From: Lentimicrobium sp.
GTDB taxonomy: Bacteria > Bacteroidota > Bacteroidia > Bacteroidales > Lentimicrobiaceae
DNA: 64,000 nucleotides
Direction of reading: 5' to 3'
Assembly (NCBI GenBank): GCA_019429275.1
Contig: JAHYJC010000003.1
Coordinates: 1 to 64,000 of the forward strand
Numbering within the stretch: position 1 is the stretch's first letter; the number at the start of each line of letters is the position of its first letter. The notes under the pieces were generated by a model, which ran no database searches, had not been told where the DNA came from, and saw only the letters and a list, made by a program, of their open reading frames with translations. A program made the position numbers and the translations under genes. This document shows, piece by piece, positions 1 to 64,000 of the stretch.

Positions 1-164
1 AGGTTGAGGTTGAGGTTGAGGTTGAGGTTGAGGTTGAGGTTAAGGTTGAGGTTAAGGTTGAGGTTAAGGTTAAGGTTGAGGTTAAGGTTGAGGTTGAGGT
101 TGAGGTTAAGGTTGAGGTTGAGGTTGAGGTTAAGGTTGAGGTTGAGGTTGAGGTTGAGGTTGAG
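1..164. repeat. Hexanucleotide tandem repeat (AGGTTR)27
   Basis: Twenty-seven consecutive hexamers AGGTTG or AGGTTA are visible, 20 with G and 7 with A at the last position. They end in a partial AG. The repeat begins at or before the window edge, so its full length is unknown. A single further AGGTTGAG is found near 223-230, just before the stop codon of arsG. No start codon or ribosome site suggests translation. It is a simple-sequence repeat downstream of the ars operon, and such tracts vary in copy number by slippage. Confidence 0.95.
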
Positions 165-237
165 CCTGCCTGGCTGACTAATTCATGTTCATGGTTAGAT
201 CACATTAGCCTGTCAGACAGGGTGAGGTTGAGATTGA

Positions 238-933
238 TCAGAGAAAAAAGATGACCACATAATAAATTCCGACTCCGATAAATAAAACAGCCACCACCCT
301 GCGAAACCAGAGTTCAAAGGTTTTTATTCTGTTGTAAGCCTGTGCCACATTGCCAACTGCATAAGCCAGCAGCCAGGCAAAAATGATAACAGGAAGACCT
401 GTAGCAATTGCAAATATCACCGGCAGGAACAGCCCTGTTGGACTGGCGATGGTAATGGGTATCAGCATTCCGAAGTAAAGCACGCCGCTGTATGGACAGA
501 AAGCAAGTGCGAATACAATTCCCAGAAGCAGTGTACTCCAGAATCCACGCCCTTTCCGGTTTTCCATGCGTTCAGCAAGATTGAATCCCGGAATATTAAT
601 CCGGATAAAATCCAGCATAAACAGGCCGATCAGAATAAGCACAGGCCCCAGCAGTTTTTCGCCCCAGCCCTGAAACAAACGGGTAACATCAAATTTACTG
701 GCACCGAAGAAAAGGATAACCCCGATGGCAGTGTATGAAATGGCACGTCCTAAAGTGTAAACCAATCCGCTGATAAATACCCGGTTACGGTTACTCAGGT
801 CGCGGCTGATAAATCCAATAGCAGAAATATTGGTTGCCAGCGGGCAGGGGCTGATGGCGGTCATCAGCCCGAGTATGAAGGCCGTAAGCGCTCCATAACT
901 TGAGTTTTCGAGAATGGTGTTGAAAAATTCCAT
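238..933 (-). CDS. arsG: ArsG-type organoarsenical efflux permease (CcdA/DsbD-like membrane protein)
   Basis: Polytopic inner-membrane protein of 231 residues with about six hydrophobic segments and the CcdA/DsbD-transmembrane layout. Two short cysteine motifs lie at helix starts: SPCPLATN near residue 30 and FCPYSG near 145. In the ArsG family, known from the Shewanella arsEFG operon, this permease exports trivalent aromatic aminoarsenicals. The assignment rests on context: ArsR, an ArsE-like thioredoxin and an ArsF-like lipoprotein lie directly upstream on the same strand. A general CcdA-type reductant conduit is the main alternative. A 299-bp spacer holding an inverted repeat separates it from arsF, so it may be transcribed less strongly than arsE and arsF. 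Confidence 0.75.
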   Translation of the reverse strand: MEFFNTILENSSYGALTAFILGLMTAISPCPLATNISAIGFISRDLSNRNRVFISGLVYTLGRAISYTAIGVILFFGASKFDVTRLFQGWGEKLLGPVLILIGLFMLDFIRINIPGFNLAERMENRKGRGFWSTLLLGIVFALAFCPYSGVLYFGMLIPITIASPTGLFLPVIFAIATGLPVIIFAWLLAYAVGNVAQAYNRIKTFELWFRRVVAVLFIGVGIYYVVIFFL

Positions 934-1045
934 TTTGAATTTTTTATTGTGAATGAACGTTGATCACAAGATTAATCTGTACCAGAAAAACATTACGTGA
1001 TAAGGTTGCAGGGGAAATTCCTAAGATGAATAGTCGTCAAAAACA

Positions 1046-1147
1046 CTTCGACTCCGCTCAGTATGACATTCGTGTTAGGTTGGCAATGATTCTATTTAAT
1101 ACACACGTTATCAAACCTATACGATGTCCTTCTGAGCGGAGTCGAAG
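1046..1147. repeat. Inverted repeat with 16-bp perfect arms in the arsF-arsG spacer
   Basis: CTTCGACTCCGCTCAG (1046-1061) is repeated in perfect inversion at 1132-1147, with 70 bp between. This sequence class, arms reading cttcgactccgctcag, recurs as a dispersed intergenic palindrome in many Bacteroidota genomes, from memory. It fills most of the 934-1232 gap between arsG and arsF, where no gene is seen. It may be a non-autonomous mobile palindrome and could form a hairpin in the arsEFG mRNA. Confidence 0.8.
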
Positions 1148-1232
1148 GATAAAACGAACAATCTGAAATTGGTAGCGGTTACGATAGTTCCAATAGCAAT
1201 CGGGATCAAAATCCGAAATCCGGAATCCCGAC

Positions 1233-1652
1233 TTACTTCCCATCTATGGCTTTCTTCAATTCTGACTTAAGCTTATCAGGACTGCTTTTGGCGTACATAA
1301 AACCTTTGTCAGTCAGATCGGTTTGTTTTCCATCGTTCACAACTATCAGTGCCTGAGCAGCAACTTTGAGTCTGTTTGCAATAGCCTCACCATATTTTTC
1401 TTCAAGATTTACTGAAAGAAAAGTAATTTCACCACTTTTCATCTTATCTGCATACATTTCATTCAGTGCGTTTTTGGTAACGTCCTCAACAGCGTTGCAG
1501 GTCATACAACGGCGGGTGTAATGAAAGTAGTAAACCTCAATTTTCGCAGGTTTAACTGCAGTAGCATCATTTGCAGTTTCGCTACCAGAAGAGCTGCAGG
1601 CCATAAATGGCAGGCTGATTACAACCAGCATCAGAATCATTAGTTTTTTCAT
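1233..1652 (-). CDS. arsF: ArsF-like thioredoxin-fold lipoprotein
   Basis: A 139-residue lipoprotein with a signal peptide ending in lipobox FMAC (cysteine near residue 19). A thioredoxin-fold region follows with the redox motif RRCMTC near residues 48-53. ArsF-family proteins are described as a subunit of a nitrophenyl-compound reductase that, with ArsE, reduces nitroarsenicals before ArsG exports the product. The gene sits 19 bp downstream of arsE on the same strand, consistent with one operon. The redox role is supported by the motif; the substrate is inferred only from family and neighbours. Membrane anchoring would place the reducing site in the periplasm or facing it. Confidence 0.72.
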   Translation of the reverse strand: MKKLMILMLVVISLPFMACSSSGSETANDATAVKPAKIEVYYFHYTRRCMTCNAVEDVTKNALNEMYADKMKSGEITFLSVNLEEKYGEAIANRLKVAAQALIVVNDGKQTDLTDKGFMYAKSSPDKLKSELKKAIDGK

Positions 1653-1671
1653 GGGTTCAATGGATTGTTAG

Positions 1672-1905
1672 TTAACCTAATAAGAGTTTTGCAATTTCAT
1701 CATTTGATGGAACACGGCCTTTCACCATCACTTTGCCATCTACCACAAGGGCAGGAGTTGACATTACGCCAAAGGCCATTATTTCCATTATATCTTCCAC
1801 CTTGGTGATGGTTGCACTAATGTTGTTTTTTTCAACAACCTCACGGGTGGCTTTTTCGAGGGTTTTACATTTCGGGCATCCGGGGCCCAGCACTTTAATT
1901 TCCAT
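1672..1905 (-). CDS. arsE: ArsE/MTH895-like small thioredoxin
   Basis: A 77-residue cytoplasmic thioredoxin-fold protein with active site GPGCPKCK at residues 7-14. The start at 1905 gives MEIKVLGPGC, the usual beginning of this short family. An upstream in-frame ATG at 1932 would add nine residues not typical of it. The family is the redox-active disulfide protein / ArsE group, and in arsEFG operons ArsE works with ArsF. It lies about 40 bp downstream of arsR. The first ten codons are also preserved as a stub near 7310-7339, showing that a second copy of this operon once existed. Confidence 0.78.
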   Translation of the reverse strand: MEIKVLGPGCPKCKTLEKATREVVEKNNISATITKVEDIMEIMAFGVMSTPALVVDGKVMVKGRVPSNDEIAKLLLG

Positions 1906-1944
1906 TGTTATTTGATTTGAGTTGTTTAGCATTGTATGATCTGA

Positions 1945-2250
1945 TCAATCTTCAAAAAATTTTCCGAACATGGCTTTTGCAATAGCCCAGTTCTCCCGGT
2001 TGATGCAGTATTTGATGTACGGTGGGTTGATTTCTCCCTGTATCAGGCCGGCTTTTTTCAGCTCATTCAGATGTTCTGAGAGGGTAGAGCGGGCTATGTC
2101 CAGATTTTCGTGCAGATCACCGCTGTAACAGCAGGTTTTGGTGTTATTGGCAATGTAATCCAGGATATAAACCCTTACCGGATGCGACAAAGCCTTGGCA
2201 ATACGGGCAATTTTATACTGTTCGTCTGTGTAAATTTTCACTTTTGTCAT
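1945..2250 (-). CDS. arsR: ArsR/SmtB-family transcriptional repressor
   Basis: About 101 residues with a winged helix-turn-helix region (HPVRVYILDYI, then STLSEHLNELKKAGLI). The vicinal cysteines in TKTCCYSGDL fit the metalloid-sensing helix of ArsR proteins, where thiols bind As(III) or Sb(III). An upstream in-frame ATG at 2283 would place translation inside the operator palindrome, so the start at 2250 (or 2256) is preferred. The gene heads the arsR-E-F-G cluster. A paralogue at 7379-7687 differs at only about six positions across roughly 96 aligned residues. Autorepression through the palindrome at 2263-2280 is likely. Confidence 0.88.
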   Translation of the reverse strand: MTKVKIYTDEQYKIARIAKALSHPVRVYILDYIANNTKTCCYSGDLHENLDIARSTLSEHLNELKKAGLIQGEINPPYIKYCINRENWAIAKAMFGKFFED

Positions 2251-2262
2251 AATCATTTCGCA

Positions 2263-2288
2263 TTTCGTCGAACGACGAAACAAAAGTA
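2263..2288 (-). promoter_or_regulatory. ArsR operator palindrome abutting a TAnnTTTG promoter box
   Basis: TTTCGTCG-AA-CGACGAAA is a perfect 8-bp inverted repeat at 2263-2280. On the minus strand it directly follows TACTTTTG (2288-2281), a perfect match to the Bacteroidota -7 box TAnnTTTG. The palindrome therefore covers the expected transcription start, an ideal ArsR-family operator position. No clear -33 box was found. A near-identical palindrome with a four-base spacer precedes arsR2. Confidence 0.75.
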
Positions 2289-2371
2289 TATCAACTTTTT
2301 GAGAAAAAGTAACTTTGGTGAGAAAAAAATGTGGAATAATTTATTGCTTGTTGAACGGCCTTTTACAAATT

Positions 2372-4006
2372 TCACCTGATCAACACAACATACCCCTTTT
2401 GTGTAAAGAGTTTTCCACTGGCATCATAGGGCGAATACAAAATTCTGTAAGCGTATATGCCGGAAGGTGCAGGTTTGGAAAGGTAATTGCCATCCCACTG
2501 ATAGCCGGGGGATCTGCCTTCAAAAACTTGTTCTCCCCAGCGGTTGTAAATCAGAAGACTTTGTATAAACATATTGGTTTGTACCGGGCCAAATGTGTCG
2601 TTGAGTCCATCGCCATTTGGGGTAAATGCATTCGGGAAGTCAATAACCGGCGGGCACACATCCACAAAAATTTCGTCACTTACCTCACCACAGTTGAAAT
2701 TGCTGCTTAATTTATAAATGCCTCTGCTGTCAACTGTGGTTTGCATGGTTGTGTCTCCGTTGCTCCAAAAGTAATTGGGCAGTTCGGTATTGGCTGAAAG
2801 CAAAATGGGATAATCTTTTCCGTTTTGGCAAAGGGTGGTGTCGTTGCCAAGTTTAATTATACCGGTTGGGATGGTATCAACCATAACTTTTACCGAGTCA
2901 AGCTGTGTGCCGCAGCGGTCAGTGGTTATAAGGTAGTAGGTTCCCCCAAGTGTAGTGCGAAATATCTGAGTAGTATCGCCATTGCTCCAGCGGTATTGCG
3001 CAAAGCCCGGTGGGGCGGAAATAGTTGCTGTATCACCCCTGCAGATAGTTTTCTCATTGGTAAGACTGAGCAGCGGAGTATCAAATGTTATAACAATTTC
3101 ATCGCTCAGGCTACCACAATCGCCAAGAGAACAGGTAAGTGTGTATTTTCCCTGATTGTAAACATCAATACTTTGGCTTGTTTGTCCGGTGCTCCACAGA
3201 TAGGAGTCATATCCATCGGGTGCATTAAGTCTGTAAGGCATTTCGTTGCGACAAAGTATTGTATCAACCCCAATCGCGGGGGCTTTAACTCCGGCAGGTG
3301 CTACGCTTACATCATCCAGAAAATAATGTACGACGGTGAAATGCGTCTGGCTCCAGCTTTCTTTTGTGGTTCTCTCTCTTGACATAAAATTGCCAATGGT
3401 AATATATCGCTCTCCTCCCTTGGCTTTATACAGATCACTTACCTTCATCCAGTTTATGCTATCGTTTAATATTTGTTTTGACCTGATCTGAGCTGGTAAT
3501 TCCAGTAATAATTCAGGGGGCAGCCAGGGAGGATAAGCAGGGATGGTGTCACTCAGGTAAGCGTCAACATTCATAATGGCTCCATTGGAACCGAACTCAG
3601 CAAGAACTAAATAGTATTCAACACAATAAACAGTATCCATTTGCAATAAATCATTGAACTCTCCTCTTAAATAACCTCTAAAATCACCAGCATCTTCGTA
3701 GTAATAAGCTATAAAACAAGTGTATCCGTTACCAGTTTTTGGATATTGAAACCCTAAAGTATTTCTTGGTACGGTATAAAATAATGCAGCATCATTTGCG
3801 CACATGTTTAAAAAAAATGTACCGGAATAAATAGAGTACCATTTTGGTAGATTTGTAAAACTCGATTGCATAGCACCGAAATTCACGGAATTGCAATCAT
3901 TTGTAAACTCTTCAAATGAAGGATTGTAAACCAGGTTTTGGGATATTACACAATTGGGGGAACTCCAAAGAATCAGCAATATAATGGAATACCAATGCAA
4001 TTTCAT
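2372..4006 (-). CDS. Secreted protein with type B (gliding-motility type) C-terminal sorting domain
   Basis: A 544-residue protein with an N-terminal signal peptide (cleavage near VISQN), then a NPSFEEF-type domain often found at the start of large secreted Bacteroidota proteins. Three similar Ig/PKD-like segments follow (for example YLWSTGQT, YRWSNGDT, YFWSNGDT). The last ~90 residues show the CHU_C/gliding-type signature: FPNAFTPNGDGLNDTFGP, IYNRWGEQVFE, WDG and GIYAYRI. This domain directs export through the type IX secretion system and surface attachment. The biological role of the cargo is unknown. It lies 63 bp downstream of another T9SS cargo gene but is separated from it by a strong terminator hairpin. 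Confidence 0.85.
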   Translation of the reverse strand: MKLHWYSIILLILWSSPNCVISQNLVYNPSFEEFTNDCNSVNFGAMQSSFTNLPKWYSIYSGTFFLNMCANDAALFYTVPRNTLGFQYPKTGNGYTCFIAYYYEDAGDFRGYLRGEFNDLLQMDTVYCVEYYLVLAEFGSNGAIMNVDAYLSDTIPAYPPWLPPELLLELPAQIRSKQILNDSINWMKVSDLYKAKGGERYITIGNFMSRERTTKESWSQTHFTVVHYFLDDVSVAPAGVKAPAIGVDTILCRNEMPYRLNAPDGYDSYLWSTGQTSQSIDVYNQGKYTLTCSLGDCGSLSDEIVITFDTPLLSLTNEKTICRGDTATISAPPGFAQYRWSNGDTTQIFRTTLGGTYYLITTDRCGTQLDSVKVMVDTIPTGIIKLGNDTTLCQNGKDYPILLSANTELPNYFWSNGDTTMQTTVDSRGIYKLSSNFNCGEVSDEIFVDVCPPVIDFPNAFTPNGDGLNDTFGPVQTNMFIQSLLIYNRWGEQVFEGRSPGYQWDGNYLSKPAPSGIYAYRILYSPYDASGKLFTQKGYVVLIR

Positions 4007-4027
4007 AATTGTAATTTTGGTTTAAAA

Positions 4028-4062
4028 GGGCACATCTGATTCAAAGTGAATCAGATGTGCCC
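4028..4062 (-). terminator. Perfect 16-bp hairpin terminator between the two T9SS-cargo genes
   Basis: GGGCACATCTGATTCA and its exact inverse flank a 3-nt loop (AAG). On the minus strand the stem is followed by a TTTTAAA tail (4027-4021). It sits after the stop codon of the 4070-6412 gene and before the next gene, as expected for a Rho-independent terminator. The following gene may therefore need its own promoter. Confidence 0.75.
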
Positions 4063-4069
4063 GATAATA

Positions 4070-6412
4070 CTAGAATTTGGAGATCAGCCCAGTTTTAATA
4101 CTTGTTGCTGATTTAACCCGATAAGAATAGATGCCACTTCGTAGTAGCGAGATATCAAAAGATTTTTCAAAAATACCCTTCTCTATTTTTGTATCTGGCA
4201 GAAGCAATAAAACCTGCCTGCCAGTCATATCCACAACATCAATCTGATAATTCTCTTCGGTAAGATTGTTAAATTGAACAGTTATCTGAGCGGATGCTGG
4301 ATTGGGGAAAACCAATAATTCTTCAGCCCAATTGTTGCCTGTTTCATTATTGGCTGTTGTCATTTTATTGCCTATTGAATTTACTTTCAGGTAACTCCAA
4401 TTGGTACTTGATCCACATTGGTTGCCAACAGTTATAGTTAATTTAAAAGTTTTGTTATACGATAACAACCCATTGGTGTAAGCGAAATAACCGGTCCATC
4501 CTGTATAGCTGCCGGTATTACAAGATGCAAATCCAGAATATTGGTCCCAAACAGTTGAATTGATACAATAATTGTTCAGGTTTTCATAAGTGAGGTTATT
4601 AACCCCATTTAAAGTGGTTGTTCTGTTATAGATTAATTTGTAAGGAGAGACTTGCTCAATCAAAACAGTCAAAAAAGTGATAGTACCGGTGCTATTATTT
4701 ATTCTGTATCCAATGGATGCACTTCCGCAAAGAACAGGCGAATTTATGTTCTGAGATGGGTCGTGGTAAATCTGGGGGTTATCCTTATTGTAAATTTCCA
4801 GATCAACTACTGGAGGTACCGGGACATACATGTTTACAACTTTTGATCTTGTGTTTATTGTACCACAAGCATCTTTAACAGAATAGGTAATCATAACCAG
4901 TCCGCCCTGACAGTTTCCCAGGTTTACCCCGCTTGAAGTCAATGTACGCAGATCGAGATTTGCCGTTGGAGTACCGTTCGTCCAGGCTCCGTGGTAGTTC
5001 ATTAATCCCGCACCGGTAATAAAGTTACATCCCCAATCAACAGCCTGAATGTCGAATTTGTATTGCACCGGAGTGCCGGATGAATACGATGCATTGAAAC
5101 TTAATGCACTATTCTGGCAATACTTGCCATATCCTCCTTCATCACAATTACCAATAGGAACACTTCCGTTAATGGTAAAATTTGAGATTAGAACCGCCGG
5201 AGTTCCATTAAAATAAGCATAATTTTCGCCATCAATTTGGTCGGGAAGAGTAAATACACCGTAGGTATATGATCCTGATTCTAAATATCGGGAATCAAAT
5301 CCTGCATTGACTGAAGTAAAGGTATTATTGCCCCAGTTAATACCAACCAGAGTTGTAGCTATCAAATTACCTTGCCCGTCATAAGTTGGAGAAATTCCGT
5401 AAATCCTGTTATTTTTAGCATACTCAAGTTGTGTATTTGTCAGATCAAATGTGCCGGTAGATATCAACGATTGTGACTGATTCGAAGTAAGAATCTCTGT
5501 TAATCCATTCTGCCCAGAAACGTAAAGTTTGGGATTTGTAGTGTACAGTGTGAATTCGATTCCTTTAGCACCAGGAATGGAATAACTTTGAAGACTTCCT
5601 GTTACAAAACTACCATCTGGTGAAATTCTGATTAAATTTACCTTCCCATTATAAGAAGACCATGCCAAATAATTGGTACCCCAAGAAAGCTCAGCTTCAT
5701 AGGTTTCAAAATTTAGAATATCAATCTGTAGTTCAGCAGCTGTCACAACAGGTATGCCAGCAGAAATTCCGGAACTGGTGATCTCACTTCTAACGACTTC
5801 GCCATTACCGACTGAAAACAGAAATCGCTTTTCTGTCGATCCACTTCCTGTAATCACTTTTGAAACAGCCATACCTGTATTGTCCCATCCTCCATGATTT
5901 GAAACCAAAAATGGAATGGGAAAAAGACCGGAGTAATATGGGCAACTGGCATAGACCCAACCATTATAAGTAACAACCGGTGCTGTACCTGAGCAGTTTA
6001 CTTTTACATACAAAACAGGAGAATACCCGATTGGGTTGTCCATACTGTAAATTACATAGAATTGACGACAGGTACCAGGTATAGGCACTATATTAATTTC
6101 GGGGTTTAAAATTGTATAAGCTTCATCGCAGGCACTCATATCATATCCGGGCAGCACACCCACACTTTGTCCGGTAGGGCCATAAATATTGTAATCGCGA
6201 ACATAAAACAATATGTTCCCATTATCATCATAAACCCCGTTAGCAACAGAGTAAGCACCACCAGGGCCTGGCAATGCAGTTGATGATAGGGTAGAAGTTG
6301 ACATGTTAAACTTTAAAGAAGGTGTGGTCCAGTATTTCATCTGTGCTTGTGTAATTGAAGCAGAGAACATTACTGCAAAGAAGAACGCAAAAAAGAATAG
6401 TTTATTTTTCAT
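4070..6412 (-). CDS. Large secreted protein with type A T9SS C-terminal sorting domain
   Basis: A 780-residue protein with a signal peptide (cleavage after ITQAQ). The central region is beta-rich and aromatic and resembles WD40-like or SprB-type surface proteins, but no firm domain is recognised. The final ~80 residues form a Por-type sorting domain: VFPNPASAQITVQF, then VVDMTGRQVL and LRSGIYSYRV. The protein is expected to be exported by the type IX system and anchored outside. Its upstream region (start codon through 7318) is duplicated upstream of the unrelated lipoprotein gene at 11818-12786, so both may share the same promoter and long leader. Function unknown. Confidence 0.82.
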   Translation of the reverse strand: MKNKLFFFAFFFAVMFSASITQAQMKYWTTPSLKFNMSTSTLSSTALPGPGGAYSVANGVYDDNGNILFYVRDYNIYGPTGQSVGVLPGYDMSACDEAYTILNPEINIVPIPGTCRQFYVIYSMDNPIGYSPVLYVKVNCSGTAPVVTYNGWVYASCPYYSGLFPIPFLVSNHGGWDNTGMAVSKVITGSGSTEKRFLFSVGNGEVVRSEITSSGISAGIPVVTAAELQIDILNFETYEAELSWGTNYLAWSSYNGKVNLIRISPDGSFVTGSLQSYSIPGAKGIEFTLYTTNPKLYVSGQNGLTEILTSNQSQSLISTGTFDLTNTQLEYAKNNRIYGISPTYDGQGNLIATTLVGINWGNNTFTSVNAGFDSRYLESGSYTYGVFTLPDQIDGENYAYFNGTPAVLISNFTINGSVPIGNCDEGGYGKYCQNSALSFNASYSSGTPVQYKFDIQAVDWGCNFITGAGLMNYHGAWTNGTPTANLDLRTLTSSGVNLGNCQGGLVMITYSVKDACGTINTRSKVVNMYVPVPPVVDLEIYNKDNPQIYHDPSQNINSPVLCGSASIGYRINNSTGTITFLTVLIEQVSPYKLIYNRTTTLNGVNNLTYENLNNYCINSTVWDQYSGFASCNTGSYTGWTGYFAYTNGLLSYNKTFKLTITVGNQCGSSTNWSYLKVNSIGNKMTTANNETGNNWAEELLVFPNPASAQITVQFNNLTEENYQIDVVDMTGRQVLLLLPDTKIEKGIFEKSFDISLLRSGIYSYRVKSATSIKTGLISKF

Positions 6413-6436
6413 AGTTTTAGTAATTTTGCGCTCGTT

Positions 6437-6505
6437 ACCGGTTGGCAGGGGAGTGGTTGCTTATCAGCTTCCTATGGCAAACGCAGCCAACTCCCCGTGG
6501 CCGGT
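6437..6505 (-). promoter_or_regulatory. Leader hairpin, copy 1
   Basis: ACCGGTTGGCAGGGGAG (6437-6453) is largely complementary to CTCCCCGTGGCCGGT (6491-6505). It would form a long imperfect stem about 25 nt before the start codon at 6412. In copy 2 (12811-12879) the stem arms are conserved while the loop has diverged strongly, a pattern expected for a structured RNA. A regulatory role for the leader is an inference. Confidence 0.5.
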
Positions 6506-6709
6506 AAAAAGCCGGTTAAAATTATTTAATTTGTCTGTGTTCCGGGGTGATGTTACAGCGGCATTTCCTGCCACAATGAGTTTTCCTCCTTTCTCAGTAA
6601 CTATGGTTTTTATGGTTTGCCGTACTACAACAGCCCGTTTTTTTTAAGCTTAAATTATATATTACCCTCTAATATTAAGTATTCAATCCTGATATTCCCG
6701 GGTTTGTTG

Positions 6710-6717
6710 CAAATATA
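6710..6717 (-). promoter_or_regulatory. Candidate promoter -7 box (TATATTTG), copy 1
   Basis: On the minus strand the sequence reads TATATTTGC, a perfect TAnnTTTG box. A T-rich stretch (GAGTTTTT) lies about 15-20 bp upstream, but no good TTTG -33 box is seen. It would give a leader of about 290 nt for the 4070-6412 gene. The identical box occurs at 13084-13091 in copy 2. Confidence 0.45.
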
Positions 6718-7037
6718 GCCTTATTAGTTTAAAAACTCAGATTGGGGAGAGAAAAAGCGTTATATTTAAGAATTTTAGAACAGTTCTAAATAAAAAAAAG
6801 CCAAAGATATTATTATGGGTATTATTTTCATATTAGATATATAAATGCTGCATGTTTTGAGGATAAATAATCAGTGTCATTATAATTCTGTTAATGAAGA
6901 AAAATCTTATTAAGAAACCTGGATTTCTCAGTCCCTTGAAACTCCGAAACCTATTCTTTAACTGAAGCAGGGTATATCAGCCGGGTCTTGTGCCCGTCCA
7001 TTAAAAACATTTTCTGATATGATTCAAATGGCTGGTG

Positions 7038-7313
7038 TCAGTCGTTCTTTGTGGCAGGAAGGTCGCTTGAGGGCTCGCTTTTTTTGATTCCGGTGTCGTT
7101 AGCCAGTTCATCAATGTTTGTTTTGCTCCAGATTTCAGTGTTCAGCAAATGGGCAACCCTGCTTATGATGTGAGATGCAACAGGCGCAGTGAGGAATATA
7201 AAAACAACAATCATCAGGCTGATGACTGATGTGTAGAAATCAGCAAAAAAGAATACTGCCGCTATCAGAAACAACAAAATGCCAAAAGCCGGGGCTTTGG
7301 TGGCTGCGTGCAT
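7038..7313 (-). pseudogene. Truncated mrpG (C-terminal 91 codons)
   Basis: Reads MHAATKAPAFG onward and corresponds to residues 35-125 of the intact MrpG at 13412-13789, with only a few substitutions. The first 34 codons, the first membrane segment and the rest of the mrp operon are missing. Immediately upstream (in minus-strand direction) is a stub of arsE joined through the shared sequence GCATCCGGG (7310-7318). Reading from the arsE stub runs out of frame with mrpG and stops within about 10 codons. The fragment is therefore not expected to give a useful product, although it remains open. Confidence 0.88.
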
Positions 7314-7339
7314 CCGGGGCCCAGTACTTTAATTTCCAT
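7310..7339 (-). pseudogene. arsE stub (first ~10 codons)
   Basis: The minus strand from 7339 reads MEIKVLGPGC, identical to the start of arsE at 1905, and then switches to mrpG sequence at the 9-bp junction GCATCCGGG. The switched frame gives TQPPKPR and soon terminates. It follows arsR2 at the same spacing as in the intact operon. This shows that a second arsR-arsE-(FG) copy was cut and joined to a duplicated mrp segment. Confidence 0.85.
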
Positions 7340-7378
7340 TGTAATTTGTTTTGTATTGTTTAAGAATTAGTGATCTGG

Positions 7379-7687
7379 TTAATCTTTAAAAAATTTTCCG
7401 AACATGGCTTTAGCAATAGCCCAGTTCTCCCGGTTGATGCAATATTTGATGTAGGGAGGATTGATCTCACCCTGAATCAGCCCGGCTTTTTTCAGTTCCT
7501 TCAGGTGTTCCGACAGGGTGGAGCGGACAATGTCCAGATTTTCATGCAGGTCGCCGCTATAGCAACAGGTTTTGGTATGATTGGCGATGTAATCAAGGAT
7601 GTAAACCCTCACGGGGTGCGACAGTGCCTTCTCTATTCCAGCTATTTTATACTGTTCGTCGGTGTAAATCTTTTCTTTGATCATCAT
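7379..7687 (-). CDS. ArsR-family repressor, second copy
   Basis: A 102-residue paralogue of the ArsR at 1945-2250, with the same winged-helix region and the cysteine motif TKTCCYSGDL. Substitutions are few (for example IARIAK to IAGIEK, NELKK to KELKK). The start at 7687 or 7684 lies just downstream of its own operator-like palindrome. Its former operon partners are lost, so it stands alone as an intact regulator gene. It could still act in trans on the arsR-E-F-G promoter, or could be a relic that has not yet decayed. Confidence 0.85.
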   Translation of the reverse strand: MMIKEKIYTDEQYKIAGIEKALSHPVRVYILDYIANHTKTCCYSGDLHENLDIVRSTLSEHLKELKKAGLIQGEINPPYIKYCINRENWAIAKAMFGKFFKD

Positions 7688-7695
7688 ATTTCACA

Positions 7696-7713
7696 TTTCG
7701 TCGAAAGACGAAA
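7696..7713 (-). promoter_or_regulatory. ArsR operator palindrome of arsR2
   Basis: TTTCGTC-GAAA-GACGAAA forms a 7-bp inverted repeat in the position equivalent to the operator of the first ars operon. Only the centre differs (GAAA against GAACG). Adjacent minus-strand sequence TAATTTTC resembles a weakened TAnnTTTG box. Confidence 0.65.
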
Positions 7714-7825
7714 CGAAAGAAAATTATCTTTTTGAAAAAAAGTAACTTTAGATGAGAAAAATTGTGGAATATTTTTATGTTGCTGAGTAGCTTAAATTCT
7801 ACATCACAATTTGCAATAAAGCCGC

Positions 7826-10222
7826 TTAAAATTTCCAGTTCCACCCCACATTCGGCATAAACGGGAAGAATGATCTCTGCATCAGCACAACACGCTCATA
7901 ACTGGTATTATCCGGCCCAAATACAGATATCGTTGAAAAATAATAGGAATTCGGATTGCGATTATTGTAAAGGTTGATCACACCCAGTGAAAATGTCCTG
8001 TGATATCTTTTCTTCTGTTTGTGAAAATTGAAACTTATGTCGAGCCTGTGGTAAGGTTTGGTTTTGAAAGCATTACGTTCAGAGTAAATGTACAATTCAT
8101 TCATATGGGTGTAATCTCCGGCTGTGACCGGCACATAGTATTTTGAAACCGGCAGGGTAAGCCGATATCCGGAGTTAAAAACCCATGCACACGAAAGATC
8201 TATATTATCGTCAATTTTGATCATAAGCGCGAGATTTATGGTGTGCCTTATGTCGAACTGATCAGGGAATAGTTTCCCTTGATTTACATCTTCAAATTTT
8301 CTGTCGCTTCGGGCAAGGGTATAACTTATCCATCCTGTGAGCTTACCCTGATTTTTTGCTGCCATAAATTCCGCACCATAAGCTCGTCCTGTTCCGTTGA
8401 TGGCAAAGAGATTCTCCCAATTCTCACGGCCTTCCCAAAGCGAAGCCCCGTCCTGAAGCATGGCCAGACGACTAAAGTGCTTGTAATACAATTCGCTGCT
8501 ATACACAATCTTACGCGGTGAAACAAATTCAATCCCGGTCGAAACCTGTTTCATTATTGACGGAGGCAGCTTGACGGTTGCAGGCAACAGGTATTCAACC
8601 GGCATTCCTATGCTGTTGTTGCCGGTGATGTGCATATTCTGGCTCATCACATCAAATGATACAAAACTGTTCAGGTTTTTGTTGTGATGAAAACTTGCTT
8701 TTAACCTGGGTTCCGGTATTATGTAAAACCGGTTTTCGATGGCAAAAGTGTTGAGTCGCCCACCCAATTCCAGCGTGTGACCTGCCGGTCGGGTTATTTT
8801 TCCACCGGCATAAATTATGCCTTCAAAAGCTTCCATCAACATTGTGTGGTTGTGACCAGATTGCAAAGCGTTGTTGCCGCCCGATGTCTCGTAGGTATAA
8901 TCATTTGGCTTAAAATACCTGTAGGTGAGCTGTGTTCCGCCAAATATGCTGGTTGCAGGTGTTATGTAATATTCCATTTCCGATTTCAGACTGTATTCAC
9001 CGATTGTCGAAAGCAGGGTGTTTTTTGCAATATATTTATCTTCATTACTTGTATTTTCCGAAATTAAATTGTTCTTAACCCGGTATTTCGAAAAATGCAG
9101 GGTGGTATTGCTGAATACCCGGCTGTTGAAGAGATGGTTCCAGCGAAGGGCAGCCATTGTATTGCCCCATTGGTTTGTTTGCATGTAATAATCTGTTCCG
9201 TCGTCTTTTTTTTCTTTGAAGCCGGCAAGTGTTTTGTCGTCTCCTGTGTAAAAGCTCAGATGGATTTTGTTTTTGGCATCAATAATTTTGTTCAGTTTAA
9301 TGTTAAGATCGTAAAAATTGTACCCCACCGTTGAGCCGGGATTGACTTTTTGGGCCAAAGGTCTCGCGATCAGGTCGAAATAAAACCGCCTGAAGCTGAT
9401 CAGGTAAGAAGCTTTGTTTTTTTGAATCGGACCATTCACGGTAAATCTGGCAGAAACCAATCCCAGACTTACATTACCACCGGTTTTCGAAAGATTTCCG
9501 TCGGCCATATTCACATCAAGCACCGACGAAAGCCTGCCCCCGTATTTTGAAGGAAATCCACCTTTTATAAGCGTTGAACTTTTGATGGCATCGGTGTTAA
9601 AGGCTGAAATAAAACCTCCGAGATGGTTAATGTTATAAAGTGGAACATCATCAAGCATAACTAGGTTCTGATCGGGTGAACCGCCCCGCACATGAAGCCC
9701 CGTAGTGCCTTCATGGCCTTGCTGAACACCGGGTGTAAGCTGGTAAACCTTTATCAGGTCGGTTTCACCCCCCAGCGCAGGAAGTGATTTAATTACCTGG
9801 GCAGTTAGCCGGTGCATGCCAGGCGACGAAGTAATTCCTGCATTATTTCCCGAAATGATTTCAACCTGTTTAAGCTCTACGCCGGCCTTTAACCGGATAT
9901 TTACCAAAGTATCTTTTATCAGATTATTCAACAGCAAAGTGTCGCTGAGGTAGCCAACATAAGTAATTACAAGCACCACGGGTGCACATTGTGGCAACCC
10001 CGGGGTAATGCTGAAAAAGCCATAACCATTGCTGCTTGTGCCTTTGGCTGTATTGGCCTCGTAAATACCGGCATACAATAACCTTTCACCACTTTTTGAA
10101 TCCGAGACAAATCCGCTGATGGTTTGCCCTGAAACACCTTTTTGAATCAGCAAAATCATTATGAAACCCAGCAAAACGAGGTTGCGGGAAACTGAATATC
10201 GGTTTATTTTATTTGAATTCAT
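7826..10222 (-). CDS. TonB-dependent outer-membrane receptor
   Basis: A 798-residue outer-membrane receptor. A signal peptide is followed by a carboxypeptidase-regulatory-like domain (ISGFVSDSKSGERLLYAGIY, residues ~34-120). The plug domain comes next (LPALGGETDLIKVYQLTPGV, GGSPDQNLVMLDDVPLYN), then a beta-barrel ending in an aromatic residue (WNWKF). It imports a ligand too large or scarce for porins, using TonB energy. Its start overlaps the stop of the DUF4249 lipoprotein gene by 14 bp, so the two are translationally coupled. TonB receptor/DUF4249 pairs are common in Bacteroidota and resemble SusC/SusD pairs functionally. The substrate cannot be told from sequence. Confidence 0.9.
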   Translation of the reverse strand: MNSNKINRYSVSRNLVLLGFIMILLIQKGVSGQTISGFVSDSKSGERLLYAGIYEANTAKGTSSNGYGFFSITPGLPQCAPVVLVITYVGYLSDTLLLNNLIKDTLVNIRLKAGVELKQVEIISGNNAGITSSPGMHRLTAQVIKSLPALGGETDLIKVYQLTPGVQQGHEGTTGLHVRGGSPDQNLVMLDDVPLYNINHLGGFISAFNTDAIKSSTLIKGGFPSKYGGRLSSVLDVNMADGNLSKTGGNVSLGLVSARFTVNGPIQKNKASYLISFRRFYFDLIARPLAQKVNPGSTVGYNFYDLNIKLNKIIDAKNKIHLSFYTGDDKTLAGFKEKKDDGTDYYMQTNQWGNTMAALRWNHLFNSRVFSNTTLHFSKYRVKNNLISENTSNEDKYIAKNTLLSTIGEYSLKSEMEYYITPATSIFGGTQLTYRYFKPNDYTYETSGGNNALQSGHNHTMLMEAFEGIIYAGGKITRPAGHTLELGGRLNTFAIENRFYIIPEPRLKASFHHNKNLNSFVSFDVMSQNMHITGNNSIGMPVEYLLPATVKLPPSIMKQVSTGIEFVSPRKIVYSSELYYKHFSRLAMLQDGASLWEGRENWENLFAINGTGRAYGAEFMAAKNQGKLTGWISYTLARSDRKFEDVNQGKLFPDQFDIRHTINLALMIKIDDNIDLSCAWVFNSGYRLTLPVSKYYVPVTAGDYTHMNELYIYSERNAFKTKPYHRLDISFNFHKQKKRYHRTFSLGVINLYNNRNPNSYYFSTISVFGPDNTSYERVVLMQRSFFPFMPNVGWNWKF

Positions 10223-11105
10223 AAACTACAGTATCGCGGGTGGATGTAAAAAGTGAGAATAATCCGGCACCATTTTCTATGTTGCCATCGATTGAAACCG
10301 GTAAAGTCATGCCCTGCCAGATACCGCCCTGATTATACATGAATTTATAAAGTGTTTTATAATAAAGGTAATGCTCGCGGGTAACACTTCTAAGCTCCGA
10401 AACCACAATCACTTTTTGCAGAGATTCAGTGAAAAAGTAGAGGAAATAGTACAATGGTATGCTTACCTGTGATCCATTGAACATGGCATCGCTGAAAAGC
10501 ATGGTTGTGGGTTCGTACTGCATAATGTCCTCACTTACCATGATGGGATCAAACGACCTGAAATAATGGTAACCATAGCTGGTGGACGAATCATCCACAA
10601 TTTGTGTGACAGTAAGACTAAATTCGTAATAATTGGTTTCGTCGGAAGGGTCGTCGAAACTCAATTGAACCCTTGAAAAATAAACATCATCAATAAGAAG
10701 AGCCGATGGTGTAATTTCAATGTTGTGGGCAATGATGCTTTTGGGTATTACTGTTTGTGCAAAGGTGTGTTTATTGTCTGTGCCGGTTACCCGAAGAAAA
10801 ATGGTGTCGCCGGGTTGAGCTGATAAACCATCTGCAATAAATCTTTTTCCGTTATACCTCAGCGGGGTTTGGTTCCCGTTATGAATAACAAAAGCTTCGG
10901 CGGTTGAATCGCAGCCGCTATATCGGGTTGTGTCGTAAATATGCCGTGTTCGGGCAATATATAGCTGCAGGGTATCATTATGCGATTGGCTGGTAAAGGC
11001 AACGGTAGTTGTTTCCGCCTGGGGAATGTCCATATCAACCGGTGTTTCACAGGAAGTAAACAAAAGGACAAAAATTGCAATTAATAAGTGTATTGTTTTT
11101 TGCAT
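10209..11105 (-). CDS. DUF4249-type lipoprotein partner of the TonB receptor
   Basis: A 298-residue predicted lipoprotein: a hydrophobic leader ends in lipobox FTSC (cysteine ~19), followed by a beta-rich domain. The pattern AETTTVAFTSQSHNDTLQL and downstream location of a TonB receptor match DUF4249 proteins. These are surface or periplasmic lipoproteins always paired with such receptors. It is the first gene of the two-gene unit and overlaps the receptor gene by 14 bp. Role in ligand capture is inferred from pairing only. Confidence 0.78.
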   Translation of the reverse strand: MQKTIHLLIAIFVLLFTSCETPVDMDIPQAETTTVAFTSQSHNDTLQLYIARTRHIYDTTRYSGCDSTAEAFVIHNGNQTPLRYNGKRFIADGLSAQPGDTIFLRVTGTDNKHTFAQTVIPKSIIAHNIEITPSALLIDDVYFSRVQLSFDDPSDETNYYEFSLTVTQIVDDSSTSYGYHYFRSFDPIMVSEDIMQYEPTTMLFSDAMFNGSQVSIPLYYFLYFFTESLQKVIVVSELRSVTREHYLYYKTLYKFMYNQGGIWQGMTLPVSIDGNIENGAGLFSLFTSTRDTVVYEFK

Positions 11106-11117
11106 AAAAAGAAGAAA

Positions 11118-11146
11118 AGCACCCCGATTGAAAATGGCGGGGTGCT
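11118..11146 (-). terminator. Rho-independent terminator downstream of the 11156-11758 gene
   Basis: AGCACCCCG (11118-11126) pairs with CGGGGTGCT (11138-11146) around an 11-nt loop. On the minus strand the stem is followed by TTTTCTTCTTTTT. It falls 9 bp past the stop codon of the upstream gene and just before the DUF4249 gene. Confidence 0.8.
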
Positions 11147-11155
11147 GATTACAAT

Positions 11156-11758
11156 TTACTTAAAATGGTAGTTAAGTTTGTAGGTAGGTGCAAAATGATA
11201 TCCTTCAAACCAAATATCGGGTGAGTATTTAACCATCAGATCAAGCGTTACCTTTTTTTTGTAGAGGTTGATGCCCATTCCGGCAGAGGTGAACCAGCCT
11301 GGTTTAGGTTTTTTCAACTCTTCAATTACATCTGGTGGATAATTATTAATTCCGGGAAAATCAAAACTAATAAACCGATAATAACCCCCAAGCTCAGTTA
11401 TTATAGAAACATTCTTTTTGCTGAAGAAAATGTATCTACCCAAAATCCCCGGTTTAAATTCGAAATAGTACTCGCTATTTGCTTTATTCTTCGAATTATA
11501 AAACGACAAATCCACAGCCAGAAACAAATTTTTCGGCACTTCAATTCCATACCTTATGGCGTATACCTTAATCTTGGACTTTCCGGGATAATAGCTGGTT
11601 TGCCATAACCTGTCAAGGGAATTGATGTAGGGGTTAAATTGTATTCCAACAAATTGACTGTTTTCATTTAAGATTTTTGCAAAAATGTTTTGGGCATGAA
11701 CATTTTGTTGGTTCAAAAGAAAAGGAAGAAAAATAATAAAATAACCGAAGATTTTCAT
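11156..11758 (-). CDS. Secreted protein, probably a small outer-membrane beta-barrel
   Basis: A 200-residue protein with a clear signal peptide (cleavage near VHAQN). It has alternating hydrophobic/aromatic strands (YAIRYGIEVPKNLFLAVDL, GRYIFFSK, ITELGGYYRFI) and a C-terminal YKLNYHFK, all typical of small Bacteroidota outer-membrane barrels. No named family is recognised. It lies 59 bp downstream of the 322-residue lipoprotein gene on the same strand and is followed by a terminator. The two may be a bicistronic unit driven from the duplicated leader. Confidence 0.6.
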   Translation of the reverse strand: MKIFGYFIIFLPFLLNQQNVHAQNIFAKILNENSQFVGIQFNPYINSLDRLWQTSYYPGKSKIKVYAIRYGIEVPKNLFLAVDLSFYNSKNKANSEYYFEFKPGILGRYIFFSKKNVSIITELGGYYRFISFDFPGINNYPPDVIEELKKPKPGWFTSAGMGINLYKKKVTLDLMVKYSPDIWFEGYHFAPTYKLNYHFK

Positions 11759-11817
11759 TTAATTAAGTTTGGGTAAATAATTGTTTGTGTGTGCTATACA
11801 CAAGTTTCTTCACTTTG

Positions 11818-12786
11818 TTAATCAGCAAACAACTGGTTGTCGATTATTTGGGCTATATTGCCATATCTCTGTCCATAATGAGTAACTAGACATGAACTAT
11901 TAGGTGTTGAAATAGGTAAGACTGCCCCATCAACTAAAGTACGTCTAAAGTTGTCATGATCTAATTTTCGATCATAAGTCGGAGGAATAGAAATTGGAGT
12001 GGATAACTGACCAAGCCATTCCATTCGATAATATCCTTCTTTGCTACTTTGTATCAATTCGGGAATTTTTGCGTAAACCCAAGCTCCAGTCCAATTTTTT
12101 TGTTGAGATGTGGTTCTTGCATCATAATTGTTATTGCCATCCCATCCATGGTATAGCCTTGCAACTATCCTTCTATCTGACCATCCTGGGAAATATACAG
12201 TTCTATAACTAATTTGCTCATCTTTTAAGGTTGATAGTTGCGGATTAACTTCACATTTTATTTTAGTGTCAGTTGACGCCAATAGCGAATTAATTAACAC
12301 TGTGAATTTTACCTCGTCTTTTGTAGAAAACACAGCTTTTTCTGTTAATCTAAACAATGTGCTTTTAATCTTATAAACCCCATGTTTATCAGATAAATAG
12401 CTTTTTAAAGAGGACATAGGCATCTCCCAAAATTCCGAGTTGTCTTCAAGAATAATTTTTTTAAAACAATCGGGATTTTTTGTCCTATAATTATCAAATT
12501 CAACAGGGTCGGTAATTCTCATTCCTTTGTCGTAAACTTCTGAGAATGATTCAAACCCTAAATTTTTGTTAAATTGGTAAATAATTTCAGGATTTGTTTC
12601 ATTTTGCCTTATCCAGTTAATATGATCATTAAAGGTTGCAGAATCTTTAAATACCAAATATCCGTTTTTTAACTGGATATCGGTGTTTTCTGATTCGTTT
12701 TGGGTCGTTTCGATGTCTTTCTTACAGCCAGCAAGTGTAAAAGCAATCAGGATTAGCGCGAAAATTGATTTTTTCATTGTGTTCAT
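11818..12786 (-). CDS. Lipoprotein of unknown function
   Basis: A 322-residue lipoprotein with lipobox LAGC (cysteine ~21 from the ATG at 12786; an ATG three codons on is also possible). After the anchor comes NGYLVFKDSATFNDHINWI, a pattern seen at the start of many Bacteroidota lipoproteins of unknown role. The middle resembles a secreted surface domain with basic and aromatic stretches (VARLYHGWDGNNNYDARTTS). No catalytic motif was found. Its upstream region, including the leader hairpin, is the second copy of that preceding the T9SS cargo gene at 4070-6412. Confidence 0.65.
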   Translation of the reverse strand: MNTMKKSIFALILIAFTLAGCKKDIETTQNESENTDIQLKNGYLVFKDSATFNDHINWIRQNETNPEIIYQFNKNLGFESFSEVYDKGMRITDPVEFDNYRTKNPDCFKKIILEDNSEFWEMPMSSLKSYLSDKHGVYKIKSTLFRLTEKAVFSTKDEVKFTVLINSLLASTDTKIKCEVNPQLSTLKDEQISYRTVYFPGWSDRRIVARLYHGWDGNNNYDARTTSQQKNWTGAWVYAKIPELIQSSKEGYYRMEWLGQLSTPISIPPTYDRKLDHDNFRRTLVDGAVLPISTPNSSCLVTHYGQRYGNIAQIIDNQLFAD

Positions 12787-12810
12787 AGTTTTCGTAATTT
12801 TGCGCTCATT

Positions 12811-12879
12811 ACCGGTTGGCAGGGGAGCGGTTGCCGGTTAGCTTGTCAGAGTAAGGGCAGCCAACTCCCCGTAGCCGGT
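12811..12879 (-). promoter_or_regulatory. Leader hairpin, copy 2
   Basis: The arms ACCGGTTGGCAGGGGAG (12811-12827) and CTCCCCGTAGCCGGT (12865-12879) match those of copy 1 except for one base, while the intervening 37 nt differ at many positions. It lies 25 nt before the start of the lipoprotein gene. Confidence 0.5.
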
Positions 12880-13083
12880 AATAAGCCGGTTAAAATTATT
12901 TAATTTGTCTGTGTTCCGAGGTGATTTTACAGCAGCATTTCCTGCCACAATGTGGCTTCCTCCTTTCTAAGTATCTATGGTTTTATTGGTTTGCCGTAAT
13001 ACAACAGCCCGTTTTTTTTAAGCTTAAATTATATATTACCCTCTAATATTAAGTATTCAATCCTGATATTCCCGGGTTTGTTG

Positions 13084-13091
13084 CAAATATA
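13084..13091 (-). promoter_or_regulatory. Candidate promoter -7 box (TATATTTG), copy 2
   Basis: Identical to the box at 6710-6717, with identical flanks. It predicts a leader of about 300 nt for the lipoprotein gene. Confidence 0.45.
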
Positions 13092-13411
13092 GCCTTATTA
13101 GTTTAAAAACTCAGATTGGGGAGAGAAAAAGCGTTATATTTAAGAATTTTAGAACAGTTCTAAATAAAAAAAAGCCAAAGATATTATTATGGGTATTATT
13201 TTCATATTAGATATATAAATGCTGCATGTTTTGAGGATAAATAATCAGTGTCATTATAATTCTGTTAATGAAGAAAAATCTTATTAAGAAACCTGGATTT
13301 CTCAGTCCCTTGAAACTCCGAAACCTATTCTTTAACTGAAGCAGGGTATATCAGCCGGGTCTTGTGCCCGTCCATTAAAAACATTTTCTGATATGATTCA
13401 AATGGCTGGTG

Positions 13412-13789
13412 TCAGTCGTTCATTGTGGCAGGAAGGTCGCTTGAGGGCACGCTTTTATTGATTCCGGTGTCGTTAGCCAGTTCATCAATTTTTGTTTTGC
13501 TCCAGATTTCAGTATTCAGCAAATGGGCAACCCTGCTTATAATGTGAGAGGCTACCGGGGCGGTCAGGAATATAAAAACAACAATCATCAGGCTGATGAC
13601 TGATGTGTAGAAATCAGCAAAAAAGAACACTGCGGCAATCAGAAACAACAAAATGCCAAAAGCCGGCGCTTTGGTGGCTGCGTGCATCCGGGTATAAACA
13701 TCAGGAAAACGGATTACACCGACAGCCGCAAGCAATGAAAAAAATGCTCCGGCAAGTACAAAAATGGCTACTATAAGGTTGTTAATCAT
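13412..13789 (-). CDS. mrpG: Mrp antiporter subunit G
   Basis: A 125-residue protein with three hydrophobic segments and the MrpG/MnhG hallmark GVIRFPDVYTRMHAATKAPAFG near residues 24-45. It is one of the small subunits of the hetero-oligomeric Na+(K+)/H+ antiporter in the inner membrane. It overlaps mrpF by 8 bp and ends the operon. The C-terminal tail is polar (ELANDTGINKS...). A partial second copy is at 7038-7313. Confidence 0.93.
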   Translation of the reverse strand: MINNLIVAIFVLAGAFFSLLAAVGVIRFPDVYTRMHAATKAPAFGILLFLIAAVFFFADFYTSVISLMIVVFIFLTAPVASHIISRVAHLLNTEIWSKTKIDELANDTGINKSVPSSDLPATMND

Positions 13790-14069
13790 AGTATTTCTTT
13801 TTCAGATAGGTTGCATAGGCAACTGTGCCAATAAAAATAACCAAAGCTACAATGGCAGCAATGTCAAGGTAACGAACCTGGCCTGTGTATATGGCAAATA
13901 CAACGGTAAAGCCTATGGAAAGTGAAGCAATCAGATCGAGGGCTACAATGCGGTCGGGCAATGAAGGCCCTTTGGCCAACCGGTAAAGTGCCAGCAACAT
14001 GGCCGCCGAAAGCATGGTAAGTGCAGTAATTGAAACCCAATCAGGTAAAACAGAGTAATCGGTCATCAT
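13782..14069 (-). CDS. mrpF: Mrp antiporter subunit F
   Basis: A 95-residue protein with three membrane segments and the MrpF motif KGPSLPDRIVALDLIA near residues 28-44, continuing to YLDIAAIVALVIFIGTVAYA. It overlaps mrpE by 4 bp and mrpG by 8 bp, indicating translational coupling. MrpF is needed for assembly of the antiporter complex and has been linked to bile-salt or cation efflux in other bacteria. Confidence 0.93.
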   Translation of the reverse strand: MMTDYSVLPDWVSITALTMLSAAMLLALYRLAKGPSLPDRIVALDLIASLSIGFTVVFAIYTGQVRYLDIAAIVALVIFIGTVAYATYLKKKYYD

Positions 14070-14404
14070 TCAAAAACCTCCATAACTTTTTTTTCAATGC
14101 CCTCTTTTATCTCCGATTCAAAAGAATCGCGGTCATTTACATACATTCCGTGTACATATATACTTTTCCGGTCGTCACTGATGTCCATACATACACTGCC
14201 CGGTGTCATGGTAATCAGGTTAAACAATGCCAGAATCTGGTTATCGCTGTTTGCGCGGATGTTAATTTTAACGATGCCCGGACTGATTCTCATTTTAGGG
14301 CTCAGAATATCCCTGGCCAGGAAAAGATTTGCTTTCACCATTTCCCTGACATAAAAGAGCAGAAAGATGAAGAAATCGGGTATGTTGACAAGCATTTTTT
14401 TCAT
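14066..14404 (-). CDS. mrpE: Mrp antiporter subunit E (short form)
   Basis: A 112-residue protein with an N-terminal hydrophobic segment followed by the MrpE soluble domain (ANLFLARDILSPKMRISPGI, then TPGSVCMDISDD near 68-79). Most MrpE proteins are about 160 residues with two or more extra N-terminal membrane segments; this form lacks them, so it is a short variant. Position between mrpD and mrpF and the 4-bp overlap with mrpF fix the identity. Confidence 0.88.
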   Translation of the reverse strand: MKKMLVNIPDFFIFLLFYVREMVKANLFLARDILSPKMRISPGIVKINIRANSDNQILALFNLITMTPGSVCMDISDDRKSIYVHGMYVNDRDSFESEIKEGIEKKVMEVFE

Positions 14405-14421
14405 AATGATCGGTTATTGAT

Positions 14422-15912
14422 TTACGAACCCATAACAGCCTGAATGTAAATTTTCGGATCGAGCAACTGTCCGGCAGCATTCATGGCAATTTCAAGGATT
14501 GGCTTTACGGCAAGGCCCATGGTAAGCGTGATAAGTCCAAGAATAACCACAGGTATTACCATTGAAACCGGCAGATTTTCATTTTCGCCTTCATAGGGTG
14601 AAAGGCCTTCAGGGCGGGGTTTCCAGAAGGCTTCGTTCCATATTTTTACCATCGAGAATAATGTAAATAAACCTACAGCCAGCGCGATGAATGAAATCAC
14701 ATATTCACCGGCGTTGAATCCGGCCGAAATGAGAATCAGTTTCCCAAAAAATCCCGAAAGGGGAGGAATGCCGGCAAGTCCGAAGGCCGGAATGATAAAC
14801 AGAATCGAAAGCCATGGCCTGATTTTGTAGAGGCCTCCGATTTTCTTCAGGTCATAGCTTCCGGTTACCCGGTTGATCAGTCCGGCCACCAGAAAAGTAT
14901 TGGTTTTGGCGATGATGTTGTGCGCCATATAAAAGATGGCTCCTGCAATTCCGGCTACAGTAAAAATGCCAAGCCCCATAATCATATAGCCAATCTGGCT
15001 GATGATGTGAAAAGAGAGAATTTTCCGGATATCGTATTGCGAAGCGGCCGTCAAAACGCCGATAACCATGGTAAACCCGCCAATCCAAAGGAACAGCGGG
15101 TGCCAGAAAAGTTTATCCTGAACAAAAAACAGGGTATAAAACCTGATCATTGCATATACACCTACTTTGGTGAGCAACCCGGCGAATAATGCCGTAATTG
15201 CTACAGGAGGCGTGTGGTAGGATGCCGGCAGCCAGAAAAAGAACGGGAACACCGCTGCTTTGATCGAAAATGCCACAAAGAACAATACCGCCGAAGTGTT
15301 CATCAGAACATTGTTATCGGCGAGCGAAAGTTTCAGCGCAAGGTCGGCCATGTTCAGGGTGCCGGTTTTTCCATAAAGCAAACCGATTCCGGCCAGAAAG
15401 AAAAGCGACGAAACAAGATTGATACTTACATACTTTATGGCTCCGTTAAGCTGCTTTTTTTCTCCGCCAAGGGTAATCAGTACAAACGATGCGGTAAGCA
15501 TTACTTCGAACCATACATAAAGGTTGAAAATGTCGCCGGTTACAAATGCTCCGTTCACCCCCATCAGCAGGCCATGCACCATGGGAAAATAGAAAAACGA
15601 CTGCCGCTGCCGGTCAATGGCATCAATGGAATAAATACTCACGCTTACCGCGATAATGCCGGCCAGCACCAGCATTATGGAGCTGAATGCATCCACCACC
15701 AGTGTGATGCCGAAGGGAGCTTCCCAGTTTCCGGTGTTCAGCACCAGAATGCCCTGTGATTTTACCCTTAAAGCCAGCAATACTGAAACCACCAATTGCA
15801 GCATTGCTCCGGTAAGTCCGATCCATGGCTGCCATTCCCTTCGCTGAAAGTTGAAGAGCAGAAAAATAATGGTAAGCAGGGGAATAAGTATGGGTAATGC
15901 CGGCAATATCAT
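14422..15912 (-). CDS. mrpD: Mrp antiporter subunit D (NuoN/NuoM-like)
   Basis: A 496-residue membrane protein with about 14 hydrophobic segments, homologous to proton-channel subunits of complex I. Landmarks include DIFNLYVWFEVMLTASFVL near 125-143 with the conserved membrane glutamate, VFFVAFSIKAAVFPFFFWLP near 209-228 with the conserved lysine, and HIISQIGYMIMGLGIFTV near 300-317. It carries one of the two ion pathways of the Mrp complex. It overlaps mrpC by 4 bp. Confidence 0.95.
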   Translation of the reverse strand: MILPALPILIPLLTIIFLLFNFQRREWQPWIGLTGAMLQLVVSVLLALRVKSQGILVLNTGNWEAPFGITLVVDAFSSIMLVLAGIIAVSVSIYSIDAIDRQRQSFFYFPMVHGLLMGVNGAFVTGDIFNLYVWFEVMLTASFVLITLGGEKKQLNGAIKYVSINLVSSLFFLAGIGLLYGKTGTLNMADLALKLSLADNNVLMNTSAVLFFVAFSIKAAVFPFFFWLPASYHTPPVAITALFAGLLTKVGVYAMIRFYTLFFVQDKLFWHPLFLWIGGFTMVIGVLTAASQYDIRKILSFHIISQIGYMIMGLGIFTVAGIAGAIFYMAHNIIAKTNTFLVAGLINRVTGSYDLKKIGGLYKIRPWLSILFIIPAFGLAGIPPLSGFFGKLILISAGFNAGEYVISFIALAVGLFTLFSMVKIWNEAFWKPRPEGLSPYEGENENLPVSMVIPVVILGLITLTMGLAVKPILEIAMNAAGQLLDPKIYIQAVMGS

Positions 15913-16259
15913 TTATTTTCTCCTTCCTTAAGTTCGTCCAGATCTTCGGTTCCTGTTGCCTGATAGAACCGGTACATTAGTGCCAGGAAAAATGCAGTAA
16001 TCCCAAAGCCGATGACAATTGCGGTAAGTATTAAAGCCTGCGGCAGCGGATCGGTGGGATTCGCAGAAACAGCAGTTAAACCATCGCTGGCAAACTGCGG
16101 TTGTCCTTTATGCAAACCTCCTGCAACAAAAATCAGCAGATTGGTGGCATGGCTGAAGAACATTATTCCGAGAATAAGTTTAACGATGCTTCGGCGCAAC
16201 AGAAGGTAAACCCCTGCGGCATAAAGCAATCCTATGACTATGGCGAGTAATACTTCCAT
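15909..16259 (-). CDS. mrpC: Mrp antiporter subunit C (NuoK-like)
   Basis: A 116-residue protein with three membrane segments in the NuoK pattern. Landmarks are GVYLLLRRSIVKLILGIMF near 16-34, SHATNLLIFVAGG near 36-48, and DPLPQALILTAIVIGFGITA near 71-90, the last being the classic MrpC signature. It lies between mrpB and mrpD, overlapping mrpD by 4 bp. Confidence 0.95.
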   Translation of the reverse strand: MEVLLAIVIGLLYAAGVYLLLRRSIVKLILGIMFFSHATNLLIFVAGGLHKGQPQFASDGLTAVSANPTDPLPQALILTAIVIGFGITAFFLALMYRFYQATGTEDLDELKEGENK

Positions 16260-16261
16260 AT

Positions 16262-16675
16262 TTATTCCTCCATTACATTAAAAATAATGGTAACAATTAC
16301 CCCCCACACGGTTAGATAAACTCCGAAATCGAAAAGCAGCGGGGTTCCAAGTTTGAGTTTTCCAAGCAAAGGAATGCTCAGCGAAACCCACTCCCCGGTA
16401 AAAAACGGATTGCCTGCAAACAGCGAGGGCAGTGTGCTGATAAATGCAAAGGAAAGTCCGGCAACGATGAGCATTAACGGGCTGACGCGGAGTTTTTTCT
16501 CAGCTTCCCGTGTATCAAAAGCCATTGCGTAAAAAATAAATCCTGCGGAGGCCATCAAGCCACCTATAAATCCTCCGCCCGGATCATTATGACCCCGGTA
16601 AAAAACCAGCATCGACAAAATAAGCGTGACTGGCAGCAAGCGCGCAGCAGCAAGTTGTACGATGTATGATTTCAT
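16262..16675 (-). CDS. mrpB: Mrp antiporter subunit B
   Basis: A 137-residue protein with four membrane segments and the MnhB motif FYRGHNDPGGGFIGGLMASA near residues 25-44. It also has LFDFGVYLTVWGVIVTIIF near the C-terminus. The start overlaps the mrpA stop by 4 bp. It belongs to the same antiporter complex. Confidence 0.95.
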   Translation of the reverse strand: MKSYIVQLAAARLLPVTLILSMLVFYRGHNDPGGGFIGGLMASAGFIFYAMAFDTREAEKKLRVSPLMLIVAGLSFAFISTLPSLFAGNPFFTGEWVSLSIPLLGKLKLGTPLLFDFGVYLTVWGVIVTIIFNVMEE

Positions 16676-18987
16676 GTTGCGCTTCCTTTCTTAGTTTTGA
16701 GTTTCAGCAGAGCCACCACACCAATTGCTGCGATTACCAGTACCGTAATCTCACCCAGCGTATCCAGTGCCCTGAAATCGACCAGGATAACATTTACAAT
16801 GTTGCTTCCATGGGCAAGAGGTATGGCATTCTCAACATAGAAATCCGAAATCTTCGGATTCAGGTTCAGTTGCCCGGCTTTGAGAACAAGGCCAGTCATA
16901 AATCCGCCGACAAGCAGGGCTATCGCTGCATCCCGCAGTCGCGAAGCATTTGATGAGAAATTGGTAAACTTTGGCAGATGATAAACAACCACCATAAAAA
17001 GCACAAGTACCAGTGTTTCGGCGAGCATCAGGGTTATAGCAACATCAATGGCTCCATAAATAACAAATAAAAGGCCTATGCCATAACCAACCCCGCCCAG
17101 CGAAAGAATGGCAGCAAGCCTCGACTTCACTGAAACGGCAATCAGGGTGGAAGATACGATAAGAATCAGGATCAAAATCTCGTAAATTCCTGGTTTTGAA
17201 AAGCTGATATTTTCTATATCGGGCCAGGTATAAATCAATTGATACCAGGCCAGCAGTGAGGTCATGATAAAAATGGCCATCAGGTAAAATCGCTGGTAAC
17301 CGCTCTGGATAAATGAAGTCTTTTTTTTGGTGAGATGCAGAAACATGTCAAGTCCTTTATTGAAAGCATCAGCAAACCTGAAGGTAATCACTTCATTGTT
17401 GAACTTTGTGAGTACAGGATTTACTCTACGATAGAGCAAAAACAATGTTATTCCGGCTGCCACGGTAATGAAACTCACCAGAAGCACTTCGTTAAATCCA
17501 TGCCAGAGCGATAATTTCAGGCTATCAATGGTGGGCCTGATGGATTTTATGGCCGGACTTAGCAACAGATCAGCAACCCTTGCCGGAAACAAACCAAAAA
17601 TAAGGCTGATGCCAGCCAGTAAAGTAGGGCCGATACGTAGGGCAAAAGCAGGGCGTTTTGGTTTTTCTCCGGGATATTTCAACGGACCGAGAAAAAGGTT
17701 AAAAATAAGCGCCAATGAAATGGCTACCATAATTACATTGGTCAGTACTCCGGCCACAAGCAGCAGATTGCCAATGTCGGGCAATGCAAATTTGGCTTCA
17801 TAAATGAGTTCCTTGCCGATAAATCCAATCATCGGCGGAAGCCCGGCCATACTGAGCAGCGAAATAATCGCTGCCAGCGATGCTGTTGGCATTACTTTGC
17901 CAAGTCCCCCAATTTTTCGCAGATCGCGTGTGCCGGCCGATTTATCAATTAAGCCTGCAATCATAAATAATGCACCTTTGTAAAGAGCGTGCACCAGGAG
18001 AAAAATAATGGCTGCCTTGATTGAAATGTCAGTATCAATGCCCAGCATCAGCACCAGTGTTCCAAGGGCACTGATTGTGGTGTATGCAAGTACTTTTTTG
18101 AAATCGGTTTGAGAGTAAGCAAAATACCCGCCCAGAATCATTGTAACGGCTCCGGTAATGGTAAGGATATATTTCCACTCCGGCGTGCCACCCATCACCG
18201 GACTTAGTCGCATCAGCAGATAGATACCCGCTTTTACCATTGTTGCCGAATGCAGATATGCACTCACAGGCGACGGTGCCTGCATGGCTCCCGGCAGCCA
18301 GAAATGAAACGGAAACTGAGCCGATTTGGTAAAGGCTCCGGCCAGAATCAGTAACAGAACAGGCAGATAGTGCGGATGATTGCGGATTAAGTCGCCTGAT
18401 TTTAATAATTGATTGATTTCCAATGTACCTGCAATCTGACCCAGCATGATAAAACCGGCCATCATAGCCAATCCGCCTGCAACGGTAATCAATAATGCCT
18501 GAAGGGCAGCATTTCGGGCTTCCGGCTTTTCGTGATAAAAACCAACCAGCAGGAAAGAACTTACACTGGTTAGTTCCCAGAAGATAAATAAAGTAATCAG
18601 ATTGCCTGAGAGCACCAGCGCAAGCATGGCAAATTCAAACAGCAAAATCAGGAAAAAGAAGCGATGCTTCATGGCATAGGGCTTCATGTAGTTGCCTGAA
18701 AATACCAGAACCAACGCTCCCATACCGGTCACCATAAGGGCGAAGAAAAGGGAAAGCCCATCGAGGTAGAGCGAAAAGTTGAGGTAAAGCTCTGGTAACC
18801 ATTCAATGGTGTAGTTCAGGGTGTTGCCTTTTGAAATAAAGCCTGCGAACCCAAGCAGATAAGCAAACCCGGAAGCTGAAACCATACCCAGTAGCCAGGG
18901 TGCAGCCTTTCCTGCCCTGCTGATAAGCATGGGAGCTAAAAATGCTGTTATCAATAAAATAACAAGGTAGATAAGTAATCCCGACAT
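16672..18987 (-). CDS. mrpA: Mrp antiporter subunit A (NuoL-like with MrpA C-terminal extension)
   Basis: A 771-residue membrane protein, near the usual ~800. The N-terminal ~500 residues follow the NuoL/MrpA pattern: LFIFWELTSVSSFLLVGFYH near 130-150, GAFTKSAQFPFHFWLPGAM near 217-235, AYLHSATMVKAGIYLLMR near 243-260. The last ~200 residues carry the MbhD/DUF4040-like extension (VAITLMLAETLVLVLFMVV and RALDTLGEITVLVIAAIG). It is the first gene of mrpABCDEFG and its start at 18987 faces the divergent 19620 locus across 630 bp. The operon exchanges cytoplasmic Na+ or K+ for external protons for pH and sodium homeostasis. Confidence 0.95.
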   Translation of the reverse strand: MSGLLIYLVILLITAFLAPMLISRAGKAAPWLLGMVSASGFAYLLGFAGFISKGNTLNYTIEWLPELYLNFSLYLDGLSLFFALMVTGMGALVLVFSGNYMKPYAMKHRFFFLILLFEFAMLALVLSGNLITLFIFWELTSVSSFLLVGFYHEKPEARNAALQALLITVAGGLAMMAGFIMLGQIAGTLEINQLLKSGDLIRNHPHYLPVLLLILAGAFTKSAQFPFHFWLPGAMQAPSPVSAYLHSATMVKAGIYLLMRLSPVMGGTPEWKYILTITGAVTMILGGYFAYSQTDFKKVLAYTTISALGTLVLMLGIDTDISIKAAIIFLLVHALYKGALFMIAGLIDKSAGTRDLRKIGGLGKVMPTASLAAIISLLSMAGLPPMIGFIGKELIYEAKFALPDIGNLLLVAGVLTNVIMVAISLALIFNLFLGPLKYPGEKPKRPAFALRIGPTLLAGISLIFGLFPARVADLLLSPAIKSIRPTIDSLKLSLWHGFNEVLLVSFITVAAGITLFLLYRRVNPVLTKFNNEVITFRFADAFNKGLDMFLHLTKKKTSFIQSGYQRFYLMAIFIMTSLLAWYQLIYTWPDIENISFSKPGIYEILILILIVSSTLIAVSVKSRLAAILSLGGVGYGIGLLFVIYGAIDVAITLMLAETLVLVLFMVVVYHLPKFTNFSSNASRLRDAAIALLVGGFMTGLVLKAGQLNLNPKISDFYVENAIPLAHGSNIVNVILVDFRALDTLGEITVLVIAAIGVVALLKLKTKKGSAT

Positions 18988-19212
18988 TAGTAGCTGTTTG
19001 TTTACTTGAATTTTCTTTGATTGGGTAAACGAATTTAAGGAAAAATTGTTTATGCTGTTATACTTTTCACAATCATTGGACCATCATTAACTGTTTCTTA
19101 CAGAATTTTAAAATCGACTATAAATATGTTACATAAACAAATATTCAGTTATTTATAGGAACTAACTTTCATCTTTTCAACGGTTTATCAGAATATTGTA
19201 AGGTTCACATAA

Positions 19213-19415
19213 GTACAGAGCCTTCAATCAGGAGAACGCCTTGTTGATCTGGGCTTCCCGAAAAATGCACTTATTGTAATGATTGAAAAAATAAAAAATA
19301 CATTACGCCCAACGGCTCAACCATCATTGAACCCGGAGATGACCTGCTGGTAATGACCGATAACCCGAATGACCTGATAACTGTTAATGCCTGTTTGGGA
19401 ATTAATCGGTTGTAA
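19213..19415 (+). pseudogene. C-terminal remnant of a K+/H+ antiporter (NhaP2/CvrA-like, TrkA_C domain)
   Basis: Two consecutive plus-strand reading frames give one coherent TrkA_C-like sequence. The first (from 19213) reads SGERLVDLGFPKNALIVMI, and a frame change near 19290-19298 leads to YITPNGSTIIEPGDDLLVM and on to a stop at 19413-19415. This matches the C-terminal regulatory domain of NhaP2/CvrA potassium/proton antiporters. Upstream, at about 19054-19155, the first frame also gives GPSLTVSYRILK, possibly the last membrane helix of the same gene. The rest of the gene is gone. The remainder of the 18988-19619 interval shows no other gene. Confidence 0.75.
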
Positions 19416-19619
19416 ACAACTTTATATCATGATTTTAAAAATATTGCTTCTTCATTATCTTCCTTTTTATTTTATTATGGATTGATTTTCCGTGCTGAAA
19501 TACTGCCTTCTTTGAAACCTTTCTAAATTATCATAACTCCTTGCAGAACGTAGAATATGTTATAGTTTTGTCGGCGATATGAATGACAATTCTTAACGCT
19601 AAAATAATCCAACCAAACC

Positions 19620-20504
19620 ATGAAAAGATTAATTATTCTTTGCGGATTTGCCCTGCTGTCGGGCTTTTTGTTAAGCAGTTGCACAAAAGATGAAGAAGAA
19701 CCAGTTCCTCCAACCGTAGCTTTCAACCAATTACCCATATATATTACGGGTGATGTTTCAGCGGCCTTTGGCGATACCCTGAAATTTGGAATTATTCTTC
19801 AGTCGAACGGAACCGACAATCTTGTGAAATTCGAAATTAAGGCTAACGGGCAATCATTACTTGATTCTACCATCAACACGCAGAGTTTTACATACAATTT
19901 TTACACAATCAAGGGCATATCCGACCAGGATATCTGGGCATTTAAAGCTACCGATATCGCTGGCAATAAAAAAGAAGAAACCATTACCATTACCGGCACT
20001 TTCGGTCAGATTAATACATACACCACCATATTGGTAGGTGCTCAGGATAACGCGGCAACAGAGAGTTTTCTGTCGTTCAGCAACAACCAGGCAACCAAAT
20101 ATTTCCAGGCTCAGGCATTCCAGAATCAGGATAAAATAGATATTTTCTGTTTCTTCGAAAACACACCAGAGCACCAGAATATGATGTCTTTGGGTTCTCC
20201 CGGATCAAACATTACCGGAGTGTTTACCGGAGCCACTTCACCCGATAATTACACCACCAAAAACCTGACCCGTTTTTACAAAACCACACTTAATGCAGCC
20301 CAATTTGATGCCATTCAGAACGATGCTATAATTCTTGATGCATACAACGCCACTGAGGCTCGTAAAAAAGCAAGTGTGCTTACAGCAGGCGAAGTTTATG
20401 CCATTAAAATTCAATCAGGTTTAACCGGTCTTATTAAAGTAATTGCTGTTAACGGAGCAGAGTCAGGAACTCTTGAAATTGCTGTAAAAATCCAGAAACA
20501 ATAA
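19620..20504 (+). CDS. Lipoprotein of unknown function, TonB-locus partner 1
   Basis: A 294-residue lipoprotein with lipobox LSSC (cysteine ~21) followed by an acidic linker (TKDEEEPVPP). The body is beta-rich with an apparent Ig-like first half and a second half containing SFLSFSNNQ and EVYAIKIQSGLTGLIKVIAV. The second half parallels the next gene (YLDLESGVVY and RVIPFKTQSGKYGMIKIINA), so the two are tandem paralogues. The stop codon TAA is directly followed by the ATG of the next gene. Location upstream of a TonB receptor suggests a surface ligand-binding role; no family name is recognised. Confidence 0.75.
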   Translation: MKRLIILCGFALLSGFLLSSCTKDEEEPVPPTVAFNQLPIYITGDVSAAFGDTLKFGIILQSNGTDNLVKFEIKANGQSLLDSTINTQSFTYNFYTIKGISDQDIWAFKATDIAGNKKEETITITGTFGQINTYTTILVGAQDNAATESFLSFSNNQATKYFQAQAFQNQDKIDIFCFFENTPEHQNMMSLGSPGSNITGVFTGATSPDNYTTKNLTRFYKTTLNAAQFDAIQNDAIILDAYNATEARKKASVLTAGEVYAIKIQSGLTGLIKVIAVNGAESGTLEIAVKIQKQ

Positions 20505-21449
20505 ATGGGAAAATTTATTTCTTTGAATTTGATAAAACTGCAGGGCTTGTTCAGGGCCTTGCATTTTTGCAAATTAATGATTGTTCCACTAATATTTCTG
20601 GCCTGTAATCAGGAAGAGGAAATCAGTCGGGCGTCAGTGATTCTGAAAACCGGAGTTGTATATACCGCATCAGGTACAGAGGTTTCTCCAGGTGGAAAAA
20701 TCAATATCGGCGTACTGGCTTCAGGAGCCGGAGCTGCCCTGACATACATCCGCATTGAACGGATTGCAGGACAGGATACAATTGTTCAGCTCGACCGGGG
20801 CATTTATGCCGGAAGTGAAGGTTATGATGCTGATTTTTCATTCCCCAAAGGCCTGGCTGATAAAGAACTCTGGCGGGTGCTGGTAATGAATGCTGAACGT
20901 GATACAGCTTCGGCTGCTTTACTTGTGCGCAAAGGCGAAGGTGTTGATTATGGTCCTATTAAACATTTTGGCCCGATTTCAGTCGGGATGCAAAATGCCT
21001 CATCTGCCAATTCATACCTCGATCTGGAGTCTGGTGTTGTTTATAATTCTACTACAGTATCAGGAAATGAAGCAAACATTGATTTGCTCCCGTATTTTTA
21101 TTTCACATCCGGCCTTCCGTCGCCAACGCTTACCTGCCCCGGATATACTTCTGCCGTTGGATATTATCCGCTGATGAGCAACTGGCCGGTGAAAAATACA
21201 ACTTTGTTTGATTATTATACTTCTGACAATATGCTGGTTCCTCCTGCACTGTTTGACGCCGCAGTGAATGATAGCCTGCTGGTTACAGCCTATAACCCCT
21301 CAAAAGTCAGTGGAAATTGCAAATATGCATATTCCGGAAGGGTCATTCCGTTTAAAACCCAGTCAGGCAAATATGGAATGATTAAAATCATAAATGCCGA
21401 TGAATTTGAAGAAGGAGCAATTTTACTGGAAATAAAAATTCAGCCATAA
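20505..21449 (+). CDS. Lipoprotein of unknown function, TonB-locus partner 2
   Basis: A 314-residue lipoprotein. The N-terminus is long (about 35 residues) with lipobox LACN near residue 34; an internal start (MIVPLIFLAC near 26) would give a shorter leader. The body resembles the preceding protein: an Ig-like strand-rich half, then a module ending in the shared FKTQSGKYGMIKIINA pattern. It starts immediately after the stop of the first lipoprotein and ends 10 bp before the TonB receptor, so all three are almost certainly co-transcribed. Confidence 0.72.
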   Translation: MGKFISLNLIKLQGLFRALHFCKLMIVPLIFLACNQEEEISRASVILKTGVVYTASGTEVSPGGKINIGVLASGAGAALTYIRIERIAGQDTIVQLDRGIYAGSEGYDADFSFPKGLADKELWRVLVMNAERDTASAALLVRKGEGVDYGPIKHFGPISVGMQNASSANSYLDLESGVVYNSTTVSGNEANIDLLPYFYFTSGLPSPTLTCPGYTSAVGYYPLMSNWPVKNTTLFDYYTSDNMLVPPALFDAAVNDSLLVTAYNPSKVSGNCKYAYSGRVIPFKTQSGKYGMIKIINADEFEEGAILLEIKIQP

Positions 21450-21458
21450 TTTTTTCAA

Positions 21459-23810
21459 ATGATAAAAATTGATTTCAAAAGCTGTTTACTGATCATTTGT
21501 TTGCTGATTTTGTCTGCTTTCAGCCTGAGTGCTCAATCTTGTCTTGATGGAATTATTGCAGATGCTGCCACAGGAAAGACCTTATCGGGAGCCAGCATTA
21601 AGGCAGGATCAAAGCATGGAACCATAGCAGGCAATGACGGAAAATTCAGACTTTGCGGGCTGGAAGGCGATTCGGTTCACATTTCTGTGAGTTATATTGG
21701 TTATCAGACTTTTCAAAAAACCCTTGCAATAAAATCAAACCCGTTAAGTATCATTCTCAACGCTGAAGTATCAGAAATTGAAATATTTGTGGTTACAGCC
21801 ACCCGCACCGATTCGCGCATTTCAAATACCCCGTTAAGAATCAATCAGTTGGGCCCGCAACTCATCGAAAGTCTGCCGGCTCAAAGTGTTGATGAAGTGC
21901 TGAAAATGGCTCCCGGAATCAATTTTAGCCGGTCTTTCGGAATTTTAAGCACCAAAGCTACGGTCACCTTGCGCGGAATGAGCGGAAAAGAGCAGGGAAG
22001 GGTTCTTGTCCTTATTGATGGTATTCCAATGAACAAAAGTGATGGTGGGGGTTTTGACTGGAACATGGTTGATATGGGTATGGTTCAGAAAATTGAGGTA
22101 ACCAAAGGTGCCGGATCGGCCATTTATGGCGGAAATGCCATGGGTGGTATTATCAACATCATCACAAAAAAAACTGCAGAAAAATTCTTTGTCAAAGCCG
22201 GAATGGATTACGGTTCATTCAATACTGTCGGTGGTAAACTGAGTTTAGGAGGAAGCCTGAAAGTTAAGAAACCAGGAGACAGCTGGACATGGATGGCCAA
22301 TACTTTTTATAGGCAGAGCGATGGCTATATCACCCAGTCTGATGCTGATGTAAACGCAAATCCTTACATTGTAAAGTCTGATTTATTTGAGGCCGGAGCT
22401 GGTTTTCGTACCCGCTATTCTTTTAAAGGTAAACACAGCATTGGTCTAACTATGAATTATTACAACGACAACCGCGGTACCGGCGAAAAAGTGTTTCAGC
22501 TCAGGGGCAATACCACAGAACACGATTCATACGGAGCAAATTTAAATTATCAGGGTTGCTTTGGCAATTACAGTCTGATGTCTTCAGCGTATTTTCTCAA
22601 CGAAGATTATAAAAAGGTCAACGAATACCTGAAGGATGATTACACCTGGTACGAAGTATTGAGTACAAGGCGCGATCTGGGCTGGTTGACTTCCATTACC
22701 AGGCCTGTCGGTACGTCTCAGAAACTTACGGCCGGTTTCGATTTTAAAAATGGCAGTGTTGATGCATGGGATAAATATTATACTTCAACCGATATTGTTT
22801 ATAATGCCGGCAAGATGAATACCTGGTCATTGTTTTTTCAGGATGAAATCGGGCTTCTGCAGGATAAAATCAGAATTCTGGCTGGTTTACGATATGATAT
22901 TGCCAGGTTTTACGACGGCTCTTTTTATACTGAGTCGCCTACTCAGGAAACTGCATTTATGGATATTTACAATATCAAAGCAATGCAGGCACACAATAGA
23001 AGTGCATTCAGTCCCCGGCTTTCAGCGCATTATCGTTGGAGCGATAAAAACCGCTTTTATATTGGGTATTCCAGGGGTTTCAGGCCAGCTGTACTCGACG
23101 ACATGTGCCGTTCAGGCAGGATTAAGGGTGGTTTTAAAGTCGCCAGTCCCGATCTGAAGCCGGAGTATCTCAATAATGTTGAAGCCGGCTTTGACCTCAG
23201 CCCTTTCAGTGGTGAAATTATGCAAAATTTGCTGCTTGAGGCCTCTGCCTACTATTCTCGTGGCAGCGACTTTCAGTATTATGTAACCAATGGCCAAACC
23301 ATCGATATGGGTTTTGGTGAACGCCCCATCCTGATAAGGGCAAACATAAGTGAAGTGGAGATTTATGGTGCCGAACTTTCTTTTAATTACCAGGTTAATT
23401 CTTCAATTTCGCTATATTGCGGTTACGCCTGTGCGAGTGCAACGATTCTTGATTACACAAAAATTGCATCGAATGATACCACTAATCTTTCAGGTAATAC
23501 TATGACCGATGTACCCCGAAACATAATAACGGCCGGAGCAACATGGCTTAACCGCTATGTAAATAGCGGACTTTCATTTCGCTATACAGGAGCCATGTAT
23601 ATCAACGATCAGAATGTTGTGGACGAATTACTTAAAGCTGACCAATATCCGGCTTATTTAACCGTTGACCTGAAATTCCGGAGACCACTCAACCGTAATT
23701 TCCAACTTTCGCTCAATGTTCAGAATATTTTTAATGTAAAAATATACGACAGCAAATACAATATCGGACCCGGCCGTTTTATCACAGCAGGCATTGGTTT
23801 TGCTATGTGA
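21459..23810 (+). CDS. TonB-dependent outer-membrane receptor
   Basis: A 783-residue receptor: signal peptide (cleavage near LSAQS), a carboxypeptidase-regulatory-like domain (residues ~30-105), and a TonB-box-like FVVTATRTDSR. The plug follows (SLPAQSVDEVLKMAPGINFS, VTLRGMSGKEQGRVLVLIDG, AGSAIYGGNAMGGIINI), then a barrel ending VQNIFNVKIYDSKYNIGPGR near the terminus. The plug signature is like vitamin B12 or siderophore receptors rather than SusC. It follows two lipoproteins and precedes a SUOX-fold-like secreted protein. The ligand could be a metal complex or cofactor; this is inference from context. Confidence 0.9.
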   Translation: MIKIDFKSCLLIICLLILSAFSLSAQSCLDGIIADAATGKTLSGASIKAGSKHGTIAGNDGKFRLCGLEGDSVHISVSYIGYQTFQKTLAIKSNPLSIILNAEVSEIEIFVVTATRTDSRISNTPLRINQLGPQLIESLPAQSVDEVLKMAPGINFSRSFGILSTKATVTLRGMSGKEQGRVLVLIDGIPMNKSDGGGFDWNMVDMGMVQKIEVTKGAGSAIYGGNAMGGIINIITKKTAEKFFVKAGMDYGSFNTVGGKLSLGGSLKVKKPGDSWTWMANTFYRQSDGYITQSDADVNANPYIVKSDLFEAGAGFRTRYSFKGKHSIGLTMNYYNDNRGTGEKVFQLRGNTTEHDSYGANLNYQGCFGNYSLMSSAYFLNEDYKKVNEYLKDDYTWYEVLSTRRDLGWLTSITRPVGTSQKLTAGFDFKNGSVDAWDKYYTSTDIVYNAGKMNTWSLFFQDEIGLLQDKIRILAGLRYDIARFYDGSFYTESPTQETAFMDIYNIKAMQAHNRSAFSPRLSAHYRWSDKNRFYIGYSRGFRPAVLDDMCRSGRIKGGFKVASPDLKPEYLNNVEAGFDLSPFSGEIMQNLLLEASAYYSRGSDFQYYVTNGQTIDMGFGERPILIRANISEVEIYGAELSFNYQVNSSISLYCGYACASATILDYTKIASNDTTNLSGNTMTDVPRNIITAGATWLNRYVNSGLSFRYTGAMYINDQNVVDELLKADQYPAYLTVDLKFRRPLNRNFQLSLNVQNIFNVKIYDSKYNIGPGRFITAGIGFAM

Positions 23811-23859
23811 TATCTGATGTTCAAATTAAGCCTCAAAATATCAAAACAAACCTAACAAA

Positions 23860-24870
23860 ATGAAGAAAACACTTACAATTATTGCAGCCATGATGCTTGG
23901 TTTTACGGCAATGGCTCAAACCAATGATTTTTATGATGATGCTCCACTCAATGATTTAAAAATGAATGAAATCATGATCAGCGGAGAGATTGACAATCCC
24001 GGAATCATAGATCTGACAAAACTTCCGATCAGGGATGTTATTGTTAAAGAAACCGGTCTTTCGGGTGAAGCCGGAATTTTTAAAGGAGCCTACTTGTACC
24101 AGGGATATTCCTTGTACGACATTCTGAATCTGATTGTCCTGAAAAAGAAAAATGAAGCTGAGTTTCCTCCAATTATTGACCTATTTGTAGAGGTCGAAAA
24201 CGCTGATGGCGAAAAGGTGGTTTTAAGCTGGGGTGAGATCTATTATCCCATTCACAGGCACGAAATCCTTATAGCTTCAGGTGTGCGCCGCATAGTGCCC
24301 TCCAAAACAAAGGAATTGTGGCCATTACCGACCGTATCGAAACTTGTGGTTGCCTGCGATCTTTACACCGAGCGAAATATCAGTAATCCGATAAAAATCA
24401 CTGTTCGCTCATCAAAAATACACTTCCCGATTGACCGGAATATCCCTGAAATGTATGCGGATGAACTTGAATTTTATTCAAGCCAACATCTGCATACCCT
24501 TAAAGATGGTGAACTAAAGGGAAATTTTGTATCTTATGGTTCAGTTTTTTATGGACGAGGCACCGGAATCCATGGCACAACTCCATTTAAAGGGGTAATG
24601 TTTAAAGACTATGCTGTATCTCACTATCCTTTAACCAGAGAAAATCTTAAGCAAGGCATAATTCTGGTGGCGGCACCTGATGGTTACCGCGCTGTTTTTA
24701 CTTATAGTGAGATATTCAACCGTAACGATCAGGCCGAAGTCTTGATTGTACCCATGTCAGGGATAAAAACGCAGGGTGCGTATTTACTCTACCCGGCTGC
24801 TGATTTTTTTTCTGATCGATCCATACGGTGTATGAATGAGGTGAGGTTCTATTATTCTTCTGATTTGTAA
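23860..24870 (+). CDS. Secreted protein resembling a duplicated sulfite-oxidase-fold (molybdopterin-binding-like) domain
   Basis: A 336-residue protein with a signal peptide (cleavage after AMAQ). The first half has SUOX-fold features: MISGEIDNPGIIDLTKLP near 38-55, YQGYSLYDILNLI near 85-97, and a VENADGEKVVLSWGEIYYP stretch. The second half repeats the theme weakly: FKGVMFKDYAVSHYP, then LVAAPDGYRAVFTYSEIF near 268-285. The conserved cysteine that ligates molybdenum in true sulfite oxidases was not found. It may therefore bind another ligand or act as a binding protein. It follows the TonB receptor by 49 bp and ends in a terminator. Confidence 0.6.
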   Translation: MKKTLTIIAAMMLGFTAMAQTNDFYDDAPLNDLKMNEIMISGEIDNPGIIDLTKLPIRDVIVKETGLSGEAGIFKGAYLYQGYSLYDILNLIVLKKKNEAEFPPIIDLFVEVENADGEKVVLSWGEIYYPIHRHEILIASGVRRIVPSKTKELWPLPTVSKLVVACDLYTERNISNPIKITVRSSKIHFPIDRNIPEMYADELEFYSSQHLHTLKDGELKGNFVSYGSVFYGRGTGIHGTTPFKGVMFKDYAVSHYPLTRENLKQGIILVAAPDGYRAVFTYSEIFNRNDQAEVLIVPMSGIKTQGAYLLYPAADFFSDRSIRCMNEVRFYYSSDL

Positions 24871-24893
24871 GGAATTACAATAATTTTCGCTCA

Positions 24894-24935
24894 ATGCCGG
24901 AGAATCTGTTTTGATTTCTTCGGCATATTTTTTTT
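24894..24935 (+). terminator. Rho-independent terminator of the 19620-24870 operon
   Basis: ATGCCGGAGAA pairs with TTCTTCGGCAT (one mismatch) across a short loop, followed by a run of eight T. It lies about 24 bp past the stop codon. Confidence 0.85.
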
Positions 24936-25035
24936 AAATCTGTGACAAAAATAATGCGCCACCATGCAGGTCTATGGGTATTTTTACTCATTAACCCGGT
25001 AACTCTGCTCACTGAAAAATTGGTATTTTAACGAA

Positions 25036-25066
25036 TTGCGCTCACCTCTTGTCTGTTGTACTTTTG
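25036..25066 (+). promoter_or_regulatory. Bacteroidota-type promoter for the 25182 gene
   Basis: TTG at 25036-25038 and TACTTTTG at 25059-25066 (perfect TAnnTTTG) are separated by 20 bp. This fits the Bacteroidota sigma factor spacing. The predicted start is about 110 nt upstream of the coding start. Apart from this and the preceding terminator, nothing else is seen in 24871-25181. Confidence 0.65.
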
Positions 25067-25181
25067 TATCATCAGTTTTGGTAATTAAAATTATCAAAAT
25101 GGATTTCAGAAAATCGTAAGGGGCGATCGGCAGAAATCCTGAATGAATAAAAAAGGGAAAACAAATTAAAAGGTTAGTGCC

Positions 25182-25766
25182 ATGAAAAAAATTATCTTTA
25201 TTACCGGAATGTTTCTGTTTTTTGCAATGATCAGCAACGCTCAGTCAACCAAAGTAAAAACAGCAAAAAGTCCTGGAATTATGATAGGACTCGACAGTGC
25301 ATTGGTAAAAATGGAATATGCCCGCTGGAACAATGAAAACACAGGTGAGCAATGGGAGAAGTTTTCCTATGCCGATAAGATCGTGTACTATTGTAAGAAA
25401 TCAGACAATAAAAACAAATCCAATGTTGCTCATATTTATGAATTTGATGAGTATGGAATTAATGTAAAATACACGACAATAGCCACACAGGAGAAATTCA
25501 GATACGCCTGTGATTATTTGAATACCATAGCACTACGTAATAAATATGTTTATGAATTTCAGGGTGTAAATGAACACAATCAGGGCGTATGGGTTTCCAG
25601 TAAATCAATTTCAGACTATTCAGGATGTAATTGCGGAAATCTCAAGGTAACCGTTACCTCAAGCCTTAGCGATGATGCACTCAACAGCCTCGTTGATAAT
25701 TGCCCGGTAATGCCAGGGAAATCGGGTGAACTAATTTCAATAGAATACATGGCCTTGAACCAGTAA
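25182..25766 (+). CDS. Secreted protein of unknown function
   Basis: A 194-residue protein with a signal peptide (cleavage near SNAQS). It contains several cysteines (YCKKSDN, RYACDYL, GCNCG, NCPVMPG), which may form disulfides in the periplasm, and many aromatic residues. No family was recognised. It has its own promoter and a terminator, so it appears to be a monocistronic gene facing the acyltransferase gene. Confidence 0.65.
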   Translation: MKKIIFITGMFLFFAMISNAQSTKVKTAKSPGIMIGLDSALVKMEYARWNNENTGEQWEKFSYADKIVYYCKKSDNKNKSNVAHIYEFDEYGINVKYTTIATQEKFRYACDYLNTIALRNKYVYEFQGVNEHNQGVWVSSKSISDYSGCNCGNLKVTVTSSLSDDALNSLVDNCPVMPGKSGELISIEYMALNQ

Positions 25767-25784
25767 ATGGATGGGATCGTTTAC

Positions 25785-25821
25785 AAAAAAGAAGGGGGGC
25801 GGATTGCTCCTCTTTTTTTTA
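25785..25821. terminator. Bidirectional hairpin terminator between convergent genes
   Basis: AAAAAAGAAGGGGGG and CTCCTCTTTTTTTT flank a short loop; the A-rich and T-rich flanks serve both strands. It lies between the 25182-25766 gene (plus) and the acyltransferase gene (minus). Confidence 0.65.
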
Positions 25822-25899
25822 TAAACTTTATTCCCTTGTCTTACAATGAAGTGATGCTATTTAAGCCTGAAAGCTGAAGTAGGTCATCTTAACCATGGA

Positions 25900-26802
25900 C
25901 TAACCAACACCAATCTGCTCAATGACTTTTTCAGGTTTATTTTTCCACCGTTTGTGCGACCAAAGCCAGTTTTCAGGCTGCTCCCTGATGTCATTTTCGA
26001 GCAGTCTGGCATACTCACTCAAAATATCTCTTATTCTCATTCCGTCGCCGGGTAGCGATATTGTTTGGTAAGTAACCAAATAGTAACCGGGTTTAATTTT
26101 TCTGATAGATTGATAAACAACTGCGGCGTGGGTTGCCTGGGCCAGTTTAGCACCTCCTGTAAAGAAAAAACTGGGCTGGTTCAGGAAATTGAAACAATAT
26201 TGAGGATCTTTATGTGAAGGAGATTGATCACCTATGAAATAATAGAGCGCAGGATAATCTTTCCTGCTCAGTATATACCTTCCGGCTTGTTGCATGGGTA
26301 ATAACTTCAATCCGAATCTGCTGCGCACTCTGCTCATTAGATTTTCGGCAATTTTGCTGCTCAGTGGTTTATAGAGCGTGTAGGTACTGAAATTGAAAAA
26401 CAAGGGTGAAAGGGTTATCCATTCCCAGTTGCCCCAATGCCCTCCCATAACTATTACATTTACACCCTGTTCATGCAATTGAATGATCAGTTCAGGATTT
26501 TGAAGCTGGAAGTGTTTCCTGACTTCTTCGGGACCCATGCCCTGGCTTTTGATGACTTCGGTGAAAACTGCAAAAAAATGCCGGTAGAACCGATGGGAAA
26601 TGGCTCTTATTTCTTTATGACTTTTTTCAGGGAAAGCCCTTGAAAGGTTTTCTATAATCACTTCGCGCCGGTACCTGAAAACTTTTTCCGCCAGAAATCG
26701 CAACATACCCGATTTGAATAATAAAATACCCATAGGCAAATGCCCTGACAGTTTTATTATTCCAAAAAGAAAGGCGGATAATATCCTTTGTAAAAGATTC
26801 AT
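25900..26802 (-). CDS. LpxL/HtrB-family lysophospholipid/lipid A acyltransferase
   Basis: A 300-residue membrane-associated acyltransferase. The start at 26802 gives MNLLQRILSAFLFGIIKL, a normal N-terminal membrane helix; the upstream ATG at 26850 adds 16 polar residues. The family motif HX4E is present in GGHWGNWEW near residue 118, and substrate-side motifs FIGDQSP (~192) and FFTGGAKLAQATHA (~210) follow. It transfers an acyl chain from acyl-ACP to lipid A or related lysolipids at the inner membrane. Bacteroidota LpxL-like enzymes often act in lipid A or ornithine/flavolipid synthesis; the exact acceptor cannot be told. Confidence 0.85.
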   Translation of the reverse strand: MNLLQRILSAFLFGIIKLSGHLPMGILLFKSGMLRFLAEKVFRYRREVIIENLSRAFPEKSHKEIRAISHRFYRHFFAVFTEVIKSQGMGPEEVRKHFQLQNPELIIQLHEQGVNVIVMGGHWGNWEWITLSPLFFNFSTYTLYKPLSSKIAENLMSRVRSRFGLKLLPMQQAGRYILSRKDYPALYYFIGDQSPSHKDPQYCFNFLNQPSFFFTGGAKLAQATHAAVVYQSIRKIKPGYYLVTYQTISLPGDGMRIRDILSEYARLLENDIREQPENWLWSHKRWKNKPEKVIEQIGVG

Positions 26803-27010
26803 TTTATCAATGGCTGGTTGGCAGGTGATCGGGTGCGTCCAACCCGACAAATATACTTAAGGAATTCATCCGCAGGCAGGTTTAAATTATATTAATTACT
26901 GCCCAAAGCTTAACGAACCCAAAGTTAAAAAAAATAAATAAATCATTTTCAGGCATATTTTTGCTGTTTAATGAATAAAAATACGTACCTTGTCGGAATA
27001 TTGTAAAAAG

Positions 27011-27208
27011 ATGAAAAAAAACAGGCCCCTTTCAAGTCAGAATCAAAAAACTGTTCAAACCCTTACCCCCCAGATTACTGCAGCCTGCGGCTCTCTTAAA
27101 GGAAAATATGCTGTTGTACTCGATGGTGGAAAAACAACCATTTACATTTCAGACAAAAGCCGCGAAGCCGAGATCATTGAGCGTTATAAGCAAAGACGCA
27201 CCAGGTAG
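27011..27208 (+). CDS. Small basic protein of unknown function
   Basis: A 65-residue protein starting MKKNRPLSSQNQ (an in-frame ATG seven codons upstream at 26990 is possible). The C-terminal part has a beta-hairpin-like stretch KYAVVLDGGKTTIYI and a charged tail (EIIERYKQRR). A weak TAnnTTG-like box lies about 25 bp upstream. Size and codon use look real, but no family is recognised. The following 27209-27403 interval shows nothing. Confidence 0.5.
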   Translation: MKKNRPLSSQNQKTVQTLTPQITAACGSLKGKYAVVLDGGKTTIYISDKSREAEIIERYKQRRTR

Positions 27209-27403
27209 TTAACTGCCCTAATCAGCTTTTGATTAATCTATAGATTTTAAAATTGAAGAAGTATTCTGCAGAATCAATGCTCAGTTTTTACAAAACAGAT
27301 TTTCAAAGGTAATAACTTGTTTTACAGCATACGGCATGAAGTGAAAATCTCAAGCAGGTTGATGATATTTTGATACAGAAATGCTGTAGGTCGTTAGAAC
27401 CAT

Positions 27404-29014
<1,611 letters not shown>

Positions 29015-29165
29015 TTAATTTTGTGTTAATTGAGATTTGAAAGGACTGCGGTTAATAAGGGCTGCAAAAATACGATTTTTATGGACGCGAATTTAATGCC
29101 GGCAAACATTGACCTAAACCAAGGTATTTAGCAATTTTCTAATCCCAAAAAAGTATTCGGACTAC

Positions 29166-29196
29166 TTGACATTTCGAGTCTTTTTCACTAACTTTG
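29166..29196 (+). promoter_or_regulatory. Bacteroidota-type promoter upstream of the 29457 gene
   Basis: TTG (29166-29168) and TAACTTTG (29189-29196) are separated by 20 bp, a good match to TTTG-N19-21-TAnnTTTG. The predicted leader would be about 250 nt. No other gene or repeat is seen in 29015-29456. Confidence 0.6.
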
Positions 29197-29456
29197 CTTA
29201 AATAAACAACTCCCAGATTCACTTTCTATTTTCTCTTTTTTCTCCTCTTAACTTCAATGGTGCAATTCTGCTTGATTTGAGTTTAAATTTTTTCTGAATA
29301 AACTTTGTTGAGTCTGAAAATATGAGAGATACACTTCATGACCAATATTTTTTACTGTTTCTCATTTTTCAATCTATGCTTAGCTAAATTGGAAATTAAA
29401 CAAGAATTTCTTCAATCAGAAAAATGTTTTCATAACAATGCTAAAAATCAGAGCCT

Positions 29457-30398
29457 ATGAAAGCAGTTCACTTCTTCAATCTGAATGAGAAGTACTTCTC
29501 GAAGGAAATGAGAACTCTTTTGCCGTCTCAATTAACAGAAGCAGATTCGAAGATTTTATCTTTTGCAACCATCAGCCTTGTTAGCATTGTTTTTTGGCTT
29601 GTTCTGATATTTAGCCTGTTTGCCGGACAGAAGATTCATGCACAGGATACCCTGTTTCTAAGGGATGGAAGTTACAGGCTTGTCAGGGATATTACAATAA
29701 CCGGGAATCTGTTAAAGTTTTATGACTACAACGAGATCGGAGGGCCGCTTAACGTTGTTTTGAAGTGTGATTATCAGATGATTGCATATTGTGACGGAAA
29801 TAAAACGTACTTTGAAGAATATCAGATTCCCGTTAAAATCATTCCGGAGAAATCTGAAGCAATTGAATATTCATTTGGTCGCCATGTATTAAGCTTGAAT
29901 GTAATTGATCTTTTTTACAGGTCACTGACAGTAAATTATGAATTTTTCACTCCCCTCAGAAACTTAAGCTACAGAGTACCTGTTTCGATAGGGCTTAATC
30001 CCAGGCGGTTATCTGGTTACGAGAGAAGTTTACACTACAGGAATATTCAGGTTAATTACCCGGTAAATAAAATTTACAGCCTTGGTGTTGATCTGTCTTA
30101 TTATCCGGGAAAATTGAGTCAAGTCAGATTCTTTACCGGACTTGGATTAGAAATCGGACAACATTATAAACACTATCAATATTATGATATTCATGTGTAC
30201 GATGTTAATGAATTTTGGAAAGAAACCTCCTTTTCTGTGCTGGCCCAAAGCGGAGCCATGTTTCATATGTCTGAACGCCTGGTGATGACAGGTAACGTGG
30301 ATATAGGTTTTATTAATCTTTACAGACCTTATATCAGATATGGAATAGCAATAGGAACCAGTTTTAAAAAGAACAATCATGAAAACAAGCAAAAGTGA
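29457..30398 (+). CDS. Envelope protein with N-terminal beta module and barrel-like C-terminus
   Basis: A 313-residue protein. About 35 polar residues precede a hydrophobic segment (residues ~36-58) ending HAQD, possibly a long-leader signal peptide; an internal ATG at codon 18 would shorten it. A common Bacteroidota module follows (DTLFLRDGSYRLVRDI, DYQMIAYCDGNKTYFEEY), and the rest is strand-rich and aromatic like a small outer-membrane barrel. It overlaps the next gene by 20 bp. The same N-terminal module recurs in the 49519-50334 protein. Function unknown. Confidence 0.65.
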   Translation: MKAVHFFNLNEKYFSKEMRTLLPSQLTEADSKILSFATISLVSIVFWLVLIFSLFAGQKIHAQDTLFLRDGSYRLVRDITITGNLLKFYDYNEIGGPLNVVLKCDYQMIAYCDGNKTYFEEYQIPVKIIPEKSEAIEYSFGRHVLSLNVIDLFYRSLTVNYEFFTPLRNLSYRVPVSIGLNPRRLSGYERSLHYRNIQVNYPVNKIYSLGVDLSYYPGKLSQVRFFTGLGLEIGQHYKHYQYYDIHVYDVNEFWKETSFSVLAQSGAMFHMSERLVMTGNVDIGFINLYRPYIRYGIAIGTSFKKNNHENKQK

Positions 30399-32076
30399 AC
30401 TCAAGGAATTTTCAGGAACTGAAAAGGACTTCAAGAAAAAGTATCTACCCAAAATAGCATTATTTGTGCTGTTTGCATTTCTGAATCTGGTTATTGGATG
30501 TCACTATTATAAAGTAATGAAGGTGCCGGTTGATTCAATGGATCAGGAAACGTTAAATCCACAGAGGTATGTTATTCTACATCTGGGAGGCGATGCCTGG
30601 CATTTCAGTTCACTTGAACTCGATCAGGATAAAAATGAGTTGAGAGGCCGGATTATGCCACTGGCTTCCAATCATGAGAATTTTCGCTCAAACAATCCTG
30701 ACAAGCCTAACCGTTACAAGGTCGCCAATCCCAGCCCTATCAATGAACTGCACATCTATACCAAAGAATATCAGGTATTTGACAGTTTAAATGTTGTTGT
30801 TCCACTAACTGCTGTATCAAAAATAGAACTTTATGATAAAGACATGGCTACGACTACCTTTACATACGTTTTCACGACTATAGGTATTCTTTTGACCGCA
30901 TTTGTTATTTTTCTTATACTCCTTTTTATATTTAAAAGTTCATGTCCGTTTGTATATACTTTCGATGGTCAGTCCTACACATTTATGGGTGAGATTTATG
31001 GTGGATCCATCTATTCGTCGCTTGAGCGTGATGATTACATGCCTTTGCCGGGATTTCAACCTGCCGGAGGTAAATTTACAGTGAAAATTTCGAATGAACT
31101 GCTCGAAAGACAATACACCAATCTGGCGCAACTTATTGTTGTTGAACATCCTGAAGTCACAGAAGTATTGATGGATAAAGGCGGAAATGTTCAGACCATA
31201 ACCTCAGCCGTGACTCCTTTTTCTGCCAGTTCAGAACTTGAAACTGATTACACCGGAGCCCTGGCTGCAAGAGATTTTGGTTATTATCTCTTCAACGATC
31301 AGAATTCTGATGTGCGGGAACAGAATGCACTCATCATGTCCTTTAAGAAACCTGAAAATGCTGAATCCGGGAAACTTATACTGAATGCAAAGAACTCATT
31401 GTGGCTGGATTATATTTATGGCGAGTTTACCAAACTTTTTGGTACAGCCTACAACCGTTTTGCTGAAAAGCAAAAGCAGATTCCGGCAGAAAAAAATATT
31501 CAGTGGATGCAGGATCAGGGGCTTGTGTTGTCGGTTTACCTTGAGACTGAAAACGGCTGGCAGTTTGTTGACTATTTCGATATGGTAGGTCCGATGGCAG
31601 CACGAGACCTGGTGATGCCGGTAGATTTGTCTGATGTAAAGTCTGAGAACGTCAGGATGAAGCTAACCTGCGGCCAGATGTTCTGGGAGCTTGATTACGC
31701 AGCCATGGATTTTACTGAAAATATTCCTGTTAAAATACATTACCTTGATCCAGCAACAGCTGTTGATGAAAAGGGCAGGGATGTCACTAAACTGCTGTTG
31801 GATACTGATAATCTGTATCTTGAACAGCCTGAAGTCGGGAATGAAGCAGTAATTACCTGGCCTGAAATAAAACTGACGGAGGGGCAAGATTTTACAGCAT
31901 TTCTTCACAGTCGTGGATATTATGAACACATCCGCGATTACAAAACAAAACCTGATATTGCCTATCTGAAATCTTTCTACGAAAAGGGTGCATTTAATGA
32001 ATTTTCTCGTCAGCATTACAATAGAATACTCAACAGCAATGCTTTGCTGGTCAAACAAACAGGGGATGACAATTAG
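30379..32076 (+). CDS. Membrane/lipoprotein-like protein with a CPFVYTFDG domain
   Basis: A 565-residue protein. An N-terminal hydrophobic stretch ends in VIGC (cysteine ~41), resembling a lipobox after an unusually long leader. A second hydrophobic segment at ~160-190 (TTIGILLTAFVIFLILLFIF) is followed by SCPFVYTFDGQSYTFMGEIYGG and DDYMPLPGF. This last block looks like a conserved family core, but I cannot name it. The remainder is beta-rich. It overlaps the preceding gene by 20 bp and lies 58 bp before a radical SAM gene, so the three may be one functional unit. Confidence 0.65.
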   Translation: MKTSKSELKEFSGTEKDFKKKYLPKIALFVLFAFLNLVIGCHYYKVMKVPVDSMDQETLNPQRYVILHLGGDAWHFSSLELDQDKNELRGRIMPLASNHENFRSNNPDKPNRYKVANPSPINELHIYTKEYQVFDSLNVVVPLTAVSKIELYDKDMATTTFTYVFTTIGILLTAFVIFLILLFIFKSSCPFVYTFDGQSYTFMGEIYGGSIYSSLERDDYMPLPGFQPAGGKFTVKISNELLERQYTNLAQLIVVEHPEVTEVLMDKGGNVQTITSAVTPFSASSELETDYTGALAARDFGYYLFNDQNSDVREQNALIMSFKKPENAESGKLILNAKNSLWLDYIYGEFTKLFGTAYNRFAEKQKQIPAEKNIQWMQDQGLVLSVYLETENGWQFVDYFDMVGPMAARDLVMPVDLSDVKSENVRMKLTCGQMFWELDYAAMDFTENIPVKIHYLDPATAVDEKGRDVTKLLLDTDNLYLEQPEVGNEAVITWPEIKLTEGQDFTAFLHSRGYYEHIRDYKTKPDIAYLKSFYEKGAFNEFSRQHYNRILNSNALLVKQTGDDN

Positions 32077-32134
32077 TTACTCAGAAACCCCGAACCAACA
32101 AAATCAGCAAAAATCGTGAAATTCACTGCCCGGA

Positions 32135-33295
32135 ATGTATCATAAAACTGAAATAATTACAGGCGTCAGAGCCAGTCTTATTAACATACAGATTCAGGCC
32201 AATATCATCTGGTTAGCCTGGAAGAAATGCCGTAATCCTATCCGGTTGCTCCAGATTATGAAGAAACTTTATAGACTGCGTAAGAGTTACCTTGGTTTCA
32301 GCAGACCAAAGAAAATGGCAGTGGTTGACGGAAAGTATTACATTCATCTTTATGGTTCTGGATGGAAATCAACAGCCTACACCAGAAATATTGAAAGTGA
32401 GATTTACAGGATTTCACCTGTGGGGCCAAAGATCAACCGATTTACCAATGTTTTTATGGCCTTAACTGCGCGTTGCCCTTTGCATTGTGAACACTGCTTT
32501 GAATGGGATGCACTGAATCATTCTGACAAACTTACTTTACCTGAACTCAAATCCATTGTCAGTCGATTCCAGGAGGTTGGTACCAGCCAGATACAGTTTA
32601 CCGGTGGTGAACCCATGCTCAGATTTAACGACATTGTTGAAATATTGAAATCATCGCGAAAGGATAACGAATTCTGGTTATTAACATCAGGCTTTAACCT
32701 GACCGCTGAAAATGCCCGGATATTGAAACAGGCCGGTTTAACAGGGGTGGTGGTGAGCCTGGATCATTTCGAAGAGGAAAAGCACAATCATTTCAGGGGA
32801 AACAATCAGGCTTATGGCTGGGCGATAAATGCAATCAAATCCTCACTTGAAGCAAAACTTGTGACTTCTGTTTCACTTTGTGCGGTCAGGTCAATTGTTA
32901 ACCCGGCTGATTTGATGAGTTACTTGAATCTGGCCCGTGATCTTGGCGTTTCTTTCGTACAACTTATCGAACCACAGGCTGTGGGTCACTACTGGGGCAA
33001 AAATGTTGAGTTGAACGAAGAACAGATCAGAGTACTTGAGGATTTTTATTTAAAAATGAATCAGCAGAAAGAATTCCGTTCTTATCCGTTGGTTGCCTGG
33101 AATGGCTATCATTATCATCATTCAGGATGCCTGGGTGGCGGAAACAGGCATCTGTATGTGGATACCGACGGAGATCTGAATCCCTGTCCTTTCTGCAGGA
33201 ACAAAACCGGAAATGCATTAACAGCAGACATTGAAGAAACTGCCGGCCGAATGCAATTGAAGGGATGCTCTCTTTATCCAAACATTGTCGGCTGA
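32135..33295 (+). CDS. Radical SAM / SPASM-type protein
   Basis: A 386-residue protein. The radical SAM cluster motif CPLHCEHC lies near residues 113-120 (CX3CX2C), with the SAM-binding FTGGEPM near 151. The C-terminus has further cysteines (GCLGGGN, NPCPFCRN, KGCSLYP) typical of SPASM-type auxiliary clusters. Such enzymes make radical-based changes to peptides, cofactors or other small molecules. The N-terminal ~85 residues are unusual for the family and have no named domain. Context (membrane protein upstream, degraded gene downstream) suggests an envelope-linked modification, but the substrate is unknown. Confidence 0.8.
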   Translation: MYHKTEIITGVRASLINIQIQANIIWLAWKKCRNPIRLLQIMKKLYRLRKSYLGFSRPKKMAVVDGKYYIHLYGSGWKSTAYTRNIESEIYRISPVGPKINRFTNVFMALTARCPLHCEHCFEWDALNHSDKLTLPELKSIVSRFQEVGTSQIQFTGGEPMLRFNDIVEILKSSRKDNEFWLLTSGFNLTAENARILKQAGLTGVVVSLDHFEEEKHNHFRGNNQAYGWAINAIKSSLEAKLVTSVSLCAVRSIVNPADLMSYLNLARDLGVSFVQLIEPQAVGHYWGKNVELNEEQIRVLEDFYLKMNQQKEFRSYPLVAWNGYHYHHSGCLGGGNRHLYVDTDGDLNPCPFCRNKTGNALTADIEETAGRMQLKGCSLYPNIVG

Positions 33296-33389
33296 CAATT
33301 GTTTAATAAAACAGAAGTCAAATACTCACTTCGGATTTTTCTTTTCTTGCTTTTCTTTTCCTGAAAAAAATCAACTCAATACAAAGGCC

Positions 33390-34298
33390 ATGAGAACAAT
33401 TTGCCTTAAATTGATGATTATCAGCCGGGTATTTCTTCTGACTGTACTTTTATCGGCACGGAATTCTGAAAAATTACCTGATAGTTTGCTCATACTGAAA
33501 CCCAAAAAATAAGGAAGGAATTATTTGGTCAATCATGCTTCAATCAGGGGAATCCGGTTATGATATGACAGGCCCCACCGGCATCCTTTCCCGGGCGGCA
33601 GAACCTTAAGCGATTCCCTGAATTATACCGGCCCATCATTTGAAGTTGGATTGCTTAGCCTTCAGACGGTCAGGTCACGGACTTTTCTGCTGAGAGGCAG
33701 ACTTGACTGTTCCAGTCCCGGACTTGATTGGGAGCTGGCTCTTTTCAGTGAGGGTTTGGTTGATAAAACCTGGAACAGAGAAAAGCAGGAGGATGGCAGT
33801 TTTTCTATCAATTCTGAAAAGTCGATCATTCTCTTTTGGGATAAAGGTGCAGGTGGTATGATTGTAGAAAAGTGTGATACAAACGACAGGTTTTTCATTG
33901 CTATGAATCCCCGGACAGAAGAAAACCTGATGCAATTTGCGGGTGAAGTTTATTCACATAATATAAGTCCTGTAAAGGCTGCATATTCAAATCCGGCCTA
34001 TCTGGAAAACTTTAATAAGCCAATGACCGAATATGGTCCTTATGGTATTTTAAGGAATCGGAATTATGCATTGATGGCCAACGGCATAACTTATCAGACA
34101 TTCATTTATTCCGGATCAGATCTGATTTGAGTTTTTCAGTCAGATATAGACTTTCAGCCCATGTTGAAAAAGGCAGACTGACTATAGCCTTACCTTTTGT
34201 ACGACAAATCGGCTTCCATTGGATCTCAGAACGATTTGTTCAGGCTTTCATTACTGAGTCGTTTGCTGATAGATGTTCTGGGAGGATCAGTTTTTTGA
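33390..34298 (+). pseudogene. Frameshifted gene downstream of the radical SAM gene
   Basis: A signal-peptide-like start at 33390 (MRTICLKLMIISRVFLLTV) runs to a stop at 33510-33512 after a run of six A. One base fewer there restores a frame reading NKEGIIWSIMLQSG and GYDMTGPTGILS. A second slip in the CCC at about 33590 leads into the long open frame LSDSLNYTGPSFEVG onward. That frame has no ATG at its head, runs to IYSGSDLI and meets TGA at 34130. Beyond it the same frame continues with coding-like sequence (SQNDLFRLSLLSRLLIDVL), broken by two more stops, to 34298. The two slips could be sequencing errors; the additional stops argue for decay. Confidence 0.6.
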
Positions 34299-34457
34299 TT
34301 TCTGAAAATTGTTGGAGAATCTTTTGCTTCATTTTAAATCCATCTTAAATCAGAATTATCCGGTGATTAAAAATCCCTAATAATTGTCTTTATTTTTAAG
34401 AATGATGAGTGAGGCAGAATTTTGTTAACTTTACATTAATTAAAAAACTCAATAATT

Positions 34458-34922
34458 ATGAAAACAAAAACACTCTTGATTGCAGCTTTTTCCGGTTTAA
34501 TAAGTCTCTCACTGATGACATCCTGTGGTGGCGGTCAGCAGACATCAACTGAAACCACAACTCAGGTCGAACAAACAGCCGGACCCAGTGCTGAACAAAT
34601 GGTCCGCGGCGAACAATTGTACAACGAAAAATGTATAGCCTGCCATCAGGCTAATGGACAAGGACTACCCAATGTTTTTCCAACACTTACAGGATCTGAC
34701 TTTTTGCTTAATCAAACCAAAATGGCTGTAGCACAGGTTATTAACGGATCAGAAAAAGTTGCCGGCCAGACAGCTATTAAATATCCTGCTCCTATGCCTC
34801 CCCAGGTTGATAATTATGAAGATGCTGTAGCTGTTATCAATTACGTACTCAATAATTTTGATAATAATGGCGGATTTATTACCGTGGATGAGGTGAAGGA
34901 TATTGAAATTGATCCCCGATAA
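34458..34922 (+). CDS. Monoheme cytochrome c lipoprotein
   Basis: A 154-residue lipoprotein with lipobox MTSC (cysteine ~23), a Thr-rich linker and one class I cytochrome c domain. The heme motif is CIACH near residues 59-63 and a probable distal methionine lies in YPAPMPP near 113-119. It would carry electrons in the periplasm anchored to a membrane. It sits beside, but opposite in strand to, the act/cta operon and could deliver electrons to that oxidase. Confidence 0.88.
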   Translation: MKTKTLLIAAFSGLISLSLMTSCGGGQQTSTETTTQVEQTAGPSAEQMVRGEQLYNEKCIACHQANGQGLPNVFPTLTGSDFLLNQTKMAVAQVINGSEKVAGQTAIKYPAPMPPQVDNYEDAVAVINYVLNNFDNNGGFITVDEVKDIEIDPR

Positions 34923-34943
34923 TTTATTTTTTTTCTATAACAA

Positions 34944-34970
34944 CAGGGGGCTGAGGCCTCCTTTTTTTTT
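34944..34970 (+). terminator. Terminator of the cytochrome c gene
   Basis: AGGGGGC and GCCTCCT flank a 4-nt loop (one mismatch), followed by about nine T residues. It lies 22 bp past the stop codon. Confidence 0.8.
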
Positions 34971-35166
34971 GTCTTTCAATATCAAGTGGGGTTTTCCCCG
35001 ATAGTGATTCTGTAAATGCTTAAGCCTGAAGTTAATGGAAGGATTTTTCCCTCAGTCTATAATTCCATTCATCAATTTGTAAATCATGTTCCAATATAAA
35101 ATGTTGCCTCGCCTGTATTCAGATCATGTGAAACATCTGTATTTTAATTGACAAAAATCATTAACC

Positions 35167-35352
35167 ATGTCAAATAATCAAATACAGCAAGGAGCACCAG
35201 CTGGTGCAATTTTCGGACTAGGATTTGTCGGAGCAACCGTTTACTTTATTTTTACTGCCGCGGGCTTCTGTATGGGCGCAATAGGGTTTCTTAAAGCCTT
35301 GGTATGGCCGGCTTTTCTGGTTTATGAAGCCATGAAGCAGATGGGTATGTAG
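35167..35352 (+). CDS. Small membrane protein
   Basis: A 61-residue protein with one or two hydrophobic segments, including FGLGFVGATVYFIFTAAGF. No family name is known to me. It begins ATGTCAAATAATCAAATAC and sits alone between the cytochrome c terminator and another tiny membrane gene. The composition is typical of real small membrane proteins in this phylum. Confidence 0.6.
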   Translation: MSNNQIQQGAPAGAIFGLGFVGATVYFIFTAAGFCMGAIGFLKALVWPAFLVYEAMKQMGM

Positions 35353-35482
35353 TTTATATTATATCCCCGGTTTCATTATGCTACGATCAGTCTGAACTCT
35401 GAATAATCAGAACTCTGATGGTTTTATCTAATGAATTTGTTTTTTAAGCAGAAAAATATTCATGAAACATAAATAGACTCAG

Positions 35483-35668
35483 ATGAAGCAATGGAATAAA
35501 AATACCAGCCGTATGTTTCTGTTTCTGTTAATTTTTATGAATCTTGTGGTTTTAATAGGGCAACTATGGCCAAAGGGAGCTCCACCTTTTGCCCGGATAG
35601 TAAATGTTGTTTTTCTCATTCTTGCCCTGGTATATTTTAGCCTTGCACTGCTGAAATTAAAAGAATAG
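35483..35668 (+). CDS. Small membrane protein
   Basis: A 61-residue protein with two hydrophobic segments (FLFLLIFMNLVVLIGQLW and VVFLILALVYFSLALL). It converges on ctaB with 14 bp between stops. No motif identifies a function; a role linked to respiration is only suggested by position. Confidence 0.6.
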   Translation: MKQWNKNTSRMFLFLLIFMNLVVLIGQLWPKGAPPFARIVNVVFLILALVYFSLALLKLKE

Positions 35669-35682
35669 TTTGTTTTTGATTT

Positions 35683-36564
35683 TCAGAAATACTTTATCAG
35701 CACATCCATGCAAAAAAGGATCATGATCAGAAAATAGTAAAGATTGATGATAACAAAGGAGGAACTCAACCTGACAGTTTGCACCGAAGGAATCACTAAT
35801 CGGATAAACACCAGAACAAGCGCAGCAGATAAAACCCACAATAAATAAACAGAAGATTTATAGTTGAAAAAATAAAATCCGGGAAGCAGGAATGCTGAAA
35901 CGGATGTAGCAGCAATCCACATAAAGGTAATCCGCCTGATTTGCAGATGCGATAACTCAGTGGTAAGAGACTTCAGTCCGGCGAGTTCATATTCTTCACC
36001 ATACTTCAGCAACAATATCCAGAAGTGGGGGACCTGCCCTATAAAAAAGAAAAGCCCCAGTGCAATGGCAGCAGGATCGAAAAGCGATCCACCACCGGAA
36101 ACCCAGCCGATAACCGGAGGCAAAGCTCCCACCACACCACCCGGCACAGCTGCAAACGCTGAAACTCTTTTCAAAGGGGTGTAAATGCCATTATACCATA
36201 AAAACGTTAGTGCTCCCAGAAAGGCTGCTATCCAACCGTTGAAAAACCAGAGCAAAAAAATACCAGCGAGAGCTAATAGAAATACCCAGCGTATTGCTTC
36301 GCGCCTGGTGATGCGGCCACTGGGTAAAGGCCTGTTTTTGGTCCGCGTCATCAAAAGGTCAGTTTTGGCCTCCTGAACCTGATTTAAAGCTGATGCTGCG
36401 CTGGCAAGCAGAAAAACTCCCAGAAACGGAAAAACAATACCACGGGACAATTCCCCATGGCTCATAAGGTAACCGGTAAAAGTGGTCAGCGCTACCGCAA
36501 CCGATATCCTGAATTTGCAAAGTTGTGCCAGGACAGCAGCGTAGGCCTTTAGCGTAATTTTCAT
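35683..36564 (-). CDS. ctaB: Protoheme IX farnesyltransferase (heme O synthase)
   Basis: A 293-residue inner-membrane prenyltransferase with about eight hydrophobic segments. UbiA-family acidic motifs are present: NQVQEAKTDLLMTRTKNRPL near 61-80 holds the first Asp-rich site and the TKNRPLPSG signature, and FFIGQVPHFWILLLKYGEEY lies near 172-191. It attaches farnesyl to heme B to give heme O, precursor of the heme A needed by the caa3 oxidase. It overlaps ctaC by 4 bp and closes the operon. No heme A synthase (ctaA) is found in the window. Confidence 0.95.
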   Translation of the reverse strand: MKITLKAYAAVLAQLCKFRISVAVALTTFTGYLMSHGELSRGIVFPFLGVFLLASAASALNQVQEAKTDLLMTRTKNRPLPSGRITRREAIRWVFLLALAGIFLLWFFNGWIAAFLGALTFLWYNGIYTPLKRVSAFAAVPGGVVGALPPVIGWVSGGGSLFDPAAIALGLFFFIGQVPHFWILLLKYGEEYELAGLKSLTTELSHLQIRRITFMWIAATSVSAFLLPGFYFFNYKSSVYLLWVLSAALVLVFIRLVIPSVQTVRLSSSFVIINLYYFLIMILFCMDVLIKYF

Positions 36565-37496
36565 TTAAGGGTTTTCAGGTATTCTATGATTTCGGCTATG
36601 TCGGCATCATTAAGCTGCTGTTTGTAAGAAATCATCATTCCTTTGGTATATCCTTTAACCACATCACTGTCGGGTTCATAAATTGAACGTGTAATGTATT
36701 CATCATCAACAACAATTTCCCTTTCTCTGCCATCCGTATTTACTACGACTGTATGCCCGTAAATTCCCTTAAATGTGGGTCCGATAAGTTTTGATCCATC
36801 TGCTGAGTGGCAGGCCAGGCATCCGTTTGTCTGAACTATTTGTCTGCCCCTAACGCCCGGAATTTTTGCAGCCTCCTTCTGCAGTGTTGTGTCGGCCATT
36901 CTGGCATACCAAACATCAAATTCAGGCTGGGGAAGTACTTTAACTTCTGTAAACATATAGGAATGGGAAAGGCCGCAATATTCAGTGCAGAATAGTTCAT
37001 AATTCCCTGCTTTCTGGGCAATAAACCACATTTTATTGGTCTTTCCGGGCACCATATCTTCTTTTACCCTGAAAGCAGGGATGTAAAGGCTATGGATAAC
37101 ATCCAGAGAAATGAGATCAAGTGCTACTGCTTTATCAAGCGGAACATAAAGTGTATCCGTTTTAATGCCGTTCTCATATTCAAACAGCCATGACCACATC
37201 CGGGCATTAGCCCTTATTTTCATGGCATTCTCTGGCGCGTTTCTCATGGGTGAGTAGCCTGCCCATCCGTAAAAAAACATAACGAGCACCAGAATAGTAG
37301 GAATAACAGTCCATACAACTTCCAGGGTATTGCTGCCGTGAATCTGGGTGGCAACCGGGTTGCGCTTTTTATTATATCGGTAAACAAACCAAAGCATGGT
37401 TAATGTTATACCCACCAGAAATATTACTGAAATGCCTATGACAACAACAAATGCAGTATCGGTTGCTGAAACAAAATTTGAAGCTCCTGAGTACAT
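36561..37496 (-). CDS. ctaC: Cytochrome c oxidase subunit II with fused cytochrome c (caa3 type)
   Basis: A 311-residue protein: two N-terminal membrane helices, a periplasmic cupredoxin domain with CuA ligands (VIHSLYIP and CTEYCGLSHSYM near 168-179), then a cytochrome c domain with CLACH near 226-230 and a candidate distal Met in KGMMISY. This fusion defines caa3-type oxidases. It accepts electrons from the ACIII cytochrome. The order is unusual: ctaC follows ctaD-E-F rather than preceding ctaD, and overlaps ctaB by 4 bp. Confidence 0.95.
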   Translation of the reverse strand: MYSGASNFVSATDTAFVVVIGISVIFLVGITLTMLWFVYRYNKKRNPVATQIHGSNTLEVVWTVIPTILVLVMFFYGWAGYSPMRNAPENAMKIRANARMWSWLFEYENGIKTDTLYVPLDKAVALDLISLDVIHSLYIPAFRVKEDMVPGKTNKMWFIAQKAGNYELFCTEYCGLSHSYMFTEVKVLPQPEFDVWYARMADTTLQKEAAKIPGVRGRQIVQTNGCLACHSADGSKLIGPTFKGIYGHTVVVNTDGREREIVVDDEYITRSIYEPDSDVVKGYTKGMMISYKQQLNDADIAEIIEYLKTLK

Positions 37497-37504
37497 AATT
37501 GCTC

Positions 37505-37789
37505 CTATCTGTAAAGGTAATCAAAAAAGGTAACTACAATAACTGCTGCAAAAATTGCCACCACAATTGCCACCATAATTCCGTATATTTTCTGGTCAAA
37601 TCTGAGGTGCATAAAATAAAGAAGTACAATTGCTCCTTTTATGGAGGCAATGATCATCGCAGCAGTTGTATTATATGGGCCCATCTCAACGCTGGTAATT
37701 AAAACAGTAATTACCGTGAGGACTATTAATCCCAATAAAACCATGATATGTGATTTATAGGGACTGATATGAATTTTTTCGTCGCTCAT
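37505..37789 (-). CDS. ctaF: Cytochrome c oxidase subunit IV
   Basis: A 94-residue protein with three hydrophobic segments (IMVLLGLIVLTVITVLI, ...AAMIIASIKGAIVLLYFMHL) typical of CtaF/CyoD-type subunit IV, including the KGAIVLLYFMHLRF motif. It lies between ctaE and ctaC at spacings of 12 and 8 bp. Confidence 0.88.
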   Translation of the reverse strand: MSDEKIHISPYKSHIMVLLGLIVLTVITVLITSVEMGPYNTTAAMIIASIKGAIVLLYFMHLRFDQKIYGIMVAIVVAIFAAVIVVTFFDYLYR

Positions 37790-37801
37790 AACTCTTAAGT
37801 T

Positions 37802-38425
37802 TTAGTGAATCAGGTAGAACAAAGGGAACAGGAAAATCCAGATAAGGTCAACAAGGTGCCAGTATAGGCCGCTGTTTTCGAGCAGGGCATACTTTCCGCT
37901 GTTGACTGCTCCTGTTTTGACTTTTACTAAAGTAATTCCCAGAAGTATCATTCCAATGAGGATATGAACCCCGTGCAAACCGGTCATAAAGAAATAGAGG
38001 CTAAAAAACAGCATGTCGCCGTTGCTGAGGTTTTTCATCAGTTCAGAGCCAGGGTACATACCATGCTCAAATTTACCGCCCCATTCAAAATACTTGTTTA
38101 TCAAAAAAACCAGGGCAAGAAGAAGGGTAATTCCCAGCATGGCCAAAGTTATTTTTCTGTCGTTCTTTTGCATGGCCGTTATTGAAATGGCTACTGTAGC
38201 ACTACTCACCAGAAGAATGATGGTGTTGATGAATCCCATGGTGATGCTCAACTCTTCGTGTGCAAGTTCAAAGGCAACCGGATTTTTGAACCGGTAAACC
38301 GAGTATACAATAAAGAGTCCGCCAAAAAGGAGAATTTCGGTGAATATAAACAGCCACATTCCTAATTTGGCGGCTGTATCGTCGCGATGCAGATCAGCGT
38401 GCTGGTGGGTGGTTATCGTTTCCAT
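37802..38425 (-). CDS. ctaE: Cytochrome c oxidase subunit III
   Basis: A 207-residue protein with five hydrophobic segments. Landmarks are KLGMWLFIFTEILLFGGLF near 20-38, FFMTGLHGVHILIGMILLG near 144-162, and ENSGLYWHLVDLIWIFLFPL near 183-202. These fit heme-copper oxidase subunit III. It lies 12 bp downstream of ctaD. Confidence 0.95.
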   Translation of the reverse strand: METITTHQHADLHRDDTAAKLGMWLFIFTEILLFGGLFIVYSVYRFKNPVAFELAHEELSITMGFINTIILLVSSATVAISITAMQKNDRKITLAMLGITLLLALVFLINKYFEWGGKFEHGMYPGSELMKNLSNGDMLFFSLYFFMTGLHGVHILIGMILLGITLVKVKTGAVNSGKYALLENSGLYWHLVDLIWIFLFPLFYLIH

Positions 38426-38437
38426 GATTTCCTGAAT

Positions 38438-40045
38438 TTAATATTCGTAAGGTCCGTGGTCCACCACCGGAATTTCTTCGAAATTTTCAACTATCGGAGG
38501 CGATGCTATGGTCCATTCCAGAGTTTTTCCATCCCATGGGTCATTTACCTCTTTTCCGGTTCCTCTTCTGGCTCTGACCAGATTAATTATTACAATCAGC
38601 AGTCCGGTGGCCATTATCCATGAACCAATCGTCGAAAGAATATTTGCATTATGAAACATTGGCAGATAATCATAATAACGCCTTGGCATCCCTATCATTC
38701 CCAGGTAGAACATCGGGAAATAAAGCAGGTTAAAGCCAACAAAGAAAATAAATAGTCCAAGGTTGGCGATTTTTGGGTTATACACTTTTGCAAACATCTT
38801 GGGATACCAGTAGTGCAGAGCCGCAAAGAAAGCAAATCCTGTGCCTCCAAATACTATGTAATGGAAGTGGGCGACCACAAATGCGGTATCATGAACATGA
38901 ATGTCGGTTGCCAGCGAGCCGAGCACCAGACCTGAAAAACCTCCGATCATAAATACGAAAATAAAACAGATTGCCCACAGGAATGGAGTTTTTATATTGA
39001 TTGAGCCTTTATAAAGTGTTGCTGTCCAGTTAAATACTTTAATGGCCGAAGGAATGGCAACCAAAAAAGTAAGCAGCGAGAATACCCATCGTGAGGTCGA
39101 ACTCATTCCTGATGTAAACATATGATGTCCCCAGACAAAATAGCCGACAAAAGCAATTGCCATACTTGAGATGACAATGGCGGTATAGCCGAATATGGTT
39201 TTGCGGGCAAAAGTGGGAATGATTTCGGTAATGGCTCCCATGGCAGGCAGTATCATGATATAAACTGCCGGGTGAGAGTATATCCAGAAAAGGTGTTGGT
39301 AAAGAATCGGATCTCCGCCAATCGCCGGATCAAAGAACCCAATTCCCAGAAGACGTTCTGCGATGACCATCAGGAAGGTGATTCCAACAATCGGGGTTGC
39401 CAGCAACTGAATCCAGCCAGTTCCGTAAAGTGCCCAGGCAAACAGGGGCATCCTGAGCCATCCCATGCCGGGTGCGCGAAGGCGGTGCATGGTAACAATA
39501 AAATTAAGACCGGTAAGAATGGATGAGAAACCTAATATAAATGCTCCGGTAACTGCAGCCACCACATTGGTTTGTGTTTTGAGGCTGTATGGGGCATAAA
39601 ACGTCCATCCTGTATCAGGGGGGCCATCACCCATAAACTGTGAGGTCAGTACTACGATTGCTCCAATGATGTAAAGGTACCAGCTCATCAGGTTCAGGCG
39701 AGGAAAGGATACGTCTTTGGCACCAATCAGGATCGGTAAAAAGAAATTCCCATAAACAGCCGCTACGCCGGGTATGACAAATAGAAATATCATGGTCAGC
39801 CCGTGTAGGGTAAACAATCCGTTATAGACCTGGGCACCCATGATCTGCTCACCCGGTGAAATGAGTTCAAGCTTCATAAGTATTCCCATCACCACTCCGG
39901 CGAGAAAGAATACCATCATCGAATAGAAATACAACAGTCCTATCCGTTTGTGGTCGGTGGTTGTCAGCCAGCCCGCCAGCCCTTTGTACTTACCCCGGTA
40001 TTCCAGGTAATTGGGCAGGTATTTATGTTCAGTTTGTTCTTCCAT
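38438..40045 (-). CDS. ctaD: Cytochrome c oxidase subunit I (type A2 heme-copper oxidase)
   Basis: A 535-residue membrane protein with 12 or more helices. The heme-copper centre motifs are present: TLHGLTMIF near 73-81, WIYSHPAVYIMILP near 250-263, WGHHMFTSGM near 303-312, and VAHFHYIVFGG near 388-398. The D-channel glutamate of mitochondrial-type enzymes (HPEVY) is replaced here by the YSHPAVY version, the type A2 signature known from Rhodothermus-like caa3 oxidases. It reduces O2 to water while pumping protons. Position right after sco suggests coordinated CuB/CuA loading. Confidence 0.96.
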   Translation of the reverse strand: MEEQTEHKYLPNYLEYRGKYKGLAGWLTTTDHKRIGLLYFYSMMVFFLAGVVMGILMKLELISPGEQIMGAQVYNGLFTLHGLTMIFLFVIPGVAAVYGNFFLPILIGAKDVSFPRLNLMSWYLYIIGAIVVLTSQFMGDGPPDTGWTFYAPYSLKTQTNVVAAVTGAFILGFSSILTGLNFIVTMHRLRAPGMGWLRMPLFAWALYGTGWIQLLATPIVGITFLMVIAERLLGIGFFDPAIGGDPILYQHLFWIYSHPAVYIMILPAMGAITEIIPTFARKTIFGYTAIVISSMAIAFVGYFVWGHHMFTSGMSSTSRWVFSLLTFLVAIPSAIKVFNWTATLYKGSINIKTPFLWAICFIFVFMIGGFSGLVLGSLATDIHVHDTAFVVAHFHYIVFGGTGFAFFAALHYWYPKMFAKVYNPKIANLGLFIFFVGFNLLYFPMFYLGMIGMPRRYYDYLPMFHNANILSTIGSWIMATGLLIVIINLVRARRGTGKEVNDPWDGKTLEWTIASPPIVENFEEIPVVDHGPYEY

Positions 40046-40047
40046 TA

Positions 40048-40875
40048 TTATTGTTCTTTGTTTATGTTTACTTTTTTTCGTGGTTTAATTACCAGAATCA
40101 GAAATATAACCAGTGCAATGAATATGATTATTGTGCCGGCAACTTTGGTTACATTGAGAACATATTGTTGTCCTGCCGGATCGTAGGTGTAACAAAACTG
40201 TAATACTTTGTAAATGGTAGGCCCGCTTTTGCCCTGCGATGCCTCAACCAGGGCAAGTTTAAATTCGAAAGGCAGAAAGTAGGTTCCCTGAAGATAGCGT
40301 GTTATTTTGCCATCAGGGCTAATCATGATGATGACTGCAGAATGCATAAAATCATTACCTGCTTTTTGATACCTGAAACCAGTGGCTTCAGTTCCCAATA
40401 CAATATTTGCGCTATCGGCAGTATAAAACTGCCAGCCAGATTCATCAACCGGTTTATCTATCAGTCCCAGATAATTTTCCCGCTTTTTAATGGCCAGGTC
40501 ACTTCCTTCTCTTGGATCGAAACTAACGGTAATCACCTGAAAATCTTTCCCAAGCACCAGGTCTGTCTTGCCGATCACTTCAGCAACACTGGTCATTAGC
40601 GGACTGCAAATTCCCGGGCACCGGTAGTAGACCCACATCAATACTGTTGGCTTGTCAATCAGACTTTTCAGATTTTGCGGCTGATCGTTTACATCTATAA
40701 TGGTCAAATTTTCGGGTATATATTCATCGAGGTGCTCAATAATTCCGATTTTGAGCTCATATGATTTGATATCCTTAAGCGCTTCGATGGGTTGAGCAAT
40801 AGAGGCCCATCCGATACCCATCAGCAATAGAAAAATTCCCGGTTTTTTTTTCATCTTTTTAAGAATTATCTGCAT
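40048..40875 (-). CDS. SCO1/SenC-type copper chaperone
   Basis: A 275-residue membrane-anchored thioredoxin-like protein. A signal or anchor helix is followed by the copper motif CPGIC near residues 92-96 and the conserved histidine in FMHSAVIIMIS near 177. A C-terminal membrane helix (IIIFIALVIFLILVI) is an extra feature of Bacteroidota Sco proteins. It delivers copper to CuA of subunit II. It lies 2 bp from ctaD and 17 bp from actF. An internal start seven codons on (40854) is possible. Confidence 0.9.
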   Translation of the reverse strand: MQIILKKMKKKPGIFLLLMGIGWASIAQPIEALKDIKSYELKIGIIEHLDEYIPENLTIIDVNDQPQNLKSLIDKPTVLMWVYYRCPGICSPLMTSVAEVIGKTDLVLGKDFQVITVSFDPREGSDLAIKKRENYLGLIDKPVDESGWQFYTADSANIVLGTEATGFRYQKAGNDFMHSAVIIMISPDGKITRYLQGTYFLPFEFKLALVEASQGKSGPTIYKVLQFCYTYDPAGQQYVLNVTKVAGTIIIFIALVIFLILVIKPRKKVNINKEQ

Positions 40876-40892
40876 ATTATTTTTTTATGATT

Positions 40893-42056
40893 TCAATGCA
40901 AATGATGATGCAAGCTTTCATCAAGGTAGGGGTGATTCTCAGGAATCAGCTTAGCAGCGGTTAATGCTTTGGCAAATATAAGAAGGAACAGGCCGGTAAA
41001 ACCAACAAAGAATCCGATTTCAATAATTCCGAAAACCGGATGGTGCATAACTCCCGGGAAAATCTGATCATAAAGATCAAGATATTGTCCTGCTATGAGT
41101 AGAATTACCACAGCCTTTACTACTTGGATATTTTTATTTAACACCTGCGGAAGAAGCAACACAAATGGTAAAAACCAGTTGATAAAAAAGTTGACGTAGA
41201 AAACAACCTTAAATCCTCCATTCCAGCGATGTGCAAAATATTCGGTTTCTTCGGGGATGTTTCCGTACCAGATAAGCATGAATTGTGAGAATGCAAAATA
41301 TCCCCACACAATGCTCAACATAAAAATATACCTTGAAAAATCCAACAGGTGACTCTTATTCAACTCTTTGTAATAGCCTCTTTCATGCAACATGATTACC
41401 ACAAGCACAACAGTTGCAGTTCCATGGAAAAAAGCAGCAACGAAATTTTTAAGCGAAAATAAGGTACTGAACCAGTGGACATCAATTGACATGATCCAGT
41501 CGAAAGTAGCAAATGAGAAGGTTATGGCAAGGATAAAGATGAATATCTTTGAATAGAGTTCACTTTTTTCAAAAAACAACCTGCCACCGATTTTATCTTC
41601 ATTCAGCGATGCATTTCGGATCAAACGCGTCATATACACCCAGGCGATAAAGAAAATCACCATTCTGATGAAAAAGAACGGGATATTGAGGTAGGGCGAT
41701 TTGTGCCGGATTATTGGATCTGTGGCAAGTGCATCCTCATGCGTCCAGTGGTATAATGAGTGCATTCCGAAAAAGAGCAGCAACATTAGAATTCCGGCAT
41801 AAGGAATATATGACATCATGGCTTCGGGCACCCGTTTAAACATTGCTGACCATCCAGATTGTGAAATATATTGAAGTGCTATAAAAAAGCTGGCACCTAT
41901 GGCAATGGAGAGGAACATGTAGTTGTTGAGCAAAAAATTGGCCCAGGCACGGGTGGGATCGGCCACAAAACCATAGGCTATGATGACTATACCTACCGCC
42001 ATCATGGCAAAGGTAACATACTGAAAGCCTTTTGTTAATGTAATTTTATTATCCAT
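40893..42056 (-). CDS. actF: Alternative complex III subunit ActF
   Basis: A 387-residue polytopic membrane protein with about ten hydrophobic segments and no cofactor motifs. This fits ActF, a quinol-binding-type membrane subunit related to ActC and the NrfD family. Features include SIDVHWFSTLFSL near 198-210 and LPENHPYLDE-like polar C-terminus. It lies 10 bp downstream of actE and upstream of sco. Confidence 0.9.
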   Translation of the reverse strand: MDNKITLTKGFQYVTFAMMAVGIVIIAYGFVADPTRAWANFLLNNYMFLSIAIGASFFIALQYISQSGWSAMFKRVPEAMMSYIPYAGILMLLLFFGMHSLYHWTHEDALATDPIIRHKSPYLNIPFFFIRMVIFFIAWVYMTRLIRNASLNEDKIGGRLFFEKSELYSKIFIFILAITFSFATFDWIMSIDVHWFSTLFSLKNFVAAFFHGTATVVLVVIMLHERGYYKELNKSHLLDFSRYIFMLSIVWGYFAFSQFMLIWYGNIPEETEYFAHRWNGGFKVVFYVNFFINWFLPFVLLLPQVLNKNIQVVKAVVILLIAGQYLDLYDQIFPGVMHHPVFGIIEIGFFVGFTGLFLLIFAKALTAAKLIPENHPYLDESLHHHLH

Positions 42057-42066
42057 CTCAGTTCCT

Positions 42067-42645
42067 CTATTTTAAGGTGTTGGCTTGCAATTCTTGTTTC
42101 ACAAACATGGCGATGCGCCACCTGTCGTCGGGCCTGATCATTTGCCCATGGGCGCCCATTACCTGATAACCGGCAGTAATTACGTGAAAAATATCGGCTT
42201 CCGGTGCTGAAAGCATTTTTTCAGAAAGCAGTGATGCCGGTTTTATCGCATATCGTTTACTGGTAAATAAATGTCCGTTGCCATCGCCTGTCTCACCATG
42301 ACAGTTTTTGCAGAAGATGTTGTACTTTTCTTTGCCTGCTATGATATTTTCGGCAGTTTTTTCAAGTGGATTTGAAAATATAGCAGCAGCAAGCGCTCTG
42401 CTTTCCAGTGAGTTATCGTAAGGATATGGTATAATCTCACGGGGTATGGTATTCTCGGCGGGCAGACGCATGGTTGACCCATCTTCGAAATTTGAATTCG
42501 GTGCATAGGTCTCTGCGGCAAGCGAATGCGCCATATCGGGAAAATACTCATAGCCTTTGTCGTTTCGTGAACGGTCGCATGAACTTCCAATCAGCAGCAA
42601 ACATAAGGCCGCAGGTATTAAACGGTTTATTTGTTTTTGTGTCAT
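42067..42645 (-). CDS. actE: Alternative complex III monoheme cytochrome c (ActE)
   Basis: A 192-residue lipoprotein (signal ending GSSC near residue 23) with one cytochrome c domain containing CKNCH near 111-115 and GAHGQMIRP, the probable distal methionine region. In ACIII this subunit passes electrons from ActA onward. It lies 7 bp after actD. The predicted lipid anchor would hold it at the outer face of the inner membrane. Confidence 0.9.
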   Translation of the reverse strand: MTQKQINRLIPAALCLLLIGSSCDRSRNDKGYEYFPDMAHSLAAETYAPNSNFEDGSTMRLPAENTIPREIIPYPYDNSLESRALAAAIFSNPLEKTAENIIAGKEKYNIFCKNCHGETGDGNGHLFTSKRYAIKPASLLSEKMLSAPEADIFHVITAGYQVMGAHGQMIRPDDRWRIAMFVKQELQANTLK

Positions 42646-42652
42646 ATGCTGC

Positions 42653-43180
42653 TTAGATTTGTGGTTCTAACTCTTTTTCATAAACTTCAACGGCACCTTT
42701 GCTACGCAGGATGCTTTCAATATTTCCTTCGCCCTTAGCAAGTTCCGATTTGTCGAAGATCAAGACAAATTTATCATCGGTAGATCGCACATCCGGAAGG
42801 ATGTAGGCTTTGCCGGGATAAATTTTAGCCCTCCACGAAAAGGTAAATAAACTGGCCAAAGTAACCGTGAGTATGGTAATAACAATGGTAACCACAATAA
42901 ACGAGGGAAATGCATTGGTGGGTTTTCCACCGTAATTAACCGGCCAGTCAATAACTGCGGTGTAATACATAAAAGCCAGTACGCCGGCCGCACCCAGAAA
43001 TCCGTAAATGAAGGCTGCAAGCGTGAACCTGGTTTTATGGCCCATGGCTTCAATAACTTCATGAACAGGGTAGGGAGTGTAGACTTCCCCTATTTTGAAA
43101 CCCTTGCCTTTGGCCTCGATCAATGCTGCCATTAGGGTGTCCTCGTCATCAAAAACCCCAATGATGTGATTCTTATTCAT
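42653..43180 (-). CDS. actD: Alternative complex III subunit ActD (DUF3341)
   Basis: A 175-residue protein with an N-terminal soluble part (IGVFDDEDTLMAALIEAK near 5-23, YTPYPVHEVIEAMG near 36-49) and two membrane helices in the middle. These are the hallmarks of DUF3341/ActD, which caps the membrane part of ACIII on the cytoplasmic side. It overlaps actC by 8 bp. Confidence 0.92.
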   Translation of the reverse strand: MNKNHIIGVFDDEDTLMAALIEAKGKGFKIGEVYTPYPVHEVIEAMGHKTRFTLAAFIYGFLGAAGVLAFMYYTAVIDWPVNYGGKPTNAFPSFIVVTIVITILTVTLASLFTFSWRAKIYPGKAYILPDVRSTDDKFVLIFDKSELAKGEGNIESILRSKGAVEVYEKELEPQI

Positions 43181-44558
43181 GGCTCGCGTTGGTTTTTTCG
43201 TTCTTGTTTAAACTTGTGACTTTGAGTATGCTTTTTACCTCGCTGATGGCGATCATCGGAATATACTTAAAGAAGAGCAATACGCCGGCAACAAACATTC
43301 CGAGGGTGCCTATGTAAATTCCAATCTCCACCCAGGTGGGTGAGTAGGTTACCCAGCTTGAAGGCAGATAATCCTTCGAAAGTGATGTAATAAGAATATT
43401 GAACCTTTCATACCACATACCCACGTTGATGAGCAGTGAAATGATAAAAGCAATGGTGAGATTCTGACGTACTTTTTTAAACCAGAAAAGCTGGGGAATG
43501 AATGCATTGCAAACCACCATGGCCCAGAACTGGAAAGTATAATCACCGGTGATACGGTTTTTGAAAAAAGTAAACATTTCATATTGACTTCCTGAATACC
43601 AAGCCATAAAAATCTCAGTGGAATAAGCAGTACCCATGATCAGCGAAATAAATATCAGAATTTTGGCAATGGCATTCAGATGCGAGTCAGTAACGTAATC
43701 CTGGAATTTGTATATTTTCCTGATGATGATCATAAGTGTCATTACCATGGCAAAGCCCGAGAATATTGCTCCCACTACAAAGTAGGGAGGGAACACTGTG
43801 GTATGCCATCCGGGTATAACCGAAACAGCAAAGTCGGTAGATACAATAGAATGCACCGAAACAACCAGCACCGCAGCAATGCCTCCAAGCACGTAGCTTA
43901 AGGCTTCATAGCGCAGCCACTCCCTGGATGAGCCGGTCCAGCCAAAGGCAAAGAAACCATATACGGCCTTTTTGATCTTCGATGTCGTTTTATCGCGGAT
44001 AGTAGCAAAATCAGGAACCATTCCAAAATACCAGAATGATGCAGAAATAAGCAGATAAGCTGAAATTGCGATGAAATCCCAGAACAGGGGTGAGTTAAAA
44101 TTCACCCACAGCGAACCGCGCGTGTTTGGATAAGGAAAAATGAAAAAAGCCAGCCAAACCCTGCCCATGTGCAATGCTGGGAAAAGAGCCGCGCAACCCA
44201 CAGCTACCACAGTCATGGCTTCAGCGGCACGGTTGATGGATGTTCTCCATTTCTGCCTGAGAATAAGCAGGAATATTGAAAATGCTGTTCCGGCATGGCC
44301 AATACCAATCCACCACACAAAATTGATGATTTCCCATCCCCAGCCAACAGAATTATTTACACCCCAGGTGCCGATGCCTTCAGAAACGGTCTTGTATATG
44401 GCAATTACCCCGATAAGTGTTGCCAGCATACTCACTCCGAACACGGCTTTCCACCAAGTTGGAATGGGCTGGTCAATAGGGGCAATGATATCGCTGCTTA
44501 TCTGGCGATAGTTTTTATCTCCCAGAATCAACGGTCCTCTCACTTCGGTTTTATACAT
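43173..44558 (-). CDS. actC: Alternative complex III integral membrane subunit ActC (NrfD/PsrC-like)
   Basis: A 461-residue membrane protein with ten hydrophobic segments in the NrfD/PsrC pattern. It includes INFVWWIGIGHAGTAFSIFL near 79-98 and TEIFMAWYSGSQYEMF near 316-331. In ACIII this subunit contributes the quinol site and possible proton path next to the ActB Fe-S clusters. It lies 39 bp after actB. Confidence 0.93.
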   Translation of the reverse strand: MYKTEVRGPLILGDKNYRQISSDIIAPIDQPIPTWWKAVFGVSMLATLIGVIAIYKTVSEGIGTWGVNNSVGWGWEIINFVWWIGIGHAGTAFSIFLLILRQKWRTSINRAAEAMTVVAVGCAALFPALHMGRVWLAFFIFPYPNTRGSLWVNFNSPLFWDFIAISAYLLISASFWYFGMVPDFATIRDKTTSKIKKAVYGFFAFGWTGSSREWLRYEALSYVLGGIAAVLVVSVHSIVSTDFAVSVIPGWHTTVFPPYFVVGAIFSGFAMVMTLMIIIRKIYKFQDYVTDSHLNAIAKILIFISLIMGTAYSTEIFMAWYSGSQYEMFTFFKNRITGDYTFQFWAMVVCNAFIPQLFWFKKVRQNLTIAFIISLLINVGMWYERFNILITSLSKDYLPSSWVTYSPTWVEIGIYIGTLGMFVAGVLLFFKYIPMIAISEVKSILKVTSLNKNEKTNASHE

Positions 44559-44597
44559 AAAAGCTCTCGTTTATGCGTTTAAAAGTTCTAAGTATTA

Positions 44598-47549
44598 TTA
44601 TGCCTCTTCCGATGGCTTATTTCTTACCAGAGTCAGATAACCAACCGATGGCAGGGTATGAAGTTCTTCAAGCAGATGATAATTTCTCGGATCTTTAAAA
44701 AGTTTCGAAATCCGGCTTTCCGGATCGTTGGTGTCGCCAAATACAATGGCATTCGAAGGACAGGCCTGAGCGCAGGCGGTTTGTATTTCACCATCGCGCA
44801 GAGGTCGGTTTTCGTTTTTGGCCAATAGTTTTTTCTCCTGCAAACGTTGAACGCAGAATGAACACTTCTCAACAACACCGCGCTCCCGCACCGTAACATC
44901 AGGATTCAGCACCAGCCGGCCCAAATCGGAATTCAGGTGATAGTCAAATTTTTCATTGGTGGCATACCTGAACCAGTTGAATCGCCTTACTTTATAAGGA
45001 CAGTTGTTGATGCAGTATTTTGTACCTACACATCGGTTGTAAGCCATTTGGTTGAGGCCTTCGCTGCTGTGGTTGGTTGCCGAAACCGGACAAACATTCT
45101 CGCAGGGAGCATTGTCGCAATGCTGACACATCAAGGGCTGGAAAACAACTTCGGGATTCTTTTCATCACCATTATAATATCGGTCAATACGCATCCAATG
45201 CATGCTGCGGGCTTTCATCACCTCCTCTTTTCCAACAACAGGAATGTTATTTTCGGCCTGACAGGCAATTACGCAGGTGCTGCAGCCGCTGCATTTGTTG
45301 AGGTCAACGGCCAGTGCCCAGTGGTGCCCCTTGAATTCAACCTCTTTATATAAAGTAACATGTTTTTCTTCAAATTCTGCATGAAGCTCATTTCCCGAAT
45401 CAGGTCGCTGAAGGTAACTTTCCAGATTTGTTTCCCTCACAATCGGCCGGCCTTCCATGCTGTGGTGCATTTGAGTGGAAGCAAGTTTATATTCGCCGGC
45501 AACTTTGGTGAGTTTAATCCCTGTGAGTGTATAAGTTCGGTTGCCATTGCTAAATCCGGTAAGTTTATAAGCGTTTTTGCCTACTCCGTTGGCAACTTTA
45601 CCAAATGCAGTATGTCCATATCCAAGGGCTAAAGAAATAGTCCCATCGGCCTGTCCGGGCTGAATGAGTAAAGGAAGTTCAAGTTCTCCGACTTTTACGA
45701 TATTGCCCTTGACAAAGCCTGCTTCGCGGGCAGAAGCGGGAGAAATGGAGGCGAAGTTGTCCCAGCATACCTTTGAGATTGGGTCAGGTAATTCCATGAG
45801 CCAGGGGTTGTTGGTATGCTGGCCGTTCCCCATGGAAAGGTTTTGGTAAACGGATACCTCAAATCCTGATTTTTCCGTTGCAGTGTTTATAACTGTTGCA
45901 CTTGCACTCAATGCCGAAGCATTGAAAATTATGGTTTTTCCGGCATTTTCAGTTTGGAAAACCCCATCCTGCAGGGCTTTGGTCCATTCAGCATCTCCAG
46001 ATTTAAGGATTTCTGTTTGCCAGTAATTTTTGAGATATTCATAATAGTTACCCTCTTTTCCCATCCATTTCATCAGACTTTCCTGTGGTAGCCTGGTGCT
46101 GAAGAGTGGCCTGATGGCTGGTTGCATAAGACTGAAGTTTCCCTTGACCGGCTCTGCATCTCCCCACGATTCAAGGTAATGATGTGCCGGAGCGGAGTAG
46201 GTGATGTGCTCCAGCGTTTCGTCGGTGGTGGAGTTTAGCGATACGCTGAGTTTTAGTTTCTTAAGTCCGGAAATAAATTTTTCAGTTTCGTAATAATCAT
46301 AAACAGGATTTACATTCCAAAGGATAAGTCCGCCAACTTTATTGTCGTTCATTTGACTAACGAGGCCCTCCATTTCGCTGTCGATGGCTTGCTTTGTCAG
46401 CACAGGCGCAGAATAATCAATGGTATTGCCTGAGTTTTGTAAAAGTTCATTGATGCCATTGATAATGATTTGCTCGTTGACCTCATTTGATCCGCAAACC
46501 ACTATTGATTTTCCTCTGCTTTTCCACAATTGCCCGGCAAGAACTGGAAGCGACTCATGGTCTGAACCTCCTGGCAGGCCTGAAATTCCGGCCAGTTGTG
46601 CTATTTGATTGTAGAGTCCCGTAATCAGGCTCCCAATTTCAGATGGTTTAACCGGATAACGTTTGTCGGCTTTGCTTCCTGTGATGCTAAGCCTGGTTTC
46701 AAACTGAACATGATGCGATAGTCGGTTTTCTCCATCGGTCAGACTGCGCATCACTGCATAGTCTTGGGCAAATTCTGCAGGAGCCAGCCATGTGCCCAGA
46801 AAATCGCAATCAAAAGAAGCAATTACCTCTGCTTTGTCGAAATGATAGGAAGGAACCATGGCTTCACCATAGGTTGCCTTGTTTGCCATCAGCATTCCTG
46901 AGAAGGAAACAGGCTCATAAACCACATGTTTTAAACCCGGGTAGGCTGCAATGAATTCATCGATCAGCTTTTTGGTCGATGGACTGATAATGGGACTGGT
47001 GAGCAAAACAGAGGTTTCGCCGGCAGAACTTATTTCTTTGAGTTTGGCTTTAATTTCATTGTCCAGAAACTGCCAGGCTATTTCCTGCCTGTTTTTTGAA
47101 GGCCCTTTCAACCGGGAGTGTTCATCATAAAGGCTTAAGACCGATGCCTGAACCCTTGCACTGCTTCCCCCACGTGTAATGGGTGAAAGATTGTTTCCTT
47201 CAATTTTTACTGGACGTCCATCCCTCACTTTAACAACAATACTGCTGTATTCAGATCCGTCGAACCAGGTGGAGGCATAATGACTGGCCATGCCAGGCGT
47301 AATTTCTTCGGGTTTGTTCAGGTAAGGAATTGCCTTTTTTACAGGATTTTCACAACTGCTGGCAATGGCTGCAGTTGCAAAGCTGAATCCGCAGAATTTC
47401 AGAAAATTCCTTCTTGACGAAGGTTTTTGTGAAATCTCTTCATCAATGATATCAAGCAGATTTTTACCATCAGGAAATTGATCAGTTTTTAAATCAGGTT
47501 CAGTCTGGTTGTTCAGCTCATCAAGGCTTTTCCAGTATTTTTTTTCCAT
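44598..47549 (-). CDS. actB: Alternative complex III Fe-S subunit ActB
   Basis: A 983-residue protein with a Tat-type signal (SSRRNFLKFCGFSF near 41-54), a large molybdopterin-oxidoreductase-like domain (residues ~80-680) and a C-terminal ferredoxin-like domain. The latter has four cysteine groups: CSGCSTCVIAC near 765, CQHCDNAPCENVCP near 817, CVGTKYCINNCP near 851, and CSFCVQ plus CAQACP near 907-945. In ACIII the Mo-like domain binds no Mo cofactor, and the clusters carry electrons from quinol to the ActA hemes. The unusual fusion of Mo-like and Fe-S parts is the ActB norm. Confidence 0.95.
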   Translation of the reverse strand: MEKKYWKSLDELNNQTEPDLKTDQFPDGKNLLDIIDEEISQKPSSRRNFLKFCGFSFATAAIASSCENPVKKAIPYLNKPEEITPGMASHYASTWFDGSEYSSIVVKVRDGRPVKIEGNNLSPITRGGSSARVQASVLSLYDEHSRLKGPSKNRQEIAWQFLDNEIKAKLKEISSAGETSVLLTSPIISPSTKKLIDEFIAAYPGLKHVVYEPVSFSGMLMANKATYGEAMVPSYHFDKAEVIASFDCDFLGTWLAPAEFAQDYAVMRSLTDGENRLSHHVQFETRLSITGSKADKRYPVKPSEIGSLITGLYNQIAQLAGISGLPGGSDHESLPVLAGQLWKSRGKSIVVCGSNEVNEQIIINGINELLQNSGNTIDYSAPVLTKQAIDSEMEGLVSQMNDNKVGGLILWNVNPVYDYYETEKFISGLKKLKLSVSLNSTTDETLEHITYSAPAHHYLESWGDAEPVKGNFSLMQPAIRPLFSTRLPQESLMKWMGKEGNYYEYLKNYWQTEILKSGDAEWTKALQDGVFQTENAGKTIIFNASALSASATVINTATEKSGFEVSVYQNLSMGNGQHTNNPWLMELPDPISKVCWDNFASISPASAREAGFVKGNIVKVGELELPLLIQPGQADGTISLALGYGHTAFGKVANGVGKNAYKLTGFSNGNRTYTLTGIKLTKVAGEYKLASTQMHHSMEGRPIVRETNLESYLQRPDSGNELHAEFEEKHVTLYKEVEFKGHHWALAVDLNKCSGCSTCVIACQAENNIPVVGKEEVMKARSMHWMRIDRYYNGDEKNPEVVFQPLMCQHCDNAPCENVCPVSATNHSSEGLNQMAYNRCVGTKYCINNCPYKVRRFNWFRYATNEKFDYHLNSDLGRLVLNPDVTVRERGVVEKCSFCVQRLQEKKLLAKNENRPLRDGEIQTACAQACPSNAIVFGDTNDPESRISKLFKDPRNYHLLEELHTLPSVGYLTLVRNKPSEEA

Positions 47550-47601
47550 TTAAAAATGCTATTAATGGTTGCTTTTTTCTTTGATGCTGATAAACAATTG
47601 T

Positions 47602-49059
47602 TTAGTAATGGCATTTCATGCAATCAAGGCCTCCGATCTGCTCAGCTGTAATTGAGTCGAGTTTTCCGGATTTCAGATCATCATGAAGTTTCATGTAAGT
47701 TGAATAATAGTCATTGCCTTTGAAGTTAACCCTGGTATCGCGGTGGCAATTGATGCACCAGCCCATAGATAAATCAGAGAACTGCTTCATGATGTCCATT
47801 TCAGCCACCGGTCCGTGGCAGGTTTCGCATTCAATGTTGCCCGCATTTACATGTTGCGAATGGCTAAAGAATACATGCTCCTGCATGTTGTGAATTCTTA
47901 TCCATTTTATAGGCTTTCCGTTTTCAACAGATCGTTTGATTTTATTGATCTCAAATTTCCCGGAATTTCTTCCTGCCAGTACCACATTATGGCAATTCAA
48001 ACAAACATCATTCGAAGGAATGCCAGCCGATTTGCTGAAATCTGCAATATGGTGGCAATACCGGCAATCGGTCTGATTGTCGCCTGCATGAATTTTGTGA
48101 GAAAATTTAATGGGCTGATCGGGAGCATAATCCTGCGTCCGGCTCAGGCTCTGGGCTTCGACCATGGCAATGTTGAAATGAACGGTAAGGCCCACTGCAA
48201 TAATGATCAGATGAATGATGCGATATTTGATATTTTTGGTAAATATCAGGTCGATTAGTGCCAGAGTCATCAAAATGGCGAACAATATGAACAGCATTAA
48301 TCGCTTGGGAAAAATTTTAAATGCTTTGGTTTCTTTATGACTGAATTCATAAAGGAAAGCTGAAATATTGTAGATTTCTTCGCCGGTAAGCTTGAATTCT
48401 TTGTGTGCATTTTCCATCACTTCTGAAGTGGGCTCACTCAGGGATTCGTAAATATTCATCCCGCTGTTATCGACAAAAGCAACCGCCAGATCGTGAGCCG
48501 AAGGACTCCAGTTCAGGCTGTCGCTGTTTTTGGTGTAATGGCATGAATTACATGCTGTTGTGCCACCATTCTCAAATGGAATAAGTCCGTAGAACATACG
48601 TTCTCCCCTCCGGATTTCGATTTCTGTAAATCCTTCTTTTTTATTAACATCAACGGTAAACTCTTTTTTTTGTGGAGGCTGCCAATTGGCAATGTAGTCG
48701 ATGATACTGTTTATTTCACCGTTAGAAAGATTGGTGAATGACTGCATGGGAATTTTATTGTTTTCTTCGAAAACCTTTACTGCAATGGGATCTCCTGAGT
48801 CAATCAGTTCTTTTGAATTTCGGATGAACTTCACCAGCCATTCTCTTTCTCGCGTAGCTGTAATGCCGGCCAACTCAGGGCCTACCAGTTTCCCTTCGCC
48901 CAGCCGGTGGCAAACCTGGCAGTTTTTCTCAAACAATTGTTTGCCCTGATCCTGGGCAAAGGCGCCCGAAGAATGCAAAGTAATCAGAATAATGGTTGCC
49001 AGTGAAGCCAAAACAATATTGACCTGCCTGAAACCTGATACAAATGGTGTGTGGCTCAT
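47602..49059 (-). CDS. actA: Alternative complex III multiheme cytochrome c ActA, with extra N-terminal heme domains
   Basis: A 485-residue protein with signal peptide and seven CXXCH motifs. CQVCH (~46) and CNSCH (~170) lie in the N-terminal half; CRYCH, CLNCH, CETCH, CINCH and CMKCH follow after a membrane helix (FILFAILMTLALIDLIF near 252). The last five correspond to the pentaheme ActA proper; the N-terminal part looks like a fused mono/diheme cytochrome c. It opens the operon. A terminal CMKCHY ends the protein, so the last heme site is at the very C-terminus. Confidence 0.93.
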   Translation of the reverse strand: MSHTPFVSGFRQVNIVLASLATIILITLHSSGAFAQDQGKQLFEKNCQVCHRLGEGKLVGPELAGITATREREWLVKFIRNSKELIDSGDPIAVKVFEENNKIPMQSFTNLSNGEINSIIDYIANWQPPQKKEFTVDVNKKEGFTEIEIRRGERMFYGLIPFENGGTTACNSCHYTKNSDSLNWSPSAHDLAVAFVDNSGMNIYESLSEPTSEVMENAHKEFKLTGEEIYNISAFLYEFSHKETKAFKIFPKRLMLFILFAILMTLALIDLIFTKNIKYRIIHLIIIAVGLTVHFNIAMVEAQSLSRTQDYAPDQPIKFSHKIHAGDNQTDCRYCHHIADFSKSAGIPSNDVCLNCHNVVLAGRNSGKFEINKIKRSVENGKPIKWIRIHNMQEHVFFSHSQHVNAGNIECETCHGPVAEMDIMKQFSDLSMGWCINCHRDTRVNFKGNDYYSTYMKLHDDLKSGKLDSITAEQIGGLDCMKCHY

Positions 49060-49518
49060 ATCAGCTTGCTGTGAGATGTTACTTTAATAACTAAAATCAA
49101 CTGCATAAAAAAAGCGGAATCTTGAAAAGATTCAGCTTTGGTAAATGAAAAACATAGTAAATCGGATTCCTTAGACAAAGAGAAATGCTTCGACTTGTAA
49201 TTATCGGGTAAAGTTGCTGCATTGAGTATAAATTTACCTGCCGGTTTAATCCGGAATTTTTTTCCTTGTGGCGAATTTACTGCACAAAACTTTATCAGTC
49301 AAAAAAAATATTGAAAAAACGCTGATCTGATATAGTTTATACTAAATCTAAACAAGCAGTACAATACCGGATTACATTGCCCTGACATGCTAATTAACTA
49401 TACCCTATTGAATTTGAATGAATAAGAGAATTCATCCAGAAGTAAAGGTTATATTTAAAGGTAAGTCAATGCCAGCAACTATTCATCTTCCATGCACTGA
49501 AGAAAAAAATTGTACAGG
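49060..49518. other. Intergenic region upstream of the act/cta operon
   Basis: No gene, tRNA or clear repeat is seen in these 459 bp. The start region of actA must hold the promoter for the 13.4-kb operon on the minus strand, but no convincing TTTG-N20-TAnnTTTG pair was found by eye. A minus-strand stretch TAAAGTTTTG near 49290 is the nearest candidate -7 box. Confidence 0.5.
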
Positions 49519-50334
49519 TTATTTAAACAGGTAACCTATTTTTAGTCCTGTAGAGAATGCCAACGGGAAACTTTCATCCATAACAGAATATCCATAGTGA
49601 TAGGAAGTATAAGACTCGCCGGTTGAAAATCCGTATCCAATGCCTGCGAAAAAGTCCACAGCAAAGGCATTGTCCATGATCCATTGTTTGCCAATTACAA
49701 GCTGAACTGTTCCGGAGAAAACACTTTCACGCTTTTTTTCAGAGGAATACCCATTTCCCCAGTCTCTGTACATCCATGTATCGTGGTTGAAAAAACCCAG
49801 CGCAATTTCAGGTTTTATATAACTGCCTTTAAGAATATGTGCATACCGAATGCCCCTTAGGTAGAAGTCCGGGTCTTTGATAAATTTATAGCCGAATTTT
49901 GTGAAAACTCCGCCGGCATTTCTTTCGCCTTCATCTATGCCCAGTCCTATGATCCCGAGCGTGGCTTCAACACTTCGCGATGGTCTCAGACTTCGCTCAT
50001 AGGCAAAAGTAGTATTACCGGTAAGTGGAGAAAGGAAATCAATTTTGATAATATTTTTGCGGTTATCTATATAATTGGCCGGATTGGTCATCTCTTTCTG
50101 AAACTCCATCTCCTGCCCGTTCTCAAAAATGATTTTGATGATTTTGTCTTTATCTATTGAGAAAAGGACATCGGTTGAATATTCCGGAAGGTTATATTTT
50201 ATTTCATCCAGACCAATCTCCCTGATTTTACATTTTATCAGATTATTATTCTTTTCCATTATGATATCCTGGGCAAATAATCCCGTACTGAAAAGGATTG
50301 TGGCAAGCAGCGCTAAAATTAAATGGGGTTTCAT
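49519..50334 (-). CDS. Secreted outer-membrane barrel-like protein
   Basis: A 271-residue protein with signal peptide (cleavage near LFAQD). A Bacteroidota N-terminal beta module follows (DIIMEKNNNLIKCKIREIG, then IIKIIFENGQEMEF), then a barrel-like C-terminal region with aromatic strands and a final LKIGYLFK. The module is the same type as in the 29457-30398 protein. It probably forms a small outer-membrane barrel. It is transcribed away from the tRNA-Ser. Confidence 0.65.
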   Translation of the reverse strand: MKPHLILALLATILFSTGLFAQDIIMEKNNNLIKCKIREIGLDEIKYNLPEYSTDVLFSIDKDKIIKIIFENGQEMEFQKEMTNPANYIDNRKNIIKIDFLSPLTGNTTFAYERSLRPSRSVEATLGIIGLGIDEGERNAGGVFTKFGYKFIKDPDFYLRGIRYAHILKGSYIKPEIALGFFNHDTWMYRDWGNGYSSEKKRESVFSGTVQLVIGKQWIMDNAFAVDFFAGIGYGFSTGESYTSYHYGYSVMDESFPLAFSTGLKIGYLFK

Positions 50335-50482
50335 AGGTGTCGGATTGGCATGAAAAAAACAGAATGAGAAAGCCCGTAAAGATTCAAAAATAATGCCGGA
50401 AAATACAAATCAGGAAGTAATATTTTTCAGGTGCACTTATTATCAATAATTCTGTATTTTTGCACTCACGTTTACCTTAACA

Positions 50483-50572
50483 GGAGAGATGCCAGAGTGG
50501 TCGATCGGGGCGGTCTCGAAAACCGTTGTACCCTCGCGGGTACCAAGGGTTCGAATCCCTTTCTCTCCGCCA
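50483..50572 (+). tRNA. tRNA-Ser (anticodon CGA)
   Basis: A 90-nt class II tRNA. The acceptor stem pairs GGAGAGA (50483-50489) with TCTCTCC (50562-50568), followed by discriminator G and an encoded CCA (50570-50572). The anticodon loop CTCGAAA gives CGA, reading UCG. The long variable arm (TTGTACCCTCGCGGGTACC) and T-loop GGGTTCGAATCCC fit serine tRNA. Confidence 0.96.
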
Positions 50573-50583
50573 GACAATCAAGG

Positions 50584-50607
50584 TGCCCCGCCCTGGCGGG
50601 GCATTTT
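50584..50607 (+). terminator. Terminator of the tRNA-Ser gene
   Basis: TGCCCCGCC and GGCGGGGCA pair around a 2-nt centre, followed by TTTT. The hairpin is 12 bp downstream of the tRNA CCA end. Confidence 0.85.
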
Positions 50608-50970
50608 AATTTTGGGCAGGCCGTAAGTCAAACTTGTTTGATCTTTCGGCCTGCCCAAAATTAAAACATCAGCAGCAAGCTGATGCCTTGCTTGTCTGTA
50701 GCCTCCCCCTTCAGGGATCGCCGGCGGCAATCCCGATAAATCGGAACTTGTTTGATTTTTCGGCCTGCCCAAAATTAAAACATCAGCAGCAAGCTGATGC
50801 CTTGCTTGTCTGCAGCCTCCCCCTTCAGGGATCGCCGGCGGCAATCCCGATAAATCGGAACTTGTTTGATTTTTCGGCCTGCCCAAAATTAAAACATCAG
50901 CAGCAAGCTGATGCCTTGATTGTCTGCAGCCTCCTCATTTTGGGATCACCAAAAGGTAGTCCGTTTAAAT
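50607..50970. repeat. 114-bp tandem repeat downstream of tRNA-Ser
   Basis: Copies start at about 50631, 50745 and 50859, marked by AACTTGTTTGAT (exact period 114). The third copy diverges at its end (about 50925-50970). Each unit contains an internal palindrome CATCAGCAGCAAGCTGATG, a CCCGATAAATCGG palindrome and TTCGGCCTGCCCAAAATTAA. The block starts with an inverse copy of the last segment (AATTTTGGGCAGGCCG, from 50607), giving a perfect 16-bp inverted repeat with the first CGGCCTGCCCAAAATT. The first two units are nearly identical. The open frame reading through them on the minus strand encodes the same repeats and is not a gene. From 50971 to 51097 nothing is seen. Confidence 0.9.
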
Positions 50971-51097
50971 TCGGATGATACAAAAAATTACTGATTTTTT
51001 TATTTAGTTGAGCGAGGCTTATTGTGTTCAATTCTTTCTGTTTATCAACTTATTTATTTTAACCGGATAAAGTAGTGTTAAAAAAGAATTGTTTTTT

Positions 51098-51862
51098 TTA
51101 CCTAACATACACCCACTCATCTTTGCCTGATAGCTGATCCATGTATCCATAGCCCTCATAATCAAATAATTTCAGTTCTTCTGGATTGGCAATTTTCCGG
51201 TCAATGATAAAACGTGCCATCAATCCTCTTGCACGTTTTCCGTTGAAACTGATAAATCTCAGGTTGCCGTTGCTGAATTCTTTGAAGACAGGGGTAATAA
51301 CCCGTGCTTTGGTGACTTTGAAATCAACGACTTTCGCATATTCAGCTGAGGCCAGATTGATCAGCAGTGGGCTTCCTGAGTTGTCAGTGGCATTTTTTAC
51401 AGACTTTGTAATGCTGTTGCCCCAGAACTGATAAAGGTTTGTGAAGTCCTTCCCAGTGAGTTTAGAGCCCATCTCGAGCCTGTAAGCAAGCATAAGGTCA
51501 GTGGGTTTCAGGATGCCATATAGACCCGATAATATTCTAAGGTGCTGATCGGCAAAGCCGATTTGTTCAGGATTCAACTCCCAGGCTTTCAGGCCATCGT
51601 AAACATCTCCTTTAAAGGCGGCAATGGCAGGCCTGGCTTTCCCTTCCGGGAATGGATAATGCCATTCGCTGTACCTGAGCGCGTTCAATTCGGCCAGCTT
51701 CGGACTAATGTTCATTAATTTAGCCAGGTCATCGGGTTTCAATCGGCGAAGCAGTGAAACCAGTTTTTTGGATTGGCCGATCATTTCAGGAACTCCTCCT
51801 GCTGGTATAGTAAACGGGCTCTCGAAATCGAGGGTTTTGCTTGGAGATAAAAGAATAAGCAT
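51098..51862 (-). CDS. yaaA: Peroxide stress protein YaaA family (DUF328)
   Basis: A 254-residue soluble protein with the YaaA signature start MLILLSPSKTLDFESP. It also has motifs LKPDDLAKLMNISPKLAELN near 42-61, LRILSGLYGILKPTDLMLAYR near 107-127 and FNGKRARGLMARFI near 205-218. Full length for the family. YaaA limits intracellular iron and DNA damage during peroxide stress in E. coli. It is a single gene next to the 206-residue secreted protein, 30 bp from its stop. Confidence 0.9.
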   Translation of the reverse strand: MLILLSPSKTLDFESPFTIPAGGVPEMIGQSKKLVSLLRRLKPDDLAKLMNISPKLAELNALRYSEWHYPFPEGKARPAIAAFKGDVYDGLKAWELNPEQIGFADQHLRILSGLYGILKPTDLMLAYRLEMGSKLTGKDFTNLYQFWGNSITKSVKNATDNSGSPLLINLASAEYAKVVDFKVTKARVITPVFKEFSNGNLRFISFNGKRARGLMARFIIDRKIANPEELKLFDYEGYGYMDQLSGKDEWVYVR

Positions 51863-51892
51863 TATTTAAATTAATAAAAAGTTTAGAATGTA

Positions 51893-52513
51893 CTAATAGC
51901 CAAACCTGTTATTGCCGAATGGTGAAGCCGGATGCGAATATGGTGAATAAAAGTTACTGTTGCCCTGTTCCAAGCGTATTTCGGCTCCGATGTGCATATT
52001 ATCGCCAATGCGGTAACCCGCTCCGAAACTCATGCCCTGGGCTTCCATTCGAAGATTATCGGGATTCAGCCTGCTGTTGAAGGCCGGATTGATGGTTTTG
52101 TATGCCGAGCCTGAAACCGTGAGGCGATCGTTTACCTGGTAAGAGCCCCGGGTGTATAATGTATAGGTGGTCAGGTTACCCGAAGCCTTGCTGAACTGGC
52201 CGTCGGAATTGATGAGTGGTAAATTTGAGTACGTGGTATTGTCGATGACAGCTCCTGCTGAAAGGGTGAATTTTTTACCAAGGGGTTGATTGAAGGAGGG
52301 TGCAATGTAGGTGCTGAACAGGCTGCCACCTCCAAAACCTGAACTGAAGCCTGCGCCGGTTTGCAGGTTAAACCTTGCAGGTTGCTGATTATCCAGGAAT
52401 GAGCCTGAAATTCCACCGCCATAGAACGGACTGATTACAGGGCTATAAAGCTGAGCAAAGGCAGAAAATGCCGGGATAATCAGTAGAAGGAATAAAATAT
52501 ATCGGAGTTTCAT
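51893..52513 (-). CDS. Secreted protein, probably outer-membrane barrel
   Basis: A 206-residue protein with signal peptide starting MKLRYILFLLLIIPAFSAFA; the start at 52513 fits the signal peptide better than the long upstream frame, which adds 54 unlikely residues. The body is rich in glycine, serine and aromatic residues with beta-strand periodicity (SLFSTYIAPSF, SFGAGYRIGDNMHIGAE). The C-terminus is SPFGNNRFGY. No named family. It may share a promoter with yaaA. Confidence 0.65.
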   Translation of the reverse strand: MKLRYILFLLLIIPAFSAFAQLYSPVISPFYGGGISGSFLDNQQPARFNLQTGAGFSSGFGGGSLFSTYIAPSFNQPLGKKFTLSAGAVIDNTTYSNLPLINSDGQFSKASGNLTTYTLYTRGSYQVNDRLTVSGSAYKTINPAFNSRLNPDNLRMEAQGMSFGAGYRIGDNMHIGAEIRLEQGNSNFYSPYSHPASPFGNNRFGY

Positions 52514-52743
52514 TGCCTTGAAATTGAGAATATAAAAGTAGATAAAATCTGTGAAAAAGCGCAATAACCGTACCAACAAAGCTTTAAAAAATGTTAAACC
52601 CGGGCTGGTAAAATAAATGAATTGTTTTTTTTGCCAATCCAGAGACTTTGGGAATAAAGAGCCAAATAGTAACAATTTTTTTTAAAATCTTAAGATAACA
52701 CCTGCTTGATCAGAATTGGCCGCAGATTTAACTTTTACTGCCT

Positions 52744-52945
52744 GCGTCAGGAGACGCGTGCTGGTTATTTTAGATTATGCGTCAGGTTCTATTGCCCGCG
52801 TCAGGCTTGCCCTCTTTGGAAAATTGAGATTGTTTCTTATTGCCACCAGGCTGACACGTGTTAGTCGGTAAGCGACAGCCGGCACACGTCAGCCGGCACG
52901 CGTCTCCCGACGCCACTCAAATGTTGTTTGCACGCGTCTCCCGAG
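52744..52945. repeat. REP palindromes downstream of the RAYT gene
   Basis: The element GCGTC-AGGA-GACGC with flank GTGCTGG is at 52744-52764. An inverse GCGTC-TCCC-GACGC is at 52900-52913, a partial GCGTCTCCCGAGGC follows at about 52935, and partial relatives (GCGTCAGG) lie between. Such short palindromes near a RAYT gene are its REP targets. No gene is seen in 52676-52963. Confidence 0.8.
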
Positions 52946-52963
52946 GCAGGCCTAACTACCGAC

Positions 52964-53533
52964 TTACCTTCCTGGATTCATCGTCAAACTCAATAACTCC
53001 ACTTTCAACAAGCCCTCTTTGCCTGAATAATTAACCGCAGAGCTGAACTCATAATCCCACGAATTTTGGCACAATCCGGCTTTAACCGGATTATTGTGAA
53101 TATAATTAAGCTTTTGCATAGTGAACGCATTGCTATAGGTCATCATGGCCATGTTCTTATCCTGCCACACTTTATAATTTTTTATGCGCTTCAGCGGCTT
53201 TCTGGCTTCAAAAAACTGATGCAGGATTTGCTGATAACCTTCTGGCTTATCCTCTTCAAGTTTCCGGACAATGGCTCTTGAAGTAAACTTCTTTAAATCG
53301 CGCAATATTTCTGAAACTGAAAACTTGTAGGATCCCTGGATAATCATATGTACGTGATCGGGCATGATACAATATCCATAAACGATTAGGCCTTTTGTTT
53401 CCTGATAAAAGCGAATGGTATCTAATAAGATATGTTTATAGGAATCATCTTTCAAAACTTTTATCCATTTTACGATGGTAAAAGTGACAAAATAGGCGCC
53501 ATCTCCCGGATAAATTTTGTAATTATGAGTCAT
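52964..53533 (-). CDS. REP-associated tyrosine transposase (RAYT, Y1 HUH endonuclease)
   Basis: A 189-residue protein starting MTHNYKIYPGDGAYFVTFT; the start at 53533 matches the family N-terminus, whereas an upstream frame to 53764 runs through REP DNA. The HUH metal site is DHVHMII near residues 57-63, and LNYIHNNPVKAGLC near 151-164 is the family C-terminal motif; a tyrosine in the helix between would be the nucleophile. RAYTs cut and move REP palindromes. It is bracketed by REP elements on both sides. Identity of the catalytic tyrosine was not fixed. Confidence 0.88.
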   Translation of the reverse strand: MTHNYKIYPGDGAYFVTFTIVKWIKVLKDDSYKHILLDTIRFYQETKGLIVYGYCIMPDHVHMIIQGSYKFSVSEILRDLKKFTSRAIVRKLEEDKPEGYQQILHQFFEARKPLKRIKNYKVWQDKNMAMMTYSNAFTMQKLNYIHNNPVKAGLCQNSWDYEFSSAVNYSGKEGLLKVELLSLTMNPGR

Positions 53534-53612
53534 AGGGTGCAAGTTAATAATAATTTTATTTTGAAAAGAATCAAAGGAATAAATCCGGATATTAAGATTG
53601 GTTTTGATGTCT

Positions 53613-53980
53613 GCGTCAGGCTTGTCCTGCCAAAGGCATCGGGAGACGCTTGCTGGCCCACATATTTCCTGGCTGATTGTGTGTTGCTTTACTGCCTTCA
53701 CCTCACGACGTTTCCCTAATGTTGTCGGCATTTGCTTCCTGACGTATCCAAATGTTGTTTGCACGCGTCTCCTGACGCGGGCATAACAACCCTGTAACCA
53801 AATATATTCAATTACTTCTTACGCATGTATAACAACAACATAGTCAGCTGTTTGCATTTGCTACCCGTGTCAGGCCTGCTCCGCCCGCGTCGGGAGCCGC
53901 GTGCTGGCTGATTTAGGGAAAACTGCTTTACTGCCCATATTGTTCCACCCTGCCCGCGTCGGGACACGCGTGCTGGCTAT
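53613..53980. repeat. REP palindromes upstream of the RAYT gene
   Basis: At least four REP-like elements are visible: a split one at about 53613-53662 (GCGTCAGG...GGGAGACGC), GCGTC-TCCT-GACGC at 53765-53778, and two degenerate copies at about 53887 and 53957 (GCGTCGGGAGCCGCG and GCGTCGGGACACGCG, each followed by TGCTGGC). Together with those downstream they bracket the RAYT. The 53534-54077 interval holds no other gene. Confidence 0.75.
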
Positions 53981-54077
53981 TTTGGGATATGCGTCAGGCT
54001 TGCCCTCCCGCCCTGGCGGGGGTGGAGATGCGTGCTGGTTGATTTCGGTGTAGGCATAACGGGAAGTTGCCCGAAAC

Positions 54078-55160
54078 TCAAAACCACTTCCTTGATTTCA
54101 TATACAGAAACATTCCTACTGCAATACCCAGCATTCCTAGCAGAGCCAGAGGGTAGCCCCAGAGGTATTCCAATTCAGGCATATATTTGAAATTCATGCC
54201 ATACACTCCGGCCAGAAAGGTAAGGGGAATAAAGATTGAACCAATGACTGTCAGGGTTTTCATCACTGCATTCAGCCGGTTTGAAATGGTTGAAGCGTAA
54301 AGTTCCATCAGCCCGGTTATGGTATCGCGGAAACTTTCGAGGTTTTGAACAATGTTTTGCAAGTGGTCATAAAGGTCGTTGATGTATTTTATGGTTTTCT
54401 TGTCGATCAGCTTCGACTCATTCTTTTGGAGTTTCCTGAGTTCATCCCTGAGCGGATAAATGTGTTTGCGGAGCAGAATCAGCTGTTTTTTCAAATGCAT
54501 CATCTGAACCGGAGTTATCCGGTCGGTGTCGCGCAGCAGTTCCATTTCCATGTTTTCAATCTGATCTTCAATATTTTCAAGAATAACAAAATAGTTATCC
54601 ACCACCTTATCAATCAGCAGATAAGCCAGAAAGTCCATGCTTTTTTCTCGGGCCTTACTTAAGCCGTTCAATAAGCGTTCGCGCAGCAGATTAAAAACAT
54701 CTCCGTCGCGCTCCTGGAAAGAGAGCAGATAATTTGCTCCAATGATGATGCTTATCTGCTCTGCTTCAATGGCCGAAGTTTTACTGTTCCATTGCAGCAT
54801 TTTCAGGCATATATGAAGCACATCTCCGTAGTTCTCGATCTTGGGAACTGAATCGGTGTTCAGCACATCTTCAAGCAGCAGTGGATGAAGGGTGTGATGT
54901 TCGCCAAGCTGACTGATGATTTTGGTGTCAGAAAGTCCGGTTATATTTACCCAATTGTTGTGGCTTTTGTCAAATTTTGCAATGATTTTTTTCAGGTCAT
55001 CGGTTTCAGTTCTTTCAATGGTGTCGGTGTTGTAACTGAACAGGTCGAAATTTGTTTTCTGTTCGATATTTCCGGTGTAAACCAGCGTGCCGGGTGGGAG
55101 TCCGGCTTTCTTCCTGTAGTTGCGTATGCGACCTGTCCTTGATGGAGTGCTATTTTTCAC
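54078..55160 (-). CDS. corA: CorA-type magnesium/cobalt transporter
   Basis: A 360-residue protein if the GTG at 55160 is the start (sequence (V)KNSTPSRTGR, then KKAGLPPGTLVYTG). That start gives the usual CorA N-terminus and overlaps the mscS stop by 11 bp; an ATG at 55223 would lie 73 bp inside mscS. The large cytoplasmic domain contains coiled-coil stretches (ENIEDQIENMEMELL). The C-terminus carries two helices with the pore motif YGMNF near residue 326. It mediates Mg2+ influx. It pairs with mscS as an ion/osmotic homeostasis unit. Confidence 0.92.
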   Translation of the reverse strand: MKNSTPSRTGRIRNYRKKAGLPPGTLVYTGNIEQKTNFDLFSYNTDTIERTETDDLKKIIAKFDKSHNNWVNITGLSDTKIISQLGEHHTLHPLLLEDVLNTDSVPKIENYGDVLHICLKMLQWNSKTSAIEAEQISIIIGANYLLSFQERDGDVFNLLRERLLNGLSKAREKSMDFLAYLLIDKVVDNYFVILENIEDQIENMEMELLRDTDRITPVQMMHLKKQLILLRKHIYPLRDELRKLQKNESKLIDKKTIKYINDLYDHLQNIVQNLESFRDTITGLMELYASTISNRLNAVMKTLTVIGSIFIPLTFLAGVYGMNFKYMPELEYLWGYPLALLGMLGIAVGMFLYMKSRKWF

Positions 55161-56040
55161 GAGGTAACGGTGTCTTAAAAACAAGGGTTCTGTGTGGATA
55201 GGGAATCTCAATGCCTTCAGCATTAAAGTGCTTTTTCAGGGTTTCAAAAAGGTCGCATTTCATAACGAATCCCTCTCCCGAATTTTTCGCCCAGGCATAG
55301 GCCCTCAGATTGATGGCTGAATCGCCGTAGCCCAACACCCTTACAATTACCTTTGGAACTCTCATTTCGATGTCTTTGGGGCTGCGGTTATCAATACAAT
55401 TGGGATGATTTTCAGCCTCTTCGCGAAGAATAGAAATCGCTTTACTAAGGTCAGAATCATAACTGATTCCAAATTCTATAAACGAGCAAACCCGCTCATC
55501 ATCTATGGTTGAATTGATGATGGTTTGGTTGCTTATAACTGAATTGGGAATGATAATGCGTCGGTTCTCAAAATTATTGATTATGGTATGCCTGAGGGTA
55601 ATATCCAGGACAGTTCCATGGTGCAACTCGCCGATTTTGATGTTGTCGCCAACCCTGAAAGGTTTGAAGATTACAATAAATATTCCGCTGATGATGTTGG
55701 AGAATGCCTCCTGGGAAGCAAAGCCCAGAACTGCTGTAAAAATACCGGCACCGGCAAACAGGGTAATTCCGATGGTGCGCAGCTCGGGAATGGTGTAAAA
55801 AATCAGGGTCAATGCCAGCATAAAGATGACAAAACTGACCGTATTCCTCAGAAATTTATACCGCGTTGGATCTACTTTAAGCACAGAACTGGATCGCTCA
55901 AAATATACTTTCAGCAATTTTCTCACGATACGCGATAAAATAATGGCAACAATTAAAATTACAGTTGCTGCAATCAGGTATTGAAGCCATCTGCTGTTGA
56001 ATACTGTAAGTGATGAAAAATCAAAGGCAAGAACTGGCAT
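55150..56040 (-). CDS. MscS-family mechanosensitive channel
   Basis: A 296-residue membrane protein. Three N-terminal membrane helices lead to the pore helix ITLFAGAGIFTAVLGFASQE near 93-112, which carries the alanine/glycine-rich packing of MscS TM3. The beta domain follows (IISGIFIVIFKPFRVGDNIKIG near 117-138) with the cytoplasmic cage after it. It relieves osmotic downshock. It overlaps corA by 11 bp (with the GTG start of corA). Confidence 0.92.
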   Translation of the reverse strand: MPVLAFDFSSLTVFNSRWLQYLIAATVILIVAIILSRIVRKLLKVYFERSSSVLKVDPTRYKFLRNTVSFVIFMLALTLIFYTIPELRTIGITLFAGAGIFTAVLGFASQEAFSNIISGIFIVIFKPFRVGDNIKIGELHHGTVLDITLRHTIINNFENRRIIIPNSVISNQTIINSTIDDERVCSFIEFGISYDSDLSKAISILREEAENHPNCIDNRSPKDIEMRVPKVIVRVLGYGDSAINLRAYAWAKNSGEGFVMKCDLFETLKKHFNAEGIEIPYPHRTLVFKTPLPREK

Positions 56041-56075
56041 ACACTGTTTTTCTTACAAAGATAAGTATTTGGCTG

Positions 56076-57340
56076 AAATGTGCCAACAGAGTGGCAGATG
56101 GAAGGCGTGTGGGTGCTAAGGTACTGGAACTGCATTCTGGCTAAACAACAGTTCCACCTCTTCTCCCTGAATCAGCTCCCCCGCGTCTCCCGACGCGGGT
56201 ATAACAACCGGTTTTTAGCCTGATATTTTATTTATTAACAAAAAGTTTTACATCCCGCGTCAGGAGACGCGGGGGAGCACATTTCGGGTAAGCGTCTGGA
56301 TTCCAAAACTGTTTCCCCGCTTCTTCCTAAATCAGTTTCCCCGCATCTTCTGACGTGGGTATGACAACCAGTTTTAGTTCGATTTTAATAACAAAAAGTT
56401 TTACATTCCGCGTCGGGAGACGCGGGGGAACACATTTCGGGTAAGCGTCTGGATCCCAAAACTGTTCCCCCTCTTCTTCCTAAATCAGTTGCCCCGCATC
56501 TTCTGACGTGGGTATGACAACCAGTTTTAGTTCGATTTTAATAACAAAAAGTTTTATATCCCGCGTCGGGAGACGCGGGGGAACACATTTCGGGTAAGCG
56601 TCTGGATCCCAAAACTGTTTCCCCGCTTCTTCCTAAATCAGTTGCCCCGCATCTTCTGACGTGGGTATGACAACCAGTTTTAGTTCGATTTTATTAACAA
56701 AAAGTTTTACATCCCGCGTCAGGAGACGCGGGGGAACACATTTCGGGTAAGCGTCTGGATTCCAAAACTGTTTCCCCGCTAATCCCTAATTCAGCTTCCC
56801 CGCGTCTCCTGGCGCAGGTATAACTGCCGATTTATATTCTGATATTTTTTATTTATTAACAAAAAGTTTTACATCCCGCGTCGGGAGACGCGGGGGAGCA
56901 CATTTCGGGTAAGCGTCTGGATCCCAAAACTGTTTCCCCGCTTATCCCTAATTCAGCTTCCCCGCGTCTCCTGGCGCAGGTATAACTGCCGATTTATATT
57001 CTGATATTTTTTATTTATTAACAAAAAGTTTTACATCCCGCGTCAGGAGACGCGGGGGAGCACATTTCGGAAATGTGCCAACAGAGTGGCAGATGGGTGG
57101 CGTGTGGGTGCTAAGATTCTGGAACTGTATTCTGGCTAATCAACAGTTCCCCCTCTTCTCCCTAAATCAGTTGCCCCGCATCTTCTGACGTGGGTATGAC
57201 AACCAGTTTTAGTTCGATTTTATTAACAAAAAGTTTTACATCCCGCGTCAGGAGACGCGGGGGAGCACATTTCGGAAATGTGCCAACAGAGTGGCAGATG
57301 GATGGCGTGTGGGTGCTAAGGCCCTGGAGCTGCATTCAGG
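56076..57340. repeat. REP/BIME array, seven copies of a 153-162-bp unit
   Basis: The palindrome CCCGCGTC-RGGA-GACGCGGG occurs at about 56254, 56407, 56560, 56713, 56875, 57037 and 57242. Spacing is exactly 153 bp for the first four, 162 for the next two and 205 for the last. Each unit also holds an inverse, more degenerate partner (such as CCCGCATC-TTCT-GACGTGGG) and AACAAAAAGTTTTACAT, so units are BIME-like. A direct repeat AAATGTGCCAACAGAGTGG precedes the array (56076) and recurs at 57071 and 57276. The core GCGTCRGGAGACGC equals the REP elements flanking the RAYT 3 kb away. No gene is seen in 56041-57385. Confidence 0.93.
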
Positions 57341-57385
57341 CTAAACCTTCTTTAATTTCCATTTCCCCCTGCTGGACACATAGAT

Positions 57386-58043
57386 TCACAATAGCGTAAG
57401 TGTGCTTTCTACCATTACTATTGCATAGTAAACACCTTCCACTTCATAACCCATTTTTAATGCCAGAAACCACCCCAGTGGGATTTCGATCAGCCAGAAG
57501 GAGATGAAATTCAGCAGGGTAGGCGTGTAGGTGTCGCCGGCGCCATTGAGGGATTGAGTCATCACCATTCCCATCGCATAGAACAGAAAACCGGCACTCA
57601 CAATCTGAAGACTAGTTATTCCATAATGCAATACTTCTGAATCTGAAATAAATAGCCTGAGCTGCTGCACGCGAAGCAGCTTCGGGGTTTTTCTCTCCTA
57701 CCCGGCATGAAACCATGGCAGTGGTTCCAGCGCTGAATCCAACGGCAAGGGCATACATCAGTGTCATCAATGATTCGGTAAGCCTTACAGCAGCAACTGC
57801 ATCGGAGCCCTGACGCGAAACAAAGAATATATCGGCAATGGCAAATACCGATTCCATCACCATTCCAAGAACCATAGGAACAGCAAGCAGAAAGATGGCT
57901 TCACCCAGTCTCGTGCTGGTAAAGTCCTGATCGCTTCCTGCCAGTGATTCCCTGATCAGATGGCGGTATTCATTAAGTTTTAGCTTTAAGTGCTTTTTAG
58001 TATATTCTTTTCGGAACATAAGCAAAAATAAATGTTTAAGCAT
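57386..58043 (-). pseudogene. Internally deleted, frameshifted MATE efflux transporter
   Basis: The 5' part (58043 to about 57650) encodes a normal MATE start: [20 protein letters not shown] near 47-66, [20 protein letters not shown] near 70-89, and then [11 protein letters not shown]. After that the next frame continues directly as [20 protein letters not shown] and GAGDTYTPTLLNFISFW, which belongs roughly 220-230 residues further on in MATE proteins. The middle of the gene is therefore deleted with a frame change at about 57650. The C-terminus is also cut short, ending VMVESTLTLL at 57386 next to the REP array. Confidence 0.85.
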
Positions 58044-58065
58044 TGTATTATGATTTATCAGTAAA

Positions 58066-58096
58066 CAAAAAGCCCGGCCTTTTATGGAGACCGGGC
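58066..58096 (-). terminator. Rho-independent terminator, minus strand
   Basis: GCCCGG and CCGGGC arms around CCTTTTATGGAGA (58072-58096); on the minus strand the stem is followed by TTTTTGTTT. It lies just upstream of the MATE pseudogene and would stop transcription arriving from the region of the SusC operon. Confidence 0.7.
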
Positions 58097-58351
58097 GAAA
58101 TATATTTACAATTTCTTGTCTTGACCCGAGGGGAATCGGAATATTTAATCTCTAGTCTTTTCCGAAAAATTAAATAATTCATTACCATATTTTTACAACG
58201 TAAGTCATTATCTTAATTGAATTATACTGACATTATTTTTAATCTAGCCATTAGACGATAAGATAACTGAAAGTGCCTGGGTTCAAAGAGTATGTTTTCG
58301 GAAGTTTATAGATTAGCACTCGTCAATAAAATGCTGCGATTGGTAAAAAAA

Positions 58352-58386
58352 TTACCCCAAAAAGGCATTATAGCTTTTTGGGGTAA
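58352..58386. terminator. Terminator of the SusC/SusD operon
   Basis: TTACCCCAAAAAGGC and GCTTTTTGGGGTAA form a nearly perfect inverted repeat around ATTATA. Both strands offer A/T-rich flanks. It is 66 bp past the stop of the 58452-59258 gene. Between this and the second terminator (58097-58351) nothing else is seen. Confidence 0.75.
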
Positions 58387-58451
58387 TTTATAGAATTATC
58401 AACCTTAATTGTTAATGTTGATATTTAGAAGTTAGTGCAAACAATCCATTT

Positions 58452-59258
58452 CTATTGCTTTGTGAAAGTAAAAGCAAATGAACCGAAAGAACCCTGATCA
58501 ACAGTAATGTTGAACAGCATTTCATACGATCCGTCGCAGGTACTGAGTAACCCATCTCCAGCGTAGGCAATGTTTGTATATCCAAATGCGCTTGAAGCAA
58601 GCACAGTTTTTTCAGCAACAACTGAAAAATCTAATGGATTTACAACCATTTTTAACGGACCCTGATCTTCTGTAAGGCCGTCTAATGCTGCCAAACCGGC
58701 AACATAAACGATGTACTCGTCCTGAGGATCAACGGTAAGTGTAACAGTTCCGTCTACTGCCCAGTCAGCACTTACAGCGCGATATGAGCCAGTTACAAGA
58801 TCAGGATCATAAGCACAAACTACCGCTGCATTAAAGGATGCACTCGATCTGTAGGTTTTGTCACCCTGAATGGTAAGGACTTCAAAATTGAAGGCATCAC
58901 CGGCGCCAATGTCCTCAAGTTTCATACCTAGAGCTGAGGCAGCTTCTTTCATGAAAACCTTGATGTTTTGTGGAAAATCTGTCAGTGACAGAACTTCCAC
59001 TCTTTGTTTGTTGCCATTTAACGAGACAATCAACTTAACTTCCTTAACGGATGCCCGGTCAGCAGCATTAATATCCAGATCAAACTGAATGAAAGTGTTT
59101 GATGGATCATTCACATCAAAAACTGCCGGGTTTAAGTTTGTAATTGAAGGTACAACGCCCTCACTTCTGAGTCCAGCCGGATCCTCAACCTCTGTTTCGC
59201 AGGCTGTAAAGGCAAGGACCATCGCTACCAGAAATGTTATTAATTTAGTTGTTTTCAT
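58452..59258 (-). CDS. Lipoprotein of the SusCD operon, unknown family
   Basis: A 268-residue lipoprotein with lipobox FTAC (cysteine ~20) followed by ETEVEDPAGL. The first half is an Ig-like beta domain (SITNLNPAVFDVNDPSNTFI near 39-58) and the second resembles a small beta-sandwich containing GSYRAVSADWAVDGTVTLT. It sits 27 bp after susD. Lipoproteins in this position (SusE/F-like) help capture glycans or peptides at the surface; a specific ligand cannot be given. Confidence 0.7.
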   Translation of the reverse strand: MKTTKLITFLVAMVLAFTACETEVEDPAGLRSEGVVPSITNLNPAVFDVNDPSNTFIQFDLDINAADRASVKEVKLIVSLNGNKQRVEVLSLTDFPQNIKVFMKEAASALGMKLEDIGAGDAFNFEVLTIQGDKTYRSSASFNAAVVCAYDPDLVTGSYRAVSADWAVDGTVTLTVDPQDEYIVYVAGLAALDGLTEDQGPLKMVVNPLDFSVVAEKTVLASSAFGYTNIAYAGDGLLSTCDGSYEMLFNITVDQGSFGSFAFTFTKQ

Positions 59259-59285
59259 ATTCTAGTTTTTTAAATTATTAAAACG

Positions 59286-60731
59286 TTAGCGTGTGCCGCC
59301 GGCCCACCATACTTTTTCTGAAAAGACATAGGTTCCGTCACCGTATGCGTCACGAACATTTGCATTCGTTGTAACATCACTGGCTCCGTAAGTGAAACGT
59401 TGAGGGAAATTGTTATTACTGTTAAATGGATTGGCAAGCTCAATCACATTGTTACCCATTGCCACAAGACGACGATAATCGTTATAGGCTTCAACTGCTT
59501 CTTCTTCAAAAAATGCAATATACTTTTGGTTCATTACTTCCTCAAGCGGCTTGGCATTAAATTTTGGAAGAACCTGGTCATTGAAGTACGTTTCTGCTGC
59601 AGCCGAAGATAAACCAATATTTACCTTTTGAAAAGCAGCTGAAATTGCATTACTCAGAGCGGTCTTGGCTGCATCAAGGTCATTCGACCTGACATATGCC
59701 TCAGCTTTAAGAAATTCAATTTCATGATAGCTCAGTAAGAAAGTCGGAGCAGTTGGTGTAGAAATGGCTGAAATGGCGTAGCGACCCTGAACCTGTGATG
59801 GAGTGCCGTTAGGTGCGAATTCAAATTCTCCTGCAGCAGGATGTGTTTTCCAAAAAATGGTATCCCGTGGATCGTTTCTTTCAGAAAGTTTGTCAGCTAA
59901 ACTCTGGCTGGCTCCGAAGTAGTCACGATCGGTGAAAAAGCGATAGAACGGACTGTAAGTGGTTGCAGCATTGTAAGTATATTTACATTCATCAGCAGCG
60001 GAAGCGAAAGATTGATTTGCCAGGGCTATAACATCAGCATAAGCAGGTGTTCTATGTGATAAACGCATAGTATAACGTGCTTTTAAACCGTAGGCAAATT
60101 TTAACCATTTTTGAGCATTTCCGGCATAAATGAAATCCTGGGCGCCCAATGAAGGGAAAAGGGTTGTTTTTTGCAGGTTCTCAATGGATGCATCAAGCAA
60201 CTGAAAAATTTCGGTATAAAGTTCTTCCTGCTTGTCAAGTTTAGGAGTAAAAATTACTCCGGGTTGCAGAGCTTCTGTCCAGGGAACATCACCCATCAAG
60301 TCAGTCAGTATTGCAAGGGTGTAAGCATTCATCGCCTGAGCAATACCTAGTGTATGGTAATTACCATCTTCAGATCCGCCTTCTGAACATTTATTAATGA
60401 TCAGTTTGATATCAGAAAGATTCCTGTAGATTGAATTCCATGAATTATTGTAGGTTGTGGAACTTACCGGTTCCCCTGTCCTGATTTCAGCGTTATAGCT
60501 TTGATTCCAGACTCCAACATTGTGCTCAATGTATACCGATGAATAAAAAGCAAGATCACTTCCTGTGATAGTGAATGCAGTTCTTGTAAGAACATCAGAA
60601 ATGATCAGATTTGATGCAACATCGGTAGGGTCATTCACATTTTTGTTAATATCATCCAAAACATCTTCCGAACACGAAAATGTTATAAGGATTAGTAGCC
60701 CAAGAATTAGGACATTTTGTATTTTTCTCAT
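59286..60731 (-). CDS. SusD/RagB-family nutrient-binding lipoprotein
   Basis: A 481-residue lipoprotein with lipobox ITFSC near residues 16-20. The SusD-like fold is shown by YIEHNVGVWNQSY, the TPR-like helix AQKWLKFAYGLKARYTMRLS near 204-223 and the C-terminal EEVMNQKYIAFFEEEAVEAY. The pattern fits the SusD-like_2 branch. It caps the SusC barrel at the cell surface. It lies 17 bp downstream of susC. Confidence 0.93.
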   Translation of the reverse strand: MRKIQNVLILGLLILITFSCSEDVLDDINKNVNDPTDVASNLIISDVLTRTAFTITGSDLAFYSSVYIEHNVGVWNQSYNAEIRTGEPVSSTTYNNSWNSIYRNLSDIKLIINKCSEGGSEDGNYHTLGIAQAMNAYTLAILTDLMGDVPWTEALQPGVIFTPKLDKQEELYTEIFQLLDASIENLQKTTLFPSLGAQDFIYAGNAQKWLKFAYGLKARYTMRLSHRTPAYADVIALANQSFASAADECKYTYNAATTYSPFYRFFTDRDYFGASQSLADKLSERNDPRDTIFWKTHPAAGEFEFAPNGTPSQVQGRYAISAISTPTAPTFLLSYHEIEFLKAEAYVRSNDLDAAKTALSNAISAAFQKVNIGLSSAAAETYFNDQVLPKFNAKPLEEVMNQKYIAFFEEEAVEAYNDYRRLVAMGNNVIELANPFNSNNNFPQRFTYGASDVTTNANVRDAYGDGTYVFSEKVWWAGGTR

Positions 60732-60748
60732 GATTTTCTTTTTTAAAA

Positions 60749-63700
60749 TTAAAACGTTACATCAATAGTAAATCCAATGGTAGTAGTCTGGGGTAGCGAG
60801 AATCTTTCAAATGAACCGCCCATATTGTTATTACCTTGTGAAGTTTCAGGATCAAGGTTGCGAAGGGCTGTCCAGATAAGGAGATTTCTGGCATACAGAG
60901 AAATACCAGCTGTAGCAGTTTTGTAAATGTTCTTTGGGAGTTGATACCTCATAGAAACTTCACGCACTTTTACAAAGGAGTTGTCATGGATATAATATTC
61001 ATCTACACCTGATAATACATTGGCGTAGAGATATTCAAGTGCTCTTGGATCGCTAGGACCACCTCTTACGATATCATTGGGTGTGCCATCCGGTTTAACG
61101 CCATTATAAATAAATGTAGACTCTCTGTCTTCAGTTACAGCAGACATGCCATAAAGATCAAGCAAGCCATTTGATCCTGAATACATTTCACCGCCTTGTT
61201 TCCACTCGAACACAGCGCTCAGTGAAAGGGCTTTATAACTAAATGATGTTGTTCCATTCAGAATAAAATCAGGTGAAACCTCTCCGATTACACCAGGGTC
61301 TCCAGCTTGTGGAAATCCATGATTCCAGGCCCCCGGGTTGTCAACAACAACAATGTTATCATTATCGTCACGTACAAAAGATGTACCGTAAATAACCGGG
61401 AAAGTATTGCCAATACCTGCACGAACCTGTGGTGTGACAAAACCTCCGAGGAAAATGCTTTCTACACCTGGAGCAAGTTCATTAACCAAATTGGTAAGTT
61501 TGGTATAGTTAAGATTGATATCCCATCTGAAATCCTTTGTCATGACAGGGGTCATATAAAGCATGATTTCATGCGCATCTGTTGATACAGAACCCCCATT
61601 CATTACAAGTCTTGCTGCTCCGGTTGAACCGGCAAGGGGTACTGGGAAGATCTGATCAGTAACATTTTGTTTTGAGAATGTATAGTCAATACCAAGTCTG
61701 TTATTGAAGAATTTTAAATCAATACCAAATTCATAGGATTTGGTATTCTGTGGTTTCAGGTTGGGGTCATAAAGCGTTGTGCTTGGAATGTATGCACTGA
61801 TTCCGCCAATTGGGTATGAAATTGGATTCCCAACCCAGAAGCCACCACCATAACCAGGAGTTACAAAGAAGTTTTCAAGGAAATGACCAGCCTGTCCGAC
61901 TTCTGCGTAAGAAGCCCTGACTTTTGCAAATGAAAGCCAGTCAATGTTTTGCATTGCTTCAAGTTCAGATACTAAGAATGATGCTGAAACTGATGGGTAG
62001 AAGAAAGTTCTGTTGTCTCTTGGCATTGCTGAAACAACATCATTTCTGCCGGTTGCATTCAGGTAAATCATCGACCTCCAACTGAGTGACATGCTGCCAA
62101 ATACACCAAGAGTTCTGAAAGCATACTGTTCTTCATTAGCCGTGACAACACTGGCGTTGCCTATATGATTCCAGCCCGGGAAATTGAAAGCCGAGCCTGA
62201 TTCATAATATTCTTTTGTATTTCGATGGTTAATCTCATTACCTAACAGGAAGTTAAAATCGAAGTCTTCAGTGATTTTCCAGTCAAATGAACCTGTAAGG
62301 AGTGAGTTGAAAACAGAATTTGTCATTCCACCATTTTCAATTACACCTCTTGAGTTTCCTCTGCTGCCATAACCGAAAATATCCTGCAAATGCGTTGTAT
62401 AGGTATCTACACCTGCCTGATAGCGCAAGTTCAAGGTCTTTGTATCGTCAATTTGTGTTTTGTAATTAATGAATGCATTCCCAAAGAAACGGTTGGTATT
62501 TTCATTAAAGGTGTTATTGTCGGGAACCCAGTAAGGGTTATCGAAGCTACCACCACGGTAATAAATCTGACGGGTAGGTTCACCGGGTCGGTGGTAGGGA
62601 ACTCCTTTCAGGTTATAACTTGAAGGAGCTGCAAGAACTCCGGTTAATGAGCCATCGTTTGCACTTGAAAGTTTGTCCATTGCTACCGTTGAGTAATTAG
62701 ATGAAAATCCAGCAGTAAAGTTCTTATTGAGGTTTTTCTCAGCATTTGCCCTGACATTATAACGTGTCATTCCAGTATTTAAAGCAATACCAGTTTGGTC
62801 AGTGTTGCTGAAACCAAGAGAGAAATTACCATCATTATTTGCCTGTGAAATGTTGATGTTGTTGGTCATGGTGTAACCGGTCTGGAAATAATCATCCCAG
62901 TTGTTATACACTTGTGGTGTAACCCATGGATCAAGACCAGCCTGATCAAGCTGTGGTACATAGAATTTGCCTTCCTGCATTCCAAATTGATCGGTAAAAG
63001 CATTTACTGTATTTCCGCCGCGCGTTGGATCATTTGGCAAATCAACTATTTTCGAACCCCATGACATGGATGAAGTAGGAACATATTTGCCACCTGTACC
63101 CTGAGCATAAGTAGTCTGATAATCAGGGGTTCTTGAAACCTGATCGAAACTGCTGGTGTGGCTGAAAGAAACAACAGGCCGGCCTACTTTATTATTTTTC
63201 CCGCTTTTGGTGGTGATAATAATAACACCATTGGAAGCACGAATACCATACAAAGCACCTGCTGCCTGACCTTTTAAAATTTCGATACTCTCAATATCGG
63301 CCGGGTTGATGTCAATGGCACGGTTTGAGACATCTGCGCCTGTAACACTGTTTCCTGTTGAATATGCAGGAGTTGATGCTATAGGCATACCATCGACAAC
63401 ATACAATGGTGTATTATTTCCTGTGAAGGAACGTGCGCCCCTGATTTGAAATTGCGAAGAGGCTCCGGGCATACCGCTTGATGGTTTAATTTCGACACCA
63501 GCAACTTTTCCTTGCAGTGCTCCAAGTAAACTGTTATTTCCTGTTCTTGACAGGTCTTCGGCGGCTACATCCTGTACGGCGTATCCCAAAGATTTTCTCT
63601 CGCGGCTGATACCCAAAGCAGTAACAACAACGCCTTCAATATCCATAATATCCGGATCCAGGACAACGTTAATTACAGTTTGGCCAGCTATGGCGAACTC

Positions 63701-63940
63701 TTTGGTTTTCATTCCAAGGAACGAAAACTGAAGTGTTTGTCCGCCTGCAGGAACGTTGATAGAGTATTTACCATTTAAGTCGGTTGTCAAACCAATGGTG
63801 GTCCCTTTTACAACTACACTGGCGCCGGGGATGCCTTTGCCATCCTCAGAACTGGTAACAGTACCTGTAATGGTCTGTGCCAGCAATACCTGCACTCCGG
63901 CAAAAATCAGAAGTGCAAGCATTATTGCAAATTTTCTCAT
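60749..63940 (-). CDS. SusC/RagA-family TonB-linked outer-membrane transporter
   Basis: A 1063-residue transporter. The order is: signal peptide; carboxypeptidase-regulatory-like domain (TITGTVTSSEDGKGIPGASV near 23-42); SusC box MDIEGVVVTALGISRERKSL; plug (GALQGKVAGVEIKPSSGMPG, GNNTPLYVVDGMP, SIEILKGQAAGALYGIRASN); and a long barrel ending in IGFTIDVTF. With SusD it imports oligosaccharides or peptides. The start at 63940 is followed upstream by TTTTTTT-rich DNA, and the promoter lies at or beyond the window end. Confidence 0.95.
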   Translation of the reverse strand: MRKFAIMLALLIFAGVQVLLAQTITGTVTSSEDGKGIPGASVVVKGTTIGLTTDLNGKYSINVPAGGQTLQFSFLGMKTKEFAIAGQTVINVVLDPDIMDIEGVVVTALGISRERKSLGYAVQDVAAEDLSRTGNNSLLGALQGKVAGVEIKPSSGMPGASSQFQIRGARSFTGNNTPLYVVDGMPIASTPAYSTGNSVTGADVSNRAIDINPADIESIEILKGQAAGALYGIRASNGVIIITTKSGKNNKVGRPVVSFSHTSSFDQVSRTPDYQTTYAQGTGGKYVPTSSMSWGSKIVDLPNDPTRGGNTVNAFTDQFGMQEGKFYVPQLDQAGLDPWVTPQVYNNWDDYFQTGYTMTNNINISQANNDGNFSLGFSNTDQTGIALNTGMTRYNVRANAEKNLNKNFTAGFSSNYSTVAMDKLSSANDGSLTGVLAAPSSYNLKGVPYHRPGEPTRQIYYRGGSFDNPYWVPDNNTFNENTNRFFGNAFINYKTQIDDTKTLNLRYQAGVDTYTTHLQDIFGYGSRGNSRGVIENGGMTNSVFNSLLTGSFDWKITEDFDFNFLLGNEINHRNTKEYYESGSAFNFPGWNHIGNASVVTANEEQYAFRTLGVFGSMSLSWRSMIYLNATGRNDVVSAMPRDNRTFFYPSVSASFLVSELEAMQNIDWLSFAKVRASYAEVGQAGHFLENFFVTPGYGGGFWVGNPISYPIGGISAYIPSTTLYDPNLKPQNTKSYEFGIDLKFFNNRLGIDYTFSKQNVTDQIFPVPLAGSTGAARLVMNGGSVSTDAHEIMLYMTPVMTKDFRWDINLNYTKLTNLVNELAPGVESIFLGGFVTPQVRAGIGNTFPVIYGTSFVRDDNDNIVVVDNPGAWNHGFPQAGDPGVIGEVSPDFILNGTTSFSYKALSLSAVFEWKQGGEMYSGSNGLLDLYGMSAVTEDRESTFIYNGVKPDGTPNDIVRGGPSDPRALEYLYANVLSGVDEYYIHDNSFVKVREVSMRYQLPKNIYKTATAGISLYARNLLIWTALRNLDPETSQGNNNMGGSFERFSLPQTTTIGFTIDVTF

Positions 63941-64000
63941 AGTGTGTTTTTTTGATGAGTAAAGTGTTAAACAATAGATGTTTGGTGAAAAATTTGTTTT

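Follow-up and report, generated by a model that had tools for sequence, protein, structure and literature searches.

A two-unit mrp-ars block in Lentimicrobium sp., joined at 9 bp and carrying unrelated modules of exported-looking proteins behind a conserved hairpin leader

The window, that is, the whole 64-kb stretch of Lentimicrobium sp. DNA that was analyzed, carries on its minus strand a block that reads, in order, mrpG, leader, module A, arsR2, the start of arsE joined to the 3' part of mrpG (mrpG'), leader, module B, arsR1, arsE, arsF and arsG (Table 1). Modules A and B gave no DNA match to each other at an E value of 1e-5, and the best protein match of any A-B pair had an E value of 0.19. 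The pair of proteins encoded by module B are, as judged from their sorting domains, predicted T9SS cargo proteins. In terms of repeats, the block runs repeat 1, A, repeat 2, then repeat 1, B, repeat 2, followed by the remainder of arsE, arsF and arsG. Outside the block, a hexanucleotide array (AGGTTG, 27 copies) occupies positions 1-164 at the start of the contig and adjoins arsG. Further along the window, a tRNA-Ser (cga) is followed by a 114-bp tandem repeat of 2.7 copies (50483-50934), and a transposase-like ORF (52964-53764), presumably of the REP-associated Y1 type, is accompanied by short direct repeats, of which two pairs lie at its ends or close to them (52738-53998). Additionally, a 153-bp tandem repeat of 5.8 copies, with a GC-rich palindrome within the unit, was found at 56152-57070, where no ORF of at least 180 aa is present.

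Table 1. Positions in the window of the genes, repeats, leaders and nonamer copies of the two-unit block
Feature	Position	Strand	Basis
Intact mrpG (antiporter subunit G)	13412-13789	-	NCBIfam TIGR01300 and NF009314 above cut-off
Nonamer copy within intact mrpG	13684-13692	-	Sequence search and alignment
Repeat 1, copy a: from within intact mrpG to the ATG of module A	12782-13692	-	Ungapped alignment
94-nt hairpin leader before module A	12798-12891	-	Covariance model matches, fold z -4.5
Module A as a whole	7826-12786	-	ORFs and domain searches; block also in G012, G013, G017 and G015
Module A gene 1, lipoprotein-like protein	11818-12786	-	ORFs and domain searches
Module A gene 2, 200-aa protein	11156-11758	-	ORFs and domain searches
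Module A gene 3, DUF4249 protein	10209-11105	-	ORFs and domain searches
Module A gene 4, TonB-dependent receptor	7826-10222	-	ORFs and domain searches
Repeat 2, copy a: arsR2, its upstream region and arsE start	7307-7775	-	83.9% to 1873-2342, over 471 alignment columns
arsR2, open 102-aa ArsR-type regulator	7379-7687	-	Pfam HTH_5 and HTH_20 above cut-off; NCBIfam HTH_metalloreg below cut-off
Nonamer at the join (arsE start/mrpG 3' part)	7310-7318	-	Sequence search and alignment
mrpG 3' part (mrpG'): 91 open codons from an internal ATG within the nonamer; without the first 34 residues	7038-7313	-	ORF list and codon comparison
Repeat 1, copy b: from the mrpG 3' part through the intergenic tract and hairpin leader to the ATG of module B	6408-7318	-	95.2% identical to 12782-13692 over 911 ungapped bp
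422-bp stretch identical to 13000-13421	6626-7047	-	Difference list
94-nt hairpin leader before module B	6424-6517	-	Covariance model matches, fold z -3.1
Module B as a whole	2372-6412	-	ORFs and domain searches; block also in G018 and G005
Module B gene 1, T9SS type A sorting-domain protein	4070-6412	-	ORFs and domain searches
Module B gene 2, T9SS type B sorting-domain protein	2372-4006	-	ORFs and domain searches
Repeat 2, copy b: region of arsR1 plus the first part of intact arsE	1873-2342	-	Alignment to copy a
arsR1, from ATG (start in ORF list: TTG, 2283)	1945-2250	-	ORF list, domain search
Intact arsE	1672-1932	-	TIGR00412 MTH895/ArsE family above cut-off
Nonamer copy within intact arsE	1876-1884	-	Sequence search and alignment
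Intact arsF	1233-1652	-	NF040494 above cut-off
Intact arsG	238-933	-	NF040495 above cut-off

The join between the two units lies in the nonamer CCCGGATGC (minus strand), which occurs three times in the 64-kb window and nowhere else on either strand. Base-by-base alignment showed that the homology around position 7310 flips from arsE to mrpG across this nonamer: the match to arsR1 and arsE extends down to it, and the match to mrpG begins with it. The bases flanking the nonamer in arsE and mrpG are unlike on both sides, so that the shared sequence is exactly 9 bp. When positions separated by 3 kb or more in this part of the window were joined at random, at least 9 shared bases were found in 23 out of 230,647 joins, or about 1 in 10,000, and two of these 23 sit inside the long repeat itself. 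The identity is thus short, placed exactly at the switch and longer than expected by chance, as in a microhomology join. A match spanning the junction was found in one of 60 genomes, namely the source genome itself. Furthermore, the nonamer is absent from all 11 other mrpG rows (10 distinct) and from the arsE of the five relatives whose aligned arsE start covers the site, which indicates that the join arose in this lineage.

These results confirm the junction as a feature of the assembly as described. An earlier note on this DNA, made from the sequence alone, had placed the nonamer at the three positions listed in Table 1, all of which proved exact, and had proposed a microhomology-mediated join with both parent sequences surviving; this agrees with the 9-bp switch in our alignment and with the parents being intact outside it. 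Its description of arsR2 as complete with its operator was borne out as well, since the 102-aa frame is open and is preceded by a palindrome resembling that of arsR1. What we would not retain is the view of a truncated second ars operon whose arsE, arsF and arsG were destroyed: a single join, with its ends in mrpG and arsE, would account for the junction without any loss, and arsEFG need never have belonged to the copied unit. Indeed, nothing had to be destroyed, as the outer ends of the block carry mrpG, arsE, arsF and arsG in intact form. The 911-bp repeat, the different genes in the two units and the unequal divergence on either side of the join were not part of that note.

As read from its sequence, the block is laid out like a head-to-tail duplication whose end points fall in mrpG and arsE and whose units are joined at 9 bp. 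The units are direct and head-to-tail, and a novel junction links the end of one to the start of the other while both parents are intact at the outer sides. In a plain tandem duplication, the units would also be alike along their full length and equally diverged throughout. Here, the modules are dissimilar, and the copies have diverged unevenly. The two copies of repeat 1 differ at 44 sites over 911 ungapped bp, and in each of them the match extends no further than the start codon of the gene that follows, because each module stands behind a 94-nt hairpin leader. There are 16 differences in the first 281 bp, none in the next 412 and 28 in the last 218. For the intergenic 412 bp, the matches listed from a search of 60 genomes comprised only a stretch of the leader end shared with G002 and G006 and a weak 54-bp stretch in G034. 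The block is therefore not a plain duplication, its modules being unrelated and its copies unevenly diverged.

The unevenness is most marked in the coding sequences. The synonymous divergence (dS) was 0.22 between mrpG and mrpG' and 1.24 between arsR1 and arsR2, and the two pairs differ in their synonymous counts (Fisher P = 4e-6). To G013, the closest relative at the mrp and ars genes, dS was 0.70 for both mrpG and arsR1, 2.72 (saturated) for arsR2 and 1.79 for arsG. Because dS to this relative differs gene by gene, it is a poor clock here. The 16 codons that differ between mrpG and mrpG' comprise 12 synonymous and 4 non-synonymous ones, compared to 23% synonymous for random change (P = 1e-5). 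With G013 as the outgroup, which leaves 8 of the 16 differences unplaced, four synonymous and no non-synonymous changes were placed on mrpG', and three synonymous and one non-synonymous on intact mrpG; with L023 as the outgroup, six synonymous and no non-synonymous changes fell on mrpG'. The truncated mrpG' thus seems to have belonged to a working gene while it diverged. The mrpG tree contained one row from each of eight of the nine genus relatives with a match, plus three other loci (one identical to G006). The arsR tree, built from 10 of the 17 relatives with a match (those below about 67% identity were left out), leans to a grouping of arsR1 with G013 (65/55), and the sisterhood of arsR1 and arsR2 was not rejected (AU P = 0.27). 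Among the site patterns, 10 unite arsR1 with G013, 4 unite arsR1 with arsR2 and 2 unite arsR2 with G013. Since the tree does not reject the two arsR copies as sisters, a greater age of arsR2 would rest on its high, saturating dS and on these few site patterns. In addition, 34 arsR sites are private to arsR2, which could also reflect fast change.

One relative provides a picture of the locus in its single-copy state. On contig C46 of G013, the mrp operon is followed by arsR, arsE, arsF and arsG, with about 4.4 kb of other genes separating mrpG from arsR; mrp and ars are each present once and are collinear with the window. Among the matches listed for this genome, one close arsR lies near mrpG, and the next arsR-like match on that contig is 46 kb further on and 43% identical. 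In G001, mrp and ars are 164 kb apart; in G005, G014, G015, G017 and G018 they are found on different contigs.

Besides the blocks listed in Table 1, module A is partly present in G007, and module B is broken in G002. In the four A blocks of relatives, the first two genes are the most variable, with 46 to 61% and 34 to 54% amino acid identity to the window, and the last two are the least variable, with 80 to 88% and 79 to 96% (two of the receptors are cut by the end of the relative's sequence that was compared). A distant counterpart of module A was also found on contig C78 of G005, with 28, 20 and 33% identity for three genes. G005 and G015 have 2,185 bp of upstream sequence in common at 91.9% identity, which we take by eye to hold ssb and an HMG-CoA lyase-like gene, and this is followed by B in G005 and by A in G015. 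The leader of B in G005 and that of A in G017 are 96.8% identical over 403 bp, up to the start codon, and the leaders of G017 and G015 are 98% identical over 304 bp. G017 is contiguous into module A, but its sequence starts 448 bp before the ATG. In G015, the link from leader to module A crosses an NN gap inside the hairpin (L174:3843-3844), and the closely alike G017 has the full hairpin. A hairpin deletion with a pseudogene in G015 was rejected, as the apparent 113-bp loss spans this assembly gap. Two relatives thus seem, one of them across an assembly gap, to carry different modules, A versus B, at one site. Separately, a 118-bp piece of a gene that looks kinase-like by eye lies upstream of module B in G018 and is repeated just downstream of that module at 91.5% (L170:568-685 and 5288-5405), and transposase-like remnants, IS4-like by eye, lie between the two module B genes of G005 (L169:7321-8387).

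The element that stands before both modules was then followed with covariance models. At an E value of 1e-5, the final count was 17 copies, one of them cut at a contig end (the first alignment contained 9), and these belong to three Bacteroidales families: 9 copies in 7 of the 19 genomes of the source genus, the other 12 genomes giving no covariance model match; 6 copies in a second family, where 5 of the 16 genomes had the hairpin; and 2 copies in the single genome searched of a third. Under strict filters, with 10 to 14 candidates scored per genome, the hairpin was present in 3 of 295 genomes drawn from the order, including the source genome, and in 1 of 395 drawn from the class, which was the source genome itself. 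In all 17 copies, the 94-nt stretch ends 10 to 12 nt before an ATG. By eye and without a predictor, 11 of the proteins that follow have lipoprotein-type starts and 6 have signal-peptide-type starts, two of the 17 being cut by contig or locus ends.

The hairpin also varies as a structured RNA would. Over 16 distinct rows, 96% of the cells pair and 12 of the 27 pairs are changed on both sides, a count that is favored by the relatedness of the rows and by an alignment fitted to the model. None of 500 shuffles scored as high, and slid structures reached at most 6, so that the compensatory changes exceed both controls. Six of the 17 copies were folded singly, with z scores of -3.1 to -4.5. As the hairpin comes close to being a palindrome, six copies also gave weak matches on the reverse strand. 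The possibility that a short reading frame crosses the hairpin was considered and dropped after the letters were read by eye. At the Rfam gathering score, the window gave a tRNA only and nine loci of relatives gave no match; with E values of up to 5, positions 5900-13900 gave three weak matches, none of them overlapping the hairpins. Neither an exact match to the hairpin pattern among viral contigs nor a plasmid match to 248 bp of the leader was found, and the literature searched, with a limited library and set of terms, yielded no paper describing this leader. The hairpin directly before each ATG is most likely a cis-acting mRNA element. It resembles cis-acting leader RNAs (Rfam 15), which also show a conserved hairpin with compensatory changes immediately before start codons. 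It differs from them in having no family match and in that its 17 copies precede exported-looking proteins in three Bacteroidales families.

Upstream of the hairpin, at a distance of 76 to 111 nt, the motif AAGGAG or AAGGGAG was found in 14 of the 17 copies, or 14 of the 16 that have upstream sequence, whereas 1,000 letter shuffles gave 0.3 on average and never more than 2 (many of the copies being related). This motif resembles an extended Shine-Dalgarno sequence yet lies far from the main start codon. It is odd here, since ribosomes of this class are reported, in the available part of PMC9976891, not to recognize Shine-Dalgarno sequences. Still further upstream, runs of 8 to 12 C were seen in 7 of 11 leaders examined (G013, G012, both of G005, G018 and both of G233; L166-L170 and L182), and the length of these runs could vary. 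The two leaders of the window have C runs of at most 4.

Taken together, these data make it reasonably probable that the two-unit block arose by illegitimate recombination at 9 bp, through which two diverged alleles of a single locus became linked. One unit, at its end within arsE, would have been joined to the start of another, within mrpG, to give mrpG-leader-A-arsR2/mrpG'-leader-B-arsR1-arsEFG. The two units would represent diverged alleles, with A or B behind one and the same leader, rather than one unit copied in place, and we infer that these alleles were brought together by the entry of DNA from a related lineage into the cell. Three observations lead us to favor such a joining, and the order of events that it implies: the modules of the two units differ, in relatives the two modules seem to be alternatives behind a single leader, and mrpG' shows the pattern of a working gene. 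The joining of alleles would by itself not explain the 422-bp identity, which needs a later conversion or a recent exchange. Once formed, the block could be resolved in either direction. Homologous recombination between the two copies of repeat 1 would remove 6,374 bp and leave B, and recombination between the two copies of repeat 2 would remove about 5,434 bp and leave A.

The main rival, which we regard as unlikely, is a tandem duplication in place at the 9-bp repeats, after which recombination at the leader would have replaced one module and gene conversion would have acted between the copies of repeat 1. It predicts an identical layout and breakpoint, it draws on the occurrence of A and of B, in relatives, behind the same leader, and it fits the 412 identical intergenic bp with diverged flanks, which resemble a conversion tract, as well as the unrejected sisterhood of arsR1 and arsR2. 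However, it requires these further exchanges, and it sits poorly with an arsR pair whose synonymous divergence is about five times that of the mrpG pair and with a branch leading to mrpG' on which no amino acid change could be placed.

It is more improbable still that the block is a chimera made in assembly, by fusion of two strains that carry A or B at the mrp-ars site. A wrong join is conceivable because the 422-bp identical tract, an exact repeat present in both units, is a spot where short-read assemblies can err; the genome consists of 108 contigs, the working-gene pattern of mrpG' would suit the gene of another strain, and the G015 assembly has its NN gap inside the equivalent hairpin. 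The join, however, lies in coding sequence, away from both the hairpin and the 422-bp tract, and there is no N anywhere in the window. Moreover, assembly programs usually work with words longer than 9 bp, and the overlap at the join is below that length. The scenario of the earlier note, in which a deletion removed arsEFG from a complete second ars operon and linked what was left to a copied mrpG, we rejected as highly improbable: arsR2 is indeed more diverged than the rest of the block, but an extra mrpG and a whole extra ars operon would be needed where a single join already gives the repeat order, and G013 shows one close arsR near mrpG among the matches listed.

The join at 9 bp can be set beside known cases of short-homology rearrangement. 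According to the accessible text of PMC11111574, GC-rich borders of 9 bp directed selected tandem duplications in Escherichia coli, and earlier work is cited there in which microhomology was not required. In the part of PMC3411829 that was available, five of eight tested duplications were verified, the exceptions being those with 7 bp and 9 bp and one with 17 bp, and the deduced cut-off was 11 bp; by that account, 9 bp would be at the low end for such joins. Like the bacterial tandem duplications in the accessible portions of these two sources, the block has head-to-tail units, a novel join at a short GC-rich repeat and intact outer copies, but unlike them, its units carry different genes and its repeat pairs are unequally diverged. 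A second likeness is to Borrelia vls, Mycoplasma agalactiae Vpma and Anaplasma Msp2, which, in the portions of their descriptions available, also combine alternative surface or secreted proteins with repeats that permit exchange. In contrast to these systems, the window has whole unrelated multi-gene modules, each with its own leader; no silent copies were seen, and the A/B differences are known between species only.

More tentatively, and with more doubt than for the joining itself, we propose that the 94-nt hairpin has two roles, as a new cis-acting leader RNA that precedes exported proteins in Bacteroidales and as a seam for the exchange of whole surface-protein modules. Species would swap A and B behind one leader, and the block would be an intermediate caught before its collapse to either. 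The junction is a well-preserved natural example of 9-bp joining, and in several species unrelated modules of exported-looking proteins have in common a conserved, covarying hairpin before the start codon. If confirmed, these features would make the hairpin a candidate new leader RNA of Bacteroidales and the site a concrete locus for measuring how surface-protein genes are exchanged.
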